Origin: an uncultured Eubacteriales bacterium
GTDB lineage: Bacteria > Bacillota > Clostridia > Lachnospirales > Lachnospiraceae
Length of the DNA stretch: 64,000 bases
NCBI GenBank assembly: GCA_949292785.1
Contig: CASFBK010000008.1
Coordinates: forward strand, 1 to 64,000
Direction: 5' to 3'
Notes under the pieces: model-generated
Told to the model about the DNA's origin: nothing
Database searches by the model: none
The model's input: only the letters and a program-made list of their open reading frames with translations
Program-made: the position numbers and the translations under genes
Shown here: piece after piece, positions 1 to 64,000 of the stretch
Position numbering within the stretch: the first letter of the stretch is position 1
Layout: each line of letters begins with the position of its first letter

Positions 1-696
1 TGTACATCCATAAAATGCATTTGTTCCTATACTGGTTACTGTTTCCGGAATGACTATACTGGTTATATACTTTGCTCCCTGAAACATTTTGTCCGGTATC
101 ACACTCATATTTCCGCTTAACGTCACTGTCTTTAAGCTACTGCAATCATTAAAGATATCGAAGCCTGTATCATTCAACATACTACTTTTTACTTCCACAC
201 TATTAAGACTGCTGCATCCGTAAAAGGCGCGTGCTCCTATTATCTGTACACCTTCCGGTATCACTACCTGCTGCAACGCACTACAGTTTGCAAACCCTTC
301 ATATCCTATGGTTTTTAATCCTGCCGGAAAGCTTACACTGGCTAACGAGGTACAATTACAAAATGCATCACTTCCTATTGTTGTTACATCATTTCCTTCA
401 AAACTAACACTGGTAATTGATTTACCACTAAATGCATTACTCGCAATCTCCGTTGCTTTTTGTGGAATTACAATATCCGTTTCCGTTCCTGTATAACCGG
501 TGATAATCGTACCCTTCCAAGTAAAGTCACTTTCTGCTGTAGCTGCCAAAGTATGGTCTAGCATTTCTACTGTTGCATCCGTTTCACTTGTTTCTACCGG
601 ATTCACAGTTTGAACCTCGCTTGCATGTACAGGCATCTGTGTAACTCCTGTCAAAAATACAACGCCTAACATTAATGCTACTTTTTTCAATCTCAT
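1..696 (-). CDS. BspA-like leucine-rich repeat surface protein, N-terminal part
   Basis: The reading frame is open from an ATG at 696 to the left edge, so only the first 232 codons are visible. A good Shine-Dalgarno (AAAGGAGAG) lies just upstream. Translation begins with a signal peptide (MRLKKVALMLGVVFLTGV..., cleavage probably after VHA), then a Thr/Glu-rich linker, then repeats of about 23 residues with the BspA/LRR_5 pattern (for example TIGSDAFCNCTSL, IIGARAFYGCSSL, SIGTNAFYGC). Such proteins are exported and usually bind host proteins or glycans; here the ligand is unknown. C-terminal anchoring cannot be judged because the end lies outside the window. The gene is separated from its upstream neighbour by 197 bases and probably has its own promoter. 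Confidence 0.88.
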   Translation of the reverse strand, partial: MRLKKVALMLGVVFLTGVTQMPVHASEVQTVNPVETSETDATVEMLDHTLAATAESDFTWKGTIITGYTGTETDIVIPQKATEIASNAFSGKSITSVSFEGNDVTTIGSDAFCNCTSLASVSFPAGLKTIGYEGFANCSALQQVVIPEGVQIIGARAFYGCSSLNSVEVKSSMLNDTGFDIFNDCSSLKTVTLSGNMSVIPDKMFQGAKYITSIVIPETVTSIGTNAFYGCT

Positions 697-844
697 AAAC
701 TTCTCTCCTTTGTTAATTATTAAATATAGTGTCACGCAATGTCTTACTATACCTTATAGACGAAATATTATCTCACGAGGTTTTAAAATTAAAAAATTTT
801 TTTAATTCTTATAGACATATTATACTTTTTCATATATACAAGAT

Positions 845-873
845 GGGAGAGTGTTTATATGCTACACTCTCCC
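845..873 (-). terminator. Hairpin in the gap between the LRR and transglutaminase-like genes
   Basis: A perfect 10-bp inverted repeat (GGGAGAGTGT / ACACTCTCCC) with a 9-base loop lies about 20 bases past the stop of the transglutaminase-like gene. It lacks a long T-run, so it is a terminator candidate rather than a textbook one. The rest of the 197-base gap is very AT-rich. It holds an A/T palindrome near 784-808 and a TATAAT on the minus strand (819-824) without a convincing -35, which could start the LRR transcript with a leader of roughly 115 bases. Confidence 0.5.
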
Positions 874-893
874 TCCTTGTTAGCTTCTCTTTT

Positions 894-2462
894 TTAGTTT
901 ACCGGAAAACTTCCCAGATAATGTCCATCTGTCATATCCATACTATAATAGTACACACCATCTGTTATCAGTCCTCGTGCCACCATTCCGTTCCAATGAT
1001 AGAATACGATTCTTCCCCATGGGTCATAAGAGAATCCACCAGTATTCAAGGTTCCATCCCAATTAGCATATCCATAATCCATTCCATTCGCAAACTGGAA
1101 CCAACCTTCATTCTCCATCTTTCCATTTGCATTTAAGTAATATACTGCATTATTATAAAATGTAATAACATCTTTATAAAGATATCCCTGAGAGTCAAAG
1201 TAGCAGGTATATCCTACACTCGGACAATACTGAAATGCATTAAATACTTCATGACCATAGCTGTCAAAATAAATAATGTGAACCCCATCCGGATGATACG
1301 TTAATCGGTCTGTCATTGCAGAACCATCTGCCTGCATATAATAGGTGTAAGAACCATCAAACATAAACTGATTCGTAACCATTTTTCCATTTCTATCATA
1401 GCATCTTATCTTCTCATCTTCTTCGCGGTAAAATGTGTATCCATTATACGATGAAATTCTACCAATATAATCAGAATAACATCCCGGTCTATAGGCTGCT
1501 AAATAAGCTTCGGGATTATGATACCCTTCATTTATGGCATTTTCTGACTTACAAAAATAGACATAATCCCATGAATTACTAGAGTCCAAGTCATCCCAGG
1601 TACAGTCTACCACGTACCAGTTGCCATATAAATACACCTGATTCCACTCATGTTCCAGACTGGTGACACAGATAGTTTTAATCCCAGCTGCATTACATAA
1701 CAATGAATACAGCTGCGCATACCCTGCACATACCGTTTTACCTTCCAATACTGCCGTTGCGCTGCTCTGATGTCTTGACATATCGCCATTATAATCATAC
1801 ATAATATTAGCACATACAATGTCATGTGCACTCTTTAACTTTTTATAATCGCTTGTCTCCGTATTAATTATATTTATCCAGTTATTGACTTTATTCACAA
1901 ACTGGGAAGTATAACTCGCACGTGCTGCCCCAGAACTATAGTCTGCATATATTGCCAGAGCTACATAATATCTGCCACCAGCGCTACCTGTTGCTGCCGC
2001 TGTTCCACGAACAAAGTAGAACTGTGGATTAGATATGGTAAACAAATACACCACTTCCGTCAAATCATCATTTGACAATCCGGTATATTCTATATACTCA
2101 GTTAATCCATAGCTGCTGCTATAACTTTTTGCATCCTTCTGTGTTGTTAAATACTGCATACACTGATTATACATACCATCATACAAAGCCTTCTTTTCCT
2201 GTGACATCAGGTCATAATAATATCTGGACTCATAATCGGACCATGCGGTTCCGTAATTGGAAGCTTCTTTTGTCTGCTCAACTAATGTATATGCGTCCGC
2301 AACATCTTCATCTGTAATCTCCACTTCTTCTATTTCAAGTGGTAAACGTCCTGTTTTAGTCGCAAGTGTCTCTGTTTGTTCACTAGCAAATACATTCATT
2401 GGTACTAACTGAATTAACATTGCCATAATCAGCATTATTATAAGTTTGCTTTTTTTCTTCAT
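894..2462 (-). CDS. Secreted transglutaminase-like protein with C-terminal cell-wall/glycan-binding repeats
   Basis: 522 residues. A signal peptide (about 1-27, ending VFA-SEQ) is followed by a helical N-terminal region and a transglutaminase-core fold with the expected triad Cys245 (TVCAGYA), His271 (LEHEWNQV) and Asp286 (VVDCTWDD). Such domains act as thiol proteases, crosslinking enzymes or peptide amidases on the bacterial surface. Residues from about 340 to the end are Tyr/Gly-rich units of about 20 residues (YYLNANGKMENEGWFQF type) resembling choline- or glucan-binding repeats. The same module is found in the next two genes, so all three probably bind the same wall polymer (inference). 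A short gap carrying a terminator separates it from the upstream gene, so it may be transcribed separately; I could not pick a promoter with confidence. Confidence 0.85.
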   Translation of the reverse strand: MKKKSKLIIMLIMAMLIQLVPMNVFASEQTETLATKTGRLPLEIEEVEITDEDVADAYTLVEQTKEASNYGTAWSDYESRYYYDLMSQEKKALYDGMYNQCMQYLTTQKDAKSYSSSYGLTEYIEYTGLSNDDLTEVVYLFTISNPQFYFVRGTAAATGSAGGRYYVALAIYADYSSGAARASYTSQFVNKVNNWINIINTETSDYKKLKSAHDIVCANIMYDYNGDMSRHQSSATAVLEGKTVCAGYAQLYSLLCNAAGIKTICVTSLEHEWNQVYLYGNWYVVDCTWDDLDSSNSWDYVYFCKSENAINEGYHNPEAYLAAYRPGCYSDYIGRISSYNGYTFYREEDEKIRCYDRNGKMVTNQFMFDGSYTYYMQADGSAMTDRLTYHPDGVHIIYFDSYGHEVFNAFQYCPSVGYTCYFDSQGYLYKDVITFYNNAVYYLNANGKMENEGWFQFANGMDYGYANWDGTLNTGGFSYDPWGRIVFYHWNGMVARGLITDGVYYYSMDMTDGHYLGSFPVN

Positions 2463-2490
2463 TCTTTTTCTCCCTTATAGTAAATGTAAA

Positions 2491-2521
2491 GACTGGGACA
2501 TTGAAAATTCAATGCCCAGTC
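2491..2521 (-). terminator. Strong hairpin after the 369-residue repeat protein gene
   Basis: On the minus strand the hairpin GACTGGGCATTGAA / TTCAATGTCCCAGTC (one bulged base) has a tiny loop and is followed by TTTACATTT. It starts 16 bases past the stop codon of the upstream gene, as expected for an intrinsic terminator. Confidence 0.8.
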
Positions 2522-2537
2522 TCATTTTCTTTTCTGC

Positions 2538-3647
2538 CTATGGCCCTACATATGTAACATACGCATTCCATACATCTAACATTTGTCCTGCGGATACTCT
2601 TACATCTACATATTCACCAGCATAAGAAAACTCATAACTATTCGCTACGCCATTCAAAAATGACGAATCCTTCCATAAATTGAAATAGGAACCGTAACTC
2701 ATATTACTTGCTGCAGTGATTCTGTAAACCCCAGGTGCTAAATGCACACCTATCTTTGCATTCAACGCCGGTTGAGAAACATCTATTCCCTGAGATGCCA
2801 GATTAGCAGTTGCAATTCCGTCATAAATATATAATTCTTGTCCTTCAGATACTGTAAATATAAGATTCTGCGTACTCCAGTCTCCTCTTACTAACGCTCC
2901 AGATGCACTATAAATATCAAACTCTACACCATATCCCTGATTTGCAAGGAAATACTCTCCTGCCGGAATATTTATACCTACAATATAATTACCTGGTCCA
3001 TACATCGGATTGGTATTTCCGGTAGGAAATTGTCCGAGATAATGACCATCATCTGTGGAAAAATTATAGTAATTGTTTCCATCTGTAATCAATCCACGAG
3101 CTACCATACCATTCCAGTGATAGTATACCACTCTTCCCCATGGGTCACGACCAAAACCATATGTATCCAATACACCATCACTAAAGGCATAACCATAGTC
3201 CACACCATTGGCAAACTGGAACCATCCTGAATCTTCCATTTTACCATTTGCATTCAGATAATATACATCACTGTCAACAAATGTAATCTGATCCTTATAA
3301 ATATATCCCTGTGAATCAAAATAGCAGGTGTAACCAACACTTGGGCAATATTGGAAATTTGAAAATACTTCATGTCCGTACTGGTCAAAATAAATAATAT
3401 GTTCCCCATCCGGATGATACGTCAATCTGTCCTTCATGGGTGTTCCATCTGCCTGTGCATAATAGGTATAAGTTCCATCAAACACAAAATCATTGATAAC
3501 CTTCTGCCCATTGGAATACAAATACTGTGTTCCATTCTCTGTCCTAAGTTCTCCAGTCGTATACGCCTTCGCTGATAACTTGGTGGCAAAGCATAACGTA
3601 AGTACCAAGCCGAAGAATGCGACTGTCTGCATTACTTGTCTCTTCAT
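2538..3647 (-). CDS. Secreted repeat protein with tandem IPAGEY-type C-terminal domains (copy A)
   Basis: 369 residues with the start at MKRQVMQT. This ATG has AAGGAAGGA nine bases upstream, whereas an in-frame ATG nine bases earlier sits directly on that site; the choice also gives exactly the length of its paralog. A signal peptide (about 1-28, ending SAKAYT) is followed by the aromatic repeat module to about residue 215. Then come two related subdomains of about 70 residues: the first opens with YIVGINIPAGEYFL and ends in FTVSEGQELYI, the second opens with IGVHLAPGVYRI and ends in VRVSAGQMLDV. No enzyme motif is visible. It is probably an exported protein held on the wall by its repeats; the ligand is unknown. 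Confidence 0.82.
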   Translation of the reverse strand: MKRQVMQTVAFFGLVLTLCFATKLSAKAYTTGELRTENGTQYLYSNGQKVINDFVFDGTYTYYAQADGTPMKDRLTYHPDGEHIIYFDQYGHEVFSNFQYCPSVGYTCYFDSQGYIYKDQITFVDSDVYYLNANGKMEDSGWFQFANGVDYGYAFSDGVLDTYGFGRDPWGRVVYYHWNGMVARGLITDGNNYYNFSTDDGHYLGQFPTGNTNPMYGPGNYIVGINIPAGEYFLANQGYGVEFDIYSASGALVRGDWSTQNLIFTVSEGQELYIYDGIATANLASQGIDVSQPALNAKIGVHLAPGVYRITAASNMSYGSYFNLWKDSSFLNGVANSYEFSYAGEYVDVRVSAGQMLDVWNAYVTYVGP

Positions 3648-3700
3648 AACTCCCATTCCTTCCTTTATCTCTATGTATTTTGTTAAATAGATACACAATC

Positions 3701-3729
3701 AGTTTACCAATTATTGAATCAACTTTCAA
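3701..3729 (-). promoter_or_regulatory. Sigma-A-type promoter for repeat protein copy A
   Basis: On the minus strand TTGAAA, a 17-base spacer and TAAACT are correctly placed about 50 bases upstream of the start codon at 3647. The flanking sequence is very A/T-rich. This promoter gives the 369-residue protein a transcript independent of the polysaccharide locus. Confidence 0.6.
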
Positions 3730-3809
3730 GATATATTTTTATGTATTATAAAAAATTATTATAAAATCTAACAAACAGAATTTCAATCCTCTGACCTTTG
3801 TTACTACAT

Positions 3810-4919
3810 TTAAGGTCCTACATATGTAATATATGCATTCCATACCTCTAGCATCTGCCCTGCAGATACCCTTACCTCTACGCACTCACCTGTATAATTA
3901 AACACATAACTACTTGTCATCCCATTTAGGAATGTCGAGTCATTCCACAATTCATAATATACATTCCTGCTATAGCTTCCGCCTGCCATTATTCTATATA
4001 CACCTGGCTGCAAATGGACCCCTATCTTGGCATTGAACCAGCGCTGTGTTACATCAACTGTCTGAGAAGCTAAATCTGCAGTTGCAACTCCATTTCTGAT
4101 ATATAATATCTGTCCCTCTGACACCGTAAAGATAAGATTTTGACCGCCCTCACCTACTCTTATCCTTTCACCGCCACTGCCAAATATTTCAAACTTTACT
4201 CCATCTCCCTGATTAGTGAGAAAATATTCTCCTGCCGGTATGTTTACCCCCACAATATAGGAATCCGGTCCATATAATGGATTTGTATTTCCTGTTGAAA
4301 ACTTTCCAAGATAATGACCATCATTCATATCAAAACTATAATAAGAATTGCCATCTGTAATCAATCCACGCGCTACCATTCCATTCCAATGATAATATAC
4401 GACTCTTCCCCATGGGTCCCAGCTAAATCCATTACTATCTAATACTCCATTCCAATTTGCAAAACCATAATCTCTGCCGTTGGCAAACTGGAACCATCCT
4501 GACTGCTCCATTGCTCCATTCGCATTCAAATAATATACATCATCACCGACAAAAGTAATCTGATCCTTATAGATGTATCCCTGAGAATCAAAGTAACAGG
4601 TATATCCCACCTCTTTACAATATTGAAAATCAGCAAATACCTCATGACCATATTCATCAAAATAAATGATATGTTCCCCGTCCGGATGATACGTCAGCCT
4701 GTCCTTCATGGGTGTTCCATCTGCCTGGGCATAATAGGTATAGGTTCCATCAAACACAAAGTCATTGATAACCTTCTGTCCATCAGCATATAAATACTGC
4801 GTACCATTTTCTGTTCTAAGCTCTCCTGTTGTATGCGCTTTTGCTGATATCTTTATGCCAAAACACAAAGTAAGTACCAATCCAAAAAACGCAACGGTCT
4901 GCATTACTTGTTTTCTCAT
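3810..4919 (-). CDS. Secreted repeat protein with tandem IPAGEY-type C-terminal domains (copy B)
   Basis: 369 residues from MRKQVMQTVAFF, with AAAGGA nine bases upstream; a more 5' ATG directly abuts that site and was not chosen. It is a full-length paralog of its downstream neighbour: same signal peptide (ending SAKAHT), same aromatic repeat module, same pair of C-terminal subdomains (YIVGVNIPAGEYFL and IGVHLQPGVYRI). Divergence is greatest in the loops of the C-terminal half (for example VKFEIFGSGGERIR), which would suit two copies adapted to different ligands (inference). Only 44 bases without a hairpin separate it from the phosphatase gene upstream, so it may be the last gene of the polysaccharide transcript. 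The 160-base gap downstream holds the next gene's promoter. Confidence 0.82.
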   Translation of the reverse strand: MRKQVMQTVAFFGLVLTLCFGIKISAKAHTTGELRTENGTQYLYADGQKVINDFVFDGTYTYYAQADGTPMKDRLTYHPDGEHIIYFDEYGHEVFADFQYCKEVGYTCYFDSQGYIYKDQITFVGDDVYYLNANGAMEQSGWFQFANGRDYGFANWNGVLDSNGFSWDPWGRVVYYHWNGMVARGLITDGNSYYSFDMNDGHYLGKFSTGNTNPLYGPDSYIVGVNIPAGEYFLTNQGDGVKFEIFGSGGERIRVGEGGQNLIFTVSEGQILYIRNGVATADLASQTVDVTQRWFNAKIGVHLQPGVYRIMAGGSYSRNVYYELWNDSTFLNGMTSSYVFNYTGECVEVRVSAGQMLEVWNAYITYVGP

Positions 4920-4963
4920 ACCTCTCATTCCTTTCTTTGTACTTTGATTATGAATATTCTATT

Positions 4964-5506
4964 CTACCATTTGTCAATATGATAAACCTCCGAAATCGCT
5001 TGTTTCCACTGCCCCCTTTCTTTCAATACATATGCGATAACATCTCTGACAGCACCGTGCCCCCCTTTTTCTTTGGACACATAATCGGCTATCTGCTTTA
5101 TCTCTTGACAAGCATCTACCGGACACCCCACAAATCCCGCCAGCTGCATAGGCGGATAATCATTTAAATCATCTCCTATATATCCTACTTCCTCTTGTAA
5201 GATTCCGTTTTCTTTCATAAAATTACAGAGAAATGTTTTTTTATCTTTTACATTCTGGCAGATATGCTCTACGCCCATCTCTTTCATTCTCTTTGTCACC
5301 GCTGGACATTCTCTTCCAGTCAATACGATAATCTGTATCCCGACCTGGTGTGCAGTAAAAAAACCGGCTGCATCTTTTGTGCAAAATTTCTTTGTTTCAT
5401 TTCCATTATCGTCATAATAAATACCGGCATCTGTCATAGTACCATCCACATCTATTACAAAATACTTTATCGCTTCTAAATTCATCTGTTCACCATCTCT
5501 TCTCAC
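4964..5506 (-). CDS. KdsC-like HAD phosphatase (YrbI family)
   Basis: 180 residues, the usual size of the C0-type HAD phosphatases that act on 8-phospho-KDO or 9-phospho-nonulosonates as tetramers. Visible motifs are motif I at D19-x-D21-G-T, motif II T64-G-R, the motif III lysine near 90, and motif IV G111-D-D-L-N-D116; all catalytic residues are present. The start is a GTG preceded by AGGAG at seven bases, better supported than the internal ATG of MNLEA. No KDO or sialic acid synthase or CMP transferase is seen in the window, so the phospho-sugar substrate is not KDO by context. A phosphorylated intermediate of the CDP-sugar block further upstream in the locus is a candidate (inference). 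Confidence 0.82.
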   Translation of the reverse strand: MRRDGEQMNLEAIKYFVIDVDGTMTDAGIYYDDNGNETKKFCTKDAAGFFTAHQVGIQIIVLTGRECPAVTKRMKEMGVEHICQNVKDKKTFLCNFMKENGILQEEVGYIGDDLNDYPPMQLAGFVGCPVDACQEIKQIADYVSKEKGGHGAVRDVIAYVLKERGQWKQAISEVYHIDKW

Positions 5507-5556
5507 GCTCGTTCTCCTCTGTCGTACTATTATTCTCCATTCATTGCCGCATTTTT

Positions 5557-8500
5557 CTATTGTTCATTCCCCCACTTCCAATTACTCTTATACTCATTTA
5601 ATACCTCATCTACCAATTCTTTTCGCATCGCTGCCCGTGCTGCCAATGTCAGAAGCTCCTGATACTCTTCTTCCTCACACTGAAGATAGTTTTCCAGGAA
5701 ATTATTCTTTGAAATGCCACATTCTTTGAAATAGTTTGCATAGGCTTCTTCCATTTCTGCTATATAAGCATTTAACTCGTCCTCTGCCCCCATTGACAGA
5801 TTCACAGTCTGCGCTAACACTTCCTGCTCCACTTTTTTACAAACCTTATTCCAGACATTGTCCTCTGCATCCTGATATGCTTTTTCTGCTTCACTTTCAC
5901 TTCTTTCCTTTGCCTGCCATTTTCCCGTAATCCCGACAGGAGTTATTTCAAATGTAATATTTTCTCCCTGCTTGTCGCCTGCCAATGGATATATCTCAGG
6001 AACCTGACACTCTACTTTTATTGTTTCATTCAATTCCGCTCCTATTAACGCCTCTTCTATTCCATCTAACAATCGGCCATTCCCCACAACTACATTTTCA
6101 TATCTATTCCCCGTTACATTTCCTATCAGTTCTACACCAAGCTTCTTTCCCTGTGCATCATACGCATTGACTTCCATATTAATAATATCATATTTTTCTA
6201 CTTTTGTTCGCTGTGTATCGGTCAGCTCACTGCTTGTTCCATACAAACTCTCATTATAAGCCAGACAATCATCGACTGCCGCCTGTGTCCAGCCTGACTC
6301 TTCAAGAGCTGCCAACACCAGCTCCGTACAAAGCTCTTTATCAAATTCTCTATCATCTTCAAAAACAGCACTCGCCTGCTTCAAATCACCAAGAGAAATT
6401 CCCGCACAATTATCCTTTTTTATCATATTATAGTACTCTATCCATCCACCATAGGCTGTAACACTGCTCTCTTTTCCAAGATAATAGTAATCATCCAGTA
6501 TATCCAGTGTAGCCTCTTTATCTTCCTGATAATATGGAATAAAGTACACCACTGCTCTATCCATTAAAATATAATCTGTATTTGCTTCGATATACTTATA
6601 CGGCAAAAGTCCCCATGCAGTCTCCATCGAGATTGCGTTAATCCCGATATATTCTGTTCCCTGCGTTTTCCGCAATACTCTTTTTCCATTTAAAACATCC
6701 CAACTAATGGGGTATGCCGTTCCATTTCCCCCCAGCTGTGTTCCAACGGATTGTTTACGGGTTGTAAGAATCTGTGTCTTCTCTGTATAATTGACCTGGC
6801 GTAGTAATTTATCAAACGCCTTATCCAACCAGCTATACTGATAATTGCACACCAGTCCGTCTCCATAAAATTCGAAGTCGAGGCAGGAAAATAACATATC
6901 ATTGCCATTCCCAATATCAACTGTACCAAACACTTTTTCAGACACAATATCTATACTCCAGTAAGACTGTATTAATACTGCACATCCAAATACTGCTGCG
7001 CACGGAACCGTTATTGCCCTGCTTACTCTCTCTTTAAATGCATGATAACTCACACAAGCCACTAAAATGGTATATCCAACAGCAAAAAATATATTATAAC
7101 GTTCCAGGGTATAGGTCACATAAATGCTTCCAAAAATAACAACTCCCGCTAATGCTCCTATTAAACCGATGTACTTGTCTAAATTTCCTTTTTTCCCTTT
7201 CCTGAAATCATAGATTAATAGCACAATGGAAATAAGAAATACTGCCGTTAAAATCCATGCAAAGTTCATAACAAAGAATTGTTCAAGTTTATACAAAATA
7301 TATTTGGGTCGGATTCCAAAACAATTAATCCCTTCCGAAGACCATGACATAAAAGAAGTTGCTGACGTATTCTGTACCCAGCCAGACAAAGACCCCAGTT
7401 TAATTACTCCTGCTGCATAGACACCTCCTGCGATAACAGCAGTCCATAGTTCCATTTTTGCAAGACATCCCTTGATTCTTACAAATACATTCCCCTTCAC
7501 TTGAATGAATCTTAATAGAATTTTAAATCCAAAATAACCTGCTACCACAATAGCGCCGGTTTCTTTTACCTGACTCAATACAATTGCGTTGAAAATGGTA
7601 AGGATATGCCACTCCTTATATTCTGCATATATTACAAAAATTGCAAACAATGCCAGCATATAATCAACATTTACATACGCAAACGTTCCGAGAAAAATAG
7701 GCGTACAGGAAATAACAAACGTAATTCCCGCAGCTATCCCTTTGGAACATTTCAGCCAGTAGTCGTGTAAAAGTTCATACAGACAATACAAAGCAAGCAA
7801 TGTAAGAATCAAATTCACAATCAACACTGCCACACTATTTCTTGGACTAAAGAATTCACCAATTGCCATAAAAAACGAAAAACCAAGATTGGAATGGGTA
7901 CATAACCTGAAATTATTCCAAAAGCTTTCAAACGTAAACGCATAATTTTCACAGGCAGATGCCAGACTATTATAATATTCTCCCGCATCCCACTTCTGCA
8001 ATGTATCCAGCATAGGAGCCCGAAGCAAAAACGCTCCAAACAACAGGATAACAACCGGAACATTATCTTTAATCCTGTCCTTAATCCCCTTTTTTTCTGT
8101 TATTTCCTCTCTCTTCCTGCTATAAAAAAGATAGAAAAATCCCACAGCTGTCAATATCCAGAACAAGTAAATCTTCCACATTACAGAAAATGTTCTTGAT
8201 ATAGTCACTGTTTTGGAACAGAACGCTGCAACGTTAAACAGAGATATGACAAACATCACACTCCAGAACTGCCACAGATTTTTTCTTGTCCGCAATTTTA
8301 TAAAAAAACTCTTCCAGCCAATTCCAAAGGTCAGCCATATCACTGCAAGATAAATCAATACACAAATAAACCAGAACATCAGAGTCTGAATCCCATTAAA
8401 TTCTCCCTGATACTGATAGTCTACTGCCAGATATCCATTGCACTGCTGTCCATTATAGATAAGTTCTCTGCTTCCGTCGGCTGCTCCCCCCTGAGTCTCC

Positions 8501-8928
8501 ACCGTCATAAAACCAATATTCTTCCCGGAATGAATCCTTATCTGCAGATAATATTCCTGCTGTTGCTGCAATGCACAATCCAAGCTGATTCTGTTATAGG
8601 AATTCTTCTTTAGGTCCTTTAAATTTTCCTGATGTTCCGTCAATACGGTTCCATCCATACTATATACAGATACCTCTAAGCTTCCTTCATTTTCATATCC
8701 AACATCCGTCAAATATAAGAAGACTTCCTTTAATTTTTTATCCTTTGCAACAAAAAATTGCTGTACCGTATCCTCTTCTGACAATTCATTTTCCACACAG
8801 GTTGTATCTCTTGATGCCTTATCCAGATAAGAATCTCCATATAAAAGATTCAATGGCCATGCCATCAGCATAAGCCCCACCAAACAAATCCCAATTATTA
8901 CTACAACTATTTTTGTTCTAACTTTCAT
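5557..8928 (-). CDS. GT-C (PMT/GT39-like) glycosyltransferase fused to an extracytoplasmic FKBP/trigger-factor-like region
   Basis: 1123 residues in one uninterrupted frame. Residues 1-30 contain a first membrane segment, about 35-178 a beta-rich extracytoplasmic domain, and then many membrane segments to about 655. The first extracytoplasmic loop of the GT-C part has the acidic motif QKWD314-AGE317-YY typical of lipid-phosphate-sugar-dependent transferases. The rest is soluble and should face outside. Residues of about 905-1000 resemble an FKBP domain of trigger-factor type (YDIINMEVNAYD, NVVVGNGRLLDGIEEALIG, ITFEITPVGI), followed by a helical segment to the end like the C-terminal arm of clostridial trigger-factor-like lipoproteins. 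The acidic/aromatic active-site positions of FKBPs look absent, so binding or chaperoning is likelier than isomerase activity (inference). The start has no strong ribosome site. Confidence 0.75.
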   Translation of the reverse strand: MKVRTKIVVVIIGICLVGLMLMAWPLNLLYGDSYLDKASRDTTCVENELSEEDTVQQFFVAKDKKLKEVFLYLTDVGYENEGSLEVSVYSMDGTVLTEHQENLKDLKKNSYNRISLDCALQQQQEYYLQIRIHSGKNIGFMTVETQGGAADGSRELIYNGQQCNGYLAVDYQYQGEFNGIQTLMFWFICVLIYLAVIWLTFGIGWKSFFIKLRTRKNLWQFWSVMFVISLFNVAAFCSKTVTISRTFSVMWKIYLFWILTAVGFFYLFYSRKREEITEKKGIKDRIKDNVPVVILLFGAFLLRAPMLDTLQKWDAGEYYNSLASACENYAFTFESFWNNFRLCTHSNLGFSFFMAIGEFFSPRNSVAVLIVNLILTLLALYCLYELLHDYWLKCSKGIAAGITFVISCTPIFLGTFAYVNVDYMLALFAIFVIYAEYKEWHILTIFNAIVLSQVKETGAIVVAGYFGFKILLRFIQVKGNVFVRIKGCLAKMELWTAVIAGGVYAAGVIKLGSLSGWVQNTSATSFMSWSSEGINCFGIRPKYILYKLEQFFVMNFAWILTAVFLISIVLLIYDFRKGKKGNLDKYIGLIGALAGVVIFGSIYVTYTLERYNIFFAVGYTILVACVSYHAFKERVSRAITVPCAAVFGCAVLIQSYWSIDIVSEKVFGTVDIGNGNDMLFSCLDFEFYGDGLVCNYQYSWLDKAFDKLLRQVNYTEKTQILTTRKQSVGTQLGGNGTAYPISWDVLNGKRVLRKTQGTEYIGINAISMETAWGLLPYKYIEANTDYILMDRAVVYFIPYYQEDKEATLDILDDYYYLGKESSVTAYGGWIEYYNMIKKDNCAGISLGDLKQASAVFEDDREFDKELCTELVLAALEESGWTQAAVDDCLAYNESLYGTSSELTDTQRTKVEKYDIINMEVNAYDAQGKKLGVELIGNVTGNRYENVVVGNGRLLDGIEEALIGAELNETIKVECQVPEIYPLAGDKQGENITFEITPVGITGKWQAKERSESEAEKAYQDAEDNVWNKVCKKVEQEVLAQTVNLSMGAEDELNAYIAEMEEAYANYFKECGISKNNFLENYLQCEEEEYQELLTLAARAAMRKELVDEVLNEYKSNWKWGNEQ

Positions 8929-8967
8929 ATTCTTAGTCCATGGGCGAATGAAAACCTTCCCGACTCC

Positions 8968-10209
8968 TTATATTTTTCTGTTCATGATTTGCCGCCAGAG
9001 CGTATCCAAAAATACAATTCCCACTGTCACGATTAACGTAAAATCAATTACAATAATTGCCCATGACACATATCCCAGATTATTTTCTGCCAGCAAAACA
9101 TTCAGCTTATCGGCATCCGGCAAAAACATAATTGCAAAAAGTATTCCAAACAGCACCGTATACACATAATCTATTATCTGGTTCTTTTTGGTATCCAGAA
9201 ACATCAGCAACGGTATTACTAACAGACAGATATTATATAAATAACTTCCTTTGAATATCCAGATGGAAATCATACTCAAGGCAAAGACTTTTTTCCACTC
9301 TTCTTTTGATACCAAAAACACATAGACCATTGCTAATAAGGCTATTACCCAGCAAATCGTAAGTTTATTCCATACAATTCTTTTCAAAAACACGCCTGCA
9401 ATTATCTGGACAGAACCTTTGACCCCTATCAAATGATTTACGGTATAGTTCCCTTCTCTTCTCAACAGATTATTTATAAACATATTTACTGAATTTGGTC
9501 CAAACACTAAAAATGGTCCAAAAAAGGAAATGATACCATAAATACAGGTTCTCACACAAAGCTTTGCATTTCCCTTTTTTATCAGCAGTAATCCAAAAAA
9601 TACCGGATATATTTTCAATGCTGTAGCGATTGCCAATAAGATACATGCCAATTCACGCAAATATTTCTTATCACTATTATAATATTTTACAAAGAACATT
9701 ACCAGAGGAATTACACATAATAAGTTATTAGCTCTGGAATACAGGAACAAAAACGGTCCCGATACCATAATAGCCAAAAGACATAATACATTGATTATCA
9801 TTCCATCATTCTTTAAATATTTTTTCCCAATCTCATATATTGCAAGAATAGAGCCTGAAATAAAAACCACAAATATAATTCCTAATGCCGTATCTCCGAA
9901 AAACTGCGCGTATTCTGTTGCATTTCCAGCTTTTTTGATAAGAAGAAAAATAGCATTTGCCAATGGCGGATAATTAGAAAAATACGGTTCACCATATGCA
10001 TTGACTCTTAATTTCTGCAGTGGACTAAAGAAATCCGAAAAATTGGCATTTGCAACAAAATACCTGTTTACGGCAGAAGAATCTCCCAGTATTATGTATG
10101 CCCATGAGATAATGTCCGCGATTAACAGACAAACTATAAATAAAAGTTTTTTGTTTATTTTCATAATGTTATATGTTTTCATCTCTCTCTGCTCCACATC
10201 ATTGTCCAT
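8968..10209 (-). CDS. GT87/DUF2029-type polytopic glycosyltransferase (copy A)
   Basis: 413 residues from an ATG (MDNDVEQREMK) that has GGGAGG at six bases and overlaps the end of the upstream gene by 11 bases; a longer frame without a ribosome site was rejected. About ten membrane segments. The first large extracytoplasmic loop carries FSDFFSPL and PYFSNYPPLAN, which match FMDLFNP and PYYSNYPALGN in the 416-residue protein encoded further upstream, so the two are paralogs. Proteins of this type use polyprenyl-phosphate sugars on the outer face of the membrane; mycobacterial relatives are mannosyltransferases. Sugar and acceptor cannot be read from sequence. Confidence 0.68.
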   Translation of the reverse strand: MDNDVEQREMKTYNIMKINKKLLFIVCLLIADIISWAYIILGDSSAVNRYFVANANFSDFFSPLQKLRVNAYGEPYFSNYPPLANAIFLLIKKAGNATEYAQFFGDTALGIIFVVFISGSILAIYEIGKKYLKNDGMIINVLCLLAIMVSGPFLFLYSRANNLLCVIPLVMFFVKYYNSDKKYLRELACILLAIATALKIYPVFFGLLLIKKGNAKLCVRTCIYGIISFFGPFLVFGPNSVNMFINNLLRREGNYTVNHLIGVKGSVQIIAGVFLKRIVWNKLTICWVIALLAMVYVFLVSKEEWKKVFALSMISIWIFKGSYLYNICLLVIPLLMFLDTKKNQIIDYVYTVLFGILFAIMFLPDADKLNVLLAENNLGYVSWAIIVIDFTLIVTVGIVFLDTLWRQIMNRKI

Positions 10210-11722
10210 ACAATGCCTCCCGTGAAATTTCATAACACATATTGCTTTTCTCATCCTCCATAATAATCATCCATCCCTCTGTATTCATCCCACTTGCCAT
10301 TAATTCCTGCATACTCTGATAAAATACTACGTTCATATCATCTGTCTTAATATAAGGTTCAAAAAACTCTTTCCAATTTTCTTCAGACCAATTCCAATAA
10401 TTATTTACTACGACTACATCAGACTGGGCAAACTCTTTTCCATAACGCTTTATGGTAATATCGTACAAAGATTCCGAAAATACCTTATATTTGTAGAAAC
10501 CTACATTTACAATCTGACTCCTATAATACACCTCAAAAACCATGGCAGAGCAAACCATACTCACTGCTATTCCTCGAACCAAAGCAGGTTTCCCATATTT
10601 TGCTAACAGATAGGATATCATTCTCAGCACCAGAATTAGAAAGAGGCTATATGATACGTAAACAAATCGAACTGCCACATCTGTGGTTACACTGGATTGT
10701 GCAATACAGCAACCAATGGTAAAAATCAGCAAAACACTTTCAGCCAGAAATCCATTCTTCTGATAATCCTTTTTAGCAACGACCATATAAGCAAACAAAA
10801 TACATATTGCCAAAATACATATAATGTAGACCACAATAAACAGATTTATTCCTGCCGGAACCTCTCTGAAATTTACTCCATTTCTTGCCTCCGGTCCCGC
10901 ATTTATCCCCATAATATATGCAATCTGGGAAAAAACCAATTTAAAGAATCTTGCTATGGAAAAACTGTCTGTTATGCTTACTTCTCCCGTTCCTCTCAAT
11001 GAATCTGTCAGCGTTAACGTTCTCTGCAGCCAATACAGCACACCGATAAGCAGCGGAGCCACTATCGGTAATTTTCGCTGTTTCCACTTATATAAGCATA
11101 CTAGAACCAGGATGGCCAGCAACCCAAAATATCGTTCATGACAATACAGGCTAATCACCCAAAATATACAGGCAAAGGAAAAGTACCTTATCTTATCCGT
11201 CCTGATATATGCAATCAACATCATACTCATAAGTAATACGGAACCAAGGGAAAGACCTTCCATAATGCCTAATACAGAGAAAATCTGGCATTGCATAAAA
11301 CGGGACAGAAGATACATCACGCCCCCGATTCCACTAAGCAGCAGCTTTGTAACACTATCGTTATTTTCCGCCTGTATATAATATACTGCGCAAAACACTA
11401 TTACGGACAGAAGGAAATTATTTCCTAATAAAATCCAGCTAAATATGGTAAAATTTTTCCCGATGAGCTGATATATTATCACCAGCAGCAGCCGGGGAAT
11501 GGGACGAATCACTTCATTCCCCAATACTTTTTCCCATATGCTTTTAGCACTATTATGATAGTTATTTATATAACCGTCGAGTTCATCCAGATACAATACC
11601 CTGTCTCCCGCTAAATACTGATAATTCAATAATAAATTTATGAGAAACAGCCCTCCGAGAACAATAAATATCATAATCTTTATTTTTCTATCTTTCTTCA
11701 TATCCGCTAACAATATTCTCAT
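10199..11722 (-). CDS. Polytopic membrane protein, probable GT-C glycosyltransferase
   Basis: 507 residues with about a dozen hydrophobic segments and a ribosome site (AGGAAGGA) eight bases before the ATG. After the first membrane helix comes an acidic loop, VLYLDELDGYINN, in the position where GT-C enzymes keep their catalytic Asp/Glu. The last 110 residues form a soluble extracytoplasmic tail. No closer family is recognised. It sits between a GT87-type protein and an acyltransferase pair and overlaps the former, so it is likely another extracytoplasmic decorating enzyme (inference). Confidence 0.55.
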   Translation of the reverse strand: MRILLADMKKDRKIKIMIFIVLGGLFLINLLLNYQYLAGDRVLYLDELDGYINNYHNSAKSIWEKVLGNEVIRPIPRLLLVIIYQLIGKNFTIFSWILLGNNFLLSVIVFCAVYYIQAENNDSVTKLLLSGIGGVMYLLSRFMQCQIFSVLGIMEGLSLGSVLLMSMMLIAYIRTDKIRYFSFACIFWVISLYCHERYFGLLAILVLVCLYKWKQRKLPIVAPLLIGVLYWLQRTLTLTDSLRGTGEVSITDSFSIARFFKLVFSQIAYIMGINAGPEARNGVNFREVPAGINLFIVVYIICILAICILFAYMVVAKKDYQKNGFLAESVLLIFTIGCCIAQSSVTTDVAVRFVYVSYSLFLILVLRMISYLLAKYGKPALVRGIAVSMVCSAMVFEVYYRSQIVNVGFYKYKVFSESLYDITIKRYGKEFAQSDVVVVNNYWNWSEENWKEFFEPYIKTDDMNVVFYQSMQELMASGMNTEGWMIIMEDEKSNMCYEISREALYGQ

Positions 11723-11736
11723 ATCTTTGTTCCTTC

Positions 11737-13029
11737 CTAATAATTAATCACTGTATTGTTCCGTTCCATTCCACTCTCATCGGTAGTTATAATTCTAAGT
11801 GAACCATGTTCTCCCTCCGGAAGCTGCAGATATGTATTCTCTGAATTCTCCTGCAACAAGGTACTTTCCTCCCCGTTCTCCTTATATACAGTATAATATA
11901 AAATTCCACTATAGTCCTGCTTCACTGTCTCTATGCTATATTCACTTCCATTCTGATAAAGGATTGTCCCATATATCGTATCTTTATCTTCTGACACTTT
12001 TTCCTGATAGGTATCTAAAAAGACATCTTCTGGTTTTAATGTTCCATTATCCAGTTCTGCTAAAAGCAGGCTAAACACCTCTGCCCCTTTTCCACTCAGA
12101 TGATTATCATCAATAAAACAACTTTCATCCGGCTCCATATATTCTCTTCTGCATAAATTAAAGTCCCAGTATTCCACATCATTTTTTTCACAAAATGCAC
12201 GAATTTCCTGTACATAATTATCATAATTTGCCAGTGACACCAATCGGAAATCCGACATAGGGGTACTAAAGAAAACCACTTCAATATCATGTTTTTTACA
12301 ATAGTCAATAATCTTTTGCATATTATCTTTGTCATACTCTGACATGGTATTTATCTGCGCAAACCCATTCAAATCACCATATGTATTTTCCGGTACGCCA
12401 TAATTAGAATATACAAAACCTTTTCCATGATAAAATTCATTATCCTTTGTGATATAATCATAATTCTTGTATTGGTCTGTAGACTTATTTTGAACAGTAT
12501 TTACGATATAATCATAATCAAAAATCTTATTAATCTCTCTCCTTAACGGCAGAAAGCTATTGACATAACTTTCCGAATCTGTCGCCTGCAATAAATACTT
12601 CACTTTATTCACTGATAACTTCATATAATCTGAAATGATATAAGTAGCTGTGGTATTTCCCCTGTTGCCAGGTTCATACCCAATCTGCCCATAATACATT
12701 TCCACATAGACACGTTCCAATTTATTGCTTTTCACAGCTTCCTGGATAATCGCATAGGAACCATCCAGATACTGGCACGAAGTTCCTGCATTAAAATTGT
12801 TTTTTCCTGTTTTCTCATCCATAATCTGCGGATTTACCGCACGAAAGCAGTGAGACGAACCAACATATAACGTGTCAATGTTTTCCTGTTGTGCGTAAAA
12901 TTCATGAAACGTCAATCTTGTATATGCATTACTATCATCAATCAAAATATAGCTCAATCCCTGTATAACTAAAAATGCAAAGACTATTCCTGCCATACAT
13001 CCTGCTAAAATTTTAATAGTTTTCTTCAT
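11737..13029 (-). CDS. Membrane-anchored SGNH/DltD-AlgJ-like protein, partner of the MBOAT acyltransferase
   Basis: 430 residues. One N-terminal membrane helix (about 7-29) is followed by an extracytoplasmic SGNH-hydrolase-like domain. The nucleophile block is LYVGSSH (Ser58 or Ser59) and the C-terminal catalytic dyad is Asp307-x-x-His310 (FIDDNHLS). The final 90 residues look like a small beta domain. DltD, AlgX/AlgJ and PatB family members with this topology take the acyl group delivered through an MBOAT channel protein and transfer it to a polymer. The MBOAT gene is directly upstream with a 16-base gap, and the ribosome site GAGGTAAAGG sits at the start. Acetylation of the polysaccharide is the simplest role. 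Confidence 0.8.
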   Translation of the reverse strand: MKKTIKILAGCMAGIVFAFLVIQGLSYILIDDSNAYTRLTFHEFYAQQENIDTLYVGSSHCFRAVNPQIMDEKTGKNNFNAGTSCQYLDGSYAIIQEAVKSNKLERVYVEMYYGQIGYEPGNRGNTTATYIISDYMKLSVNKVKYLLQATDSESYVNSFLPLRREINKIFDYDYIVNTVQNKSTDQYKNYDYITKDNEFYHGKGFVYSNYGVPENTYGDLNGFAQINTMSEYDKDNMQKIIDYCKKHDIEVVFFSTPMSDFRLVSLANYDNYVQEIRAFCEKNDVEYWDFNLCRREYMEPDESCFIDDNHLSGKGAEVFSLLLAELDNGTLKPEDVFLDTYQEKVSEDKDTIYGTILYQNGSEYSIETVKQDYSGILYYTVYKENGEESTLLQENSENTYLQLPEGEHGSLRIITTDESGMERNNTVINY

Positions 13030-13045
13030 CCTTTACCTCATTATA

Positions 13046-14485
13046 CTAAAACTGAAAATAAATAAATTGTCCTACGTCATAACCAGTTCCATATACACCA
13101 AAAAGCACAACTGCCAGTACCGCCAATGTGTACACAATTATGCTCCCTCCCATCATCTGTCTGTTCATTGTTTCGGAAATACTAATTTTCCGTTCCCTGC
13201 ACCAGTCCACCAAAAACAATACTAAAATACTGCCCAATAAAATTTTCCAGTCATAGGCACTTAATCCCAAATTGTAAATAGATACCTTCGGTACAAAGTC
13301 TCCCATACGTTTTATCATACCAATGGCATCGCTTGTGCTATTCGCCCGGAAAAATAGCCACGCAAAATCCACAATGGCAAACGTAAGTATACAGTTTATC
13401 AACTTCATACTTTTATTCCATGTCGGAATAGACAGCTTCTCTTTTATTACTCCCCATACCTTGTAGACCGTCTGATATACTGCATGGAGCACGCCCCATA
13501 TAATATAATGCCAGCTTGCCCCATGCCATAATCCACTGACAAAGAAAACAATAAATATATTTATATAATTTCGAATTTTCCCTTTTCTGCTTCCGCCCAA
13601 AGGAATATACAGATAATCCGTAAGCCATGCCGTAAGAGAAACATGCCACCGCTTCCAGAAATCCACAATATTCTGTGCAAAATACGGTTGTTTGAAATTC
13701 CGTATCAGTTCAATTCCCATCATCTTCGCTACGCCTCTGGCAATATTCGTATATCCATCGAAATCACAGTATATCTGTATAGCAAATAAAATGGTAGCTA
13801 TCGCAATTTCCCAAAATCCATAATTCTGATAGGAATTATAAACGGTATCTACTAAAATCGCTGCCCTGTCAGCTATTACCACTTTTTCAAAATAGCCCCA
13901 TACCATCAGTTTGAATCCACTGGCTATATTTTCCCATTTATAAATATTAATGGTATGTATATTACGAAGCTGTTTTAACAGATTTTCACTCCGCTCGATA
14001 GGACCTGCTACCAACTGCGGGAAAAAAGAGAGGAACAAACCGTATCTTAAAATATTCTTTTCTGCACTTATCTTTCCCCGGTACACATCAATAACATATC
14101 CCACCGCTTGAAAAGTATAGAAAGAAATTCCAACCGGTAACACGATATCGAAATACGGTATTGTCGTGGATGCCTCCATGGATGACAGTATCCGATTCAC
14201 ATTCTCACTGACGAAGTTTAAGTATTTAAATCCAAATAACACCAAAAAGCAGACACTGCTCCCCACAATCAGCGGCCACTTTTTCTTTCTTTCCACTCCA
14301 ATTGCTGCCAGGTAGGTAATGACTGTTACCGAAATCAACAAAAATACAAATTTAGGATTCCATACCGAATAAAAATAATAGCTGGCTAACAGAATCCAAA
14401 TGTATCTTATTTTTGCCGGAATTATAAAATACGCCAGCACTACCAAAGGAAAAAACAATAAAAAATCATATGAATTAAACAGCAT
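13046..14485 (-). CDS. MBOAT-family membrane O-acyltransferase (AlgI/PatA/DltB-like)
   Basis: 479 residues, the normal size for AlgI-type MBOATs, with about eleven hydrophobic segments. Signature stretches are LVAGPIER, IQIYCDFDGYTNIARG, DFWKRWHVSLTAWL and the invariant histidine His321 in VSGLWHGASWHY. These proteins take acyl groups, usually acetyl, from the cytoplasmic side and pass them across the membrane to an SGNH partner, which is encoded next. The start overlaps the upstream gene by 11 bases and has GGAGG at a good distance. The acylated polymer is inferred to be the product of this locus. Confidence 0.92.
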   Translation of the reverse strand: MLFNSYDFLLFFPLVVLAYFIIPAKIRYIWILLASYYFYSVWNPKFVFLLISVTVITYLAAIGVERKKKWPLIVGSSVCFLVLFGFKYLNFVSENVNRILSSMEASTTIPYFDIVLPVGISFYTFQAVGYVIDVYRGKISAEKNILRYGLFLSFFPQLVAGPIERSENLLKQLRNIHTINIYKWENIASGFKLMVWGYFEKVVIADRAAILVDTVYNSYQNYGFWEIAIATILFAIQIYCDFDGYTNIARGVAKMMGIELIRNFKQPYFAQNIVDFWKRWHVSLTAWLTDYLYIPLGGSRKGKIRNYINIFIVFFVSGLWHGASWHYIIWGVLHAVYQTVYKVWGVIKEKLSIPTWNKSMKLINCILTFAIVDFAWLFFRANSTSDAIGMIKRMGDFVPKVSIYNLGLSAYDWKILLGSILVLFLVDWCRERKISISETMNRQMMGGSIIVYTLAVLAVVLFGVYGTGYDVGQFIYFQF

Positions 14486-15725
14486 GTTTTTTATCCTCCG
14501 CTATCCTTCTAATATTATCTATCAGGATAAACAATATCATGGCAATAATGTCTATATGGATAACCACCATTCCCCAAGACAATTCATAATTCGTGTCCAG
14601 TTCACTGATTCCCGCTACCCTTGGAAGAGAATATAAGCTAAACATCAGGACAAAACCTATAATATATATAATATCCTTCCGCTTCATTTCATCACATTCT
14701 CTTAAATACAACAACAGCGGTATAATAAAATAACAGATTACATATGTATAACTTGCATTTGGAATCCATACAATAAACAAACAAACTGCAAATACTTTTT
14801 TCCACAGTTCCTTACTGGTAATAAACAAAATTGCCGTCAGCAAAGCAGGGAACAAAACGATTGCTGCCGGAAGCACAACATCATATTCTCCTGCAAATGC
14901 AAAGCCTATTCTAACTAACGTTGAAAAAGAGAAATTATATCCTAATCCTAAAGTAATACTTCCCCCATTTCTGCTTATAATATTTTGTATGAAATGTATT
15001 ACAGATTCTAGTCCATCATATCCTGTCCAAAACGGTACGAACATAACTAAGGCTCCATACAATATGCCCCGTAATACAACTTTCATATTTCCTTTTTTAA
15101 ATAAAAGTATCCCAAAAACTGCCGGATATATCTTAAGCGCTGCTGAAATTGCCAGACAAATCAAAGCAATTTCCCGTAATACCGGACTCTCATTTTCATA
15201 ATAAAGTACAAAAATCATTAGGAAAATCAATGCCCATAACAGATTGTTTCCACGCTCATAGCAAAAAAGGAATGGTCCTGACATCAGAATTACATATGCC
15301 ACACAACTATTTACCCATCCCTTTTCTTCTGTTCCACGCAGATAGCTTTTTATAAGCTTCTCTATTATCAGAACACAACCTATCAGAAAAATAATGAGAT
15401 ATATCAGTGATAGCATATTTCCCTGCATCTCAGCCGCGTCACTTCTTAAATTTTCAGGCAGCATATTTCTTATTATTGCAAAAAACAAATTCCCGAGAGC
15501 CGGATAGTTAGAATAATATGGCTCTATATAGGTAAGCGCCGCTTCTTTTGTAATGGGATTAAATAAATCCATAAATGTATTATGTGTATCATGGACAAAA
15601 TAATACACCAGATTATTACTGTTATTTACGGCAACGGAAATCCAATATACTGCGTAACCGATTATCATCAATGTTGCAAATAAAACCTTCCGCTTCTTCA
15701 GTTCCATCCTTATTTGATTATTCAT
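14475..15725 (-). CDS. GT87/DUF2029-type polytopic glycosyltransferase (copy B)
   Basis: 416 residues, about ten membrane segments, with THNTFMDLFNP and PYYSNYPALGN in the first outer loop. It is a paralog of the 413-residue GT87-type protein encoded further downstream, sharing length, loop motifs and the pattern LREIALICLAIS-ALKIYP (LRELACILLAIATALKIYP in the other). Both ends overlap neighbours by 8 and 11 bases, implying translational coupling. Expected donor is a polyprenyl-phosphate sugar made by one of the GT2 proteins of the locus. Confidence 0.68.
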   Translation of the reverse strand: MNNQIRMELKKRKVLFATLMIIGYAVYWISVAVNNSNNLVYYFVHDTHNTFMDLFNPITKEAALTYIEPYYSNYPALGNLFFAIIRNMLPENLRSDAAEMQGNMLSLIYLIIFLIGCVLIIEKLIKSYLRGTEEKGWVNSCVAYVILMSGPFLFCYERGNNLLWALIFLMIFVLYYENESPVLREIALICLAISAALKIYPAVFGILLFKKGNMKVVLRGILYGALVMFVPFWTGYDGLESVIHFIQNIISRNGGSITLGLGYNFSFSTLVRIGFAFAGEYDVVLPAAIVLFPALLTAILFITSKELWKKVFAVCLFIVWIPNASYTYVICYFIIPLLLYLRECDEMKRKDIIYIIGFVLMFSLYSLPRVAGISELDTNYELSWGMVVIHIDIIAMILFILIDNIRRIAEDKKHAV

Positions 15726-16986
15726 CTTTTTTCCCTTTCCCTAACTTCATTTTCACATAGATGATGACGCCAAAACCAATCATTAACGCCAACATTAACG
15801 CATCATAGAACCATACATTTCCCAATATGCCATAATATTTCGTACATATCTCAAATCCTATCATACCTATTATAGCAGCCGCCAGATAACCAATCGATAT
15901 CTGCAGTTGAGACCGCATAATAGTAAGCACTACTACTTCATAGCCTACAACTGCTAACATTCCGCCCCCTAACATCAATATCATAAACGGCACTTTGTAT
16001 TCCTCCAGTGAGGCATGATACAATACATTCAGAAATGGAATCCCCAGTACAAATGCCCCTGCCAATACTACGACTGTCAACAATACAATCCATCTCACCT
16101 GTTTTAGCACTACCTTTTTTAACTCAGCAATTTTTCCATTTTTCCACAATACCGCCATATCCACCAAAATCGGCTGATACAAAAAACTATTTACCAGACT
16201 GATGACAAATACCGGCATAGCTATGAATCCATAGCTTGCCTGAACCGTGGCAGAAAGATGAGCGTCAATGGCATATTTAGGTGCATTCGTAATGTATAAA
16301 GACAAAAATGCTATCACAAATAACGGCATACAATTTTTAAACAATGCCCATTGTCTGCCGAATTGCAGTTTTACTCTCTCTATGGAAAAACTGAAGGATA
16401 TCAGCTTTAATCCTGCAAGTTCAACAATGATTGACCCAATGAGAGCAATCACCTCTACCTTCAATATATCCCAGTCCAGCAGGAAGCCTATCAGAAAAAT
16501 CAGGAGTATTCCAATCCACCTTACAATAAATACCTTATTTCCCAAATCCAGTCTTCCTTTTTTCTGGTATACGCCAATAAACACATCCTCCATAGATTCT
16601 ACTGCATATATCAGACACAGCAGAAGAACAACCAATGCCTTGTATGCGGAATGCATTCCTGATACTACATTGATTCCTTCCCATACGATACTTACCAAAA
16701 TCATGGCTCCTACCGTAATGCACCGCGATGTAAAATAATCGGACGCATGAAATGTGGAATTAGCATCCGTTACCTGATAGGTACGCATACCGAATTTACC
16801 AATCGCCATCATCAGATTTGCCACTGCAAAAGCAATCGTCAGAATACCTGCTGCCTCCATCCCTTTTGTTCTGGTGCATATCATTAGAACTACTACTGAC
16901 TCTGCCGCATTTACGAGTCCTGCGATAGCGTTCCATATAAAATTGTTTCTCTGAATATTTTGAGAAGTATTTTTCTTATTTTTCAT
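15718..16986 (-). CDS. MOP-superfamily polysaccharide flippase (Wzx/GacK-like), copy A
   Basis: 422 residues from the ATG of MKNKKNTS; a TTG five codons upstream is possible, and neither start has a clear ribosome site, consistent with coupling to the overlapping upstream gene. Twelve to fourteen hydrophobic helices and the N-terminal pattern seen in oligosaccharide flippases are visible. It shares the stretch RTYQV-D and overall layout with the 415-residue flippase near 45 kb, so the locus has two related flippases beside an ABC exporter. It is placed next to a polyprenyl-phosphate sugar synthase and probably moves a lipid-linked sugar used for decoration (inference). Confidence 0.8.
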   Translation of the reverse strand: MKNKKNTSQNIQRNNFIWNAIAGLVNAAESVVVLMICTRTKGMEAAGILTIAFAVANLMMAIGKFGMRTYQVTDANSTFHASDYFTSRCITVGAMILVSIVWEGINVVSGMHSAYKALVVLLLCLIYAVESMEDVFIGVYQKKGRLDLGNKVFIVRWIGILLIFLIGFLLDWDILKVEVIALIGSIIVELAGLKLISFSFSIERVKLQFGRQWALFKNCMPLFVIAFLSLYITNAPKYAIDAHLSATVQASYGFIAMPVFVISLVNSFLYQPILVDMAVLWKNGKIAELKKVVLKQVRWIVLLTVVVLAGAFVLGIPFLNVLYHASLEEYKVPFMILMLGGGMLAVVGYEVVVLTIMRSQLQISIGYLAAAIIGMIGFEICTKYYGILGNVWFYDALMLALMIGFGVIIYVKMKLGKGKKDE

Positions 16987-17941
16987 TGTCTTTATCTTCA
17001 AAATTAATTCTAACTCTTTCTATTACCAGTGGAGAATCCGTAACTTTTTTTCGTACAGCAAGCACATACTCGCCTATAATACCAAGTAAAAACATATTCA
17101 ATGAACCTACAAAAAAGATTCCAATCAGTATTGGGGCAATTCCCATGGGATACCCGGACCAGTTTAACAGCTTCTTTACAAAAAAGACCACCGCCGTAAT
17201 CGCAAATACTACGGAAAAAAATCCTCCCAAAATGGTTGCTCCCCGCAAAAGAACATCCGTATAGTCAATGAAGTTGGTAATTGCCAGATTCAGGAGCTTC
17301 CATACATTATAGTTACTTTTTCCACTTCTACGTTCCTGCTGTTCATATTCCACATAACAAATATTGTAACCATATTCCGCTACATTTCCCCTGATAGAAT
17401 AATTGGGATTCTTAAGCTCCCGAATAATATCCAGGAACTCCTTATCATACACGCCAAAATTACAAAATTGTTCAATAAAATCTACTTTTGACCATTTATG
17501 CATAATTTTGTAGTACCATGACCTGACGGCATACATAAGTTTCTTTTCCTTGCTGCTCTTTTTTATGGCTGCAACAATAAGATATCCTTCTTCCCATTTA
17601 TGTAACAGCTCCGGTATCATCTCTATGGGGTCTTGAAAGTCTGCGGACAAATAAATCGTACAATCCCCTTCCGACTGAAGCAGACCATGCAGCGCCGAAT
17701 TTCCTTTATAATTTTTTGCATTAAAAATCGCTCTGACAAAGGGATATTTACGGCATAATTCTAATATTTTTTGTTGTGTTGTATCCTGAGAACAGTTATC
17801 AATAAACTGTATGATATAGTCATAGTCTGGCAGCTTTTCTGCAAACTCCTTAATAATTGCCTCACATAGGGGAACTACGTTTCCTTCCTCATTATAACAT
17901 GGTATGCTGACACATACTTTCTTCCTCTTATCGTTCATCAT
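16976..17941 (-). CDS. GT2 polyprenyl-phosphate sugar synthase (DPM1/GtrB-like), copy A
   Basis: 321 residues. GT2 fold with VSIPCYNEEGNV at the N-terminus, the donor-binding acidic motif in LSADFQDP and YRMG-like IRGNVAEYGYN in the acceptor half; two membrane helices at about 235-260 and 272-297 are typical of GtrB-type enzymes. These attach a sugar from a nucleotide donor to undecaprenyl phosphate on the cytoplasmic face. It is related to the 319-residue GT2 near 25 kb (shared QERR.GKSNYN / QERKVGKSSYN). The start may be either of two adjacent ATGs; the second is better spaced from AAGGA. It overlaps both neighbours. Confidence 0.87.
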   Translation of the reverse strand: MMNDKRKKVCVSIPCYNEEGNVVPLCEAIIKEFAEKLPDYDYIIQFIDNCSQDTTQQKILELCRKYPFVRAIFNAKNYKGNSALHGLLQSEGDCTIYLSADFQDPIEMIPELLHKWEEGYLIVAAIKKSSKEKKLMYAVRSWYYKIMHKWSKVDFIEQFCNFGVYDKEFLDIIRELKNPNYSIRGNVAEYGYNICYVEYEQQERRSGKSNYNVWKLLNLAITNFIDYTDVLLRGATILGGFFSVVFAITAVVFFVKKLLNWSGYPMGIAPILIGIFFVGSLNMFLLGIIGEYVLAVRKKVTDSPLVIERVRINFEDKDNEK

Positions 17942-19241
17942 CTTTCCTTACATCACTTTCTTGAAGAATTTTTCTCTCACATAGAAAATATTCGTCCTGA
18001 CTCTTATTCAGCTTCGCAAATAATTCCTTTGCTGCCTGAGATGCCGAATTTCCTGTAACAAAAATAAACAGATGTTCATTCTCTTTGTTTTCCATGTTTT
18101 CTAATGGTTCCGGGACAAAACAGCCATCATCAAACTCAATCGGATTTCTGATAGACCAGTCAAATACCTTCACCAATTTGGTATTTGGATAATTTTCTGC
18201 GATGTATTCATTTAGTTTGACTGCTGTTTGTGTCGCTCCCCAAAATGCATAATTTATCGCAGTATCTTTTTTCCAGTTATTCTTCACATATTCAATAGCA
18301 TAAGAGCCGTAAAAAATATCATTAAAACGCTTAATGTTGATATTTTCTCTTTTTTCACTTAACGTACAGATTTTCTCATACTTATGATACGTCTCACGAA
18401 TTCTCTCTTCTGCAATCTCAAGCATCAGATTCTTTTCTTCCTTCGGTATGGTTACAACCGGCGGATTCCAGTCTATGTTTGCAAAATCCTTTGGTTCATA
18501 AATAGGAATGAACTTTTCCAGCCAGGAATACTTATAATAATTATTCTCTATAATCATAATAACAGGAATTCCTAATGCCAACGCAATCACTGCGGCATGA
18601 TACTTTGAGGTTACAATCAGCTTTGCTTCCTTCTTATATCTTTCAATGGTTTCCACACCATATTCATAAATATCTTTCCCTTTCAACAATTCCTCCGGCG
18701 TCATATAGAAATCATGTGAATAAAACTCATAATTTTCCAATAAGCTTTCCGGAATATAATCCTTTATTCCCGCCTGTGGGTCTACGAAAAACACCTTGTT
18801 CTGTGTCTCAAGATTCTGTTCTCTTTCCGGAAACGTAGCCACAAGGCACCCTTGTACATAGGCGTCAATTCCTTTCTCCAGCAGTCTCCTCATGGTTCGT
18901 TCATCTCTGCATCCCACAGGTGCAAAACGTCTTAACATATTGATATTCTTCTTGGAAATATCATGTTCTCCTCCCAATGCCAATCCCAAAAATACCGGCA
19001 ATATTCTTCTCGAATAATCCACATTGAGCGCATACACATTAATCGGCAGAACTACATATTCATCCTGATATACATCCAGTTCATATGGATAGCAGGTCAA
19101 CAAATCCTCTTTCTTTATCCCCATTCTCTCATAAATTCTCAAAATAGCCAGACATTCAAATATATCCCCCATAGACATTAAACGGTTATGATTCTCTTCC
19201 TTTTTAGAAAAACCTATATGTCCTAATATGCCGTATTTCAT
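17928..19241 (-). CDS. Polysaccharide pyruvyl transferase family protein with extra C-terminal domain
   Basis: 437 residues from the ATG of MKYGILGHIG, which has GAGG nine bases upstream; a GTG five codons earlier overlaps the previous gene and lacks a ribosome site. The first 290 residues match the WcaK/CsaB fold, with PVGCRDERTMRRLLEKG, VQGCLVATFP and VTSKYHAAVIALALGIPVI. Family members transfer pyruvate from phosphoenolpyruvate as a ketal onto sugars. Residues of about 310-437 form a second Rossmann-like domain (AINYAFWGATQTAVKLNEYI, HLFIFVTGNSASQAAKEL) of unknown role. A pyruvyl ketal on a surface polymer is a known anchor for SLH proteins, but no SLH protein is seen here. Confidence 0.78.
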   Translation of the reverse strand: MKYGILGHIGFSKKEENHNRLMSMGDIFECLAILRIYERMGIKKEDLLTCYPYELDVYQDEYVVLPINVYALNVDYSRRILPVFLGLALGGEHDISKKNINMLRRFAPVGCRDERTMRRLLEKGIDAYVQGCLVATFPEREQNLETQNKVFFVDPQAGIKDYIPESLLENYEFYSHDFYMTPEELLKGKDIYEYGVETIERYKKEAKLIVTSKYHAAVIALALGIPVIMIIENNYYKYSWLEKFIPIYEPKDFANIDWNPPVVTIPKEEKNLMLEIAEERIRETYHKYEKICTLSEKRENINIKRFNDIFYGSYAIEYVKNNWKKDTAINYAFWGATQTAVKLNEYIAENYPNTKLVKVFDWSIRNPIEFDDGCFVPEPLENMENKENEHLFIFVTGNSASQAAKELFAKLNKSQDEYFLCERKILQESDVRKDDER

Positions 19242-19242
19242 T

Positions 19243-22200
19243 TTACTGTACCTCACTTTTATTATTCTTTTCAGCTAAAATAGCATCACATTTTTCACAC
19301 ATTTCATTTACCTTAACATGCCGGAATATTTTCTGCTCTAATAACAATACTCTGACTCTGTCAATTAGGAATCCTACCGCATATACCCATATTACTACTG
19401 CAATAACAATGAGTACAAAAATTCCGCTTTCGTACCATTCTTCGGTCCGAATTATCTGTTTCCATAACACATATCTGAAAAAATTATGGTCATGAATCAG
19501 TAAAATTCCAAATGTTCCAGTTGCTAAATAATTTATCAATGGATATTTCTTCATTTTGATATTCTTAAAAAAGAAGAAAAATGCAAATCCACCGACTAAA
19601 TTTGTGATAGAAGATTCATCACACATCGTGCTCATGATATAACTTAAAACAGGATTTCCCGGATTCAGAATCCAGCAATATCGTATCATCCACAATCCAA
19701 TCCAGATTCCTATAAAAATAGTGAGCATTAATTTTTTATTATCACATATTTTCCAAGGCCACCGTTTTAAATTCAATGCAATTACATAACACAATATGAA
19801 CAGCAGCAATTCACTGCTAAGCGGCTGATAATAAGAGTTAAAGCAACCGATAATCTGAGACCCAACCTCAAAATATAATAGCAGCACTAACAGCCATCTT
19901 GCCTGCCGCTTCGTCACCTTGCCGGAAATATAAGTCAAAAACGGCAGCAATAAATAAAAAGCAAGGTAAGATGCTGCAAAGCCATGGGAATTTCCTGTAA
20001 TAGGTAAAAGTGTACTCAGCCAGTTTTTAAACGTAAATCCGGTTCCAAAACCATATGCTATTATAGCAAATGTTACAGAATAGAACAGTACCTGTAACCA
20101 TACTTTTAAAAATCGCTTCGTACGAAACTTCTGGTCTACCAAAAACCAACAACTCATTGCCAGAAAACTGTCAAAACACAATTTCCCCCCTGGAATCAAA
20201 AACAAAGAAAATATTCTATTCTGACTCATTCCCTGCATTTCAAATGCTCCACCATGCAGAACACAGTGATGCGCAACAATTAACAGCATACAGATGATAC
20301 GACACAACTCAATATTAGAATCTCTTACGATACTATTGTTTTGCCGCCCTCTTACTCTCCGTACTCCCCACAATAGTCCTGCCAATACAAGAATTGCCGT
20401 ACCACCTACCAACAGACATTCTTTCAATGTCATCTGAAAGTATTTGTTTTCTATCCGGATGGATTCTAAATGAAAGGCTTCTCCCTCTGACCATCCGATT
20501 GCCAAACGGAACTCCTTAACATTCTCTTCCTCCATATCATACCGCACCGTCAGATTCTCATTGTCAGGCCACTGTACCATGGAATTTTCCTCGTTAAATC
20601 CACTGCCATCAGAATCGTAAGATAACTGTACTCGCAATCCGCCATCGGAATTCGCCATATAATCAATCGAACTAAAACGAATCTCTACCTTTGATACAAC
20701 AGACAATGTATTCTGCCATGTCATACTCGGCTTATTCTTGCTTACCAAAAAACTTTGTCCGTCTATGGTGTATCCCTGGGTATCCATTTCAGAAAATTCT
20801 GTGATATTTTCTACCTCGCCTTTTATATAAGTAGAAGGACGTATTACACCTATCGTAACAGCTGATATGGATAACGCAACTACAATATAGCCGAAACCTT
20901 TTAATAAGCTTCCCATTGCTTTTTGTACTTTTGCATTATGTATCACCCTCAGTATTCCCTCGCCTGACTTTTTCAAAATGCGTTCCAGTTTTTCTATCAA
21001 GAAACCTGCTGTTTTCCACAGTATCAGCACCAGAATCAGCCCCGCCAGGGATAACATCCCTCCTATTTTAAGTGCTTTTGGCTCATATCGCAGTTCCACT
21101 TCATGCTCCCCTTCGCCTATCCGGACGCCCAGCAGGGACACATTTACTTTCTCTGTAGCAACTTCTTTTCCATCTACATAAGCATGCCAGTCTTCATCAT
21201 ACGGCATAGATAAGGACAGATATTCTGCTCCCTCCTGCACCTCTATACGAAATGACACTTTATCTTCAAAAAAGCTGATTAACTCAAATTTCTCCTGCTT
21301 TTCCTTTGCCAGCTCTGTCAGCCTTTTCTCACTCTTGGCCAAAGAACTTCCCGTTGTATCTATCCCATCTACAATGGTATATTCCAATAATGCATAAGCT
21401 TTCTCCTCATCGGACAGCTTCCGAAATTCTTCTAAAGACATAAGTTTCTCGTTGACAAATGCCAGCGGATAGTAATTCTTATTTTCATATACGCTGATAC
21501 CATTACGGCTGTTTAAATAAGTAAAATATTCCGGAAGCTCACTATCTGTCTGGTCTGTTATAAAATATTTTACTCCCAGATAGCTCTGAAGATAATATCT
21601 GTCTCCTACACCATCGATATAATTTAAGTTGCTTCCAATTACCTCTTCTGGTTCAATTCCGTTTTCCAGGTAATACGGGATAGATATCGGGCAGGCTACA
21701 AAAACGCCTAACTCCTGCAAAAAAGCTGTATAATTGGCATTATTTACAGAATTATAACTTTTTAATCCGTAATATTGTTGTACCATAGCATCGTTTTCGG
21801 AAGGAATTTCATTTACATCTACTACGGAATCAAAGGTTTTGTTGATTCGATAAAAAGAATCATCCTCTGCCTGAATCTCCTTTATCAGTTCTGCACTGGT
21901 ATCCTCATAGCTCGTTTTTTCAGCTTCGCTGTAATCACTTACCGATTGTTCTATTCCATACCAGTGATAATAGTTAATGCCTTCATCTATCAATATAATT
22001 CCTGCAACAAGAATGCAAATTGCCCATTTTCTCATACCAGCCCTACTATTTTCCCGTTGCAGTATATAAATCACACACATTAAAGCATAAAGTCCCAGCA
22101 ACGCAACAAAAAACTTTCTTGCCTGGTACAAATAAACGGTAAACTGCGCACCAAACTCGTTTCCTCCTGCAGACAAAGCCATCATTCCAAGTATCATAAT

Positions 22201-23409
22201 CAATCCACTTGCAATGATTCCCCAAAACAGACTTTTCCCGTGAATTCCTTTGTTCCTGATAACAGAGTCAATGGATAGACCAATCAACACACATTCCAAT
22301 ATGGTTACTATAAACATCCATCTGGCACTAACCGTAGCAAATGCATTCAACACAAAAGAAAATACAGGGAATAATATCATAATTGAAATTAACACTGTAA
22401 CTAAAATAAGATTTTTTCTATTCTTTTTCTCATAATGCCAGTACTGCATTGCCAATATTATAAGAAAAGAACTGGTGTAGCATGATACCTGAAAATAATC
22501 CATTATTCCAAAATAAGTATAACCTATGTATTCTCCGGTCAAAGGATTATTTAGTATATCTCCACACAAAGCTCTTATTATGGCGGTTACCCACACTTTT
22601 ATCTGGGGAATCCAAAGCGACAAACCAGTCTGTACGTCCTTTGCTCCCGCTACTCTTGCACTGGCCAATGTTAATTGAATCTGCGGAAGCAACGCCACCG
22701 AAGATAACAATATAACAACAACTGCCACACCCAGCAATACGAATAATTTAGGAATAGGATTGATTCTTCGCTGATATAACCTCACGCAAACGTATAACGC
22801 TGTCAACAGCCCTAAAACAAAAAAGAAATAATAAGAATAAATACAAGTTAAAAACAAGCCCAGCAATAATGTACGCAATTTTCCTGTATCCAGCCATTTT
22901 TCTACACCAAGAAAAACAATAGGCGCATATACCAGTATGGTTCCTAACGCAAAATTACTTCCCATAATCAGAGAATATCCGCTAAATGCATACAATAGCG
23001 CTGCAATCAAACTTGCCTTTCTATCTAATTTGAAATAATCCAGATACGAAAAAAAGGCTGCACCTTCACAAACCAGTTTTGCAACAAACAGCCATATCAT
23101 CATATGAGGAATATAATCTCGACCAAAGATAAATAATATATAGGTAAATGGGTCAAAATATACATCCGCATGGGTAAACATACTGGTTCCAATTCCCATC
23201 TGCCAGGACCAGAAAAATCCGCCCTCTGTAATTGCATCATACATATGATAATAAGTTGGCAGATTAGCCCTCAACAAATCCGATAATACACCTTTAGACA
23301 TAAAATAATATCCATCCAAAATATACTGACGGAGGATAACCACCGCCAGTACCAAAATTCCGGCTATTATTGCAATATACCATCTACCTGTTTTTAACTT
23401 TGCTCTCAT
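19243..23409 (-). CDS. YfhO-type GT-C membrane protein fused to an AT3 acyltransferase
   Basis: 1388 residues, far longer than YfhO proteins (about 850) because an acyltransferase is attached. Residues 1-1015 have a YfhO-like layout: a first helix, an outer loop with VLSD44LLRANLP, about twelve further helices, a large extracytoplasmic domain (about 470-800), a helix near 805-825 and another outer beta domain. Residues of about 1031-1370 form an AT3 (OafA-like) domain of about ten helices with the family Arg1037 (ELCRIICMLL) and His1047/His1048 (VAHHC). YfhO of Bacillus glycosylates teichoic acids from a lipid-phosphate sugar; AT3 domains move acetyl groups onto glycans. The fusion suggests a sugar added and acetylated by one machine (inference). 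AGGAG precedes the ATG. Confidence 0.8.
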   Translation of the reverse strand: MRAKLKTGRWYIAIIAGILVLAVVILRQYILDGYYFMSKGVLSDLLRANLPTYYHMYDAITEGGFFWSWQMGIGTSMFTHADVYFDPFTYILFIFGRDYIPHMMIWLFVAKLVCEGAAFFSYLDYFKLDRKASLIAALLYAFSGYSLIMGSNFALGTILVYAPIVFLGVEKWLDTGKLRTLLLGLFLTCIYSYYFFFVLGLLTALYVCVRLYQRRINPIPKLFVLLGVAVVVILLSSVALLPQIQLTLASARVAGAKDVQTGLSLWIPQIKVWVTAIIRALCGDILNNPLTGEYIGYTYFGIMDYFQVSCYTSSFLIILAMQYWHYEKKNRKNLILVTVLISIMILFPVFSFVLNAFATVSARWMFIVTILECVLIGLSIDSVIRNKGIHGKSLFWGIIASGLIMILGMMALSAGGNEFGAQFTVYLYQARKFFVALLGLYALMCVIYILQRENSRAGMRKWAICILVAGIILIDEGINYYHWYGIEQSVSDYSEAEKTSYEDTSAELIKEIQAEDDSFYRINKTFDSVVDVNEIPSENDAMVQQYYGLKSYNSVNNANYTAFLQELGVFVACPISIPYYLENGIEPEEVIGSNLNYIDGVGDRYYLQSYLGVKYFITDQTDSELPEYFTYLNSRNGISVYENKNYYPLAFVNEKLMSLEEFRKLSDEEKAYALLEYTIVDGIDTTGSSLAKSEKRLTELAKEKQEKFELISFFEDKVSFRIEVQEGAEYLSLSMPYDEDWHAYVDGKEVATEKVNVSLLGVRIGEGEHEVELRYEPKALKIGGMLSLAGLILVLILWKTAGFLIEKLERILKKSGEGILRVIHNAKVQKAMGSLLKGFGYIVVALSISAVTIGVIRPSTYIKGEVENITEFSEMDTQGYTIDGQSFLVSKNKPSMTWQNTLSVVSKVEIRFSSIDYMANSDGGLRVQLSYDSDGSGFNEENSMVQWPDNENLTVRYDMEEENVKEFRLAIGWSEGEAFHLESIRIENKYFQMTLKECLLVGGTAILVLAGLLWGVRRVRGRQNNSIVRDSNIELCRIICMLLIVAHHCVLHGGAFEMQGMSQNRIFSLFLIPGGKLCFDSFLAMSCWFLVDQKFRTKRFLKVWLQVLFYSVTFAIIAYGFGTGFTFKNWLSTLLPITGNSHGFAASYLAFYLLLPFLTYISGKVTKRQARWLLVLLLYFEVGSQIIGCFNSYYQPLSSELLLFILCYVIALNLKRWPWKICDNKKLMLTIFIGIWIGLWMIRYCWILNPGNPVLSYIMSTMCDESSITNLVGGFAFFFFFKNIKMKKYPLINYLATGTFGILLIHDHNFFRYVLWKQIIRTEEWYESGIFVLIVIAVVIWVYAVGFLIDRVRVLLLEQKIFRHVKVNEMCEKCDAILAEKNNKSEVQ

Positions 23410-23430
23410 CTTTTCTCCTACTATCTTAAG

Positions 23431-24489
23431 TTATCTTAACTTGTTAAACACGTATTCAACAGCCTTTTCAATCTCATCTCTTTTCACATCATGAACGATA
23501 TTAAGTTTCATATCATCTTTCATAAGAACTGCTGTCAATTCTTTTCCAACCTGTTTTTTATCTTTGTGAATTGCACTGATAACTTCATCCATATCCACCT
23601 CAATGTGCTTTGCATCGATATGGATAATCTTCCATAATATATTCTCTACACGAAGTACTTTATCCTCTGACAGCCATCCTCGCGAAAGGGAAATGCGGTT
23701 TGCCACAATCGTTCCCATGGCAACTGCGGTACCATGAGGAATGGCATAATTACTCATAGTCTCAAAAGCATGTCCAAAGGTATGTGCAAAATTCAAATGG
23801 ATACGCACACCTCTATCAAATTCATCCTCTTCAATAAAATCCTTTTTAAACGCCAAAGAACTCTCTACAAACTCTTCTAACTTACTATCTTCCCGTCTTA
23901 ATAATGCATCAATGTTCTGTTCCATTTTAATTATTCCGGCTTCTCCAAACATCACATTGAACTTTACTACCTCTCCTAATCCACTCTGGAAATCCTTTTC
24001 GGACAGTGTTTTAAAGAATGGAGTACAGATAATAATTTCATCCGGAGGATAAAAGGTTCCTAATAAGTTCTTAAACTTCTTATAGTTCAAGGAAGTCTTT
24101 CCCCCAATACAACTATCGCAGGCAGCCAAAAGAGTGGTAGGGAAGAATGTCCAATGAATCCCCCGATACAGTATATTTGCCACAAATCCTGTTACATCCT
24201 GCACGATTCCTCCACCAAGAGAAATTAATTGTGCATTTCTCTTAGCCGGAATATTTGTCATAATCTCACATATTTCCAACGCGGTCTCGATTTTCTTATT
24301 CTCTTCTACCGCCTCTAAAATATACATCTGCTCCTCTGGGATTGCTGAGAACAATTCTTTCCCATATAATTCATACAGATTTTTATCTATTACCACAAAT
24401 GTATTTTTGTCTATATTCAGGCACTTTACTTTTTCAAAATTACTATAAATGTCAACTTTATAATCTTTTGTACTGGACTTAATTATCAT
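23431..24489 (-). CDS. 3-dehydroquinate-synthase-like sugar phosphate cyclase (AroB superfamily)
   Basis: 352 residues from MIIKSSTK; the ATG overlaps the upstream TGA in an ATGA junction. Visible motifs are GGG92-94 with DVTGF, PTTLLAACD125-SCIGGK131, K140-N141-LLG, LGE173-VVK176, R229-IHLNFAH236-TFGH240 and H252-GTAVAMG. Spacing matches the DHQ synthase metal ligands (Glu173, His236, His252) and most substrate-binding residues of the Aspergillus enzyme; the position of its Glu260 is Asp225. The reaction class is NAD-dependent oxidation, phosphate elimination and cyclisation of a seven-carbon keto-acid phosphate. Other shikimate genes are absent nearby and it is coupled to a short-chain dehydrogenase inside the CDP-sugar block, so a role in making an unusual carbocyclic or rearranged sugar is suspected; a displaced true aroB cannot be excluded. 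Confidence 0.8.
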   Translation of the reverse strand: MIIKSSTKDYKVDIYSNFEKVKCLNIDKNTFVVIDKNLYELYGKELFSAIPEEQMYILEAVEENKKIETALEICEIMTNIPAKRNAQLISLGGGIVQDVTGFVANILYRGIHWTFFPTTLLAACDSCIGGKTSLNYKKFKNLLGTFYPPDEIIICTPFFKTLSEKDFQSGLGEVVKFNVMFGEAGIIKMEQNIDALLRREDSKLEEFVESSLAFKKDFIEEDEFDRGVRIHLNFAHTFGHAFETMSNYAIPHGTAVAMGTIVANRISLSRGWLSEDKVLRVENILWKIIHIDAKHIEVDMDEVISAIHKDKKQVGKELTAVLMKDDMKLNIVHDVKRDEIEKAVEYVFNKLR

Positions 24490-25151
24490 TTCTCCGCAAA
24501 ACCTCCATCTACTGTTATTTTCTGTCCCGTTAAATAGGTATTTTGTTCGCTGCACAGAAAATAAACTACTTCTGCGATTTCCTTTGGCTCTGCCATTCTT
24601 CCCATGGGAATATCCTTTGAAATAGCTTCAATCTCTTCCTGTGTATTATTTTTTCTGGTCAGCTCTGTCAAGGTAAATCCGGGACACACGGTATTTACCA
24701 AAATATTATCTGCTGCAAGCTCTACTGCAAGTGTATTGGTTACTCCGTGGATACCATTTTTAGTTGCACTGTATACACAGCGTCCCCCTTTTGATACCAC
24801 TGCCCAGATAGAACCGATATTTACAATTCTTCCGTAGTGGTTCTTTTTCATCATACCTGTAAATCCACGCAGTATCTTTATGGGTGCCACAAGATTTGTC
24901 GCCATCATACGCTCCAGCTCATCATCCGTTATCTCTTCTATGGCATGTATATCATTAATGCCTGCATTATTAACAATAACGTCAAAGTATACCTCTTTAT
25001 TCTTGTTAATATATGCTTCTATTGATTCTGCACTTGTCAAATCAAGCTCTTGTCTACTTGGTGTAATCACCTCATAGCCACACGCCTGAAACTTCTCTGA
25101 AATTGCCTTGCCAATTCCTCTGGAACCACCAGTTATCAATGCTCTTCTCAT
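24486..25151 (-). CDS. Short-chain dehydrogenase/reductase
   Basis: 221 residues from MRRALITGG, with AGAGGTGAC properly spaced; a longer in-frame start lacks a site. Classical SDR features: nucleotide-binding ITGGSRGIG, VNNAG at about 77-81, catalytic Ser in IVNIGSIW, Tyr-x-x-x-Lys in CVYSATKNG, and a C-terminal LTGQKITVDGGF as in FabG-type enzymes. It would reduce or oxidise a carbonyl with NAD(P)H. Its translation is coupled to the AroB-like gene and it lies four bases after a GT2 gene, so it probably acts on the sugar made by this block rather than in fatty acid synthesis. Confidence 0.87.
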   Translation of the reverse strand: MRRALITGGSRGIGKAISEKFQACGYEVITPSRQELDLTSAESIEAYINKNKEVYFDVIVNNAGINDIHAIEEITDDELERMMATNLVAPIKILRGFTGMMKKNHYGRIVNIGSIWAVVSKGGRCVYSATKNGIHGVTNTLAVELAADNILVNTVCPGFTLTELTRKNNTQEEIEAISKDIPMGRMAEPKEIAEVVYFLCSEQNTYLTGQKITVDGGFAEK

Positions 25152-25155
25152 ATTG

Positions 25156-26115
25156 TCACCTCTCTGCAGCTTCTTCTTCCTCTGTATCAAAGTTAATTCG
25201 CTCTTCTTCCACTACCATAGGCCGCTTTGTTACTTTTGTCAAAATAGCGCCTATATATTCTCCAATGACACCCAAAAAGGCAAGCTGAACAGAACCAAGT
25301 AAGAACATTCCAATCAAAATTGGTGCTGTTCCCATATTAAATTTATACCAATTCAGCAGCTTCATTACCAGATATACGATTGCTATGGCAAAGCTGAAAG
25401 CAGACATAATAAATCCGCACATAGTTACAATACGCAAAGGTTTTCTGGATACATGGGTCATTCCGGTAATTGCAAAATCAAAATATTTGCTGAAATTGTA
25501 ACTGGACTTTCCTACTTTCCGCTCCTGCTGCGTATATTCCACCAAACACCACTTATACCCTAACTGTGTCACCAGTCCGCGAATATATGGATCCGGGTCG
25601 TCCATCCATTTAATCATATCCAGCACTTCCCGGTCAAACAATCCATATCCCGTTACGTTCTTCAAGTGTTCTGTCTCTGACAAGGCATTCATGATTCCAT
25701 AATACAACTTCCGAATCTGAAACATAATGGGATTTTCTTTGCTCTTGGTCTTCTGGCCCATTACTACCTTATATCCTTCTTCCCACTTTTCTAAGAAGGT
25801 TGGTATCATTTCCGGCGGATCCTGCAGGTCACATACAATACAAATCACTGCTTCTCCTGTTCCCTGCAACATTCCATAGGAGCCAGAACGATTCGGTCCA
25901 AAATTTCTTGCATTCAGTATCACTTTTACATTCTTGTCTTTATGTGCCAAAGCGCGGAGAATTTCTCGCGAATGGTCTGTGGAATAATTATCAATAAATA
26001 TATGCTCATATGTGTATTGTGGCAGCTTATCAAACTGTTCCTTTACAGCCTGATAAATATTCATGATATTTCCCTCTTCGTTGTAACAAGGAGTCATTAC
26101 CGATATATGCCTCAT
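25156..26115 (-). CDS. GT2 polyprenyl-phosphate sugar synthase (DPM1/GtrB-like), copy B
   Basis: 319 residues: GT2 N-terminus with SVMTPCYNEEGNI, donor-binding motif in CIVCDLQDP, and two membrane helices near 235-260 and 270-292. It pairs naturally with the GtrA protein encoded three genes upstream: GtrB makes the undecaprenyl-phosphate sugar and GtrA is thought to help flip it. The ATG overlaps the preceding stop as ATGA. Because it is embedded in the CDP-sugar block, it is the best candidate to load that unusual sugar onto the lipid carrier (inference). Confidence 0.88.
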   Translation of the reverse strand: MRHISVMTPCYNEEGNIMNIYQAVKEQFDKLPQYTYEHIFIDNYSTDHSREILRALAHKDKNVKVILNARNFGPNRSGSYGMLQGTGEAVICIVCDLQDPPEMIPTFLEKWEEGYKVVMGQKTKSKENPIMFQIRKLYYGIMNALSETEHLKNVTGYGLFDREVLDMIKWMDDPDPYIRGLVTQLGYKWCLVEYTQQERKVGKSSYNFSKYFDFAITGMTHVSRKPLRIVTMCGFIMSAFSFAIAIVYLVMKLLNWYKFNMGTAPILIGMFLLGSVQLAFLGVIGEYIGAILTKVTKRPMVVEEERINFDTEEEEAAER

Positions 26116-27032
26116 TTATTTTCTCCTTTATACCATTCCATTGTTCTTCTGATGCCTTCTTCAAAGTCAACTTCTGGTACAAATCCTGTATCTTCTGTTA
26201 ATTCGCTGATATCAGCAGTAAGTTTCATTACCTGATTCGGATAATATTCTCTTTCTCCAATACCAATTTCAAGTTCCGGATTCACTACGTCACGAATAGC
26301 AGTAATATATTCTCTTAATAACCTACTTTTACCGGAGCCAATGGTATATGCCTTGCCATGCTTTCCATATTTTCCTATCAGGTAGAAGGCTCTGGAACAA
26401 TCACCGCCATATACATAATCCCAAATCTGGTCCCCCTTTGTAAAACTCATTCTTTCTCCCTTCACCATACCAATAACACTGGACATCACCATCGTATAAC
26501 TATTATCCCGCGGTCCGTAAGTGCTGACGATTCTCCCCCATGATTGGCGCATTCCAAGTCTTGCACACATAACTGCGCTCAATTTCCCCGCAGTATACTT
26601 CGCAATACCATATCCTGTAACAGGATTCTTGGGTACGTTATCCGACAACTCGCCCTCTACAAATCCAAATTCTGCCTGAGAGCCAGCCCCTACAAATACT
26701 TTGCACCCAACATGATGAGCCAACTCCACTGCCTCCAATGTATTGCGCACATTTTTTTCCTGAAGCATTGCATCATCCCGGCTGTCACCGTATGTACCAT
26801 CCCAGGCAAAGTGATAGAAAGTATCATAATCTTTCTCCAAGCTTCCTTTTAAGCTTAACAAATTATCAATGTCACACTCAATCACTGTAACATTTGCATG
26901 TTCTATCAAGTTATTTCTTTTTTTAGAATTTGGCCGTATCACGGCTGTAACTTTAATATCATCACTTACCATTTGTTCAATCATGGATGCTCCAATCATA
27001 CCGGTTGCACCTGTTACAAGCACTTTTTTCAT
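26112..27032 (-). CDS. NAD-dependent epimerase/dehydratase (extended SDR)
   Basis: 306 residues with the Rossmann glycine motif VTGATGMIG, DIDN acidic cofactor region, and catalytic Tyr-x-x-x-Lys in VTGYGIAKYTAG. The substrate half (GPRDNSYTMV, SYGG-like YVYGGDCSRAF) resembles NDP-sugar 4-reductases and epimerases. AGGAG is well placed. Flanked by a GtrB-like GT2 and the TPP enzyme, it presumably reduces or epimerises the CDP-4-keto intermediate; the exact position acted on cannot be told from sequence. Confidence 0.83.
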   Translation of the reverse strand: MKKVLVTGATGMIGASMIEQMVSDDIKVTAVIRPNSKKRNNLIEHANVTVIECDIDNLLSLKGSLEKDYDTFYHFAWDGTYGDSRDDAMLQEKNVRNTLEAVELAHHVGCKVFVGAGSQAEFGFVEGELSDNVPKNPVTGYGIAKYTAGKLSAVMCARLGMRQSWGRIVSTYGPRDNSYTMVMSSVIGMVKGERMSFTKGDQIWDYVYGGDCSRAFYLIGKYGKHGKAYTIGSGKSRLLREYITAIRDVVNPELEIGIGEREYYPNQVMKLTADISELTEDTGFVPEVDFEEGIRRTMEWYKGENK

Positions 27033-27063
27033 TTACTTACTCCTATCTGCGTGGAAATCTTTA

Positions 27064-28869
27064 TTATTCTTCGTATTTTACTTCTTTGTTCTCTAAATAT
27101 TCTTCTCTTGAAAGGAATGGAGATAAGTCGTCGATTGCCGGCGATACAATCTTTCCATCAGGTAATACTTTTGAGGATAACTTTGGCTCAAAGAACTGTG
27201 CTTTATCCAGCATAACCTCACAGATAACAGGTCCATCCTGATTAATTACCTTCTGTACAGTCTCATCGATAGCATCCACTACACCGATTCTATAATACGG
27301 AATTCCATATGCATAAGAAATCTTTTCCATATCCGGGAAACTAACACCGTTTTCTTTATTAACGCCTGCCAGTGCTCCCTTAAATAAATTACTCTGGGTC
27401 TGACGCATCGAATGATAACCATCATTATTTAATAAAAAGATTTTAACATTTGCATTGTTATACACAATAGTCTGCAATTCCTGTAAATTCATCTGAATAC
27501 TTCCATCACCATCCAGACAAATAACTCTGTCCCCGTGTTTTGCAAAGCTTACTCCCAAAGCTGAAGGCACACCATAACCCATGGTAGCACATCCTGAATT
27601 TGTAAATAATCTGGTGCCTTTCTTAATTACAGCCGCCTGAAAAGAAATAACACATGCAGAACCATTTCCGGTTACTACCGTTTCATTTTCATCCAGATTT
27701 TCAAATAACTTGTGCATAAATACATATGGATTTATCGGCGCCTGTTGCTCATAATATTCCGGTAATGCTGCCGGATATTTTGCATCTGTCTTCCGGCACC
27801 ACTTTGCCCACTTGGCATGTTCTTCATTATGATTTTCAAATCCGCTTTCCAACAATGCATTTAGTACATCCTTCACATCTGCATGAATTGGCAAATCAGG
27901 ATGTATTGTATGTTTCTTCAATTCTTCCCCGTCAATATCTACAATAATTTTATATGCGTCTTTTGCAAAATCATCATAGTTATAACTAATCTGACGAATA
28001 TTCAACCGGCATCCCAAGCTGATTAAAAGATCACAGTTTTGAACAACAAAGTTTCCTCCTCGTGTTCCTATTGTTCCGGGACGTCCTGCATACATTGGAT
28101 GTTCATCCCAGATAACATCATGCGCATTCCATGCTGTAACTACCGGAATATTCAGCTTGTCTACAACCTTTATAAATTCTTCTCTGGCATTTCCCAGACG
28201 AATGCCTGTACCGGCTAAAATAACAGGACGTTTTGCTTCCTTGATTTTCTGGATGATTTTTTCTGTGTTGCTATCATCATAAACAACTTTTTCTGTATCT
28301 TCTTTTGCTACATCAAAATGTACTAATTCATCGGTATCAATAATTGCCGCCTGAATATCAAGAGGAATGTCCAGCCATACAGGGCCTCCTCTTCCCTTCT
28401 TACACAGATATAACGCTTTTTCCAAATGGTATGCTATTTCATTTGCTTCATCAACAAATTTAGCATATTTCGTCATCGGAGCAACGCAATCTGTAATATT
28501 AAATTCCTGGTCTCCAATCTGTCTTACTTTGGCATCTGTAGCATGAATCGTTGTGATTCTTTTTACCTGTCCGGAAACAACAAACATAGGAACTGAATCC
28601 AGCCATGCCCCAAGCACACCAGTAAGCGCATTGGTTCCACCCGGACCACTTGTCACACACACCAACGGAAGCTTTCCCGAATAACGCATGTAACCTTCAG
28701 CAGCAATCGCACATGCCTGCTCATGATGATTAAATACGCACTTCAGACCTTCCTTGTGAGTAAATGCATCATCCAGATGCATTGCACCTCCTCCTGTAAT
28801 AAGAAAACAATGTTCTATGCCATTTTTCACGAAGAAATCTGCCATATATTCTGCCACTTTCATTTTCAT
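27064..28869 (-). CDS. TPP-dependent enzyme, acetolactate-synthase-like
   Basis: 601 residues with the three-domain layout of the pyruvate oxidase/acetohydroxyacid synthase family. The catalytic glutamate is Glu50 in FNHHEQACA; VTSGPGGTNALTG follows at about 73-86; the C-terminal TPP/Mg site is the GDGS...NN motif at about 452-480. There is no separate small regulatory subunit gene and no other branched-chain amino acid gene nearby, which argues against housekeeping acetolactate synthesis. In yersiniose synthesis a related TPP enzyme (YerE) adds a two-carbon unit from pyruvate to a CDP-4-keto sugar; the nearby CDP-glucose genes make a similar chain-extension or branching step plausible here. 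Confidence 0.85.
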   Translation of the reverse strand: MKMKVAEYMADFFVKNGIEHCFLITGGGAMHLDDAFTHKEGLKCVFNHHEQACAIAAEGYMRYSGKLPLVCVTSGPGGTNALTGVLGAWLDSVPMFVVSGQVKRITTIHATDAKVRQIGDQEFNITDCVAPMTKYAKFVDEANEIAYHLEKALYLCKKGRGGPVWLDIPLDIQAAIIDTDELVHFDVAKEDTEKVVYDDSNTEKIIQKIKEAKRPVILAGTGIRLGNAREEFIKVVDKLNIPVVTAWNAHDVIWDEHPMYAGRPGTIGTRGGNFVVQNCDLLISLGCRLNIRQISYNYDDFAKDAYKIIVDIDGEELKKHTIHPDLPIHADVKDVLNALLESGFENHNEEHAKWAKWCRKTDAKYPAALPEYYEQQAPINPYVFMHKLFENLDENETVVTGNGSACVISFQAAVIKKGTRLFTNSGCATMGYGVPSALGVSFAKHGDRVICLDGDGSIQMNLQELQTIVYNNANVKIFLLNNDGYHSMRQTQSNLFKGALAGVNKENGVSFPDMEKISYAYGIPYYRIGVVDAIDETVQKVINQDGPVICEVMLDKAQFFEPKLSSKVLPDGKIVSPAIDDLSPFLSREEYLENKEVKYEE

Positions 28870-28886
28870 CTTTTTTCACTCCAATC

Positions 28887-29390
28887 CTATTCCGTTTCTC
28901 CCTGCTTTTCACTCCGAAAAGCCCATAGTTTATTAAGTATAAAATTAACTGGCGTTGTTATAAACAAGTTAATAACCGGTCCCCAGAATGCATTAATGTG
29001 CAGCAAATCATTCCAAAGGAACAGCAGAACATTTGTTAGTAAGAGTCCCGAAAAACCATAAGACATAAATGTCTTGCACAAGGCATGTATTGTGGAACGC
29101 TTTTCATCCTTTGCTTTTGTAAAAACATAGCGATTATTCCAATAAAACGAATTCAAAACACTAACTACAAAACCAGCTATGCTTCCTACCAGCCAATGAA
29201 ATCCAACGGCAAGACATAACGCGTACACAATATATGAAATCAAAAAATTTGAGATTCCTACAAAAGTAAATTTTACAAATTGTATTAATGTTGTCCACTG
29301 CCTTTCTGATAATTCTATTTTTAGAACTTTAAGGCAAGCCGTTACTATTGCTCTTATGAACTTTTCAAAATATACCCATACTTTTTCCAT
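28887..29390 (-). CDS. GtrA-family membrane protein
   Basis: 167 residues with four hydrophobic helices and the family pattern FVKFTFVGISNFLISYIVY, GFVVSVLNSFYWNNRYVF and a short charged loop. GtrA proteins are small membrane partners of GtrB-type transferases and are thought to flip undecaprenyl-phosphate-linked sugars. It starts five bases after the aldolase-like gene without a clear ribosome site, suggesting coupling. It most likely serves the GT2 encoded three genes downstream. Confidence 0.88.
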   Translation of the reverse strand: MEKVWVYFEKFIRAIVTACLKVLKIELSERQWTTLIQFVKFTFVGISNFLISYIVYALCLAVGFHWLVGSIAGFVVSVLNSFYWNNRYVFTKAKDEKRSTIHALCKTFMSYGFSGLLLTNVLLFLWNDLLHINAFWGPVINLFITTPVNFILNKLWAFRSEKQGETE

Positions 29391-29395
29391 ATCAT

Positions 29396-30991
29396 CTAAA
29401 TATAAAGAGAATCTGTAATAAATTCCATCTTTATCTCATTCTTTATTACTTTCAACACTTCGGCTACATACTGATTTAATGCTTCTGCCTGCTCTTCATT
29501 AAAATTATATTCCATATCAGGATTGATATAATTCTGCTTTGTATCACCAATATATCCATCAAAGCCCGCTAATGCCACTTCACCTACTCCAATACGCTTC
29601 ATCACTTTTAAAAGCATAATAAAAGAGTTATCTATAATTTCTGCTTCTTCATCCAAAAGCGTACTGTATTTTAAGGTATACTCAAACTTTCCACTGGTTT
29701 TTGTCACATTTGATGTCGCTATCACCTTAAGCTCTTCCGGCTTTCTTGATAACAATGTTGCAAGCTGAACATAACGTTTGGAATTACTCAAAAAGATATA
29801 ATCAGTATCAAATTCCTTTGCAACAAAATTTACAGATACTACAATAGGATGGTTCTTTTCTATATATTCCTTAATCACAGCATCCTGTCTTTTAATATTC
29901 AGTCCAGGACCTACAAGCAATACTTTTCTGCCTTCAAATGCTTTTTTCAATCCCTCGATATCTGCCTTATCGTCCACATCTATATCCTGATATTCTTTAT
30001 ACAACTGCTCGATATAATTTTTATCATACAGCAGCTTCTTTTCCCCTTGCAGCTTTCCTAAAATCTCATTAATTGACTTAACGGAAAGTGTACGCTTGTC
30101 CATCAAATCGGACACATAATTGGGGTGGCAGTCATTGGATGCCGCCAAATAGAAAAACATATTATATCCCCAGGTTGCCGGCGTATAGAAATTCATAATA
30201 TTAGAGTCGATTGCTTCTAGGAACTGGCTAATATGATAATTCTTTCCATATCTGTCATTTAAATGCATCGCAATAAGCTCAATCGGTGCATTTCCGGCAC
30301 TTTTTCCCATTCCATAAATGGTGCCGTCCACAAGTAACATACGTTCTGTTTTCTGGGACAGCATCTCAATACAGTTTGCATACCCCATCTGAAAATTATT
30401 ATGCGCATGATACCCTATTCCAATTTCCGGAAGTAAGTTTTCATTTAACAAATCAAAATAGTGTTTTAAATTATTCTGATGCATCAATCCATAGGTATCC
30501 ACCATAGATACCGCATACGGTTTCACCTCATTTGCAATACGAATTAAATCCATCATTTCTTCATCTTCATAGCTGGTTACTGATACAAGCTGTGCAAACA
30601 CTTTGTATCCCAGCTTCTTCAATTCTGCACAATACGCCATTGCCTCTTCCCGCAAATGCTTTTTGAAAATAACACGAATAGCATCCAAAAAAGATTCTTC
30701 ACAGGGTTTAATATTTTTAATATCGCAGGTTCCATAATCAATCATACCGACAATGATTGCCTGCTTTTTCTCTAAATCCCCATATATCTTTCTAACACAA
30801 TCTGTATCCGGCATAATACTGCGATTAATATCAAAAGGTCTTCTGTCATCTAAAAAGCCGACCTCTATCATATCAACCCCTGCATCTACCAGGCGTTCAA
30901 AAATGCTTACAAGATTATTATGCCCAAAGTTCCAGTCATTCACATAGCCACCATCACGCAAAGTACAATCTAATAACTTTATTTCACCCAT
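29396..30991 (-). CDS. HMGL/DRE-TIM-type aldolase with an extra C-terminal domain
   Basis: 531 residues. Residues 1-270 are a DRE-TIM metalloenzyme barrel: LLD8CTLR12-D13-GGY binds metal and enolate, GYH195-AH197-NNFQMGYAN supplies metal histidines, and VDGTIYGMGKSAGN closes the site. Relatives include 4-hydroxy-2-oxovalerate aldolase and HMG-CoA lyase. From about 354 to the end there is a separate alpha/beta domain (RKVLLVGPGLNIKRQDAVI, DTDYIFLSNSKRY, VALAGFDGYIG) with a Rossmann-like glycine motif that I cannot assign. Lying between the CDP-glucose dehydratase and the TPP enzyme, it may cleave or form a carbon-carbon bond during synthesis of an unusual sugar. AGGAG precedes the ATG. Confidence 0.83.
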   Translation of the reverse strand: MGEIKLLDCTLRDGGYVNDWNFGHNNLVSIFERLVDAGVDMIEVGFLDDRRPFDINRSIMPDTDCVRKIYGDLEKKQAIIVGMIDYGTCDIKNIKPCEESFLDAIRVIFKKHLREEAMAYCAELKKLGYKVFAQLVSVTSYEDEEMMDLIRIANEVKPYAVSMVDTYGLMHQNNLKHYFDLLNENLLPEIGIGYHAHNNFQMGYANCIEMLSQKTERMLLVDGTIYGMGKSAGNAPIELIAMHLNDRYGKNYHISQFLEAIDSNIMNFYTPATWGYNMFFYLAASNDCHPNYVSDLMDKRTLSVKSINEILGKLQGEKKLLYDKNYIEQLYKEYQDIDVDDKADIEGLKKAFEGRKVLLVGPGLNIKRQDAVIKEYIEKNHPIVVSVNFVAKEFDTDYIFLSNSKRYVQLATLLSRKPEELKVIATSNVTKTSGKFEYTLKYSTLLDEEAEIIDNSFIMLLKVMKRIGVGEVALAGFDGYIGDTKQNYINPDMEYNFNEEQAEALNQYVAEVLKVIKNEIKMEFITDSLYI

Positions 30992-30994
30992 TCT

Positions 30995-32056
30995 TTACTC
31001 CTGTCTATCTTTTATAAATTCATTTATCTGCCTGTCCATACATGCAGAAATATCTCCGTGTGCCAAATAAACCTTAGACCACTCCACCGTTTTTTCAACC
31101 GCTTCCTCCACTCCCCAGCGTGGTTTCCATCCAAATGTCTTTTTTATCTTGGAGCAGTCTAATTTCAAAAAGTTTGCCTCGTGGGGTCCCCCATCATATT
31201 GATTCACCCACTTCATTCCTTCTCCCCATTTTAGGCAGAACAAATCCACCAGCTGACCAGTAGTAATACAATCCCTGTCATCTGGGCCTACATTATAAAA
31301 TCCAGCATATTTTTTATCTTCATACTGTGCTTTTGCAATCGTCAGATATATCATCAAAGGTTCCAGCACATGCTGATATGGTCTGGTGGAATGTGGATTA
31401 CGAACCACAATATCTACTCCCTTTTGTGCAGCACGTACACAATCCGGAATGATTCTGTCATTCGCAAAGTCACCTCCGCCAATAACATTTCCGGCTCTTG
31501 CTGTCGATACTGCCACCTCCATATCGCAATAGAAAGAATTGATATAACTATGTGTCACCAACTCAGAGCAGGATTTACTATTAGAATATGGGTCATATCC
31601 ATCCAATGGCTCATTTTCTCGATATCCCCATTCCCACTCGTTATTCTTATAAACCTTATCCGTAGTTACATTAATAAAAGATTTTACACAAGAATTCATT
31701 CTGACACATTCACAGATATTCACCGTTCCCATAACATTTGTTTCATAGGTATAAACAGGGTCTTTATAAGAATCGCGTACAATCGGCTGTGCTGCCAAAT
31801 GTAATACGATTTCCGGCTGTGTCTCCTGAAATACTTTCATCAGTTCTTCTCTGTTTCTGATATCACCGATGACAGAATTCATTCTTCCTTCCACATCACA
31901 CAACGAAAACAAATTAGGATTCGTAGGCGCCTCCAGCGAATATCCCGTCACCTCTGCTCCTGCATTCACCAGAATTTTGCATAGCCAGGTCCCTTTAAAA
32001 CCAGTATGCCCGGTAACCAATACTCTCTTTCCATTATAAAAGCTTAAATCTAACAT
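30995..32056 (-). CDS. rfbG: CDP-glucose 4,6-dehydratase
   Basis: 353 residues from MLDLSFYNGKR, with GGGAG eight bases upstream and the previous stop one base away; longer in-frame starts run into the neighbour. Extended SDR with VLVTGHTGFKGTWL, NVTTDKVY, and Tyr-x-x-x-Lys in YDPYSNSKSCSE; the GHTGFKG variant is typical of RfbG rather than RfbB. It converts CDP-glucose to CDP-4-keto-6-deoxyglucose, using the product of the next gene upstream. No E1 dehydrase (RfbH/AscC) follows, so the classic 3,6-dideoxyhexose route is not encoded here. Confidence 0.93.
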   Translation of the reverse strand: MLDLSFYNGKRVLVTGHTGFKGTWLCKILVNAGAEVTGYSLEAPTNPNLFSLCDVEGRMNSVIGDIRNREELMKVFQETQPEIVLHLAAQPIVRDSYKDPVYTYETNVMGTVNICECVRMNSCVKSFINVTTDKVYKNNEWEWGYRENEPLDGYDPYSNSKSCSELVTHSYINSFYCDMEVAVSTARAGNVIGGGDFANDRIIPDCVRAAQKGVDIVVRNPHSTRPYQHVLEPLMIYLTIAKAQYEDKKYAGFYNVGPDDRDCITTGQLVDLFCLKWGEGMKWVNQYDGGPHEANFLKLDCSKIKKTFGWKPRWGVEEAVEKTVEWSKVYLAHGDISACMDRQINEFIKDRQE

Positions 32057-32057
32057 C

Positions 32058-32840
32058 CTATTTCTCCCATACCATCCATGGAGCATCCTTATCCGCAATC
32101 ATCTTCTCCAGGCTGTCCTTATCTCTCTTGGTATCCATGCATTTCCAGAACCCGCTGTGCTTATATGCTTTCAACTCACCCTTTGCTGCAATTTTCTCTA
32201 ACGGGTCTTTCTCAAAAACAGTTTCATCTCCGTCAATATAATCAAATATCTCAGGTTCTAAAACCATATAGCCTGCATTAATTACTTGTCCATCTCCCTC
32301 ATTCTTCTCACGAAACCGATTAATCGTACCATCCTTATCTATCTCAATAACACCAAATTGCTGTCCGATATTAACTGCTGTCATAGTGGCAATCTTGCCA
32401 TGAGACTGATGAAACTTTAATAATTCTGCGATATTTACGTCGGATACCCCATCTCCATACGTCAACATAAATGTATCATTTTCCACATAATCCCGAATCC
32501 GCTTGATACGTCCCCCTGTCATTGTATTCAGCCCGGTGTCAACTACTGTAACCCTCCAGGGTTCTACCACATTGCTATGCACTTCCATAGCTCCATCTTT
32601 CCGAAAATCAAAGGTAAGGTCACTATTATGCAAATAATAATTCGCAAACCATTCTTTAATTATATGCTGCTTATATCCTGCACATATAATAAAATCGTTA
32701 AACCCGTAATATGAATATTCTTTCATAATATGCCACAAAATAGGCTTTCCACCTATATCAATCATTGGTTTTGGTCTCAGATGACTTTCTTCGCTGATTC
32801 TTGTTCCAAACCCACCTGCAAGTAATACAACTTTCATCAT
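32058..32840 (-). CDS. rfbF: Glucose-1-phosphate cytidylyltransferase
   Basis: 260 residues, the standard length. The nucleotidyltransferase signature LAGGFGTRISEESHLRPKPM, KPILWHIMKEYSYYG, and LTYGDGVSDVNI are diagnostic of RfbF-type enzymes that use CTP and glucose-1-phosphate to make CDP-glucose. AGGAG is seven bases from the first of two ATGs. With rfbG directly downstream it commits carbon to the CDP-sugar block. The 71-base upstream gap shows no promoter I would trust, so it is probably part of the long transcript. Confidence 0.95.
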   Translation of the reverse strand: MMKVVLLAGGFGTRISEESHLRPKPMIDIGGKPILWHIMKEYSYYGFNDFIICAGYKQHIIKEWFANYYLHNSDLTFDFRKDGAMEVHSNVVEPWRVTVVDTGLNTMTGGRIKRIRDYVENDTFMLTYGDGVSDVNIAELLKFHQSHGKIATMTAVNIGQQFGVIEIDKDGTINRFREKNEGDGQVINAGYMVLEPEIFDYIDGDETVFEKDPLEKIAAKGELKAYKHSGFWKCMDTKRDKDSLEKMIADKDAPWMVWEK

Positions 32841-32911
32841 TCTATTCTCCTACGTACATAATTATCTATTTTCTATCAAAATTCTACATGCTTAGTATAA
32901 ATAGTAACTTA

Positions 32912-33958
32912 CTAAATGTCAACCTTGGCAGCACCTGACACTTTTTTCCTCACTCTGGCCGCTCCGCTTTTTATCACTGCTTCTAAATAATACAACAGAA
33001 TCGAACTTACCAAAATAGCCGCCACACATATTGCAAAAACTCCATAATTCTCCCATTTAGAAATGGAGTAGAAATCTACTTTATCTGTTATTTTATATAT
33101 TATAAAATGATGTATCAAAAAGATTGGATAACAATATTTACTAAAAAACTTGCATATTTTACGAACCACGGCACAATTTACAAATTGAGAAATAAACGTT
33201 AACAGCAAAAACGCCATAATTCCAACATATGTCGTCTGTATATTACTGTCAAATGTTGGAGCAATTACTGTATTTACTCCAAGTACCACCAGAGCGGCAA
33301 GTGCGACTTTCCAATTCGTCTTTTTGATATATTTTATATACATCATTCCAAAATAAAATTCCGGAATTCTTACCGCAATAAGTTCCGCCTTACTTAATTG
33401 CGTGTTATAACATACCAATGCCAATAAATAAAACAAAAACAGTAGTCCGCCACAGGCGACAGGGTGTTTATTCACTCCCCATCTTAATATCGGAAATAAA
33501 ACATAAATTAATATGATTGCTCCCAGAAACCATTCGCCAATAATATAAAAAGTCGGCATTACGCCTGAATAATATCCGTCAAATCCCAAAAGTGTTAATA
33601 TGAAATTTTTTCGTGGAACTGCTGAGAAGTCAACATGGTAAATCACTTTCTGTATTACAAACGCTATCACATATGCAATCCAGAACATAGGATATATAGA
33701 TACAAAACGTTTTTTATAAAACGTCAGCAACTCCAGTTTGTTCTCATACACATACATAAGCGCCGCCCCAGAGATAATAAAAAACAGCGAAACTCCAAAG
33801 TCTCCAATATACAAGTTACATATTTTATATGTAACTACGACTTTATCTAAGGGCTGTGGCTCCATATACAAAAACAACGCATTATAATGTGTCAGTAATA
33901 TCAGAATAACTGCAAGCGCCCTTATAAAATCCAGGTAAAAGATTCGTTCTCTTTTCAT
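32912..33958 (-). CDS. AT3-family membrane acyltransferase (OafA/WecH-like)
   Basis: 348 residues and ten hydrophobic segments, the size of a stand-alone AT3 domain. The first helix carries YLDFIRALAVILILLTHY with the conserved Arg and His, and the second region has ISGAALMYVY. These proteins transfer acetyl or similar groups from the cytoplasm to glycans. It is a second, independent AT3 in the locus besides the one fused to the YfhO-type protein. Substrate unknown; the ribosome site AGGA is rather far (about 12 bases) from the ATG. Confidence 0.86.
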   Translation of the reverse strand: MKRERIFYLDFIRALAVILILLTHYNALFLYMEPQPLDKVVVTYKICNLYIGDFGVSLFFIISGAALMYVYENKLELLTFYKKRFVSIYPMFWIAYVIAFVIQKVIYHVDFSAVPRKNFILTLLGFDGYYSGVMPTFYIIGEWFLGAIILIYVLFPILRWGVNKHPVACGGLLFLFYLLALVCYNTQLSKAELIAVRIPEFYFGMMYIKYIKKTNWKVALAALVVLGVNTVIAPTFDSNIQTTYVGIMAFLLLTFISQFVNCAVVRKICKFFSKYCYPIFLIHHFIIYKITDKVDFYSISKWENYGVFAICVAAILVSSILLYYLEAVIKSGAARVRKKVSGAAKVDI

Positions 33959-33980
33959 ATTATATGTTTTTTCCTTCCAT

Positions 33981-34703
33981 CTATCTATGCTTATTCTGCT
34001 TTTCCTTTAGTTCTAAATACGCTGTTTCTGTCTCATTCAGCTTTTCGAGATTTTCTTTGTACAATTTGTAATACCTGTCTCTTTCTTTTCTCAACAGTTC
34101 TACATTATCCTTATCACATGATTTATAGTATTTTAACTCATTGTCCAAATTAGTAGCATGTATCTGTAATTCTTTTACATACTTCTCTGTTGAAGCAATA
34201 TATTCTTTTAATCCATGAACATTTTCCTTCAAACTTTTATTTTCCTCTTCATATACCTGAATCTGATGCTGGGTGGACGCAATTACTTTCTGCATTCCGG
34301 TTTCAATATCCCCATCCTTTTTCGCAACCTCACAATACATCTCTATGTTTTTCTGATTTGCCACTTTAATAAGGCTCACATACTCACCATACGCTTTCAT
34401 TACTTCTGCGTTTCCCAACTCATTCAATAAGTTTTCCAGCCAATCTTCCAGTTCATGGTTTCTCTGAATTAATAACAGAATATCCCTATCACATTTATGC
34501 TCTAACGGCTTAGACAAACGCTCTACGACATCCTCCGGTATTTCATAAAGAACTTTTCCAGCTTCTTCCACCAATACACTATACTCTTTTGGTGCTACTA
34601 CCCATCCTCCATTTTTTTTACTTCTCTCAATGTCCTTTATAAATTCATCCTTATATCTTGGATTGCCATCTGCATCAATTTCTATAAAAAATGAAACAAG
34701 CAT
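33981..34703 (-). CDS. Uncharacterised coiled-coil protein next to the RgpF-type gene
   Basis: 240 residues, no signal peptide or membrane helix, hence cytoplasmic. The first 75 residues look globular (FFIEIDADGNPRYKDEF); from about 120 to the end it is a long charged heptad-rich coiled coil. I recognise no family. GGAGGTGAAAAATA before the ATG predicts strong translation. The position directly after the rhamnan gene and before an acyltransferase suggests a scaffold or chain-length factor for polysaccharide assembly, by analogy with coiled-coil rulers of ABC-exported O-antigens (inference, weak). Confidence 0.7.
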   Translation of the reverse strand: MLVSFFIEIDADGNPRYKDEFIKDIERSKKNGGWVVAPKEYSVLVEEAGKVLYEIPEDVVERLSKPLEHKCDRDILLLIQRNHELEDWLENLLNELGNAEVMKAYGEYVSLIKVANQKNIEMYCEVAKKDGDIETGMQKVIASTQHQIQVYEEENKSLKENVHGLKEYIASTEKYVKELQIHATNLDNELKYYKSCDKDNVELLRKERDRYYKLYKENLEKLNETETAYLELKEKQNKHR

Positions 34704-34722
34704 TATTTTTCACCTCCACTCT

Positions 34723-37002
34723 TTAACGTAAAAGCTTATTTTTAATTCGTCTTAGAATATTCTTTCCCCGAAGCTTTTTATACAATTCCTCTGCTCTGTC
34801 CGCTGTTATATGGTCAATCACATCTGTCTCTATCACAATATTCTTAACAGGTATTTTCTCCGGTAATTTGAAATACAGCTGCGGATCCGGTCCCAGAAAT
34901 ATCATTTCGTCCTTCAGCATCATTCCATTTGTAATGGCATCTTTTGATGAAAATTCCAGCACTTTCTCATTGAACATGGTAACTTTAACATCAAGTGCTT
35001 TTATAATAATGCCAGATTTTTCTCCCGGGTCCCATCTTATTTCACTTACGCTTCCAAACTTTTCAAGACCTTTATAAGCATATATATTTTCATCGGTTTC
35101 GTTTTCTACCGAAACAGTATGCTCTTCACTGTAACCAGCATCTGTCTTCAGATAAAGTTTTGCCTGAATAATACTTCCTTCCGTATAGCCGAGGGCAGAA
35201 CGGCACATTCTCCATTCGATAAATGTTTTTTGCATATTCCGTGCCACTTCTTCATATTTTCCCGCACCCGGTCCTGCTTTAAATATAGATGTATTTAATC
35301 CCCGAAGCATATAGTTTAAATTGGTAATCTCCATTGCTGCACCATGGGAAGAAAAAATCCATCCCGGATAATACCCCTCTTGCTGCACAACATAACTATA
35401 AATACGCTCTATTGCATGCAAAAGAGTACCATCTACCTTATTCGGCTCCGGTGGAAAATCTTTATACTCCCAGTCTTTTTCAAACAAAAGCTTCATTGCC
35501 TGTGGTCTAAACCAGAACATAGTACCAAGAGGCGCTATCGGTTCTTTCTCTCTGGATATAGGTACTGTAAGATTCAACTTTTCAGCCAGCTTCTTAGTTA
35601 CTTTGTAATTTAATCCCCATTCCATTCCCAGGGTAATATAATAATCACCGTGGCATGGTGGCGGCGGTGTCAGTAATCCGATTCTTGGATTTCGTTCAAA
35701 GGTATCTAATACATTTTCTACAAATTCTTTCGTCGGAAGGAGATTCTCAAAACATTTATAAGAAAAGCCTGCTCCAATCGTCTCTGGCTTTAGCTGTACT
35801 ACTTTCTTATCGTGTACAAAACACACATAATCATAATCCATAATAAACTTCTTTGTCCCTACCAACAAAGCGCTTACATCACGACCACGATTTTCAATCA
35901 AAATAACTTCTACCTTATTCGGTAATTCTGAAAATGTTTCTTCAATTATTTTTTTCTTCTGTTCATCCCCAACAGTAACATAAATATCTGCTTCTTTCGG
36001 CAATGACTTCATATAATGCAGGCAGTAATCCGCCAATTCCGTGAAATAGAAATGCAAAACAAGTGCTATCTTTCGCTTACCCAGAATCTCTGAGATGTCC
36101 TTTCCATTTCGCTCATCAATAACGTAATTTAACTGCATATTCTTTTTTATATCTGCCTGATTTTCCAATCGCAGAATATTGTCCCAAATCATGTTTACAT
36201 CATAATCTGTATATTTATCAATATATTCATATGCTTCGTACGCACTTTCCCCCATAGTGTCATTAATAATATTGGTATAATCCTGGAAAAAGGACCGTCT
36301 CTTAAAAATAGGACATCTTTTCTCTTCTAACATCTGTCTGGTAGCACACAAAATAGGGTGATTATTATATCCTTCACCCATATCAGCATATACATCCCAC
36401 AAAAAACCTGCTTCTGAAAATTTTCTGGTAAATATTGCTTCGTGACACCCTACCGCTTCGCGATAATCATTTATTTGCTGCATGTTATTCCAATACTCTT
36501 GAAACTCAATACTGCGAAGCATACGACTACGTACTGCAATAAAATGAGATTGGATATGTTCCGGAATATATCCATATACAATGGTTCCAAATGGGTCTCC
36601 CTCTTTGTACTCATGATATTTGGTAATTCCCCAGAAGTCTAAATCCTTAGCATCCATCTTTTCAAACATCTCTTTTAACGGATAAATCGGACCCATTATC
36701 GTATAATTCATCATAATGACTTCATCATATTTACAGAGTTTTTCCCAGCCATAATAGTCTAATACGCTCTTATACGCCCATACATCCAATCCTTTGTTTT
36801 CACGAACCATAATAATCGGTGTGACTTCTTCTAACTTTTTTCTGCTCTCCGGAGTCAACATTCCATTACATACCACTGCTATTTCCGTAGCATTATTCTT
36901 TAAATCTTTTAGCATATATGTGATATAGTCGTCCACAATGCCCTGCTTATCAAAAATAAAATATATAATTAAACGCTTTACTTCTTTGCTTTGCAATATC
37001 AT
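34723..37002 (-). CDS. RgpF-type rhamnan synthesis protein with duplicated domains
   Basis: 759 residues. Two related RgpF-like regions can be seen: about 10-250 (RLIIYFIFDKQGIVDDYI, ENKGLDVWAYKSVL, FWGITKYHEY) and about 310-600 (ALVLHFYFTELADYCL, ENRGRDVSALLVG, APLGTMFWFRPQAM). Both keep the ENxGxDV motif. Residues after 620 form a beta-rich tail. In streptococci RgpF extends the polyrhamnose backbone, together with RgpA/B. Here it directly follows the ABC exporter genes, as in rhamnan loci, and argues that the main chain is rhamnose-rich. GGAGTAGAAGG precedes the ATG. Confidence 0.85.
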   Translation of the reverse strand: MILQSKEVKRLIIYFIFDKQGIVDDYITYMLKDLKNNATEIAVVCNGMLTPESRKKLEEVTPIIMVRENKGLDVWAYKSVLDYYGWEKLCKYDEVIMMNYTIMGPIYPLKEMFEKMDAKDLDFWGITKYHEYKEGDPFGTIVYGYIPEHIQSHFIAVRSRMLRSIEFQEYWNNMQQINDYREAVGCHEAIFTRKFSEAGFLWDVYADMGEGYNNHPILCATRQMLEEKRCPIFKRRSFFQDYTNIINDTMGESAYEAYEYIDKYTDYDVNMIWDNILRLENQADIKKNMQLNYVIDERNGKDISEILGKRKIALVLHFYFTELADYCLHYMKSLPKEADIYVTVGDEQKKKIIEETFSELPNKVEVILIENRGRDVSALLVGTKKFIMDYDYVCFVHDKKVVQLKPETIGAGFSYKCFENLLPTKEFVENVLDTFERNPRIGLLTPPPPCHGDYYITLGMEWGLNYKVTKKLAEKLNLTVPISREKEPIAPLGTMFWFRPQAMKLLFEKDWEYKDFPPEPNKVDGTLLHAIERIYSYVVQQEGYYPGWIFSSHGAAMEITNLNYMLRGLNTSIFKAGPGAGKYEEVARNMQKTFIEWRMCRSALGYTEGSIIQAKLYLKTDAGYSEEHTVSVENETDENIYAYKGLEKFGSVSEIRWDPGEKSGIIIKALDVKVTMFNEKVLEFSSKDAITNGMMLKDEMIFLGPDPQLYFKLPEKIPVKNIVIETDVIDHITADRAEELYKKLRGKNILRRIKNKLLR

Positions 37003-37013
37003 CCTTCTACTCC

Positions 37014-37745
37014 TTACAACTCACTATATAAGTCACAGACCTCATCGACCTGTCCTTCCATAAGCATGTTCCCTTTGTATAATAAAACTGCTCTGTCACA
37101 TACTCTGCGTACCTGCTCTGTACTATGTGAGACCAACAATAACGTTGTTCCTTTACTGAGCATTTCCTGTATTCTCTCCTCGCATTTATTTTGAAACTTA
37201 AAATCTCCAACTGATAAAATCTCATCTACAATTAAAATATCAGGCTGATAAACGGTTGCTATGGAGAACCCCAGACGAGTCACCATACCAGAAGAAAAAT
37301 TCTTAACCGGAACATCTATAAAGTTTTCTAATTCAGCGAATTTTATTATCTTTTCTACGTTTTCTTCCAACATTTCCCTTGGATATCCCAAAATAGCGCC
37401 ATTCAGAAAAATATTCTCTCTTGCTGTCAAATCAAAGTCAAATCCCGCCCCTAACTCAATCATAGGAGCAATACTTCCGGAAATTCTTACACTTCCCATT
37501 GTGGGCTTCAGTACACCTGCTATAACTTTAAGCATAGTGCTTTTTCCAGAACCATTTCGTCCAACCAGCCCCACGGCTTCTCCCTTTCTCACATGGAAAC
37601 TAACATCCTTCAATGCCCAGAAATTATCATATTCCAATTCCTTTTTTATTATTTTTATTGCATATTCTTTCAGGCTGTCAACCTTCTCCTTATACAGTCG
37701 AAACTGCATGGAGACATCATTCACCTCTATTACATTTTCAGACAT
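37014..37745 (-). CDS. Polysaccharide ABC exporter, ATP-binding subunit (Wzt/RgpD-like)
   Basis: 243 residues: Walker A at 62-69 (GRNGSGKS), signature NFSSGMVTRL near 145-155, Walker B ILIVDEIL with D-loop SVGD, and SHSTEQVRRVCDR switch histidine. The ENIFLNGAILG stretch is typical of Wzt/TagH-type exporters. It is short and has no C-terminal carbohydrate-binding domain, so export should not depend on a modified chain end as in E. coli O9a. It drives export of lipid-linked rhamnan with the adjacent permease. The initial ATG has AAGGAAGG upstream. Confidence 0.93.
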   Translation of the reverse strand: MSENVIEVNDVSMQFRLYKEKVDSLKEYAIKIIKKELEYDNFWALKDVSFHVRKGEAVGLVGRNGSGKSTMLKVIAGVLKPTMGSVRISGSIAPMIELGAGFDFDLTARENIFLNGAILGYPREMLEENVEKIIKFAELENFIDVPVKNFSSGMVTRLGFSIATVYQPDILIVDEILSVGDFKFQNKCEERIQEMLSKGTTLLLVSHSTEQVRRVCDRAVLLYKGNMLMEGQVDEVCDLYSEL

Positions 37746-37785
37746 CTGCTTTTCCTTCCTTGAATCTCATGTCATACATAACACT

Positions 37786-38559
37786 TTACAATTTCAGAAT
37801 AAATGTATCTTGCTTCTTTTTAAATAGATAGAACCCAAAAACTACTACAACTCCGCATACAAGCCAACATTTAGCATGCATAATAAGCGGAGGCACTTTA
37901 TTGTAAAGCACTACCATACGCATCATATCAACAAATATAGTAAGCGGATTCTTTTGCACCAAAGATGCCAGTTTTCCCGGCAGCATACTCATGGGATAAA
38001 ACACAGGAGTCAAATACATCCACGCGGTAATAATAACACCGTAAAGATGCTTAATATCCCGGAAAGATACCGTCAAAACCGACAGTATCATACCTGCGCC
38101 CAATGCAAACAGCAGCGAATACATAATCGGGAATACTACCAGAAAAATAGTCCATGTAATAGGCGTTCGCGTAATCAATATAACAATCAATAATGCAATA
38201 AAAGAAGTCAGCATATTCACCAAACTAGAGCATACTCTGGACACCGGAAATAAATATTTCGGCAGATAAACTTTTTTTATCAACGCTGCATTATCCACAA
38301 CAGAGTTCATTGCCATGGTACTGCTTTCACTGTAAAAATTAAAAATCAGCTGACCACACATCAAATACACCGGAAAATTATCAATACTTTGCTGAAACAC
38401 AGTCGAAAACACTATTGTAAGTACGATCATCATTCCAAGAGGATTTAGAACTGTCCATAAAAACCCCAACGCAGAACGCCTGTATTTTGTTTTTAAATCT
38501 CTGCTTACCAATTCCTTAAGTAAAGGCATATACTTCTTGAAATTTTGAATATAACGCAT
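37786..38559 (-). CDS. Polysaccharide ABC exporter, permease subunit (Wzm/RgpC-like)
   Basis: 257 residues with six hydrophobic helices and the ABC-2 permease pattern of polysaccharide exporters: RDLKTKYRRSALGFLWTVLNPLGMM near the N-terminus and SFRDIKHLYGVIITAWMYLTPVFYP. It forms the membrane channel for the ATPase encoded next. The presence of Wzm/Wzt shows that at least one polymer here is completed in the cytoplasm before export. Confidence 0.93.
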   Translation of the reverse strand: MRYIQNFKKYMPLLKELVSRDLKTKYRRSALGFLWTVLNPLGMMIVLTIVFSTVFQQSIDNFPVYLMCGQLIFNFYSESSTMAMNSVVDNAALIKKVYLPKYLFPVSRVCSSLVNMLTSFIALLIVILITRTPITWTIFLVVFPIMYSLLFALGAGMILSVLTVSFRDIKHLYGVIITAWMYLTPVFYPMSMLPGKLASLVQKNPLTIFVDMMRMVVLYNKVPPLIMHAKCWLVCGVVVVFGFYLFKKKQDTFILKL

Positions 38560-38567
38560 ATCGACTC

Positions 38568-39134
38568 CTATTTTTTCAGGGATTTAATTCCAGGCCAAAC
38601 CTTATCCTTATCAGATAAAATCAAATCTTCTTCTGTGAATCCCTCCGGCATTGGCCATTCTACACCGATTTCAGGATCCTTCCACAATAATCCACCTTCA
38701 TCGTTCGGATGATAAAAATCTGTTACTTTATAGCAGAACTCCGCATAATCAGATAATACAACGAATCCATGCGCAAATCCCTTCGGAATAAAGAACTGTT
38801 TTTTATTTTCAGCTGATAAGATTACGCCAAACCATTTTCCATAAGTCTCAGAACCTTCTCTTAAGTCAACCGCAACATCAAACACTTCTCCGTTCACTAC
38901 ACGAACAAGCTTGTCCTGTGGAAAATTAATCTGAAAATGTAACCCACGTAAAACACCTTTCTTAGATGCAGACTGGTTGTCCTGTACAAATTCACAATCG
39001 ATACCTGCTTCTTTAAAGTCATTATAATTATAAGTTTCCATGAAATATCCGCGTTCATCTCCAAATACGGAAGGCTCAACCACCTTTAATCCTTCAATTC
39101 CGTTACAATTATCTGTTACTTTTATCTTTCCCAT
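38568..39134 (-). CDS. rfbC: dTDP-4-dehydrorhamnose 3,5-epimerase
   Basis: 188 residues, cupin fold of the RmlC family. Visible are FMETYNYNDFKEAGID, QDNQSASKKGVLRGLHFQ with the catalytic His, VFDVAVDLREGSETYGKW and FIPKGFAHGFVVL. It makes dTDP-4-keto-L-rhamnose from the RfbB product. Together with rfbA and rfbB in this locus and rfbD upstream, the full dTDP-L-rhamnose path is encoded within the window. Confidence 0.96.
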   Translation of the reverse strand: MGKIKVTDNCNGIEGLKVVEPSVFGDERGYFMETYNYNDFKEAGIDCEFVQDNQSASKKGVLRGLHFQINFPQDKLVRVVNGEVFDVAVDLREGSETYGKWFGVILSAENKKQFFIPKGFAHGFVVLSDYAEFCYKVTDFYHPNDEGGLLWKDPEIGVEWPMPEGFTEEDLILSDKDKVWPGIKSLKK

Positions 39135-39153
39135 TTTTCTTTCTCCATTCTGC

Positions 39154-39990
39154 TTATTTGTAATTTTCCATAATCTGATTTATTTTTTCCGCGTTTCCCC
39201 AAATTCCCGGTGAATCGTATGGTCTATCAGGAAATGCACCATATTCCGGTCTGATTTTGAAATTATTCTCTTTGATAAATTCCTCTACCTTATCCGCAAG
39301 CGAAACCGGCTGTCCAGTGCAGCAATTAATAATTCCATTTACTTCTGTCTGACATGCCGTTTTTGCAATCTGTTCTGCCAGCACATCCACTGGAATGAAA
39401 TCAAATTTATTCTTTCCACTTGTAAACGGAAATGTTTCTTGTCCTTCACTTTCAAGCTTCACGATTCTTGAAAAAATAGAATTATTTTTCAAATCATCTC
39501 CTATGATATAGTAAGCTCTGACCCATTGCACACAGACATTTTCTATGTCAGGCATTGAAAAAATTGCCTGTCGCAATGCATTTTTTGAGATACCGTATAA
39601 AGACTTTGGATTGCATGGAGTATCTTCCGTAATTGCCCCTTCCCAGTATCCAACCTCATGCATACTTCCCATTACTACAACCTGTTTTAAACCACCTTCT
39701 ATCATTGTTTTGATAAATTCAAAATGTTGTGGCAAATCTTCAATATGAGAATCTGCATTATGAACAAAGCCATTTCTCCAAGCCATATGAATACATACAT
39801 CCGGTTCACCCAGTTCGTGAAATAAATTCTTATCCTTTTGGAAAATTGGAGTTGTTACCTTTGTTGCTCTTTCATCCACTCCATCAAATTGAAAATCTGC
39901 TGCATAAACTTCACAACCTAAGTCTAACAACTTTTTAACCACGTGTCTCCCGATATATCCATTTGCTCCGGTTACTAACACTTTTTTCAT
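39154..39990 (-). CDS. NAD-dependent epimerase/dehydratase family protein
   Basis: 278 residues, extended SDR with VLVTGANGYIGRHV and Tyr-x-x-x-Lys in SLYGISKNAL; MGSMHEVGY and FIPVDVLAEQIA are seen in the substrate half. It is not RfbB or RfbD, which are encoded elsewhere in the window. Sitting between rfbA and rfbC it may make a second dTDP-6-deoxysugar, for example by reducing or epimerising the 4-keto intermediate (inference). AGGAGG-like site present. Confidence 0.82.
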   Translation of the reverse strand: MKKVLVTGANGYIGRHVVKKLLDLGCEVYAADFQFDGVDERATKVTTPIFQKDKNLFHELGEPDVCIHMAWRNGFVHNADSHIEDLPQHFEFIKTMIEGGLKQVVVMGSMHEVGYWEGAITEDTPCNPKSLYGISKNALRQAIFSMPDIENVCVQWVRAYYIIGDDLKNNSIFSRIVKLESEGQETFPFTSGKNKFDFIPVDVLAEQIAKTACQTEVNGIINCCTGQPVSLADKVEEFIKENNFKIRPEYGAFPDRPYDSPGIWGNAEKINQIMENYK

Positions 39991-40010
39991 TATAATAATT
40001 CCTCCATCAT

Positions 40011-40889
40011 TTATAATCCATTCGCAATATCCATCAGATATTTTCCATAATCCGTCTTCATCAACGGCTCTGCCAGCTTCTTCAACTGCTCTGCATCAAT
40101 AAAACCTCTCTTGTAGGCAATCTCTTCAATACAGGAAATATATAGTCCCTGGCGTTTCTGGAACGCAGATACGAAATCTGCTGCTGCAAGAAGCATATCA
40201 TGATTTCCGGTATCTAACCATGCAAATCCACGTCCTAAGGTCTCGACCTTCAGATTCCCCCTCTTGAGGTATTCGTTATTTACGCTGGTAATCTCTATTT
40301 CTCCACGGGCGGATGGCTTTACATTCTTTGCTATTTCTACTACATCATTATCATAGAAATATAATCCCGGAACTGCATAGTTTGACTTTGGCTCTGCCGG
40401 CTTTTCTTCAATGGAAATGGCAGTTCCTTCTTCGTCAAATTCTACTACGCCGTATTCTCTTGGGTCTTTTACATAATAGCCGAAAATAGTTGCTCCCTGC
40501 TGGCTTTCTGTTCTATCCGCAGCTCTTTTCAAAACGCTTGAAAAGCTCTGTCCATAAAAGATATTATCTCCTAATACTAATGCCACTGCATCTTTTCCAA
40601 TGAATTCTTCTCCAATGATAAAAGCATCTGCCAGTCCTCTCGGCTCTTCCTGCACAGCATATTCAAACTGCATTCCAAGCTGGCTTCCATCTCCTAACAA
40701 TTCTCTGAATACAGGTAAATCTCTTGGCGTAGAGATAATCAATATCTCACGGATTCCTGCCAGCATCAATGTAGACAATGGATAATAAATCATTGGCTTA
40801 TCATATATTGGCATAATCTGTTTGGAAATTGCCTTTGTCAATGGATACAGTCTTGTTCCGGATCCTCCGGCTAATATAATACCTTTCAT
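40011..40889 (-). CDS. rfbA: Glucose-1-phosphate thymidylyltransferase
   Basis: 292 residues from MKGIILAGG, preceded by a perfect AGGAGG at eight bases; an in-frame ATG further 5' precedes that site. Motifs [48 protein letters not shown] and [11 protein letters not shown] identify RmlA. First step of dTDP-L-rhamnose synthesis. It has its own promoter, so rhamnose supply and the downstream exporter can be expressed independently of the 51-41 kb part. Confidence 0.97.
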
Positions 40890-40931
40890 TGTAAAACCTC
40901 CTAAATATACATGCTTATACATAATCGTCTT

Positions 40932-40960
40932 ATTTTACCACTTTTTTTTTAAATGTTCAA
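40932..40960 (-). promoter_or_regulatory. Promoter upstream of rfbA
   Basis: TTGAAC, a 17-base spacer rich in A, and TAAAAT on the minus strand. The -35 overlaps the stop codon of the preceding membrane protein gene. The start point would fall about 36 bases before the rfbA ATG. It probably drives rfbA through the exporter and beyond, since no terminator is evident for many genes downstream. Confidence 0.7.
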
Positions 40961-42228
40961 GTTTTGGTGTCTTTCCGGCCCTTTTTTAAGAAAAAACTAA
41001 GAAAAGGAATACATTTGCCTTCCAGAATATAGCCCAATCCTTTTACAGAAAAATACATAAACGGAATCAGCATAGGCATTAAATAGCGCCCCTGAGGCTG
41101 AAAATCAATCCAGTAAGAATGATAAAAGCTTAAGGCAACAGGTATCACAATACTTACCGCAAATATAACCAAAAGCAATCTGCTTTCACCTTCCTTTTCC
41201 CGCCTTAGAACTTTCACTGCAATTCCTGCATATCCCAATAGGATAACTGCCCAGATTGCTTTATATACATATCCTAACACAGGAATCATCTCCGTTCCGA
41301 GAAGTCCTACGAAGCTTGTCATAGATACCTTTATCCAATCATTTGAAATCAGCATTTCATAGAAAGACCATCCCAAGTGGTTCGGATTCGGACGCAGACT
41401 TGGCTTAAACTCCGGCAGGGCATATTGTTCCGCATAACGATTCGAGGTACTTAATCCCAGAAAATCCCCCTGATAAATAACGGCATTTCGGATGAACCAC
41501 CATCCTGCAATCAAAAATGCAATTCCGGTAATCACTCCTGCCATTTTCCACATCCGAGTGGTATCTTCCTTTGTTTTTCCACTTTTCCGGCAGGACAAAA
41601 AGAATAACGGTATGCTGCATAAAATATATCCGTACGCATTATAGTAAGACAGCGCGCACAGTCCGATTCCGACGGCTAACAAAACGCTGTTCTTTAAGTC
41701 CCACTGTCCACGTATCCCTCTTATCCATGCATAAATAATGATAGATATGGTCAATAGCGCAAATGAATCATTATTCAGATAACTTCCAAGATATAGCACC
41801 TGAGGCAGCAATGTTGTAAATACGATAAACAGCCATCTGCTCTTTCTTTTTTCAAAGAGCAAATGTCCAATGCGGATTACCATGGCAGTCATTCCGGTAA
41901 TACACAATACACTGGTAAAACGTACTGCCACATATAATGCCTGCACATTTTCCGTAAACAATCCTGCTATTTTCAAAAAAATCGCACTGACGATATAAGA
42001 CAACAATGGGGTAAATCCGTAAGAGGTTCCCCATATCCCGTTTCGAATCGAGGGAGCTCCACCATGAGGCAGATGTCCATTTACCGCAATGTATTTGCAA
42101 ACATCATATTTCATTGCTTCATCCGGTCCGGTAGCTGCCTTTGCGGAAACAGACCATATAACCAGCAGCACAAATATAAATCCTATATACAATTTTTCCC
42201 ATCTTTTTTCTCTTTTTTCCATGTTCAT
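40957..42228 (-). CDS. GT39-like polytopic membrane protein, probable GT-C glycosyltransferase
   Basis: 423 residues from MNMEKREK (an ATG two codons further on is equally possible given GGGAG); a longer frame extends into the upstream terminator and was rejected. About eleven hydrophobic segments. The first outer loop has ATGPDEAMKYD, matching the acidic D-E motif of DUF2142/GT39 GT-C enzymes, and a late loop has DFQPQGRYLMPM, common in these proteins. Expected to use a lipid-phosphate sugar outside the membrane. Transcription must read through the rfbB terminator or use an unseen promoter. Confidence 0.65.
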   Translation of the reverse strand: MNMEKREKRWEKLYIGFIFVLLVIWSVSAKAATGPDEAMKYDVCKYIAVNGHLPHGGAPSIRNGIWGTSYGFTPLLSYIVSAIFLKIAGLFTENVQALYVAVRFTSVLCITGMTAMVIRIGHLLFEKRKSRWLFIVFTTLLPQVLYLGSYLNNDSFALLTISIIIYAWIRGIRGQWDLKNSVLLAVGIGLCALSYYNAYGYILCSIPLFFLSCRKSGKTKEDTTRMWKMAGVITGIAFLIAGWWFIRNAVIYQGDFLGLSTSNRYAEQYALPEFKPSLRPNPNHLGWSFYEMLISNDWIKVSMTSFVGLLGTEMIPVLGYVYKAIWAVILLGYAGIAVKVLRREKEGESRLLLVIFAVSIVIPVALSFYHSYWIDFQPQGRYLMPMLIPFMYFSVKGLGYILEGKCIPFLSFFLKKGRKDTKT

Positions 42229-42247
42229 ACTCCCATCTTTCTTCACC

Positions 42248-42278
42248 AAAAAAGGAAGGTTCTTCCACCTCCCTTTTT
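42248..42278 (-). terminator. Intrinsic terminator after rfbB
   Basis: On the minus strand AAAAAGGGAGGT pairs with ACCTTCCTTTTT (one G-U) around a six-base loop and ends in a T-run. It lies about 20 bases beyond the rfbB stop. Being A/T flanked on both sides it could work in either direction, but only minus-strand genes surround it. Confidence 0.75.
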
Positions 42279-42298
42279 CTCTTTGCGTAATGAGTTTA

Positions 42299-43384
42299 TT
42301 ACTTATCGGAATACATATCCTGATAATATTTCTGGTAATCTCCACTGGTTACATTATTCATCCAGTCTTCATGCTCAAAGAACCATGCAATGGTCTTCTT
42401 GATGCCTTCTGCAAACATGGTCTCCGGCTCCCAGCCGATTTCTGCCTTGATTTTGTCAGGAGCAATGGCATATCTTCTGTCATGTCCCTTTCTGTCTTCT
42501 ACATAAGTAATTAAATCTTTACTTACATTTGCTCTTCTTGGGTCGTTTTCCGGCAGCATCTCTAACAGAGTATCAATGATGATATTGATAATCTCAATGT
42601 TACGCTTCTCATTATGGCCGCCAATGTTATAGGTCTCTCCAAGACGTCCCTTTTCCTGTACCATATCAATTCCTTTGGCATGGTCATCTACATATAACCA
42701 GTCACGAATGTTCATACCGTCACCGTAAACCGGTAATTTCTTGCCCTGTAATGCATTATTGATAATCAACGGAATCAGCTTTTCCGGGAACTGATAAGGT
42801 CCATAATTATTCGAGCAGTTCGTAATATTTGCCGGGAAGTGATAGGTGTCAATATATGCCTTTACTAAAAAGTCTGAGCTTGCCTTACTTGCGGAGTATG
42901 GGCTATGTGGAGAATATGGTGTTGTTTCATAGAAATAGCTTGTACCATCATCCTCTAAGGAACCATATACTTCATCCGTAGATACATGCAGGAACTTCTT
43001 ACCTTCCTTAAAACTTCCATCCGGCAATTCCCATGCTGCCTTTGCACAATTCAGCATCACTGCTGTTCCAAGTACATTGGTCTGCACAAATACTTCCGGA
43101 TTCTTGATACTTCTATCTACATGGCTTTCTGCTGCAAAGTGAACAACACGGTCAATATCGTTCTCTTCAAAAATCTTCATAATAGCCTCTTTATCACAGA
43201 TATCTGCTTTTACGAACGTATAATTCTCCCTGTTCTCAACGTCTTTTAAGTTCTCCAGATTGCCGGCATAGGTCAGCTTGTCTACATTAATGATTCTGAT
43301 TTCGTTATCATATTTACGAAACATATAGTGAATGTAGTTAGAACCGATAAATCCAGCTCCTCCAGTTACTAAATAGGTTCTCAT
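42299..43384 (-). CDS. rfbB: dTDP-glucose 4,6-dehydratase
   Basis: 361 residues. RmlB hallmarks are VTGGAGFIGSNYIHYM, HFAAESHVDRSI, HVSTDEVYGSL, Tyr-x-x-x-Lys in PYSASKASSD and GDGMNIRDWLYVDDH. It forms dTDP-4-keto-6-deoxyglucose. The gene has its own strong promoter and AAAGGAGG site, and a terminator directly after it, so it can be expressed as a single unit or with upstream readthrough. Confidence 0.97.
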   Translation of the reverse strand: MRTYLVTGGAGFIGSNYIHYMFRKYDNEIRIINVDKLTYAGNLENLKDVENRENYTFVKADICDKEAIMKIFEENDIDRVVHFAAESHVDRSIKNPEVFVQTNVLGTAVMLNCAKAAWELPDGSFKEGKKFLHVSTDEVYGSLEDDGTSYFYETTPYSPHSPYSASKASSDFLVKAYIDTYHFPANITNCSNNYGPYQFPEKLIPLIINNALQGKKLPVYGDGMNIRDWLYVDDHAKGIDMVQEKGRLGETYNIGGHNEKRNIEIINIIIDTLLEMLPENDPRRANVSKDLITYVEDRKGHDRRYAIAPDKIKAEIGWEPETMFAEGIKKTIAWFFEHEDWMNNVTSGDYQKYYQDMYSDK

Positions 43385-43434
43385 AATAAGAGTTCCTCCT
43401 TTACATACGTTTTCTTTTTATTTATAATCGATTT

Positions 43435-43463
43435 ATTATAGCATTTTTTCCCTTACAATGCAA
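43435..43463 (-). promoter_or_regulatory. Promoter upstream of rfbB
   Basis: TTGCAT, 17 bases, and a consensus TATAAT on the minus strand, in a 101-base gap. The expected start gives a leader of about 45 bases to the rfbB ATG. Confidence 0.75.
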
Positions 43464-43485
43464 ATTATAATACAAATCAATTCCT

Positions 43486-44430
43486 TTAAATTCTTCCCAG
43501 AACAAACAATATCCTTAATGCAATTTCTCCCGGTGTCCGGGTTCTAAGGCGTTTCGGGTAGAATACCTTGCGAAACCAGTTCAGCAAAGAGAATCTGTCT
43601 CTGGTAAAAACAGAAAGCTCCTTTTTTTGTTCCATACTCAGATTATTCTCAAAAGTATGATAAAAATACTGTAAAGATTTCTTATCCTCCTTTGCACCCG
43701 GTCCCAAAATCTCCTGCTGAATAAAATACTTAATCAGATTTCCTGTTCCAGCGTCTCCGGAGGTCACCGCCTCCTCATGGCGGATATGGGTTGCTGAGCT
43801 TCTTTCATCATACAATACTTTTCCAAAGCATACCGCACCTCGAATCAACCAGCGGTCATGCAGCTCTTTTCCCAATTTCACCTGCAATAAAAGCTCCTGC
43901 CTTGCCTTCTCGTTAATCACCATCGTAAAGCCAGAGCCCGGCGTATAATAAATAACATCAGATAGTTCCAGCTTTTCCTTCTGTTTGGGCGAACGGCGAA
44001 TAAATTCTCCCTTGTCCGTATAATAATCACAGGCGGTATAATACAGCAAAATCTCATTCTTATCTTCCTGTTCCAACCGCTCTACTGCCCATGCGATTTT
44101 TTCCGGATACCATTCATCATCCTGGTCGCAGAAAGAATAGTAATCTCCCTTGTCACATCGACGCAAAATCTCATAGAAGCTTTGGGGACAACGAAGATTT
44201 ACCCCACCATTATCCAACAGAACAATTCTTCTTCCTTTGGCATTCTCTTTGATATATTTTTCAATAAAAGCAACGGTATTATCCTTAGAACCGTCATCCC
44301 GAATATAAATATCAATATTTTCATAAGTCTGGCTGACAATACTGTCCAACTGACGTTTTAAAAATCTCTCTCCATTATAAGTTGCCAGAACTACATTTAC
44401 CTTTGGCTTTTCCATCCTTTTGCCTTTCAT
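43486..44430 (-). CDS. Family 2 glycosyltransferase, rhamnosyltransferase-like (A)
   Basis: 314 residues, soluble GT2: VNVVLATYNGERFLKRQLDSI, donor motif YIRDDGSKDNT, and the second acidic motif FCDQDDEWYPEKI. The DQDD(E/V)W form is common in rhamnosyltransferases of the RgpB/WbbL type. It is clearly related to the 303-residue GT2 two genes upstream. The ATG overlaps the flippase stop as ATGA; an internal ATG five codons later (after AAAAGG) is an alternative start. Probably adds sugar to the growing repeat unit in the cytoplasm. Confidence 0.87.
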   Translation of the reverse strand: MKGKRMEKPKVNVVLATYNGERFLKRQLDSIVSQTYENIDIYIRDDGSKDNTVAFIEKYIKENAKGRRIVLLDNGGVNLRCPQSFYEILRRCDKGDYYSFCDQDDEWYPEKIAWAVERLEQEDKNEILLYYTACDYYTDKGEFIRRSPKQKEKLELSDVIYYTPGSGFTMVINEKARQELLLQVKLGKELHDRWLIRGAVCFGKVLYDERSSATHIRHEEAVTSGDAGTGNLIKYFIQQEILGPGAKEDKKSLQYFYHTFENNLSMEQKKELSVFTRDRFSLLNWFRKVFYPKRLRTRTPGEIALRILFVLGRI

Positions 44431-45674
44431 ATTTTCTTTACTTTACGATAAATAATTATAAACTGAATCAAAATCTGAATCAACAAAGTTGCCGCCAATG
44501 CCCATACCACGCCGTCCATAGAATATTCCTTTACCAGGGTAAGGGCGCCTGCCAGCGCTGCCAGAATTCCAAGAATACCGATGATATACTGAGACTTAAT
44601 TTCCCGTATCAGTGTACAAACACTGAACATACTGGCATTAATGGCAATCAATATGGAAATAATAATGACCGGAATAAATAAATAGACATACGGCTCAATC
44701 GCAGTTCCAAATAACAACACCAGTCCCCAGTGCGCTAACAGCTTAGAGCCAATCAGTGCTGCAATGGTAATTGCCAGAATTAACAACGCAAACTTCTTCA
44801 ATCCTCCCAGAAAATTTTTCTTATTTCCATTGTTGAACTCTATGGTCAAAGGTGGAATCAGCGGCGCAAACAATGTAGTTGCCGCCAGCTGGATAACAAT
44901 GGTAGGAGAGGCTACAGAAGAATAGATTCCCATAATCTCTTCCCCGAAATACTGCTCCAGATATAACTTGGGTATGGTAAGAGACATGTTATTCAAAAAG
45001 GCTACCACCGCCAATGGAAAACAGGTAATTAACAGCGACTTTACCTGTGCTCGCATTACCTCATTCTCTTCTGCTTCCTTTCCCTGATAACGTTCTATCA
45101 TACGTCTGTCATACACAAGCACGACTGCTAAAGAAAACAGTGACATAGTAATAATGCTCACCAATAAACTCTGTGTAATCTGGAAGGTTCCTAAGAAGAA
45201 TGCCAACGAACCAATTCCACGCACCGTCAATGAAATTCCCGCATAGTCCATCCGCTCATTTTTCTGGTCAATCCCATAATAAACATCTGCCATTCCCTCT
45301 ACAACCTTAAATGCCATAAAGGTCATGATAATGACTGCTTTCTCGATGGAATACCCATAATACAATACTACCGCAAGACAAGCTATCACCGACAGAATAT
45401 TCGTATATACTCTGGAACGCAGATATTCCTTATCCGTGTACTGCCCCTTCATATCCGACACCTGGTAGCTTCTGACATTGAAAAGACCTATGATTGCCGG
45501 AGCTGCTGTTGCACTCATGGCAAGGGACAAAAGCCCCGCATCTCCAAATCCGGAAAGCCGCACAATGATTACGGACATCAGCCATTGACACACATAATAA
45601 ATCAGGGAACCTATTGTGTTGAACAACATATTCTGCTGTACCGTTCTTACTTTTTTCACACTTGTTTTACTCAT
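44427..45674 (-). CDS. MOP-superfamily polysaccharide flippase (Wzx/GacK-like), copy B
   Basis: 415 residues and about twelve hydrophobic helices with the RSYQVSDMKGQY stretch that parallels RTYQVTDANSTF in the other flippase of the locus. It lies between two GT2 genes, one base from the upstream stop, so it probably flips the lipid-linked product of those enzymes. Two flippases plus an ABC exporter imply at least two export routes. Confidence 0.82.
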   Translation of the reverse strand: MSKTSVKKVRTVQQNMLFNTIGSLIYYVCQWLMSVIIVRLSGFGDAGLLSLAMSATAAPAIIGLFNVRSYQVSDMKGQYTDKEYLRSRVYTNILSVIACLAVVLYYGYSIEKAVIIMTFMAFKVVEGMADVYYGIDQKNERMDYAGISLTVRGIGSLAFFLGTFQITQSLLVSIITMSLFSLAVVLVYDRRMIERYQGKEAEENEVMRAQVKSLLITCFPLAVVAFLNNMSLTIPKLYLEQYFGEEIMGIYSSVASPTIVIQLAATTLFAPLIPPLTIEFNNGNKKNFLGGLKKFALLILAITIAALIGSKLLAHWGLVLLFGTAIEPYVYLFIPVIIISILIAINASMFSVCTLIREIKSQYIIGILGILAALAGALTLVKEYSMDGVVWALAATLLIQILIQFIIIYRKVKKI

Positions 45675-45675
45675 C

Positions 45676-46587
45676 TTATAATTGTCCTATCAAAAAAATA
45701 AATCTTATAAAAATCTCATCTATCACATTTTGCCGAAAATAACGTGGATAAAACGTCTTCTTCAACGCCAGCAGCGGATGAAAGCCATCCTTTGTAAACA
45801 TGGCAATGGCTTTTTGGTCTTCCCCGGACAGCTTATCCCGGTAAAGCTCTTCGTATTCCTTAATCTGCTCATGAATGTGATGGAAATAGTGATTCAAAAA
45901 GAAACGCTTAAATCTCCAAATCTGAAACTTAATAAAGCTGTCGCCGCCATCACTGACATTATTGTTATGTCTGCGGTACTTTACCGTAGGACGCTCATCA
46001 TAGATTACCTGTCCCATTCCGGCACAAATCATATACATCCACCAGTCATGACCCGTGCACTTCTTTGGTATATCCGCTGCCACAATATCTCTTGCGGTCT
46101 TATTAAATACGCTGTTAAATCCAAGGGAAACACAGTCTACCAAAGAATTACGAAATCCAATCTTAGGAGTCTTTCCATCCCGATGTGCCATGAAGTTCAA
46201 ATCTCCGTCATAGAAGTCATAATTAGAAAAGTATAACACCGGCTTATCCGTATCCGTCTTTTCTAACCGCTCCATTGCCATCTCTATCTTATTTTCAAAC
46301 CACACATCATCCTGATCAGAAAATGCATAATAATCTGCCTCACCGCAATTTTCTACCAACCACAGAAAGCTCTTAACAAAGCCAACATTTTGCCCCTTTT
46401 CCAGGTGAATCTGTTTTTTTTCTACATATGGTTCTAACACTTTTAATGTGTCATCCTTAGAGCCATCATCTCTCACATACACCTCTATCTCAGGATAAGT
46501 CTGCGCCAATATGCTATCAATCTGCTGTGCAATATATTTTTCACCATTATAAGCAGACAGTAATACTTTTACCTTTGCCTGACTCAT
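45676..46587 (-). CDS. Family 2 glycosyltransferase, rhamnosyltransferase-like (B)
   Basis: 303 residues, soluble. VKVLLSAYNGEKYIAQQIDSI, VYVRDDGSKDDT and FSDQDDVWFENKI are the GT2 motifs; CTGHDWWMYMICAGMG is a typical acceptor-side stretch of rhamnosyltransferases. AAGGAGG is ideally spaced from the ATG. Likely one of the enzymes building the rhamnose chain or side branch; linkage cannot be predicted. Confidence 0.88.
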   Translation of the reverse strand: MSQAKVKVLLSAYNGEKYIAQQIDSILAQTYPEIEVYVRDDGSKDDTLKVLEPYVEKKQIHLEKGQNVGFVKSFLWLVENCGEADYYAFSDQDDVWFENKIEMAMERLEKTDTDKPVLYFSNYDFYDGDLNFMAHRDGKTPKIGFRNSLVDCVSLGFNSVFNKTARDIVAADIPKKCTGHDWWMYMICAGMGQVIYDERPTVKYRRHNNNVSDGGDSFIKFQIWRFKRFFLNHYFHHIHEQIKEYEELYRDKLSGEDQKAIAMFTKDGFHPLLALKKTFYPRYFRQNVIDEIFIRFIFLIGQL

Positions 46588-46606
46588 TTCTGCCTCCTTA
46601 CTTCGT

Positions 46607-48400
46607 TTACTGATTTAAGGACTCCAAATCCAGTTTTGCTACAAACCCCTCTTCGTTCTCGTAAATCTTTTCCAGGGAATCCCAGTATCCCATGTTATCA
46701 TGATAAATCAGACTAAAATCATCCGTCAGAACCACAACGTAATTTGCGCCGCACTCCCGCAGTTTTTGATAATATGCCGTATGGTCTGCACTCAAAAAGT
46801 CCCAGCCATCCAGTCTTTGATTCGTAATTGCCTGGAACCAGATATCATCCTGCCACCAGCTCGCAATCGCTACTACTTCTTCGCCCTGCTCTAACAGATT
46901 CTCATAAACATAGTGATACAGCTCCATCTTATAGAATGGATATCCGCCTTTTGTAAACAACCCATAGTTAAAGCTATAAATATCATTGTACTCGTTTGCT
47001 TTCGGTCTAGGGTCATACAAATCGTTTATTTCACGGATTTTATTTTCTACACCTATAAAGAATGATATAAATACGCAAAGCCAGACCACATAGCCGGAAA
47101 TAACAATTCCCTTGGCTTTTTCTGCCACTCTAAGCGCGCCCAGAAAACATAAGTACATCAATGGTACCCAGAACATATATGGCAGCTTATAGTAATAGTA
47201 CGAGGATACTTTTCCCATCATTCCACCGGCAAACATAACCAGCATAAACAACAGACTGTATGGGAACAAAAATAATGCCATTTTATTTTTTCTTTCTTTT
47301 ATCTGGTTGAAAAATTCATATAAAGCAAAGGGCAGAAACGGCAGGAAATTAGAATATAATTCCCGGTAAATATCTCCCTCCGTTGCTATCTGATTCTCAA
47401 CGGTAACTCCTCCGGTAAAGATTCCAAAATAAGTATAGTAGCTTCCTATCACACAGGGAATCAGAAAAATACCAAGACATGTCAAAACCGTCTCTTTTGA
47501 TATTAATTTTTTCTTGCCGTATTGCTTTACGAACACGCAGCTGATAATAGCAAAAAATACAACCGGCATAAAAAGAACATAACATTCAAAAATTGCCAGA
47601 CATCCTAGTGAGAGCAAAACGATAGAAAACACATAATTCAATTCTTCTGCAAGAAAGATTCTTGTCAATTCTATCAGCATAATCACTAAGGTAACGCCCA
47701 TTCCAAGATAAACGAAGCCATAAAGTATACTATTCAAAGGATATGCAGATACATAAATAAGGGTGATGATTACACCGGCAATTTTGGCAAATCTCTTTGT
47801 CATATATCTTCGGATAAGACCAAAGAACATTAAGCCTGCCAGACCATAATTCAAAATATCACTTATTACAAAAGGCTGGAACATAAAATCCAGTCTGCGT
47901 ACCGGAAGAAAAATTTCCAAAAAGAGTCCATTAAACAATGCGGAATAAAACATATTATTTACGCACTGGTTTCGGATTACATCAACTGCCGCCTTCAAAT
48001 GTGCTGCCGGGTCGATTGTTCCGTAGTTAATCCAGAAATTTCTTCCTGCATAATGACCTACACACAAATATAGCATCAAGGCTGCAAGCAGCACACAGAA
48101 TATAATATCTACTTTTTCCAGACAATATTTCTGTATCTTTTTCGTTTTCATTATCTGAAAACCGAACCATAATGCCGGAAACAAATCAATTATTCCTATG
48201 GAAACAATATTAATTGGCACCCCTACTACATTTAAAATCGCAGCACAGAAGGTCTGATAACAGGTTGTCAACAGTATGGTAAGTCCCATCCAGGTAATGG
48301 CATATGACTTGGTCTCGGTCTTTCGATAGAAGAAAAAACTTCCTGCCAATGCCGCCCACGCGAAACAATAAAATATCGAAGCAACAAATGAACCGCTCAA
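46607..48400 (-). CDS. Polytopic membrane protein, probable GT-C glycosyltransferase, TTG start
   Basis: 597 residues with about twelve hydrophobic helices and a soluble outer tail of about 130 residues. The loop near 135 has the acidic-His motif GTIDPAAHLKAAVD, comparable to the D(E)xxAH motif of DUF2142 GT-C proteins. The start is TTG, supported by AAGGAGG eight bases upstream and no better ATG nearby. Function inferred from topology and neighbours only. Confidence 0.62.
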   Translation of the reverse strand: MSGSFVASIFYCFAWAALAGSFFFYRKTETKSYAITWMGLTILLTTCYQTFCAAILNVVGVPINIVSIGIIDLFPALWFGFQIMKTKKIQKYCLEKVDIIFCVLLAALMLYLCVGHYAGRNFWINYGTIDPAAHLKAAVDVIRNQCVNNMFYSALFNGLFLEIFLPVRRLDFMFQPFVISDILNYGLAGLMFFGLIRRYMTKRFAKIAGVIITLIYVSAYPLNSILYGFVYLGMGVTLVIMLIELTRIFLAEELNYVFSIVLLSLGCLAIFECYVLFMPVVFFAIISCVFVKQYGKKKLISKETVLTCLGIFLIPCVIGSYYTYFGIFTGGVTVENQIATEGDIYRELYSNFLPFLPFALYEFFNQIKERKNKMALFLFPYSLLFMLVMFAGGMMGKVSSYYYYKLPYMFWVPLMYLCFLGALRVAEKAKGIVISGYVVWLCVFISFFIGVENKIREINDLYDPRPKANEYNDIYSFNYGLFTKGGYPFYKMELYHYVYENLLEQGEEVVAIASWWQDDIWFQAITNQRLDGWDFLSADHTAYYQKLRECGANYVVVLTDDFSLIYHDNMGYWDSLEKIYENEEGFVAKLDLESLNQ

Positions 48401-48436
48401 ATTATAATCCTCCTTTTATCCCACTCTGGTAATTTA

Positions 48437-50233
48437 CTAAAATGCACGAATACACAAATCCCATACACCATTCAATAACACAAAAGCTGAAATTCCAAGT
48501 ATTATTCCCCGATACCAATCTTTACGCATCCGATTCTCGACCGGTATACTTCCAATCACATACAGTACCGGAAACATAATCTGAAGCATATAGCGGTATT
48601 GACATCCCAATATGGTGTCCGCTTTATATGGTGTATAAGCAATATACATGGCTGTGGCAGCAAGACAAATTGCTCCAAATGACATTACCAGCGTGGCAAT
48701 TTTAGGCTGCCACTTCACTCGACAATCCACTTCTGAACGGTCTGTAAATGCCACAACAAACAACAGCACTTCGATTACCAGTGCATAATCTGCGGTACCA
48801 AAATAATGCAAATAGGTCAAATAAGTTCTTCCTGCTTCCAGAGAGGCATATTCCCCTAAAAACGAAAATAGCACCCCAAGATATCGAAATGGATTCTGTA
48901 AAATATAAGCGGTCTGCGCGGCAGCGTTTACTTCGCTTCCGCCTCTTGTATCTTCTACGGCGCCGCCACTTGACATAATAAACGGTACTGCAAAGGTAGC
49001 AAGCAATAAAAGTGTTGCTCCCAGCATTACAAGCCGGAATCTTCTACATTGTTTTTCGCTCTGGAATTTTTCCTTTGGCATAAAGAAACAAATCAACACC
49101 AACGGGACATAAACTGCCTTGGGCGCAACGCCAAGCACAAAGGCTCCCAGCATTACAACCATGTCCCATATTTTCAACTTTTTGCCGGTATCCTGAATTT
49201 CTCCGATGAACCAGCTAAATCCCAGCATAATGAACCCTATCATCCATGGGTCTCGCGCATAAGAAGCAGCCATCAAAATACATGGCGGCAGTAAGCTTAC
49301 CACTGCGGCAATCATCTTTCCGGATTTTAATTTCCGGATAGACCAATAGACCAATACTGCATAGACCAGCAAATTACACCATTTTCCCAGAACAAAGGTC
49401 ATGTGGTACGGAAGATGCAAAGCACGTCCCACTGCAAGTCCTACCGCAGCAGGAATATATACCCAGTTCTGTATGGTAGGCCTAATTCTTGCATCCTGTC
49501 CCCAAATCCCTGTTGCCTGGTCTGCATTTAATTGCTGCACCCATTCCTGATGCGCCTCTTTTTCATATATATTGTGTTCTAATGCGGTATCTACAAACCC
49601 GTTGAGAATATCTGCATCTGCCGTAGTCATTCTGCCATCCAGAATATGCGACATCATCAATGAATTATGAAAATGCGCCTCATCATCCCATGAAATCCCG
49701 CAGGATACCGGTAATGTGGTAACATAAACCGTTCCTATCGAAAGAATAACAAGAAGAACAATCACTTCTATCTTTTCTATCAGCAGTTGTCTGTAACAAA
49801 CAAAAAGACTTATCAAAAATACAATCGTTGCTGCCCATATCCATTTTCTGGCATTCCATTCCGCTGTCAGACTGTCTTCCGATGCCCATGTCAGAATACG
49901 TTCGATCAACAATCCAAGTCCACAATCTGCCAGAAGTACCAAAATCGACTTTTTCCAATGCCATTGTCTTTGTTTCAGACCGCAGCACCATTCTATTATC
50001 CTGCGTTCTATTTCTGCAATCCATCGATTCACGATTGGTATCATTCCAAGAACTGCAATCATCAGATGCGGTATCAGGCAGACTAGTAATATTTTCCACA
50101 TCCGCGGATATGGTCCGACCCATGCTCCAAACGCAACCAATTCTGCCAGCAAACAACAAAACCATATCGGCAGCAGAACGATTACCTTCTGCCATATTCC
50201 CTTTTTGCTTTCCTTTTCTTCCACGCTGCTCAA
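48437..50233 (-). CDS. DUF2142-type membrane glycosyltransferase, TTG start
   Basis: 598 residues and about fourteen hydrophobic helices. The motif GISWDDEAHFHNSLM after the fourth helix or so is the DUF2142 signature, and SYARDPWMIGF and LGCQYRYMLQIMFP are further family-like stretches. Members act in cell-surface glycan decoration, presumably as GT-C enzymes. The start codon is TTG with GGGAGGA about seven bases upstream; it is the second TTG start in a row. Confidence 0.75.
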   Translation of the reverse strand: MSSVEEKESKKGIWQKVIVLLPIWFCCLLAELVAFGAWVGPYPRMWKILLVCLIPHLMIAVLGMIPIVNRWIAEIERRIIEWCCGLKQRQWHWKKSILVLLADCGLGLLIERILTWASEDSLTAEWNARKWIWAATIVFLISLFVCYRQLLIEKIEVIVLLVILSIGTVYVTTLPVSCGISWDDEAHFHNSLMMSHILDGRMTTADADILNGFVDTALEHNIYEKEAHQEWVQQLNADQATGIWGQDARIRPTIQNWVYIPAAVGLAVGRALHLPYHMTFVLGKWCNLLVYAVLVYWSIRKLKSGKMIAAVVSLLPPCILMAASYARDPWMIGFIMLGFSWFIGEIQDTGKKLKIWDMVVMLGAFVLGVAPKAVYVPLVLICFFMPKEKFQSEKQCRRFRLVMLGATLLLLATFAVPFIMSSGGAVEDTRGGSEVNAAAQTAYILQNPFRYLGVLFSFLGEYASLEAGRTYLTYLHYFGTADYALVIEVLLFVVAFTDRSEVDCRVKWQPKIATLVMSFGAICLAATAMYIAYTPYKADTILGCQYRYMLQIMFPVLYVIGSIPVENRMRKDWYRGIILGISAFVLLNGVWDLCIRAF

Positions 50234-50257
50234 CCGTTGTTCCTCCCTATTGTAAAT

Positions 50258-51190
50258 TTATTTCCTGCTTCTTTCATCTCTAATCCGCTGCAGCTGCATC
50301 TCAAAGTCCTGACGGTTCTTCTGACAGCTTGTCTGCAAAATCATTCCGGCAAAAAATGACTGAATCGCAGCTAACATTACGAACAATGATACAAATAATG
50401 TAGGGAAGTTTCCAACCATTCCAGTATCGGAATAAGCTATTAATACAGGTATAAAAAGCAATACAGAAATAATTGCCAGTATTAACGCAATTCCACCGAA
50501 GAATCCCATGGGCTTGTAATTGCGATATAGCTTGAAAATGGTTCTTATTACCTTAAACCCATCGGAGAAGGTATTCAGCTTTGATTCGCTTCCCTCTGGT
50601 CTGTCTCTGTATTCAATAATCACATTTTCCACGAACATATTTTTATCTGCCGCATGAATACTCATTTCCGTCTCAATTTCAAATCCCTTTGACAATACAG
50701 GGAAAGACTTTACAAACTGATAACTGAACGCCCGATATCCCGTCATAATATCCTTGATATCCGTACCAAACAGCAGATTGATACTCTTTCTTACAATAGA
50801 GTTTCCAAAATTGTGGAACGGTCTCTTATTTTCGGTAAAATAAGTAGAGGATAAACGGTCCCCGACTACCATATCCGCATTTCGTTCAAATACCTTTTTT
50901 ATCATCTCAGGGGCAAATTCTGCGGGATAAGTATCATCCCCATCTGCCATAATATAACATTCTGCATCAATATCCCGAAACATTCTTCGTATTACATTTC
51001 CTTTTCCCTGCTGAAACTCATATCGCACCACAGCTCCTGCCTTACGTGCAATCTCATCTGTCCCATCGGAAGAATTGTTATCATATACATAAATAACTGC
51101 TTCTGGTAATACCCGTTTAAAATCAGTTACTACCTTTTCAATTGTCTTACTTTCATTATAACAAGGAATCAATACTGCTATCTTGTCCAT
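50258..51190 (-). CDS. GT2 polyprenyl-phosphate sugar synthase, copy C, first gene of the locus
   Basis: 310 residues. GT2 domain with VLIPCYNESKTIEKVV, VYDNNSSDGT and donor motif MADGDDTYP, then FGTDIKDIMTGYRAFS and two membrane helices near 230-252 and 265-288. This group makes undecaprenyl-phosphate sugars; the DGDDTYP and MTGYR motifs separate it from copies A and B. AGGAG precedes the ATG and a consensus-like promoter lies 50 bases upstream, so it opens the polysaccharide locus. Its product could feed the two GT-C proteins encoded directly after it. Confidence 0.88.
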   Translation of the reverse strand: MDKIAVLIPCYNESKTIEKVVTDFKRVLPEAVIYVYDNNSSDGTDEIARKAGAVVRYEFQQGKGNVIRRMFRDIDAECYIMADGDDTYPAEFAPEMIKKVFERNADMVVGDRLSSTYFTENKRPFHNFGNSIVRKSINLLFGTDIKDIMTGYRAFSYQFVKSFPVLSKGFEIETEMSIHAADKNMFVENVIIEYRDRPEGSESKLNTFSDGFKVIRTIFKLYRNYKPMGFFGGIALILAIISVLLFIPVLIAYSDTGMVGNFPTLFVSLFVMLAAIQSFFAGMILQTSCQKNRQDFEMQLQRIRDERSRK

Positions 51191-51238
51191 CCTTCTTCTC
51201 CTTCATTCGAATTGTCTCTGTTCAAATACATACGGCTT

Positions 51239-51267
51239 ATTCTAACATTTTTTTACTTTTTATTCAA
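51239..51267 (-). promoter_or_regulatory. Promoter of the polysaccharide locus
   Basis: TTGAAT, a 17-base A-rich spacer and TAGAAT on the minus strand, about 50 bases upstream of the first GT2 gene. It is back to back with the plus-strand promoter some 60 bases away. Confidence 0.68.
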
Positions 51268-51327
51268 GATAGACTAACAGGAACACAGAAAACCTTTTTT
51301 GATTATTAAGATTTTATGTATTTTTTA

Positions 51328-51356
51328 TTGATTTTTTCTTATCATGGTATTATAAT
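51328..51356 (+). promoter_or_regulatory. Promoter of the plus-strand phosphoglycerol transferase operon
   Basis: TTGATT, exactly 17 bases and TATAAT, about 50 bases upstream of the ATG at 51407. The leader is T-rich and contains AGGAGG before the start codon. Confidence 0.75.
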
Positions 51357-51406
51357 TACAAATATTTTACATTCTTTTTACATTTTTTATTAGGAGGTCA
51401 TTCACT

Positions 51407-51760
51407 ATGGAATGGATTTTTATGCTCTGCCCCGGAATAATTTCTACCTGTCTGACAGAAAAAATAAAAAAAGAGCAATTTTCCCCCCTTAGCTTTTTCA
51501 AACACTTTGCTATTTTCACTTTTTTTATTAATTTTATCTGTGTTCTTATCTACAATTATTTTATTCAAACAGAAACTTCCATCGTTGACAATTTTATTTT
51601 CAATGAGTTTTTGATTCATTACTCTGTTCTTGCCCTGATACTTGCCTTTGTTCTTCCGGTACTATATATCGTATTCTGTCCCTGGTTTTCCTTAACACTT
51701 ACCCGCAACACGAAAACCAGCGAAAAAAACAGTGAATTGTCTGAACATACACAAGATTAG
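51407..51760 (+). CDS. Small membrane protein of unknown function
   Basis: 117 residues with AGGAGG seven to eight bases before the ATG. Two or three hydrophobic stretches (about 30-50 and 68-95) and a charged Lys/Ser/Glu-rich C-terminal tail predicted in the cytoplasm. No family recognised. It is cotranscribed with, and 16 bases from, the phosphoglycerol transferase, and may assist it as a small partner (inference). Confidence 0.75.
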   Translation: MEWIFMLCPGIISTCLTEKIKKEQFSPLSFFKHFAIFTFFINFICVLIYNYFIQTETSIVDNFIFNEFLIHYSVLALILAFVLPVLYIVFCPWFSLTLTRNTKTSEKNSELSEHTQD

Positions 51761-51776
51761 AAAGGGTTATCTAACC

Positions 51777-53294
51777 ATGAAAAAGAAGAATATTCCCGGC
51801 ATACTTTTTTTATTGCTGGCAAACCTATTATGGATTTTGACTTTCTGGTTCACGAGACAATTTCCTGATATGGACTTTAGTTCTATCATGTTCTATATCA
51901 AGGTTCCTCTGGACGGAAGCAATGTGAGTGCATTTCATGATATTATTCTGACCTGCATCATACTTACTCCTTTATTGACCATTCTGGCTTACTGCACAAC
52001 CAGAATGTTAGACGAGGAACACAGTCTGGAATTGAGCATCCGAAAAATAAGATTACGTCTGCCGCTCAACCTCTGGCGTCGTTATTTTTCTGTCATCAGC
52101 GGCATTTTCCTTATTATTACAACCATTATAAGCTCCTGCCGTGTCGGCTTGACTAGTTATCTAAGCAACAACCTGCACCGTTCCTCCATTTATGAGGAAT
52201 ACTATGTTGACCCTGCCACAGCTTCCATTACGTTTCCGGAGACAAAACGCAATTTAATCTATATTTTTATGGAGTCTATGGAAAATACATACGCTCCCGA
52301 GGAGTATGGCGGTCTGGAGTATGGGAACTTTATCTCAGAAATGTGCGACTTACAATTTGAAAATACCAGCTTTTCTACGGAGGATTCCGTTTTAAATGGC
52401 GCGCTTTCCACCTCGGGTACTACCTGGACCATTGGTGGTATGATTGCCCAGACCTCCGGGATTCCTCTTACGCTTCCGGTATACGGAAATACCATGGAAA
52501 GCAGCAGTTCACCTTTTCTTCCCGGTGCCTGCTCTATCGGAGAGCTTTTAGAAAAACAAGGCTATCAACAGGAGCTTCTTCTGGGTTCTGATGCCGTTTT
52601 CGGTGGGCGAAGGCTCTTTTTTTCACAACACGGCAATTATACGCTGAAGGATTATAATTACGCTATCGAGACAGGGGCACTTCCTTCTGACTACTATACC
52701 TGGTGGGGATATGAAGATGAAAAGCTTTACGAGTTTGCCAAAAAGGAACTGAACACGCTCTCTTCCTCAGACCAGCCCTTTAACCTTACCATGCTCACTG
52801 TAGATACTCACTTTTTTGATGGATACTACTGTGACATTTGCGAGCCGGACTTTGGTGATGACCAGTATGCCAATGTAATTGCCTGTGCTTCTAAACAGGT
52901 TACAGCGTTCGTTCATTGGGTACAGGAACAGCCCTTTTATGAGAATACTACGATTATCATTTGCGGGGACCATCCTACTATGGACACAGAATATTTAAAC
53001 AATACCTGTGTAGGAGACCTCTCTTGCTACCAACGTTCCACTTACACTGTTGTTATCAATCCTGCCATTGAGTACACATTGAACTATACCAGAACCTTCA
53101 CTACGATGGACTTGTATCCCACCACACTGGCAAGCCTTGGCTGCCAGATTGAAGGAGAACGTCTTGGACTTGGAACCAATTTATTCTCTGATACACCTAC
53201 GTTAGTTGAAGAGATGGGACTCGAGGCATTGAACTCAGAGCTGGAAAAAGTGTCCAATTACTATAATAAAAATCTGCTTTATCCGCATAAATAG
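51777..53294 (+). CDS. Phosphoglycerol transferase of the LTA synthase/OpgB family
   Basis: 505 residues from MKKKNIPG (AAAGGG upstream); a longer frame overlaps the previous gene. Three N-terminal membrane helices, fewer than the five of LtaS, precede an alkaline-phosphatase-fold outer domain. Metal and nucleophile motifs are YIFMESMENTY, STSGT215-T216-WTIGG (Thr nucleophile in the form TTWT, closer to OpgB than LtaS), TVDTHFFDGYY and IICGDHPTMD. Such enzymes move sn-glycerol-1-phosphate from phosphatidylglycerol to glycans or lipoteichoic acid; streptococcal GacH does so on a rhamnose polysaccharide. Divergent placement beside a rhamnan locus suggests the same here (inference). Confidence 0.87.
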   Translation: MKKKNIPGILFLLLANLLWILTFWFTRQFPDMDFSSIMFYIKVPLDGSNVSAFHDIILTCIILTPLLTILAYCTTRMLDEEHSLELSIRKIRLRLPLNLWRRYFSVISGIFLIITTIISSCRVGLTSYLSNNLHRSSIYEEYYVDPATASITFPETKRNLIYIFMESMENTYAPEEYGGLEYGNFISEMCDLQFENTSFSTEDSVLNGALSTSGTTWTIGGMIAQTSGIPLTLPVYGNTMESSSSPFLPGACSIGELLEKQGYQQELLLGSDAVFGGRRLFFSQHGNYTLKDYNYAIETGALPSDYYTWWGYEDEKLYEFAKKELNTLSSSDQPFNLTMLTVDTHFFDGYYCDICEPDFGDDQYANVIACASKQVTAFVHWVQEQPFYENTTIIICGDHPTMDTEYLNNTCVGDLSCYQRSTYTVVINPAIEYTLNYTRTFTTMDLYPTTLASLGCQIEGERLGLGTNLFSDTPTLVEEMGLEALNSELEKVSNYYNKNLLYPHK

Positions 53295-53340
53295 CATAAC
53301 ATCCCGGTATTCTTACCAGCTTTTTCTAATACATAAGGAA

Positions 53341-53392
53341 AGAAAGAAACCGATATTTTTCTTAATAAATATCGGCTTCTCTCTTTCTCTTT
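53341..53392. terminator. Bidirectional terminator between convergent genes
   Basis: A 9-bp perfect stem (CCGATATTT / AAATATCGG) with an eight-base loop is flanked by GAAAGAAA on one side and TTCTCTCTTTCTC on the other, extending the pairing. It lies between the stop codons of the converging phosphoglycerol transferase and GT2 genes and can serve both. Confidence 0.8.
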
Positions 53393-53396
53393 TCTT

Positions 53397-54218
53397 TTAT
53401 CTGGCAAATATCTTTAAATAAATACTAATCAAAAAGCTTCTCAGCCTCCGTGCCATCATGCTTTCCCATATTGCAAAGCCGGATAATTCCAGTTCTTCTT
53501 TATGCTTTTCTAACAGCATTCGATGTTCTGCAATATAAGCCTTTTCCTTTCCTCCACCCATAACCTGTCCGGTATTGGAATCATTTCTGACACGAAATCC
53601 ATTCAAGGGTTCATGAATAACGAAAATATCTCCCTGGCAGGCAAGACGCATATAAAAATCATAATCTAAAATATATACAAAATCGGTATCAAAACCGCCC
53701 ACTTTATCCAAAGCAGACTTTCGTATCATATTTGCTAAGGGAGCCCCAAAATAATTCTGGGAACGTAAACCGCTTCTTGCAACCTTTTTTCCGTCCACTA
53801 GCCCTGACTTACGAAATCTTTTATAGGTTCCATGCTGTTTTCCCTGCATGTCCACCAGCTTAGAATCACTTTCCGCCAAAACTGCCGTAGGATTTTCCAT
53901 CAATGCCCTTGTCTCTTTCTCGATGGCATCTTTTTCAATTAAATCATCTGCGCAAATCAGCTTTACAAATTCTCCTGATACAAGCTCTAGACAACGATTC
54001 CAGTTTCCGGACATCCCCAGATTTTTCTCATTCTTATATACTTTTACACGCTTATCCTGTATATTTGATACGATTTCATAGGTATTATCCGTAGAATTAT
54101 CATCCACCACAACTAATTCTATATTTTGATAGGTCTGATTCAAAATAGAATCTATTGTCTCTTTAATGTATGATGCATTATTGTATGCAGGAATACATAC
54201 ACTTACTAATGGTTCCAT
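53397..54218 (-). CDS. Family 2 glycosyltransferase
   Basis: 273 residues, soluble GT2 with VSVCIPAYNNASYIKETIDSI, VVVDDNSTDNTYE and CADDLIEKDAI. The fold half after 160 has GGFDTDFVYILDYDFYMRL. It is last in the cdaA operon, eleven bases after rfbD, so it may use dTDP-rhamnose; it could supply a rhamnosyl step for the adjacent locus. Good AGGAG site. Confidence 0.88.
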   Translation of the reverse strand: MEPLVSVCIPAYNNASYIKETIDSILNQTYQNIELVVVDDNSTDNTYEIVSNIQDKRVKVYKNEKNLGMSGNWNRCLELVSGEFVKLICADDLIEKDAIEKETRALMENPTAVLAESDSKLVDMQGKQHGTYKRFRKSGLVDGKKVARSGLRSQNYFGAPLANMIRKSALDKVGGFDTDFVYILDYDFYMRLACQGDIFVIHEPLNGFRVRNDSNTGQVMGGGKEKAYIAEHRMLLEKHKEELELSGFAIWESMMARRLRSFLISIYLKIFAR

Positions 54219-54228
54219 TCCACTTCTC

Positions 54229-55098
54229 CTATATTTCTTTTAAATATACATCTAATGCATCGTGCCAGTCAGCCATTTTGTAATCACTGGTCAGACGCAG
54301 CATATAATTATCGAGAATCGAATAAGCTGGTCTATCTGCAGAAGCCGGATTCATCTCTTTGTACTGTGCGCTGGTCACATGGTTTACTTTTGTAGTCTTA
54401 CCGGTTTTACGGAAAATCTCTTCCGTAAAATCAGCCCAATTTGTGTCTCCTTCACAGGTTGCATGAAACAGACCATAGTTCTCCGTTCCTTCCAGATAAT
54501 GAATCACTTTTGCAAGCTCCACTGCACTGGTCGGGGAGCCCAGCTGGTCACATACCACATTTACCTCGTCGTGGCTTTCTGAGAGCTTAAGCATTGTCTT
54601 TACAAAGTTCTTACCATCGCCATAAAGCCATGCTGTTCTTAAAATAAAATGTTTTGGTGCAAATTCTTTTACAAATTTCTCACCCTCTAATTTTGTCTTT
54701 CCGTACGCACTTACCGGATTAGGCGCGTCAAATTCTGTGTATGGTCTTATCCCATTACCTTCAAACACATAATCGGTAGAAACATGTATTATTTTCGCAT
54801 CCACTTCTCTGGCTGCAATACTTAAATTTCTTGGTCCCAATGCATTGATTTTGTAAGCAAGCTCCCACTGTTCCTCACATTTGTCGACATTGGTATGTGC
54901 TGCACAGTTAATGATTACATCCGGCTTTGCCTCTCTTGCTAATTTCAGTACGGCATCTACATCTGTAATATCCAGAGACACAACATCCTCTCCGGCTACT
55001 ACATCTGTGTTAATAAATTCGACTGCCTCACTAGCATATTCCTTACGAATTGCTCTTCCCAGCTGACCATTACATCCGGTTACTAATATCTTCTTCAT
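54229..55098 (-). CDS. rfbD: dTDP-4-dehydrorhamnose reductase
   Basis: 289 residues. RmlD motifs: VTGCNGQLGRAIRKEY, CAAHTNVDKCEEQ, VSTDYVFEG, Tyr-x-x-x-Lys in AYGKTKLEGEKF and RTAWLYGDGKNFV. It completes dTDP-L-rhamnose. It is separated from rfbA, rfbB and rfbC by several kilobases and sits three bases after the HPr gene in the cdaA-glmM operon. AGGAG precedes the start. Confidence 0.96.
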   Translation of the reverse strand: MKKILVTGCNGQLGRAIRKEYASEAVEFINTDVVAGEDVVSLDITDVDAVLKLAREAKPDVIINCAAHTNVDKCEEQWELAYKINALGPRNLSIAAREVDAKIIHVSTDYVFEGNGIRPYTEFDAPNPVSAYGKTKLEGEKFVKEFAPKHFILRTAWLYGDGKNFVKTMLKLSESHDEVNVVCDQLGSPTSAVELAKVIHYLEGTENYGLFHATCEGDTNWADFTEEIFRKTGKTTKVNHVTSAQYKEMNPASADRPAYSILDNYMLRLTSDYKMADWHDALDVYLKEI

Positions 55099-55101
55099 TT
55101 C

Positions 55102-55365
55102 CTACTCTCCTAATCCACTTTCTACTGCTCCTACTACAGCCTTCAATGCTTCTTTTTCATCTTCTCCCTCGCATATAAACTCCACGGTATCGCCGGATTT
55201 TATACATGCGCCCAGTACGCTCAGGACACTTTTCGCATTAGCAGTACCACCCTTGAATGTAAAGGTAATTGATGATTGATATTTTACAGCTTCCTTACAT
55301 AATTCTCCCGCCGGTCTTAAATGAAGCCCTGTAGGATTCTTAATAACTACTTTTTGGCTTACCAT
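55102..55365 (-). CDS. ptsH: HPr-family phosphocarrier protein
   Basis: 87 residues from MVSQKVVI with GGAGG eight bases upstream; a longer in-frame start includes that site and was not used. The active histidine is His15 in NPTGLHLRPA and the regulatory serine is Ser46 in NAKSVLSVLGA, both at canonical numbers. HPr passes phosphate from enzyme I to PTS permeases and, phosphorylated on Ser46, acts with CcpA. Enzyme I is not adjacent; the gene lies between glmM and rfbD instead. Confidence 0.93.
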   Translation of the reverse strand: MVSQKVVIKNPTGLHLRPAGELCKEAVKYQSSITFTFKGGTANAKSVLSVLGACIKSGDTVEFICEGEDEKEALKAVVGAVESGLGE

Positions 55366-55397
55366 ATATTTTCCTCCAATATAAATCATACTCTATC

Positions 55398-56747
55398 CTA
55401 GAGCATAGTTCTCATAATCAATTCTGCCAGATTCTCCGCCTCCTGCTGAATGACGGACTGTTCTTTTCCTTCTATCATAACACGTACCAAAGGCTCTGTA
55501 CCAGAGGGACGTATCAATACTCTTCCTTCTCCGGCGAAACGCTTTTCCAGTTCTTCTATCTCCTGGGCAATTTCCGGATATTCCATAAAATTCTCTTTTT
55601 TATGATTCGGTACTTTTGCGTTCACCAATGCCTGCGGCAGCACTTCCATTACCTCTGAGAGCTTGGAAAGTTTCTTTCCGGTCTTTACCATTACTTCCAA
55701 CAGATGCAATGCGCTGAGCAGACCGTCGCCTGTGGTATTTTCATCCAGAAAAATAATATGACCTGACTGCTCTCCTCCGATATTATAACCGTTCTCTAAC
55801 ATATTTTCCAGTACATAACGGTCTCCTACCTTAGTCTGTTCAATATGGATTCCCTTTTTCTCTCCCATAATAGAGAATCCCAGGTTACTCATAATGGTTC
55901 CTACAATGGTATTTTTCTTCAACACACCATTGTCCTTCATGTAGCATCCGATGATTGCCATTATCTGGTCCCCATCTACTACATTTCCTTTTTCATCTAC
56001 TGCCAAAAGGCGGTCTGCATCACCATCAAATGCAAGACCTATGTCAGCCTTTTCATATACAACTCTCGCCCGCAGTTCATCCATATGAGTAGAACCACAA
56101 TTTGCGTTAATATTCATTCCATCAGGCTCTACATGGATTGCCACCAGATTAGCACCAAGTCCCTGCAACGTTTCTACTGCGGTATAGTGTGAAGCTCCTT
56201 CTGCACAATCTATTACGATTTTCAATCCGCTTAAATCTATCGGAACTGTTTTTTTCATGAAAGACACATATTCTTCTCTGGCATCAAAGCGATAGGAAAC
56301 CCTTCCAATTCCGGACCCTATCGGCATTGCCACATCCTTCATGTCGCTTTTGATCAGCGCCTCTATCTCATCCTCCAAAGCGTCTGACAGCTTGTAGCCC
56401 TCTCCGTTAAAAAACTTAATACCGTTAAATTCCATGGGATTGTGTGATGCTGAGATTACAACCCCAGCGTCCACCTTATGCTTTCTGGTCAGATATGCTA
56501 TGGCAGGAGTTGGGATAACTCCCACATATACTGCATTTGCCCCAACAGAACAAATTCCTGCCATCAGTGCATTTGCCAGCATCCCTCCTGAGATTCTGGT
56601 ATCACAGCCAACAATAATCGTTGGCTGATGTTCCTTTTCCTTTGTAAGAACATACGCGCCTGCCTGCCCAAGCTTCATTGCCAGTTCAATGGTCAATTCC
56701 GTTCCAGCTACACCACGTACCCCATCTGTTCCAAACATTCTTGCCAT
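55398..56747 (-). CDS. glmM: Phosphoglucosamine mutase
   Basis: 449 residues, standard length. N-terminal MFGTDGVRG, phosphoserine Ser101 in [13 protein letters not shown], metal loop [11 protein letters not shown] and C-terminal [12 protein letters not shown] are all intact. It converts glucosamine-6-phosphate to glucosamine-1-phosphate for UDP-GlcNAc and peptidoglycan. In Firmicutes it is encoded with cdaA and cdaR and its protein binds and restrains CdaA; the same order is seen here with a 17-base gap. Confidence 0.97.
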
Positions 56748-56764
56748 ATAAATTACCTCTTCTA

Positions 56765-58153
56765 TTACCTTCCACTTGTGGAATTATTTCTATCACTGCT
56801 ATCCTCACCGTCGGAATTATTCCCTCCGGTTCCATTTGCGGTACTGCCGCTGCTGTTTCCATTGCCGGTAGTTCCTTCCTCTGGGGTTTCTTCTGCATCC
56901 AAATCTTTTATTACAATTTGCACACTAACGCTTCCTACCACTTCATACTTTTCATCATTAATCGTAATTTCCAGCTGAACCGTATGCGTTCCCGGCTCTA
57001 AATCTGTAACATCTATGGTCGCCTGAATACTACTTACATCAAAACCATCAATCTCATCCTGAGACGCTCTTATATTAACAGGAACTGCTGTGACATTGTA
57101 AGTAAGCTCATAATTATCCGGCAGCCCATCAATATTTATATTCTCAGTAGACAAATTAACTATCTTAGATGCTTTTTGTACAATCAATGCCTTGATAGCA
57201 ATCTGATTCCCCTCGTCATCTACCAGTGAAACTCCTTCCGGTAAATATTCATTTATATCTATTGTATTCTCCACATTACCAGTTGCTCCGGTAATATCTA
57301 TCACTTCTCCCGGAATCCTTATCACATTCATGGTATTTAAAATCTGCGCCTCACCCTTTACCGTTATGGTCTGTGGTGCATATTCCAATCCGGTATATTC
57401 GTATCCGTCTGCAGGCTCTCCGGTCACATCACACTGTATCGTCAGACTCTTGGTTCCAAGAATATTCGCTTTGATATTTACCGTCGCCTGATTTGTCTCA
57501 AGTAAATCAGAGGTAATTACGTTTCCTTCTTCGTCATAGAGTACAGGCACCACATTATCCGTCACATCACTGGATATTCCATTTACATTAATGGTGGCTG
57601 TTACTTTACTGATTTTAGACACAATCGATTCCGGTCCGGAAACTGCAAGAAGATTCGGCGTTACCTCCACATTTCCAATGGCACAGCCATCCGCCGGCGT
57701 TCCTGTCGTAACCGGAGATATTACAAAGTTCTTCTCAGCCAGTTCCTCTAATGTTATCTGCATGTTTACTGTCTTCTGATGTACGGTAATATATTTTTCA
57801 TATTTCTTTGGTGTCACTTCAATGCGAACCAGCTTTGTTTCATCTTCTTCTGTCAAATCTACCTGACTTAAATCTGCAGTTACCGTAAAGTCATCCGCGT
57901 TCATCTCTTCCACATAACTTCTCGGTCCACTAATGGAAAATACCGCAATATCGGTATCTCCTATCACATCAGGTACCTTTCCCATCTGTTCAATGACTTC
58001 TTTATTCTGTATATTTACCGGTACGGAAAAGGTCTTTGTTGCCTCCGGGTCGGCTATATTCACCACCACCAGCCATAAAACAACGGAAAACAGGAGGGAT
58101 AAGAGCTTCAAGCCCATATTATTGGTCAGACGTTTCATTAGTTTCTTGAACAT
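56765..58153 (-). CDS. cdaR: YbbR-domain regulator of diadenylate cyclase
   Basis: 462 residues: short cytoplasmic start, one membrane helix (about 14-34, [16 protein letters not shown]), then four YbbR-type beta domains facing outside (repeated GxPADGY/CxxG-type turns such as [11 protein letters not shown] and [12 protein letters not shown]) and a Gly/Ser/Asn low-complexity tail from about 425. CdaR modulates CdaA. The ATG lies 35 bases inside the cdaA end and is chosen because AAAGGAGGA precedes it at seven bases. The Asn/Ser/Gly tail is an unusual extension. Confidence 0.93.
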
Positions 58154-59024
58154 TCTTCATCCTCCTTTTCCATATTCTAAAGCGAGCTACATCCATGGAG
58201 CCTTTTCGGATAAAGTTCAGTTTTCCTCTTAAATATTCTGCATCTACATTGCGGTACAATTCTCCGCCGATGGCGATGGAAACATTTCCTGTTTCTTCGG
58301 AAACTACGATGGTCAATGCATCACTGACTTCACTGATTCCTACTGCGGCACGATGCCTTGTTCCCAGTTCCTTGCTCAGACCCATATTGTCAGAAAGCGG
58401 AAGATAGCAAGTTGCAGAAACAATTCTTTCTCCACGTACAATAATAGCACCATCATGCAATGGTGTATTATGTTCAAATATATTGATTAGTAACTGACTG
58501 GATACAACAGAATCCAGACGTATTCCGGTTCTTTCATATTCTCCCAGCATGATATTCTGTTCAATTACAATCAAAGCTCCAGTCTTCACCTTTGCCATCT
58601 CATAGCATGCCTTTACAATCTCATTGACAGTACGTTCACTGAAACGCTCCTGATTCTTCTGGGAGTCAAAAGAAAACAGTGAGGTAAGAAAGTTTTTCTG
58701 TCCGAGCTGTTCCAACGCCCTGCGCAATTCCGGCTGAAACACAATCACAACAGCAATTACAGCTACATTAATTACCTTGCTGACAATCCAGAGAATCGTA
58801 TTCATCTGGAACATGGCTGCCACCACAATAAATGCCACTACTACGATAATACCTTTCAGCAGATTCCATGCCCGGGTCTTTTTAAACCACACCAGAATAT
58901 TATATATCAGGAATGAAATAATAATAATTTCTACAACATCGATTTTTCCAATCTGCGGGCTATTAATCCAAAACAGATACTTTGAAGCAAATGTATTCAA
59001 TATTGCAAATAAATCGTCTATCAT
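58119..59024 (-). CDS. cdaA: Membrane diadenylate cyclase (c-di-AMP synthase)
   Basis: 301 residues from MIDDLF; an ATG three codons earlier abuts the AAAGGGG site, whereas this one is nine bases away. Three N-terminal helices and a coiled linker precede the DAC domain, with Asp-Gly-Ala at 191-193 (LHDGAIIV) and Arg-His-Arg at 223-225 (GTRHRAAVG). It makes c-di-AMP from two ATP, controlling potassium and osmolyte transport and wall balance. The next genes encode its known regulators CdaR and GlmM. Confidence 0.96.
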   Translation of the reverse strand: MIDDLFAILNTFASKYLFWINSPQIGKIDVVEIIIISFLIYNILVWFKKTRAWNLLKGIIVVVAFIVVAAMFQMNTILWIVSKVINVAVIAVVIVFQPELRRALEQLGQKNFLTSLFSFDSQKNQERFSERTVNEIVKACYEMAKVKTGALIVIEQNIMLGEYERTGIRLDSVVSSQLLINIFEHNTPLHDGAIIVRGERIVSATCYLPLSDNMGLSKELGTRHRAAVGISEVSDALTIVVSEETGNVSIAIGGELYRNVDAEYLRGKLNFIRKGSMDVARFRIWKRRMKNVQETNETSDQ

Positions 59025-59070
59025 TCTTTTCATCCCCTTTCTCTGAACTTTTTATGATATAAACACTTTT

Positions 59071-60060
59071 TTAATCTAACAAATCCTGATCTATATCCAA
59101 TTCTTCTGCCAATTCCCTGCGGCTGAATCTATCTTTCTTCGGTGTAATCTGTTTTACTTTTTTATTCTTTTCTGTCATATATACCTTTGGCACAGCCTTT
59201 ACATAATAGTAATATTCATCATCCTCAAACTGTACATGCTCTACTCTGGAATAATCCAAATTATACAAGAAGAACTCAAATATCAGCGAAACAATCACGG
59301 ATAAAACGATTCCTCCAATAATCCATGGAATCTCTTTTCCGTTACCAAGCAATATATATCCAATGACTAATATCACCAGTTCTATGAAATTGCCCACAAT
59401 CCCTGCAATTCTCCATGCATGATTAATATTCATACGTCGTATCACGTATACCGTCATTGCCGTGATACACACCGCTGCAATTACAACAAACATCTCATAA
59501 TTCTTAATCAGCAGTTCTAATGCCATTGTAACCTGTGAAATCTTCTCATTGTCATCTACCGCAGCAAAGTTTGCAATGTTTTCCTGAACCCCTTTCACAT
59601 AATAAAAGGTGATGATTCCGCACACCATAGACAAGTAAGCGGAGGGTTCTCGCACCAGGCCCATAGAAACCGGTATCGCCTGTGGAAGTTTGAAGTGACA
59701 CATAATCGGTGTTATTATGGTACTGTATCCATTCTTTGGAGCGAATTTATAATACATAAAAAACATTAAAAGAAATAATCCGACTGCCACCAGACACACT
59801 TCTATCGACAATGACCATAAGTGCAGTAAAATCAATAATGCTCCCATTACTACACTTCCGTTAATCGGTAAAAACGCACACAAAAGTGCAAGCAATAATA
59901 CAACCGCAGGATTATCCAGTTTTTCCATATAGCCCATGTTGCTGTTAATCAGCCAAAATGCAACAAGCGCCAATATAAACTTTCCCCCGGTCACTACATA
60001 TATTTCGTATTTTCCATAAAAATCTCTCAATTTTTCACGTAACTCTAAAATATTTGTCAT
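59071..60060 (-). CDS. Conserved-looking polytopic membrane protein of unknown function
   Basis: 329 residues from MTNILELR; this ATG forms an ATGA junction with the previous stop and has GGAGG seven bases before it. About eight hydrophobic segments, then a cytoplasmic tail of about 60 residues with acidic EDDEYYYYVKAVPKVYMTEK and a basic KKVKQITPKKDRFSRREL stretch. No enzyme motif. It heads the cdaA operon together with the next small membrane protein and may be linked to the osmotic role of c-di-AMP (inference). Confidence 0.72.
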   Translation of the reverse strand: MTNILELREKLRDFYGKYEIYVVTGGKFILALVAFWLINSNMGYMEKLDNPAVVLLLALLCAFLPINGSVVMGALLILLHLWSLSIEVCLVAVGLFLLMFFMYYKFAPKNGYSTIITPIMCHFKLPQAIPVSMGLVREPSAYLSMVCGIITFYYVKGVQENIANFAAVDDNEKISQVTMALELLIKNYEMFVVIAAVCITAMTVYVIRRMNINHAWRIAGIVGNFIELVILVIGYILLGNGKEIPWIIGGIVLSVIVSLIFEFFLYNLDYSRVEHVQFEDDEYYYYVKAVPKVYMTEKNKKVKQITPKKDRFSRRELAEELDIDQDLLD

Positions 60061-60476
60061 TCCCATTCCTCCGCCGGCTGTAATTTTTCTTCCTTCTCCT
60101 GAAGCTTAATTACTCGTTTGATATCCGCATGATACTTCTTCATTCCTGCTGTCGCTTTGGTGTACTTTCGGTTGTATACAATGACTGCAATCACCTGATA
60201 TACCACAACAAAAATAACGTACTTAATCAATATGGATATTCCAAATTGAATTAAGTCCATTTCTGCCAGCTGTTCCATTATTTTTTCCATACTGTACATA
60301 CCCCAGAACAAAAATAAAATACCAAAGGATATGGTAGATGATATCAGAGTTCTTATCATCTGATAGCTCACATAATCCTTCCGGTAATACTGCTTCACTG
60401 GCATATCTTCTTTTCCTTCGCCAGCTTCATATGATGCCATTCTGGTCATAATACAAATACGTTCTTCATTTAACAT
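60057..60476 (-). CDS. Small membrane protein, first gene of the cdaA operon
   Basis: 139 residues from MLNEERICIM, chosen because GGTGAG is five bases upstream and the predicted transcript starts close to the longer alternative. Two hydrophobic helices (about 42-62 and 78-98) with a basic cytoplasmic tail rich in Lys and Glu. No family recognised. It is translationally coupled to the following polytopic protein by an ATGA overlap, so the two probably form a complex. Confidence 0.7.
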   Translation of the reverse strand: MLNEERICIMTRMASYEAGEGKEDMPVKQYYRKDYVSYQMIRTLISSTISFGILFLFWGMYSMEKIMEQLAEMDLIQFGISILIKYVIFVVVYQVIAVIVYNRKYTKATAGMKKYHADIKRVIKLQEKEEKLQPAEEWE

Positions 60477-60514
60477 CGGTCTCACCGTCCATCTTTTTGA
60501 AGTCACTCTTTTTT

Positions 60515-60543
60515 ATTATAGCACACATTACTTCAATAGGAAA
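60515..60543 (-). promoter_or_regulatory. Extended -10 promoter of the cdaA-glmM-rfbD operon
   Basis: A consensus TATAAT with an upstream TG (TGCTATAAT) and a poor -35 (TTTCCT) at 17 bases on the minus strand. Start would be near 60508, about 30 bases before the chosen ATG. Confidence 0.6.
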
Positions 60544-60546
60544 GAT

Positions 60547-60579
60547 AAAAAAACTGCCGCGAGTTACTACGGCAGTTTT
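60547..60579 (-). terminator. Intrinsic terminator after the yvyF-like gene
   Basis: A 10-bp perfect stem (AAAACTGCCG / CGGCAGTTTT) with a ten-base loop and following T-run on the minus strand, directly past the stop codon at 60582. It overlaps the upstream edge of the next promoter. Confidence 0.9.
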
Positions 60580-60581
60580 CC

Positions 60582-60986
60582 TTAGTTATCAAGAAATCTC
60601 ATTCTCTCTCGTTCACGCGTCTGCTTCTGCGGTTCTTTTCTCACCGGCCGATTAATCGCACCACTTAACTCATTCTTCAAAGTTGCTCTGCATCTATCAC
60701 AAAATCTTCCGGTGAGTATTGGTGCTCCACAATTCTCACAGTCCAATGTAATTTGTGATTCCTCTGTAAATGTCAGCCGCTCTTCTCTTACCCATTGCCT
60801 TATCTGCTTTACGCTCACGTCATTATCTTCCGCAATCTGATTCAACTGCGCCTTTGGATTCTCACGTAGATAATCCTTTACCTGCTGAAACTTATTTTCC
60901 AAATCAGCTGTACACGCCGGACATAATGGCGGTCCCTGCAAATAGTTGAAAAGTCTTCCGCACCCTTTACAATTCTTTACTTCCAT
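60582..60986 (-). CDS. YvyF-like zinc-ribbon protein (flagellar-operon protein family)
   Basis: 134 residues. Two CxxC pairs at the N-terminus (CKGCGRLF, CPACT) and two more near 83-98 (CENCGAP, CDRCR) frame a helix-turn-helix-like part (LNQIAEDNDVSVKQIRQWVREER). This matches the small family found beside comF in Bacillus (YvyF) and called a flagellar operon protein, though no flagellar gene is seen here. Eleven bases separate it from comF. Role unknown; a nucleic-acid-binding regulator is plausible. Confidence 0.82.
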   Translation of the reverse strand: MEVKNCKGCGRLFNYLQGPPLCPACTADLENKFQQVKDYLRENPKAQLNQIAEDNDVSVKQIRQWVREERLTFTEESQITLDCENCGAPILTGRFCDRCRATLKNELSGAINRPVRKEPQKQTRERERMRFLDN

Positions 60987-60997
60987 ATCTCTTCCTC

Positions 60998-61726
60998 CTA
61001 GTATCCTCTCCCGATACAGACGCTGACATAATATACCTGTTCTATACCGGCCCTTTTTAATTCTAATGCAGCCTCATTTATGGTACTGCCTGTGGTATAT
61101 ATATCATCCACCAATAAGATATGACTTAATTGTACCTTATTTTCCTGCGTTTTAAAAGCCTTTTTCAAATTATTTTTGCGCTCTGTCTCATCCAAATTCT
61201 TCTGGGCTTTTGTTTTTTTTATTCTTTTTAATAATTTCGGATACACCGGAAGTCCTGTCTGCTTTCCAATCTCTGCTGCCAGTAACTGTGCCTGATTATA
61301 TCCACGCCGCCGCTTTTTGGTCCAATGAAGCGGAATCGGAACGATTGCCTCTATCTTGTTCCTTTTCATCCAATCTCCATATACCCGCACAATTTCACTG
61401 CCATAATAGCGGGCATACTCCTGCCGATTCTGATATTTAAACCGATACATGGATTCTTTTACCTGGTCCTTATATATCCACAATGCCTTGCCCTGCGCAA
61501 AACCTCCCGGATGCTTTCTGCAATCATAGCAGTATTCTGCCCATTCATTTTCTATGGGCTTTCCGCATTTCTTACACACAGGCTCTTTTACATACTCCGG
61601 AATCTCTCTGCAGGCGGCACAGCATAATTCTGTTCTCATAAAGACCGAAGAGAACATCGCTTTATCGCAAATTGGACATCTGCGTGGAAATAATAAATGT
61701 ATAATATTTTCTTTTTGAAACTTCAT
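60998..61726 (-). CDS. comF: ComF-family phosphoribosyltransferase-like competence protein
   Basis: 242 residues. N-terminal zinc cysteines (CPICD, CCAAC, CKKCG, CYDC) are followed by a type I PRTase domain with PIPLHWTKKRRRGYNQAQLLA and the PRPP loop LLVDDIYTTGSTINEAA. ComFC proteins support late steps of DNA uptake and recombination. The start lacks a clear ribosome site. With the yvyF-like gene it forms a short two-gene unit. Confidence 0.92.
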   Translation of the reverse strand: MKFQKENIIHLLFPRRCPICDKAMFSSVFMRTELCCAACREIPEYVKEPVCKKCGKPIENEWAEYCYDCRKHPGGFAQGKALWIYKDQVKESMYRFKYQNRQEYARYYGSEIVRVYGDWMKRNKIEAIVPIPLHWTKKRRRGYNQAQLLAAEIGKQTGLPVYPKLLKRIKKTKAQKNLDETERKNNLKKAFKTQENKVQLSHILLVDDIYTTGSTINEAALELKRAGIEQVYYVSVCIGRGY

Positions 61727-61754
61727 ATTTTATAAAGTTCTCTCAAACAGTTCT

Positions 61755-61783
61755 ATACTAGCACATTTCCTCCGGGTATTCTA
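61755..61783 (-). promoter_or_regulatory. Possible extended -10 promoter for comF
   Basis: TGCTAGTAT on the minus strand with a weak -35-like TAGAAT 17 bases upstream, in the 112-base gap. The start would fall about 20 bases before the comF ATG. I see no convincing terminator for the ABC ATPase gene in the same gap. Confidence 0.35.
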
Positions 61784-61838
61784 TAAAATTTTTCTTAAAT
61801 ATTCTTTAAATAGTTCAAATTCGCCCCCGGATAGCCTT

Positions 61839-62633
61839 TTATGACAATATCATTCTGTCATTGGCGAACTCTCCGCCGCTTACTTCTTCAAACTTCGCCA
61901 GCAAATCTGCCACCTTGAGATTTTTCTTTTCTTCTCCTGACACATCATAAATAACTTTTCCTTCATGCATCATAATCAGACGATTACCAAGACGGATGGC
62001 ATCTTTCATATTGTGCGTAATCATCAGGGTAGTAAGATGGTCTCTTGCCACAATTTCTTCCGTAAGGTCTAGTACCTTTTTTGCTGTTTTCGGGTCCAAT
62101 GCTGCCGTATGTTCATCTAAAAGCAGCAGCTTTGGCTTCTTTAACGATGCCATAAGAAGGGTCAATGCCTGTCTTTGTCCGCCAGACAGCAAGCCTACCT
62201 TGGCTGTCATTCGTTCTTCCAGTCCCAAATCCAACATTTTCAACTGCTCTTTATAGTTTTCTTTTTCCTTATTGGTAATGCCCCAGCCGAGAAAACGTTT
62301 TTTTCCGCGACGCGCAGCAATGGCAAGATTTTCTTCGATGTTCATATCCCCAGCTGTTCCTGTCATAGGGTCCTGAAATACCCTTCCTAAATATTTCGCC
62401 CGCTTATGCTCCGGCAAATCTGTTACTTCTACATCATCAATCCATATCTTTCCGGCATCTACTGGATAAACACCGGCTATCATATTAAGAATGGTGGACT
62501 TTCCAGCGCCATTTCCACCAATAACAGTTACGAAATCTCCCTCATTTAAGGTAAGTTCCACCCCTGTTAATGCCTTTTTTTCATTAATTGTTCCGGGATT
62601 AAAGGTCTTAAATACCTTTTCGATTTTAAGCAT
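61839..62633 (-). CDS. ABC importer ATP-binding protein (TrpZ-like)
   Basis: 264 residues. Walker A GGNGAGKS at 39-46, Q-loop VFQDPMTGT, signature LLSGGQRQALT, Walker B LLLLDEHTAAL and switch ITHNM. The QDPMTGTAGDMNIEENLAIA stretch is typical of ATPases that accompany ABC_sub_bind (pfam04392) binding proteins, such as streptococcal TrpXYZ and the C. difficile tyrosine system. It powers the importer encoded upstream and overlaps the permease gene by eight bases. Confidence 0.9.
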   Translation of the reverse strand: MLKIEKVFKTFNPGTINEKKALTGVELTLNEGDFVTVIGGNGAGKSTILNMIAGVYPVDAGKIWIDDVEVTDLPEHKRAKYLGRVFQDPMTGTAGDMNIEENLAIAARRGKKRFLGWGITNKEKENYKEQLKMLDLGLEERMTAKVGLLSGGQRQALTLLMASLKKPKLLLLDEHTAALDPKTAKKVLDLTEEIVARDHLTTLMITHNMKDAIRLGNRLIMMHEGKVIYDVSGEEKKNLKVADLLAKFEEVSGGEFANDRMILS

Positions 62634-63570
62634 TTGCCTTTTCCCCCTTTCTCCGGTTAAGTCTTTTTCTTATTTTTTCCATCTTTTTCTTAAGTATTTT
62701 CCTTACATTTTTGCTTTTCAGATAAGGAATTGCCAAAAAGATTGCTACAATTAAGGCTGAAAACAGCTTCAGGTCGTTGGTGGAAAATCCCAGCTGTAAT
62801 ACAATGGCAATGGCAATAAAATAAATGATGGCTCCAATTACAGATGCTACCATGCGCAACGCAAAATTTCGAAACATTTTTCCGAATATTACATCTCCGA
62901 TAATCACTGCTGCAAGTCCAATTACAATGGCGCCACGTCCCATATTGACATCTGCACTTCCCTGATACTGCGCATACAAAGCACCGGAAACACCTACCAG
63001 TCCATTGGAAAGCACCAGTCCTAATACTTTCTGGGCGCTGGTGTTAATTCCCTGCGCCTTTGCCATACGTTCATTACATCCGGTAGCACGGACTGCTGCA
63101 CCTAACTCTGTTCCGAAAAACCAGTACAGCAATAAAATAATCACCAGGCAGAATATCCCCGTATTGATACAGGATTCCGGTATGTAACGCAGACTTACAT
63201 TCAACGCGAACTCATCCACACTGATTGCCTGATTCGATTTCCCCAAGATACGCATATTAATAGAGTACAGACCTAACTGTGTTAAGATACCGGACAAAAT
63301 TGTGGGAATTCCAAATACCGTATGGAAAATACCCGTAACCAGTCCTGCCAGCATACCTGCACCGAATGCCAGAAGCAATGCGATATATGGATTGGTTCCA
63401 TTCAGGATACACATAACTGCTACTGCTCCACCTGTAGCAATGCTGCCATCCACCGTCAAATCTGCATAATCCAGCACTTTAAAGGTGATATACACCCCGA
63501 TTGCCAAAATTCCCCAAATAAGTCCCTGCGCCACGGAACCGGGAAGGGCATTTATTAATGAACTTATCAT
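62626..63570 (-). CDS. ABC importer permease (TrpY-like)
   Basis: 314 residues with about eight to nine hydrophobic helices of the branched-chain amino acid permease type (BPD_transp_2): FKVLDYADLTVDGSIATGGA, GIPTILSGILTQLGLYSIN and ATGCNERMAKAQGI before the coupling loop. The tail is very basic. AGAGAGGAA precedes the ATG, two bases after the binding protein gene ends its coding. Likely cargo is an aromatic amino acid or a related small molecule. Confidence 0.9.
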   Translation of the reverse strand: MISSLINALPGSVAQGLIWGILAIGVYITFKVLDYADLTVDGSIATGGAVAVMCILNGTNPYIALLLAFGAGMLAGLVTGIFHTVFGIPTILSGILTQLGLYSINMRILGKSNQAISVDEFALNVSLRYIPESCINTGIFCLVIILLLYWFFGTELGAAVRATGCNERMAKAQGINTSAQKVLGLVLSNGLVGVSGALYAQYQGSADVNMGRGAIVIGLAAVIIGDVIFGKMFRNFALRMVASVIGAIIYFIAIAIVLQLGFSTNDLKLFSALIVAIFLAIPYLKSKNVRKILKKKMEKIRKRLNRRKGEKANA

Positions 63571-63572
63571 AA

Positions 63573-64000
63573 TTATTCCTCTCTTTCGATGGCAATCATA
63601 TCTTCCGGCATTTTCATTCCCAGAGCCGCTGCCACATCTGCATTGTATTTTACAGTTACTTCATCTGCATATTCAATCGGCATATCTGCCGGATTCTTTC
63701 CATTCACAAGGATTTCATACGCCATAAGCCCTGCATTATATCCGATGTTATAGTATGAAATACTTAACGTAGCCAGACCGCCAACTGCACACATATTCTC
63801 TTCCCCACAGATAACAGGTATTCCGGCAGGAACCGTAATATTCTTTACGCCCTCCATATTATTTGCAATGGTATTATCCGTCGGAATGTAAATCACATCA
63901 CAACTGCCTGACATTTTTGTCACTACCTGCTGAATATCATTAGAATCTGCTACCGTATAACGTTCCACTTCAATATTTTCCGCTTTCAATGCTTCCTCTG
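63573..64000 (-). CDS. ABC importer substrate-binding protein (TrpX-like), C-terminal part
   Basis: The frame runs open to the right edge of the window, so the N-terminus and lipoprotein signal are not visible; the first in-window Met-like codon is a TTG inside the frame and not a start. The visible 142 residues match the second lobe of pfam04392 proteins: SCDVIYIPTDNTIANNM, PVICGEENMCAVGGLATLSISYYNIGYNAG and the end of the fold. This family binds tryptophan or tyrosine in characterised cases. Confidence 0.9.
   Translation of the reverse strand, partial: EEALKAENIEVERYTVADSNDIQQVVTKMSGSCDVIYIPTDNTIANNMEGVKNITVPAGIPVICGEENMCAVGGLATLSISYYNIGYNAGLMAYEILVNGKNPADMPIEYADEVTVKYNADVAAALGMKMPEDMIAIEREE

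Follow-up and report, generated by a model that had tools for sequence, protein, structure and literature searches.

A nine-gene block of a Lachnospiraceae bacterium that may build a CDP-linked sugar with a carbocyclic C4 branch

The window analysed here, a 64-kb stretch of an uncultured Lachnospiraceae genome, contains nine open reading frames on the minus strand which the sequence-only reading described as a tightly packed block with 4-base overlaps at two junctions, and an ORF check of the window bears out the genes, their families and both overlaps (Epi/GtrB and SDR/AroB-like). The block begins with rfbF (32058..32840), encoding glucose-1-phosphate cytidylyltransferase, and rfbG (30995..32056), encoding CDP-glucose 4,6-dehydratase. 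These are followed by genes for an HMGL-type pyruvate aldolase with an extra C-terminal domain at about residues 335-531 (29396..30991; PF00682, 89 bits), a GtrA-type membrane protein proposed to flip a lipid-linked sugar (28887..29390; PF04138, 76 bits), a YerE/ErwE/JanthE-like ThDP-dependent enzyme proposed to be a C-C ligase acting on a 4-keto sugar (27064..28869), an NAD-dependent epimerase/dehydratase-family protein, the proposed keto-reductase or epimerase of the CDP-sugar (26112..27032; PF01370, 119 bits), a GtrB-type GT2 and putative polyprenyl-phosphate transferase (25156..26115; PF00535, 86 bits), a FabG-like SDR that may reduce a ketone left by ring closure (24486..25151; PF13561, 156 bits), and an AroB-like sugar phosphate cyclase (23431..24489). 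Elsewhere in the block, neighbouring genes lie 1 to 31 bases apart. Start codons were picked from relatives and upstream sequence, placing ATG at 32056 for rfbG (whose longest ORF starts at TTG 32098), at 25151 for the SDR and at 24489 for the AroB-like gene.

After 21 bases the block runs on into a gene absent from the sequence-only reading (19243..23409, minus strand), encoding a YfhO-type membrane protein fused to an acyltransferase-3 domain (PF09586, 232 bits; PF01757, 65 bits) and proposed to act as an outer-face ligase. On the other side, and also on the minus strand, lie genes for the RgpF rhamnan synthesis protein, a marker of the likely acceptor polymer (34723..37002; PF05045, 706 bits), the ATPase and permease of an ABC-2 type exporter (37014..38559; PF00005 and PF01061), and a dTDP-rhamnose region (38568..43384) with rmlC (38568-39134), rmlA (40011-40922) and rmlB (42299-43384), all over cut-off (TIGR01221, TIGR01207 and TIGR01181, respectively), and with an epimerase-family gene and a DUF2142 gene in between. 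Two acyltransferase-3 proteins are encoded in the flanks of the block.

The nucleotide-sugar base is as originally proposed: RfbF and RfbG, both equivalogs over curated cut-offs (TIGR02623, 387 bits against 300.25; TIGR02622, 441 bits against 278.45), would supply CDP-4-keto-6-deoxyglucose. The E1 enzyme of 3,6-dideoxyhexose synthesis is a different matter. In the genome (30 contigs, 99.74% complete) nothing scores over the RfbH cut-off (NF011936; 130 bits at best, versus 423), as the sequence-only reading had supposed, but its further step, that known routes are thereby excluded, is weak: RfbH is carried by three of nine loci with AroB-like genes (L006, L007 and L008), and we do not take the lack of RfbH to prove a new sugar. 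C3-deoxygenation is thus optional in this family. C4-branched sugars retaining O3 are described in the available text of PMC9912281.

The ThDP enzyme falls under the acetolactate synthase cut-off (TIGR00118, 365.9 bits versus 538), and among PDB structures its nearest solved relative is 8rph, with 422 bits versus 240 for AHAS. Judging from its CDG motif, 8rph would be JanthE, a YerE-like enzyme; the motif printed for JanthE in the available text of PMC12247030 matches that of 8rph. The same text describes YerE and ErwE as acting on CDP-4-keto sugars, and reports that ErwE accepts hydroxylated 2-oxo acids and not pyruvate. In the window system the donor is probably a longer, phosphorylated 2-oxo acid that the aldolase supplies, and not pyruvate as such. 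The ThDP enzymes of L005 and L030 belong to a different subclade (47 and 50% identity), and a plasmid search with the ThDP query gave only AHAS-type matches among the 15 listed of 1637 records.

The AroB-like protein exceeds the cut-off of TIGR04425 (443 bits versus 400), a model named AroB-related putative sugar phosphate phospholyase, cyclizing. It has Pfam families and conserved residues in common with AroB, and differs in scoring below the aroB cut-off (TIGR01357, 271.9 bits versus 305), in belonging to a separate clade and in lying within a sugar-nucleotide cluster; in an 18-sequence tree the AroB-like proteins form one clade with support 0.999. We compared 14 dehydroquinate synthase (DHQS) sites, which we take, in A. 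nidulans numbering, to be zinc ligands and substrate-contact residues. The window protein is identical at 13, with D at E260, and across the nine AroB-like proteins 13 sites are kept in all and the remaining one is D for E in eight. K250 and R264, presumably the residues that bind the DAHP carboxylate, are kept in 9/9, whereas DOIS and the two heptulose-phosphate cyclases compared differ from the AroB-like proteins at R264 (A, K and A), N268 and K356. The kept carboxylate-type residues suit free ulosonate phosphate as a substrate no less well than a branch carried by a CDP-sugar. A plasmid search with the AroB-like query matched 115 records, all below 60% identity; the 60 listed have 24-36% identity and, where named, are annotated as aroB, other cyclases or, once, an alcohol dehydrogenase.

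The aldolase satisfies the broad PF00682 model and is under the cut-off for 4-hydroxy-2-oxovalerate aldolase (TIGR03217, 87.3 bits versus 286), with 3dxi and 4-hydroxy-2-oxovalerate aldolases as its nearest PDB relatives. Its full-length model is poor (pLDDT 67) and matched aldolase barrels, giving little on the second domain; folded alone, that domain reaches pLDDT 82 and is nearest to 8sd5, an archaeal HPPK, and also matches SteA, a result from which no function follows and which replaces our first guess of a sialyltransferase-like fold. We take the product class from the genomic partners. Among 31 other aldolase loci, a CMP-synthetase-type gene adjoins the aldolase in 16, eleven of these having a HAD or KdsC-like gene within 7 kb, and a ThDP gene lies within 3 kb in 12; no clear locus has both (in L096 a CMP-synthetase-type match (29%) at 5.7 kb was not counted as adjoining, and L095, which we placed with the CMP type, contains split ORFs best matching AHAS as well). 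Four CMP-synthetase-type and four HAD examples were confirmed by Pfam and the remainder by blastp only. Two Leisingera plasmids carry the aldolase beside a KdsB-like and a HAD gene. The aldolase product is probably a phosphorylated 3-deoxy-2-ulosonate. The arrangement with a CMP-synthetase recalls the Kdo-type pathway (aldol-type condensation, KdsC phosphatase, KdsB activation), although in the window system decarboxylation and transfer of the putative ulosonate would stand in place of CMP activation; in the eight AroB-like loci besides that of the window there is no CMP-synthetase-type gene within 7 kb of the aldolase.

AroB-like genes are absent from all 16 CMP-type and all 12 ThDP loci of the 31-locus sample, so that sample alone does not tie them to the ThDP enzyme; the AroB-like loci do. 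A co-occurrence check, which the sequence-only reading had set as a way to refute its proposal and which the proposal withstands, finds a ThDP gene and a pyruvate-type aldolase (eight HMGL, one HpcH) within 2.5 kb of each other in 9/9 AroB-like loci, compared to none of four housekeeping-type aroB loci examined with the same panel (L002 and L003, seen with only about 1.5 kb per side, and L010 and L011, seen with more), and the association is therefore more than chance. These counts draw on a contig scan with two peptide patterns that gave seven loci; two of these, L010 and L011, have aroB of the housekeeping type (29-33% identity) and were set aside. L004 and L009 seem to be one locus and count once. 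L010 adjoins an ORF read as aroA. Co-conservation of all nine genes, which the check was meant to look for, is not seen. An SDR is present in eight of the nine loci, best-hit homologues of the epimerase-family gene in seven (and in L067-L071 and L073), GtrB in six and rfbG in five; rfbG was not found in the available stretch of L008, L009, L031 and L032, two of which are on short contigs, and L008 has a UDP-glucose dehydrogenase-like gene in its place.

The position between the aldolase and ThDP genes is occupied by a HAD phosphatase in five of eight AroB-less loci with a ThDP enzyme at least 48% identical to that of the window, by SDR and AroB-like genes in three of the nine AroB-like loci (L006-L008), and by AroB-like and kinase genes in L032; in the window and L005 the SDR and AroB-like genes are placed after GtrB. 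L008, with SDR and AroB-like, and L072, with HAD, are sisters in both the aldolase and ThDP trees (support 1.0; the L072 genes are in split ORFs and its rows are partial), and differ in this slot. The exchange is not strict, as L005 has an AroB-like gene and a KdsC-like phosphatase, and L070, L071 and L078 have neither. Relative to several sister clusters, then, the SDR and AroB-like genes replace a HAD phosphatase, which refines the initial proposal, and the phosphate is thus probably hydrolysed in the HAD clusters and eliminated with ring closure here.

From these observations we infer both substrates and product of a pathway. RfbF and RfbG, assigned by curated models, would make CDP-4-keto-6-deoxyglucose, and the aldolase, whose class comes from its genomic partners, would join pyruvate and an aldose phosphate (probably erythrose 4-phosphate, the exact identity being a guess) to a DAHP-like 3-deoxy-2-ulosonate phosphate. 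By analogy with ErwE, the ThDP enzyme would decarboxylate this 2-oxo acid and add the remainder to the C4 ketone, leaving a ketone beside the sugar and a phosphate at the distal end of the branch. The AroB-like protein may then carry out dehydroquinate-synthase chemistry on the branch, oxidising it transiently, eliminating phosphate, reducing it again and closing the ring by an aldol reaction with the ketone. The SDR would reduce the remaining ring ketone, and the epimerase-family protein would make one further reduction or epimerisation; it counts against the model that ring closure consumes the branch ketone, so that the epimerase-family gene (7/9 loci) needs another role. GtrB would load polyprenyl phosphate, GtrA flip the product, and YfhO or a GT87 protein transfer it outside, steps that follow what we take to be the roles of the GtrB, GtrA and YfhO families; the lipid-phosphate export genes proposed earlier are supported, with GtrB under the PgfS cut-off (NF047588, 206 bits versus 500) and PgfS nevertheless its best NCBIfam match. 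In several sister clusters a HAD phosphatase would take the place of the AroB-like and SDR steps, leaving the branch open.

We regard it as an even chance that the block makes a CDP-6-deoxyhexose with a C4 carbon branch closed to a carbocycle, exported as a polyprenyl-phosphate sugar onto a rhamnose-rich cell-wall polysaccharide, an estimate carried by the 9/9 association. Somewhat short of even is the further proposal that a cyclase of the dehydroquinate-synthase type acts on a nucleotide-linked sugar and closes a ThDP-installed, phosphorylated C4 branch to a cyclohexane, so that sugar and cyclitol are joined carbon to carbon, with the HAD phosphatase and the cyclase plus SDR as exchangeable modules deciding between open-chain and carbocyclic products. 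Chain extension, and perhaps ring closure, by the TPP enzyme, aldolase and cyclase had been suggested at the outset; the module is co-conserved, and the donor is what changes. As a whole the sequence-only reading keeps its CDP-4-keto-6-deoxyglucose base, its ThDP/aldolase/AroB-like module, the standing of the AroB-like and ThDP genes as extra copies and not housekeeping genes, and its lipid-phosphate export genes, and loses its E1 argument.

Other readings of the same genes must be weighed. The AroB-like protein could act on free ulosonate phosphate to give a dehydroquinate-like carbocyclic acid, reduced by the SDR to a quinate-like acid, while the ThDP enzyme separately adds acetyl from pyruvate to the CDP-sugar and both meet in the polymer. 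The DHQS residues kept in 9/9 proteins, including the presumed carboxylate binders, agree with this, as does the lack of AroB-like genes in 12/12 ThDP loci of the aldolase sample, and the two flanking acyltransferase-3 proteins could join an acid; but the ThDP gene is present in 9/9 AroB-like loci and a CMP-synthetase in 0/8 scanned, no acid-activating enzyme is recognised among the nine genes, and 12/31 loci pair an aldolase gene with a ThDP gene while lacking AroB-like, so the link between those two is independent of it. We consider this account unlikely. Quite improbable, in our judgement, is a cyclase that only eliminates phosphate or isomerises the chain to give an open, deoxygenated C-branched sugar: the HAD-containing sister clusters suggest that open-chain products are normal for the family, but the residues compared for the complete DHQS cycle are conserved, and 8/9 AroB-like loci also have an SDR, which a leftover ring ketone would call for.

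We give little credence to an ordinary yersiniose-like sugar, made by the ThDP enzyme with pyruvate and then keto-reduction, in which aldolase, SDR and AroB-like serve another pathway of the locus. A reductase candidate is present and the closest PDB relative of the ThDP enzyme is presumed YerE-like, but E1 was not found in the genome searched, and the aldolase lies within 2.5 kb of the ThDP gene in 9/9 AroB-like loci and within 3 kb in 12/31 others. That the genes are copies of aroB and ilvB, in housekeeping use or in decay, within a polysaccharide locus, the case that the sequence-only reading named against itself, is rejected as highly implausible. These are broad families whose folds are shared with primary-metabolism enzymes; however, two aroB and three AHAS genes elsewhere in the same genome pass cut-offs that the window copies fail, the active sites are kept, and the AroB-like proteins form a supported clade.

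Several known systems offer comparisons. Streptococcal rhamnan side-chain systems of the GacI/GacL type and CsbB-GtcA-YfhO glycosylation resemble the window in that RgpF, an ABC exporter, rml genes, GtrB, GtrA and YfhO lie in one locus; the donor here would differ in being a branched CDP-sugar. Caryose is a sugar with a carbocyclic part, and so is bradyrhizose, a ten-carbon bicyclic sugar of a surface polysaccharide. The available text of PMC4743980 calls the bradyrhizose genes unknown in 2016 and then suggests an eleven-gene cluster in outline only, naming a dehydratase, an O-antigen ligase and rfaD/E/F homologues near the ligase; that text yielded no enzymatic route to bradyrhizose. The YerE-like enzymes YerE, ErwE and JanthE make C4-branched CDP-deoxysugars, and in the available text of PMC12247030 they are described mainly from Gram-negative LPS (or a mycobacterial glycolipid) with a 3,6-dideoxy acceptor, unlike the system here. 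The sugar phosphate cyclases DOIS, EEVS, DDGS and EboD are named in the available texts of PMC4426668 and PMC5133447. Our literature searches found no paper linking YerE-like enzymes to an AroB-like cyclase, although this cluster type may have been predicted earlier.

If the proposed pathway is true, an enzyme type that forms the ring in aromatic amino acid synthesis would have been recruited for surface sugars. The model lays out an explicit route to a carbocyclic surface sugar that can be put to the test, and proposes a pathway for the TIGR04425 family, which bears the word putative in the name of its model. The same model suggests rules for reading related clusters, in which aldolase with CMP-synthetase would indicate an ulosonic acid, aldolase with HAD and ThDP an open branched sugar, and aldolase with SDR, AroB-like and ThDP a cyclised branched sugar.

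The nine genes of the block span 32840 to 23431, all on the minus strand, in the order rfbF, rfbG, an HMGL-type aldolase, GtrA, a ThDP enzyme, an epimerase-family protein, a GtrB-type GT2, an SDR and an AroB-like protein; likely start sites are at 32056 for rfbG, 25151 for the SDR and 24489 for the AroB-like gene. The genes are tightly packed, as the sequence-only reading described, and the four-base overlaps that it reported at two junctions are those between the epimerase-family and GtrB genes and between the SDR and AroB-like genes. The next gene, 21 bases beyond the AroB-like gene, encodes a YfhO-type protein with a fused acyltransferase domain. Upstream are genes for an acyltransferase, RgpF, an ABC-2 exporter, rmlC, rmlA and rmlB, and the block thus forms part of a cell-wall polysaccharide locus of the rhamnan type. 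Two large proteins of 1123 and 597 amino acids are also encoded inside this locus (5557-8928 and 46607-48400), neither of which has a Pfam match at E 0.001.

The assembly of the source genome (3.65 Mb, 30 contigs, 99.74% complete) bears on whether the AroB-like and ThDP (TPP) proteins could be the only housekeeping copies, the outcome named beforehand as telling against a dedicated pathway. It contains two further AroB proteins scoring 388 and 356 bits, both above the aroB cut-off of 305, and three other AHAS genes above cut-off. The AroB-like protein of the window scores 272 bits with the aroB model, below its cut-off, and 443 with TIGR04425 (cut-off 400), while the ThDP enzyme is well under the AHAS cut-off; judged by these profile scores, neither is a housekeeping gene. 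The reported lack of an E1 enzyme stands, in that no RfbH above its cut-off was found in this assembly, and the product therefore probably keeps O3. Retention of O3 is by itself not new: PMC9912281 describes C4-branched sugars that vary at the hydroxyl of C3, among them one from R. palustris with a 3-O-methyl group. In contrast to those sugars, the acceptor of ErwE is given as a 3,6-dideoxy sugar in the accessible part of PMC12247030.

Matches to TIGR04425, the model for an "AroB-related putative sugar phosphate phospholyase (cyclizing)", were found in 2 of 391 genomes of the class (E <= 1e-90), and in 4/397 of the family, 1/29 of the genus and 1/348 of the phylum (E <= 1e-95), the window's genome being included each time; the four samples partly coincide, and members of greater divergence would escape these E limits. 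In public genome contigs a scan picked up seven loci, of which five are true relatives. Nine distinct AroB-like loci were compared: the window's, L005-L009 and L030-L032. L005 is the closest relative, and a locus in G033, a genome of the same class, is apparently the same as L009. With 340 and 332 bits the L031 and L032 proteins fall short of the TIGR04425 cut-off, yet they cluster with the other AroB-like proteins with support of 0.999.

Co-conservation of the neighborhood, proposed as a check on the pathway, is complete for two partners and partial for the rest. All nine loci have a ThDP gene and a pyruvate-type aldolase no more than 2.5 kb apart, but an SDR is present in eight (missing in L030, where the contig ends soon after), a best-hit epimerase-family homologue in seven, GtrB in six, rfbG in five and RfbH in three. 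Eight of the aldolases are HMGL enzymes (that of L031 truncated by the contig end), and the ninth, in L009, is of the unrelated HpcH/HpaI type (PF03328, 40.5 bits versus 25). This exchange, observed at a single locus, suggests that what is needed is the aldol product rather than a particular aldolase protein. In L032 the AroB-like and ThDP genes are separated by one for an FGGY sugar kinase (8071-9408), which could supply the aldose phosphate; a small protein encoded close by (5046-5498) is read as VOC-like.

A profile of the aldolase itself matched 31 of the 391 class genomes, the window's included (E <= 1e-60), and its neighborhoods were scored at all 31 places besides the window's, with one aldolase gene that is split in two taken as a single place. 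In 16/31 loci the aldolase has an adjoining gene (within 100 bases) of the CMP-sugar synthetase type, and in 12/31 a ThDP gene is within 3 kb, with no locus scored for both; this has a chance of 3e-6 under independence of the loci, which are not independent. The three loci in neither group are L082, L097 and L096, the last with a weak match of the CMP-synthetase type at a distance of 5.7 kb, and L095 of the CMP-type group also has split ORFs best matching AHAS. Of the 16 CMP-type loci, 11 have a HAD or KdsC-like gene no more than 7 kb away. Partner calls were made by blastp, and Pfam bore out the assignment for four proteins of the CMP-synthetase type and four of the HAD type. On two Leisingera plasmids (L022 10723-13725 and L025 12001-15003) the gene for the same two-domain aldolase directly precedes genes for a KdsB-like CMP-synthetase and a HAD protein, which suggests that an aldolase stands in for KdsA there. 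These two kinds of partner, and the Leisingera neighbors, are what one would expect of an aldolase making a 3-deoxy-2-ulosonate phosphate, which would be either dephosphorylated and CTP-activated or handed on, as a 2-oxo acid, to a ThDP enzyme. ErwE accepts hydroxylated 2-oxo acids and not pyruvate, according to the accessible part of PMC12247030. The second domain of the window's aldolase (29396-29989) has a pLDDT of 82 when modelled alone, and resembles archaeal HPPK and SteA. On a Desulfobaculum plasmid (L023 8846-13426) genes for RfbH, a split transketolase, a short aldolase and a glycosyltransferase follow one another, and may form a transketolase-type pathway to a different branched CDP-sugar; L092 (6466-9666) has a 1066-residue ORF with the HMGL aldolase, near a split transketolase, a ThDP enzyme, RfbH, rfbG and rfbF.

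The best solved relative of the window's ThDP enzyme is 8rph (422 bits, compared to 240 for AHAS). It has a CDG motif where others carry GDG, and because this motif is printed for JanthE we take 8rph to be JanthE. K567 of JanthE is named as important in the abstract of PMC12188165; allowing an inferred offset of one, this position is lysine in eight and arginine in one of the nine ThDP enzymes from AroB-like loci, and that of P293 is arginine in seven. The ThDP enzymes of L005 (7544-9352) and L030 (4848-6680) belong to a different subclade, with 47-50% identity to the window's, and may use a different donor.

Among 14 positions that bind Zn or contact the substrate in dehydroquinate synthase (A. 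nidulans numbering), 13 are kept in all nine AroB-like proteins, and E260 is aspartate in eight. In an annotated DOIS and two annotated heptulose-phosphate cyclases R264 is replaced by A, K and A, N268 by E, D and D, and K356 by N, V and W, respectively; a further Streptomyces cyclase differs among these three only at R264. The AroB-like enzyme thus looks active, and its substrate DAHP-like. Retention of K250 and R264, the carboxylate binders, speaks for action on a free ulosonate phosphate rather than on a branch of a CDP-sugar. However, the constant presence of the ThDP gene (9/9), the lack of a CMP-synthetase-type gene in all eight AroB-like loci scanned, and the unfitness of a dehydroquinate-like acid as a ThDP donor place cyclisation after the ThDP step, an order that we hold with moderate confidence. 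The class sample is uninformative here, since neither its 16 CMP-type loci nor its 12 ThDP loci contain the AroB-like gene.

Eight of these 12 ThDP loci (L067-L073 and L078) have ThDP enzymes at least 48% identical to the window's. A HAD gene is situated between the aldolase and ThDP genes in five (L067, L068, L069, L072 and L073), and none was found there in L070, L071 and L078. This slot is occupied by the SDR and AroB-like genes in L006, L007 and L008, and by the AroB-like and kinase genes in L032; in the window and L005 the SDR and AroB-like genes come after GtrB, and in the other three AroB-like loci they are elsewhere. L008 and L072, which differ in slot content, pair as sisters with support of 1.0 in both trees, that of the aldolases and that of the ThDP enzymes; the genes of L072 are in split ORFs, and its rows are partial. 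The phosphate on the aldol product would be either removed by a phosphatase or expelled in ring closure; L005 is an exception in having both the AroB-like gene and a KdsC-like phosphatase (TIGR01670, 142 bits versus 107). We found no paper in the open-access literature that names TIGR04425, or that joins an AroB-like cyclase with such clusters. We regard the system as probable branched CDP-sugar biosynthesis with a recruited cyclase. The AroB-like loci are scattered across both the aldolase and ThDP trees, and the AroB-like module has therefore probably been gained or lost more than once.
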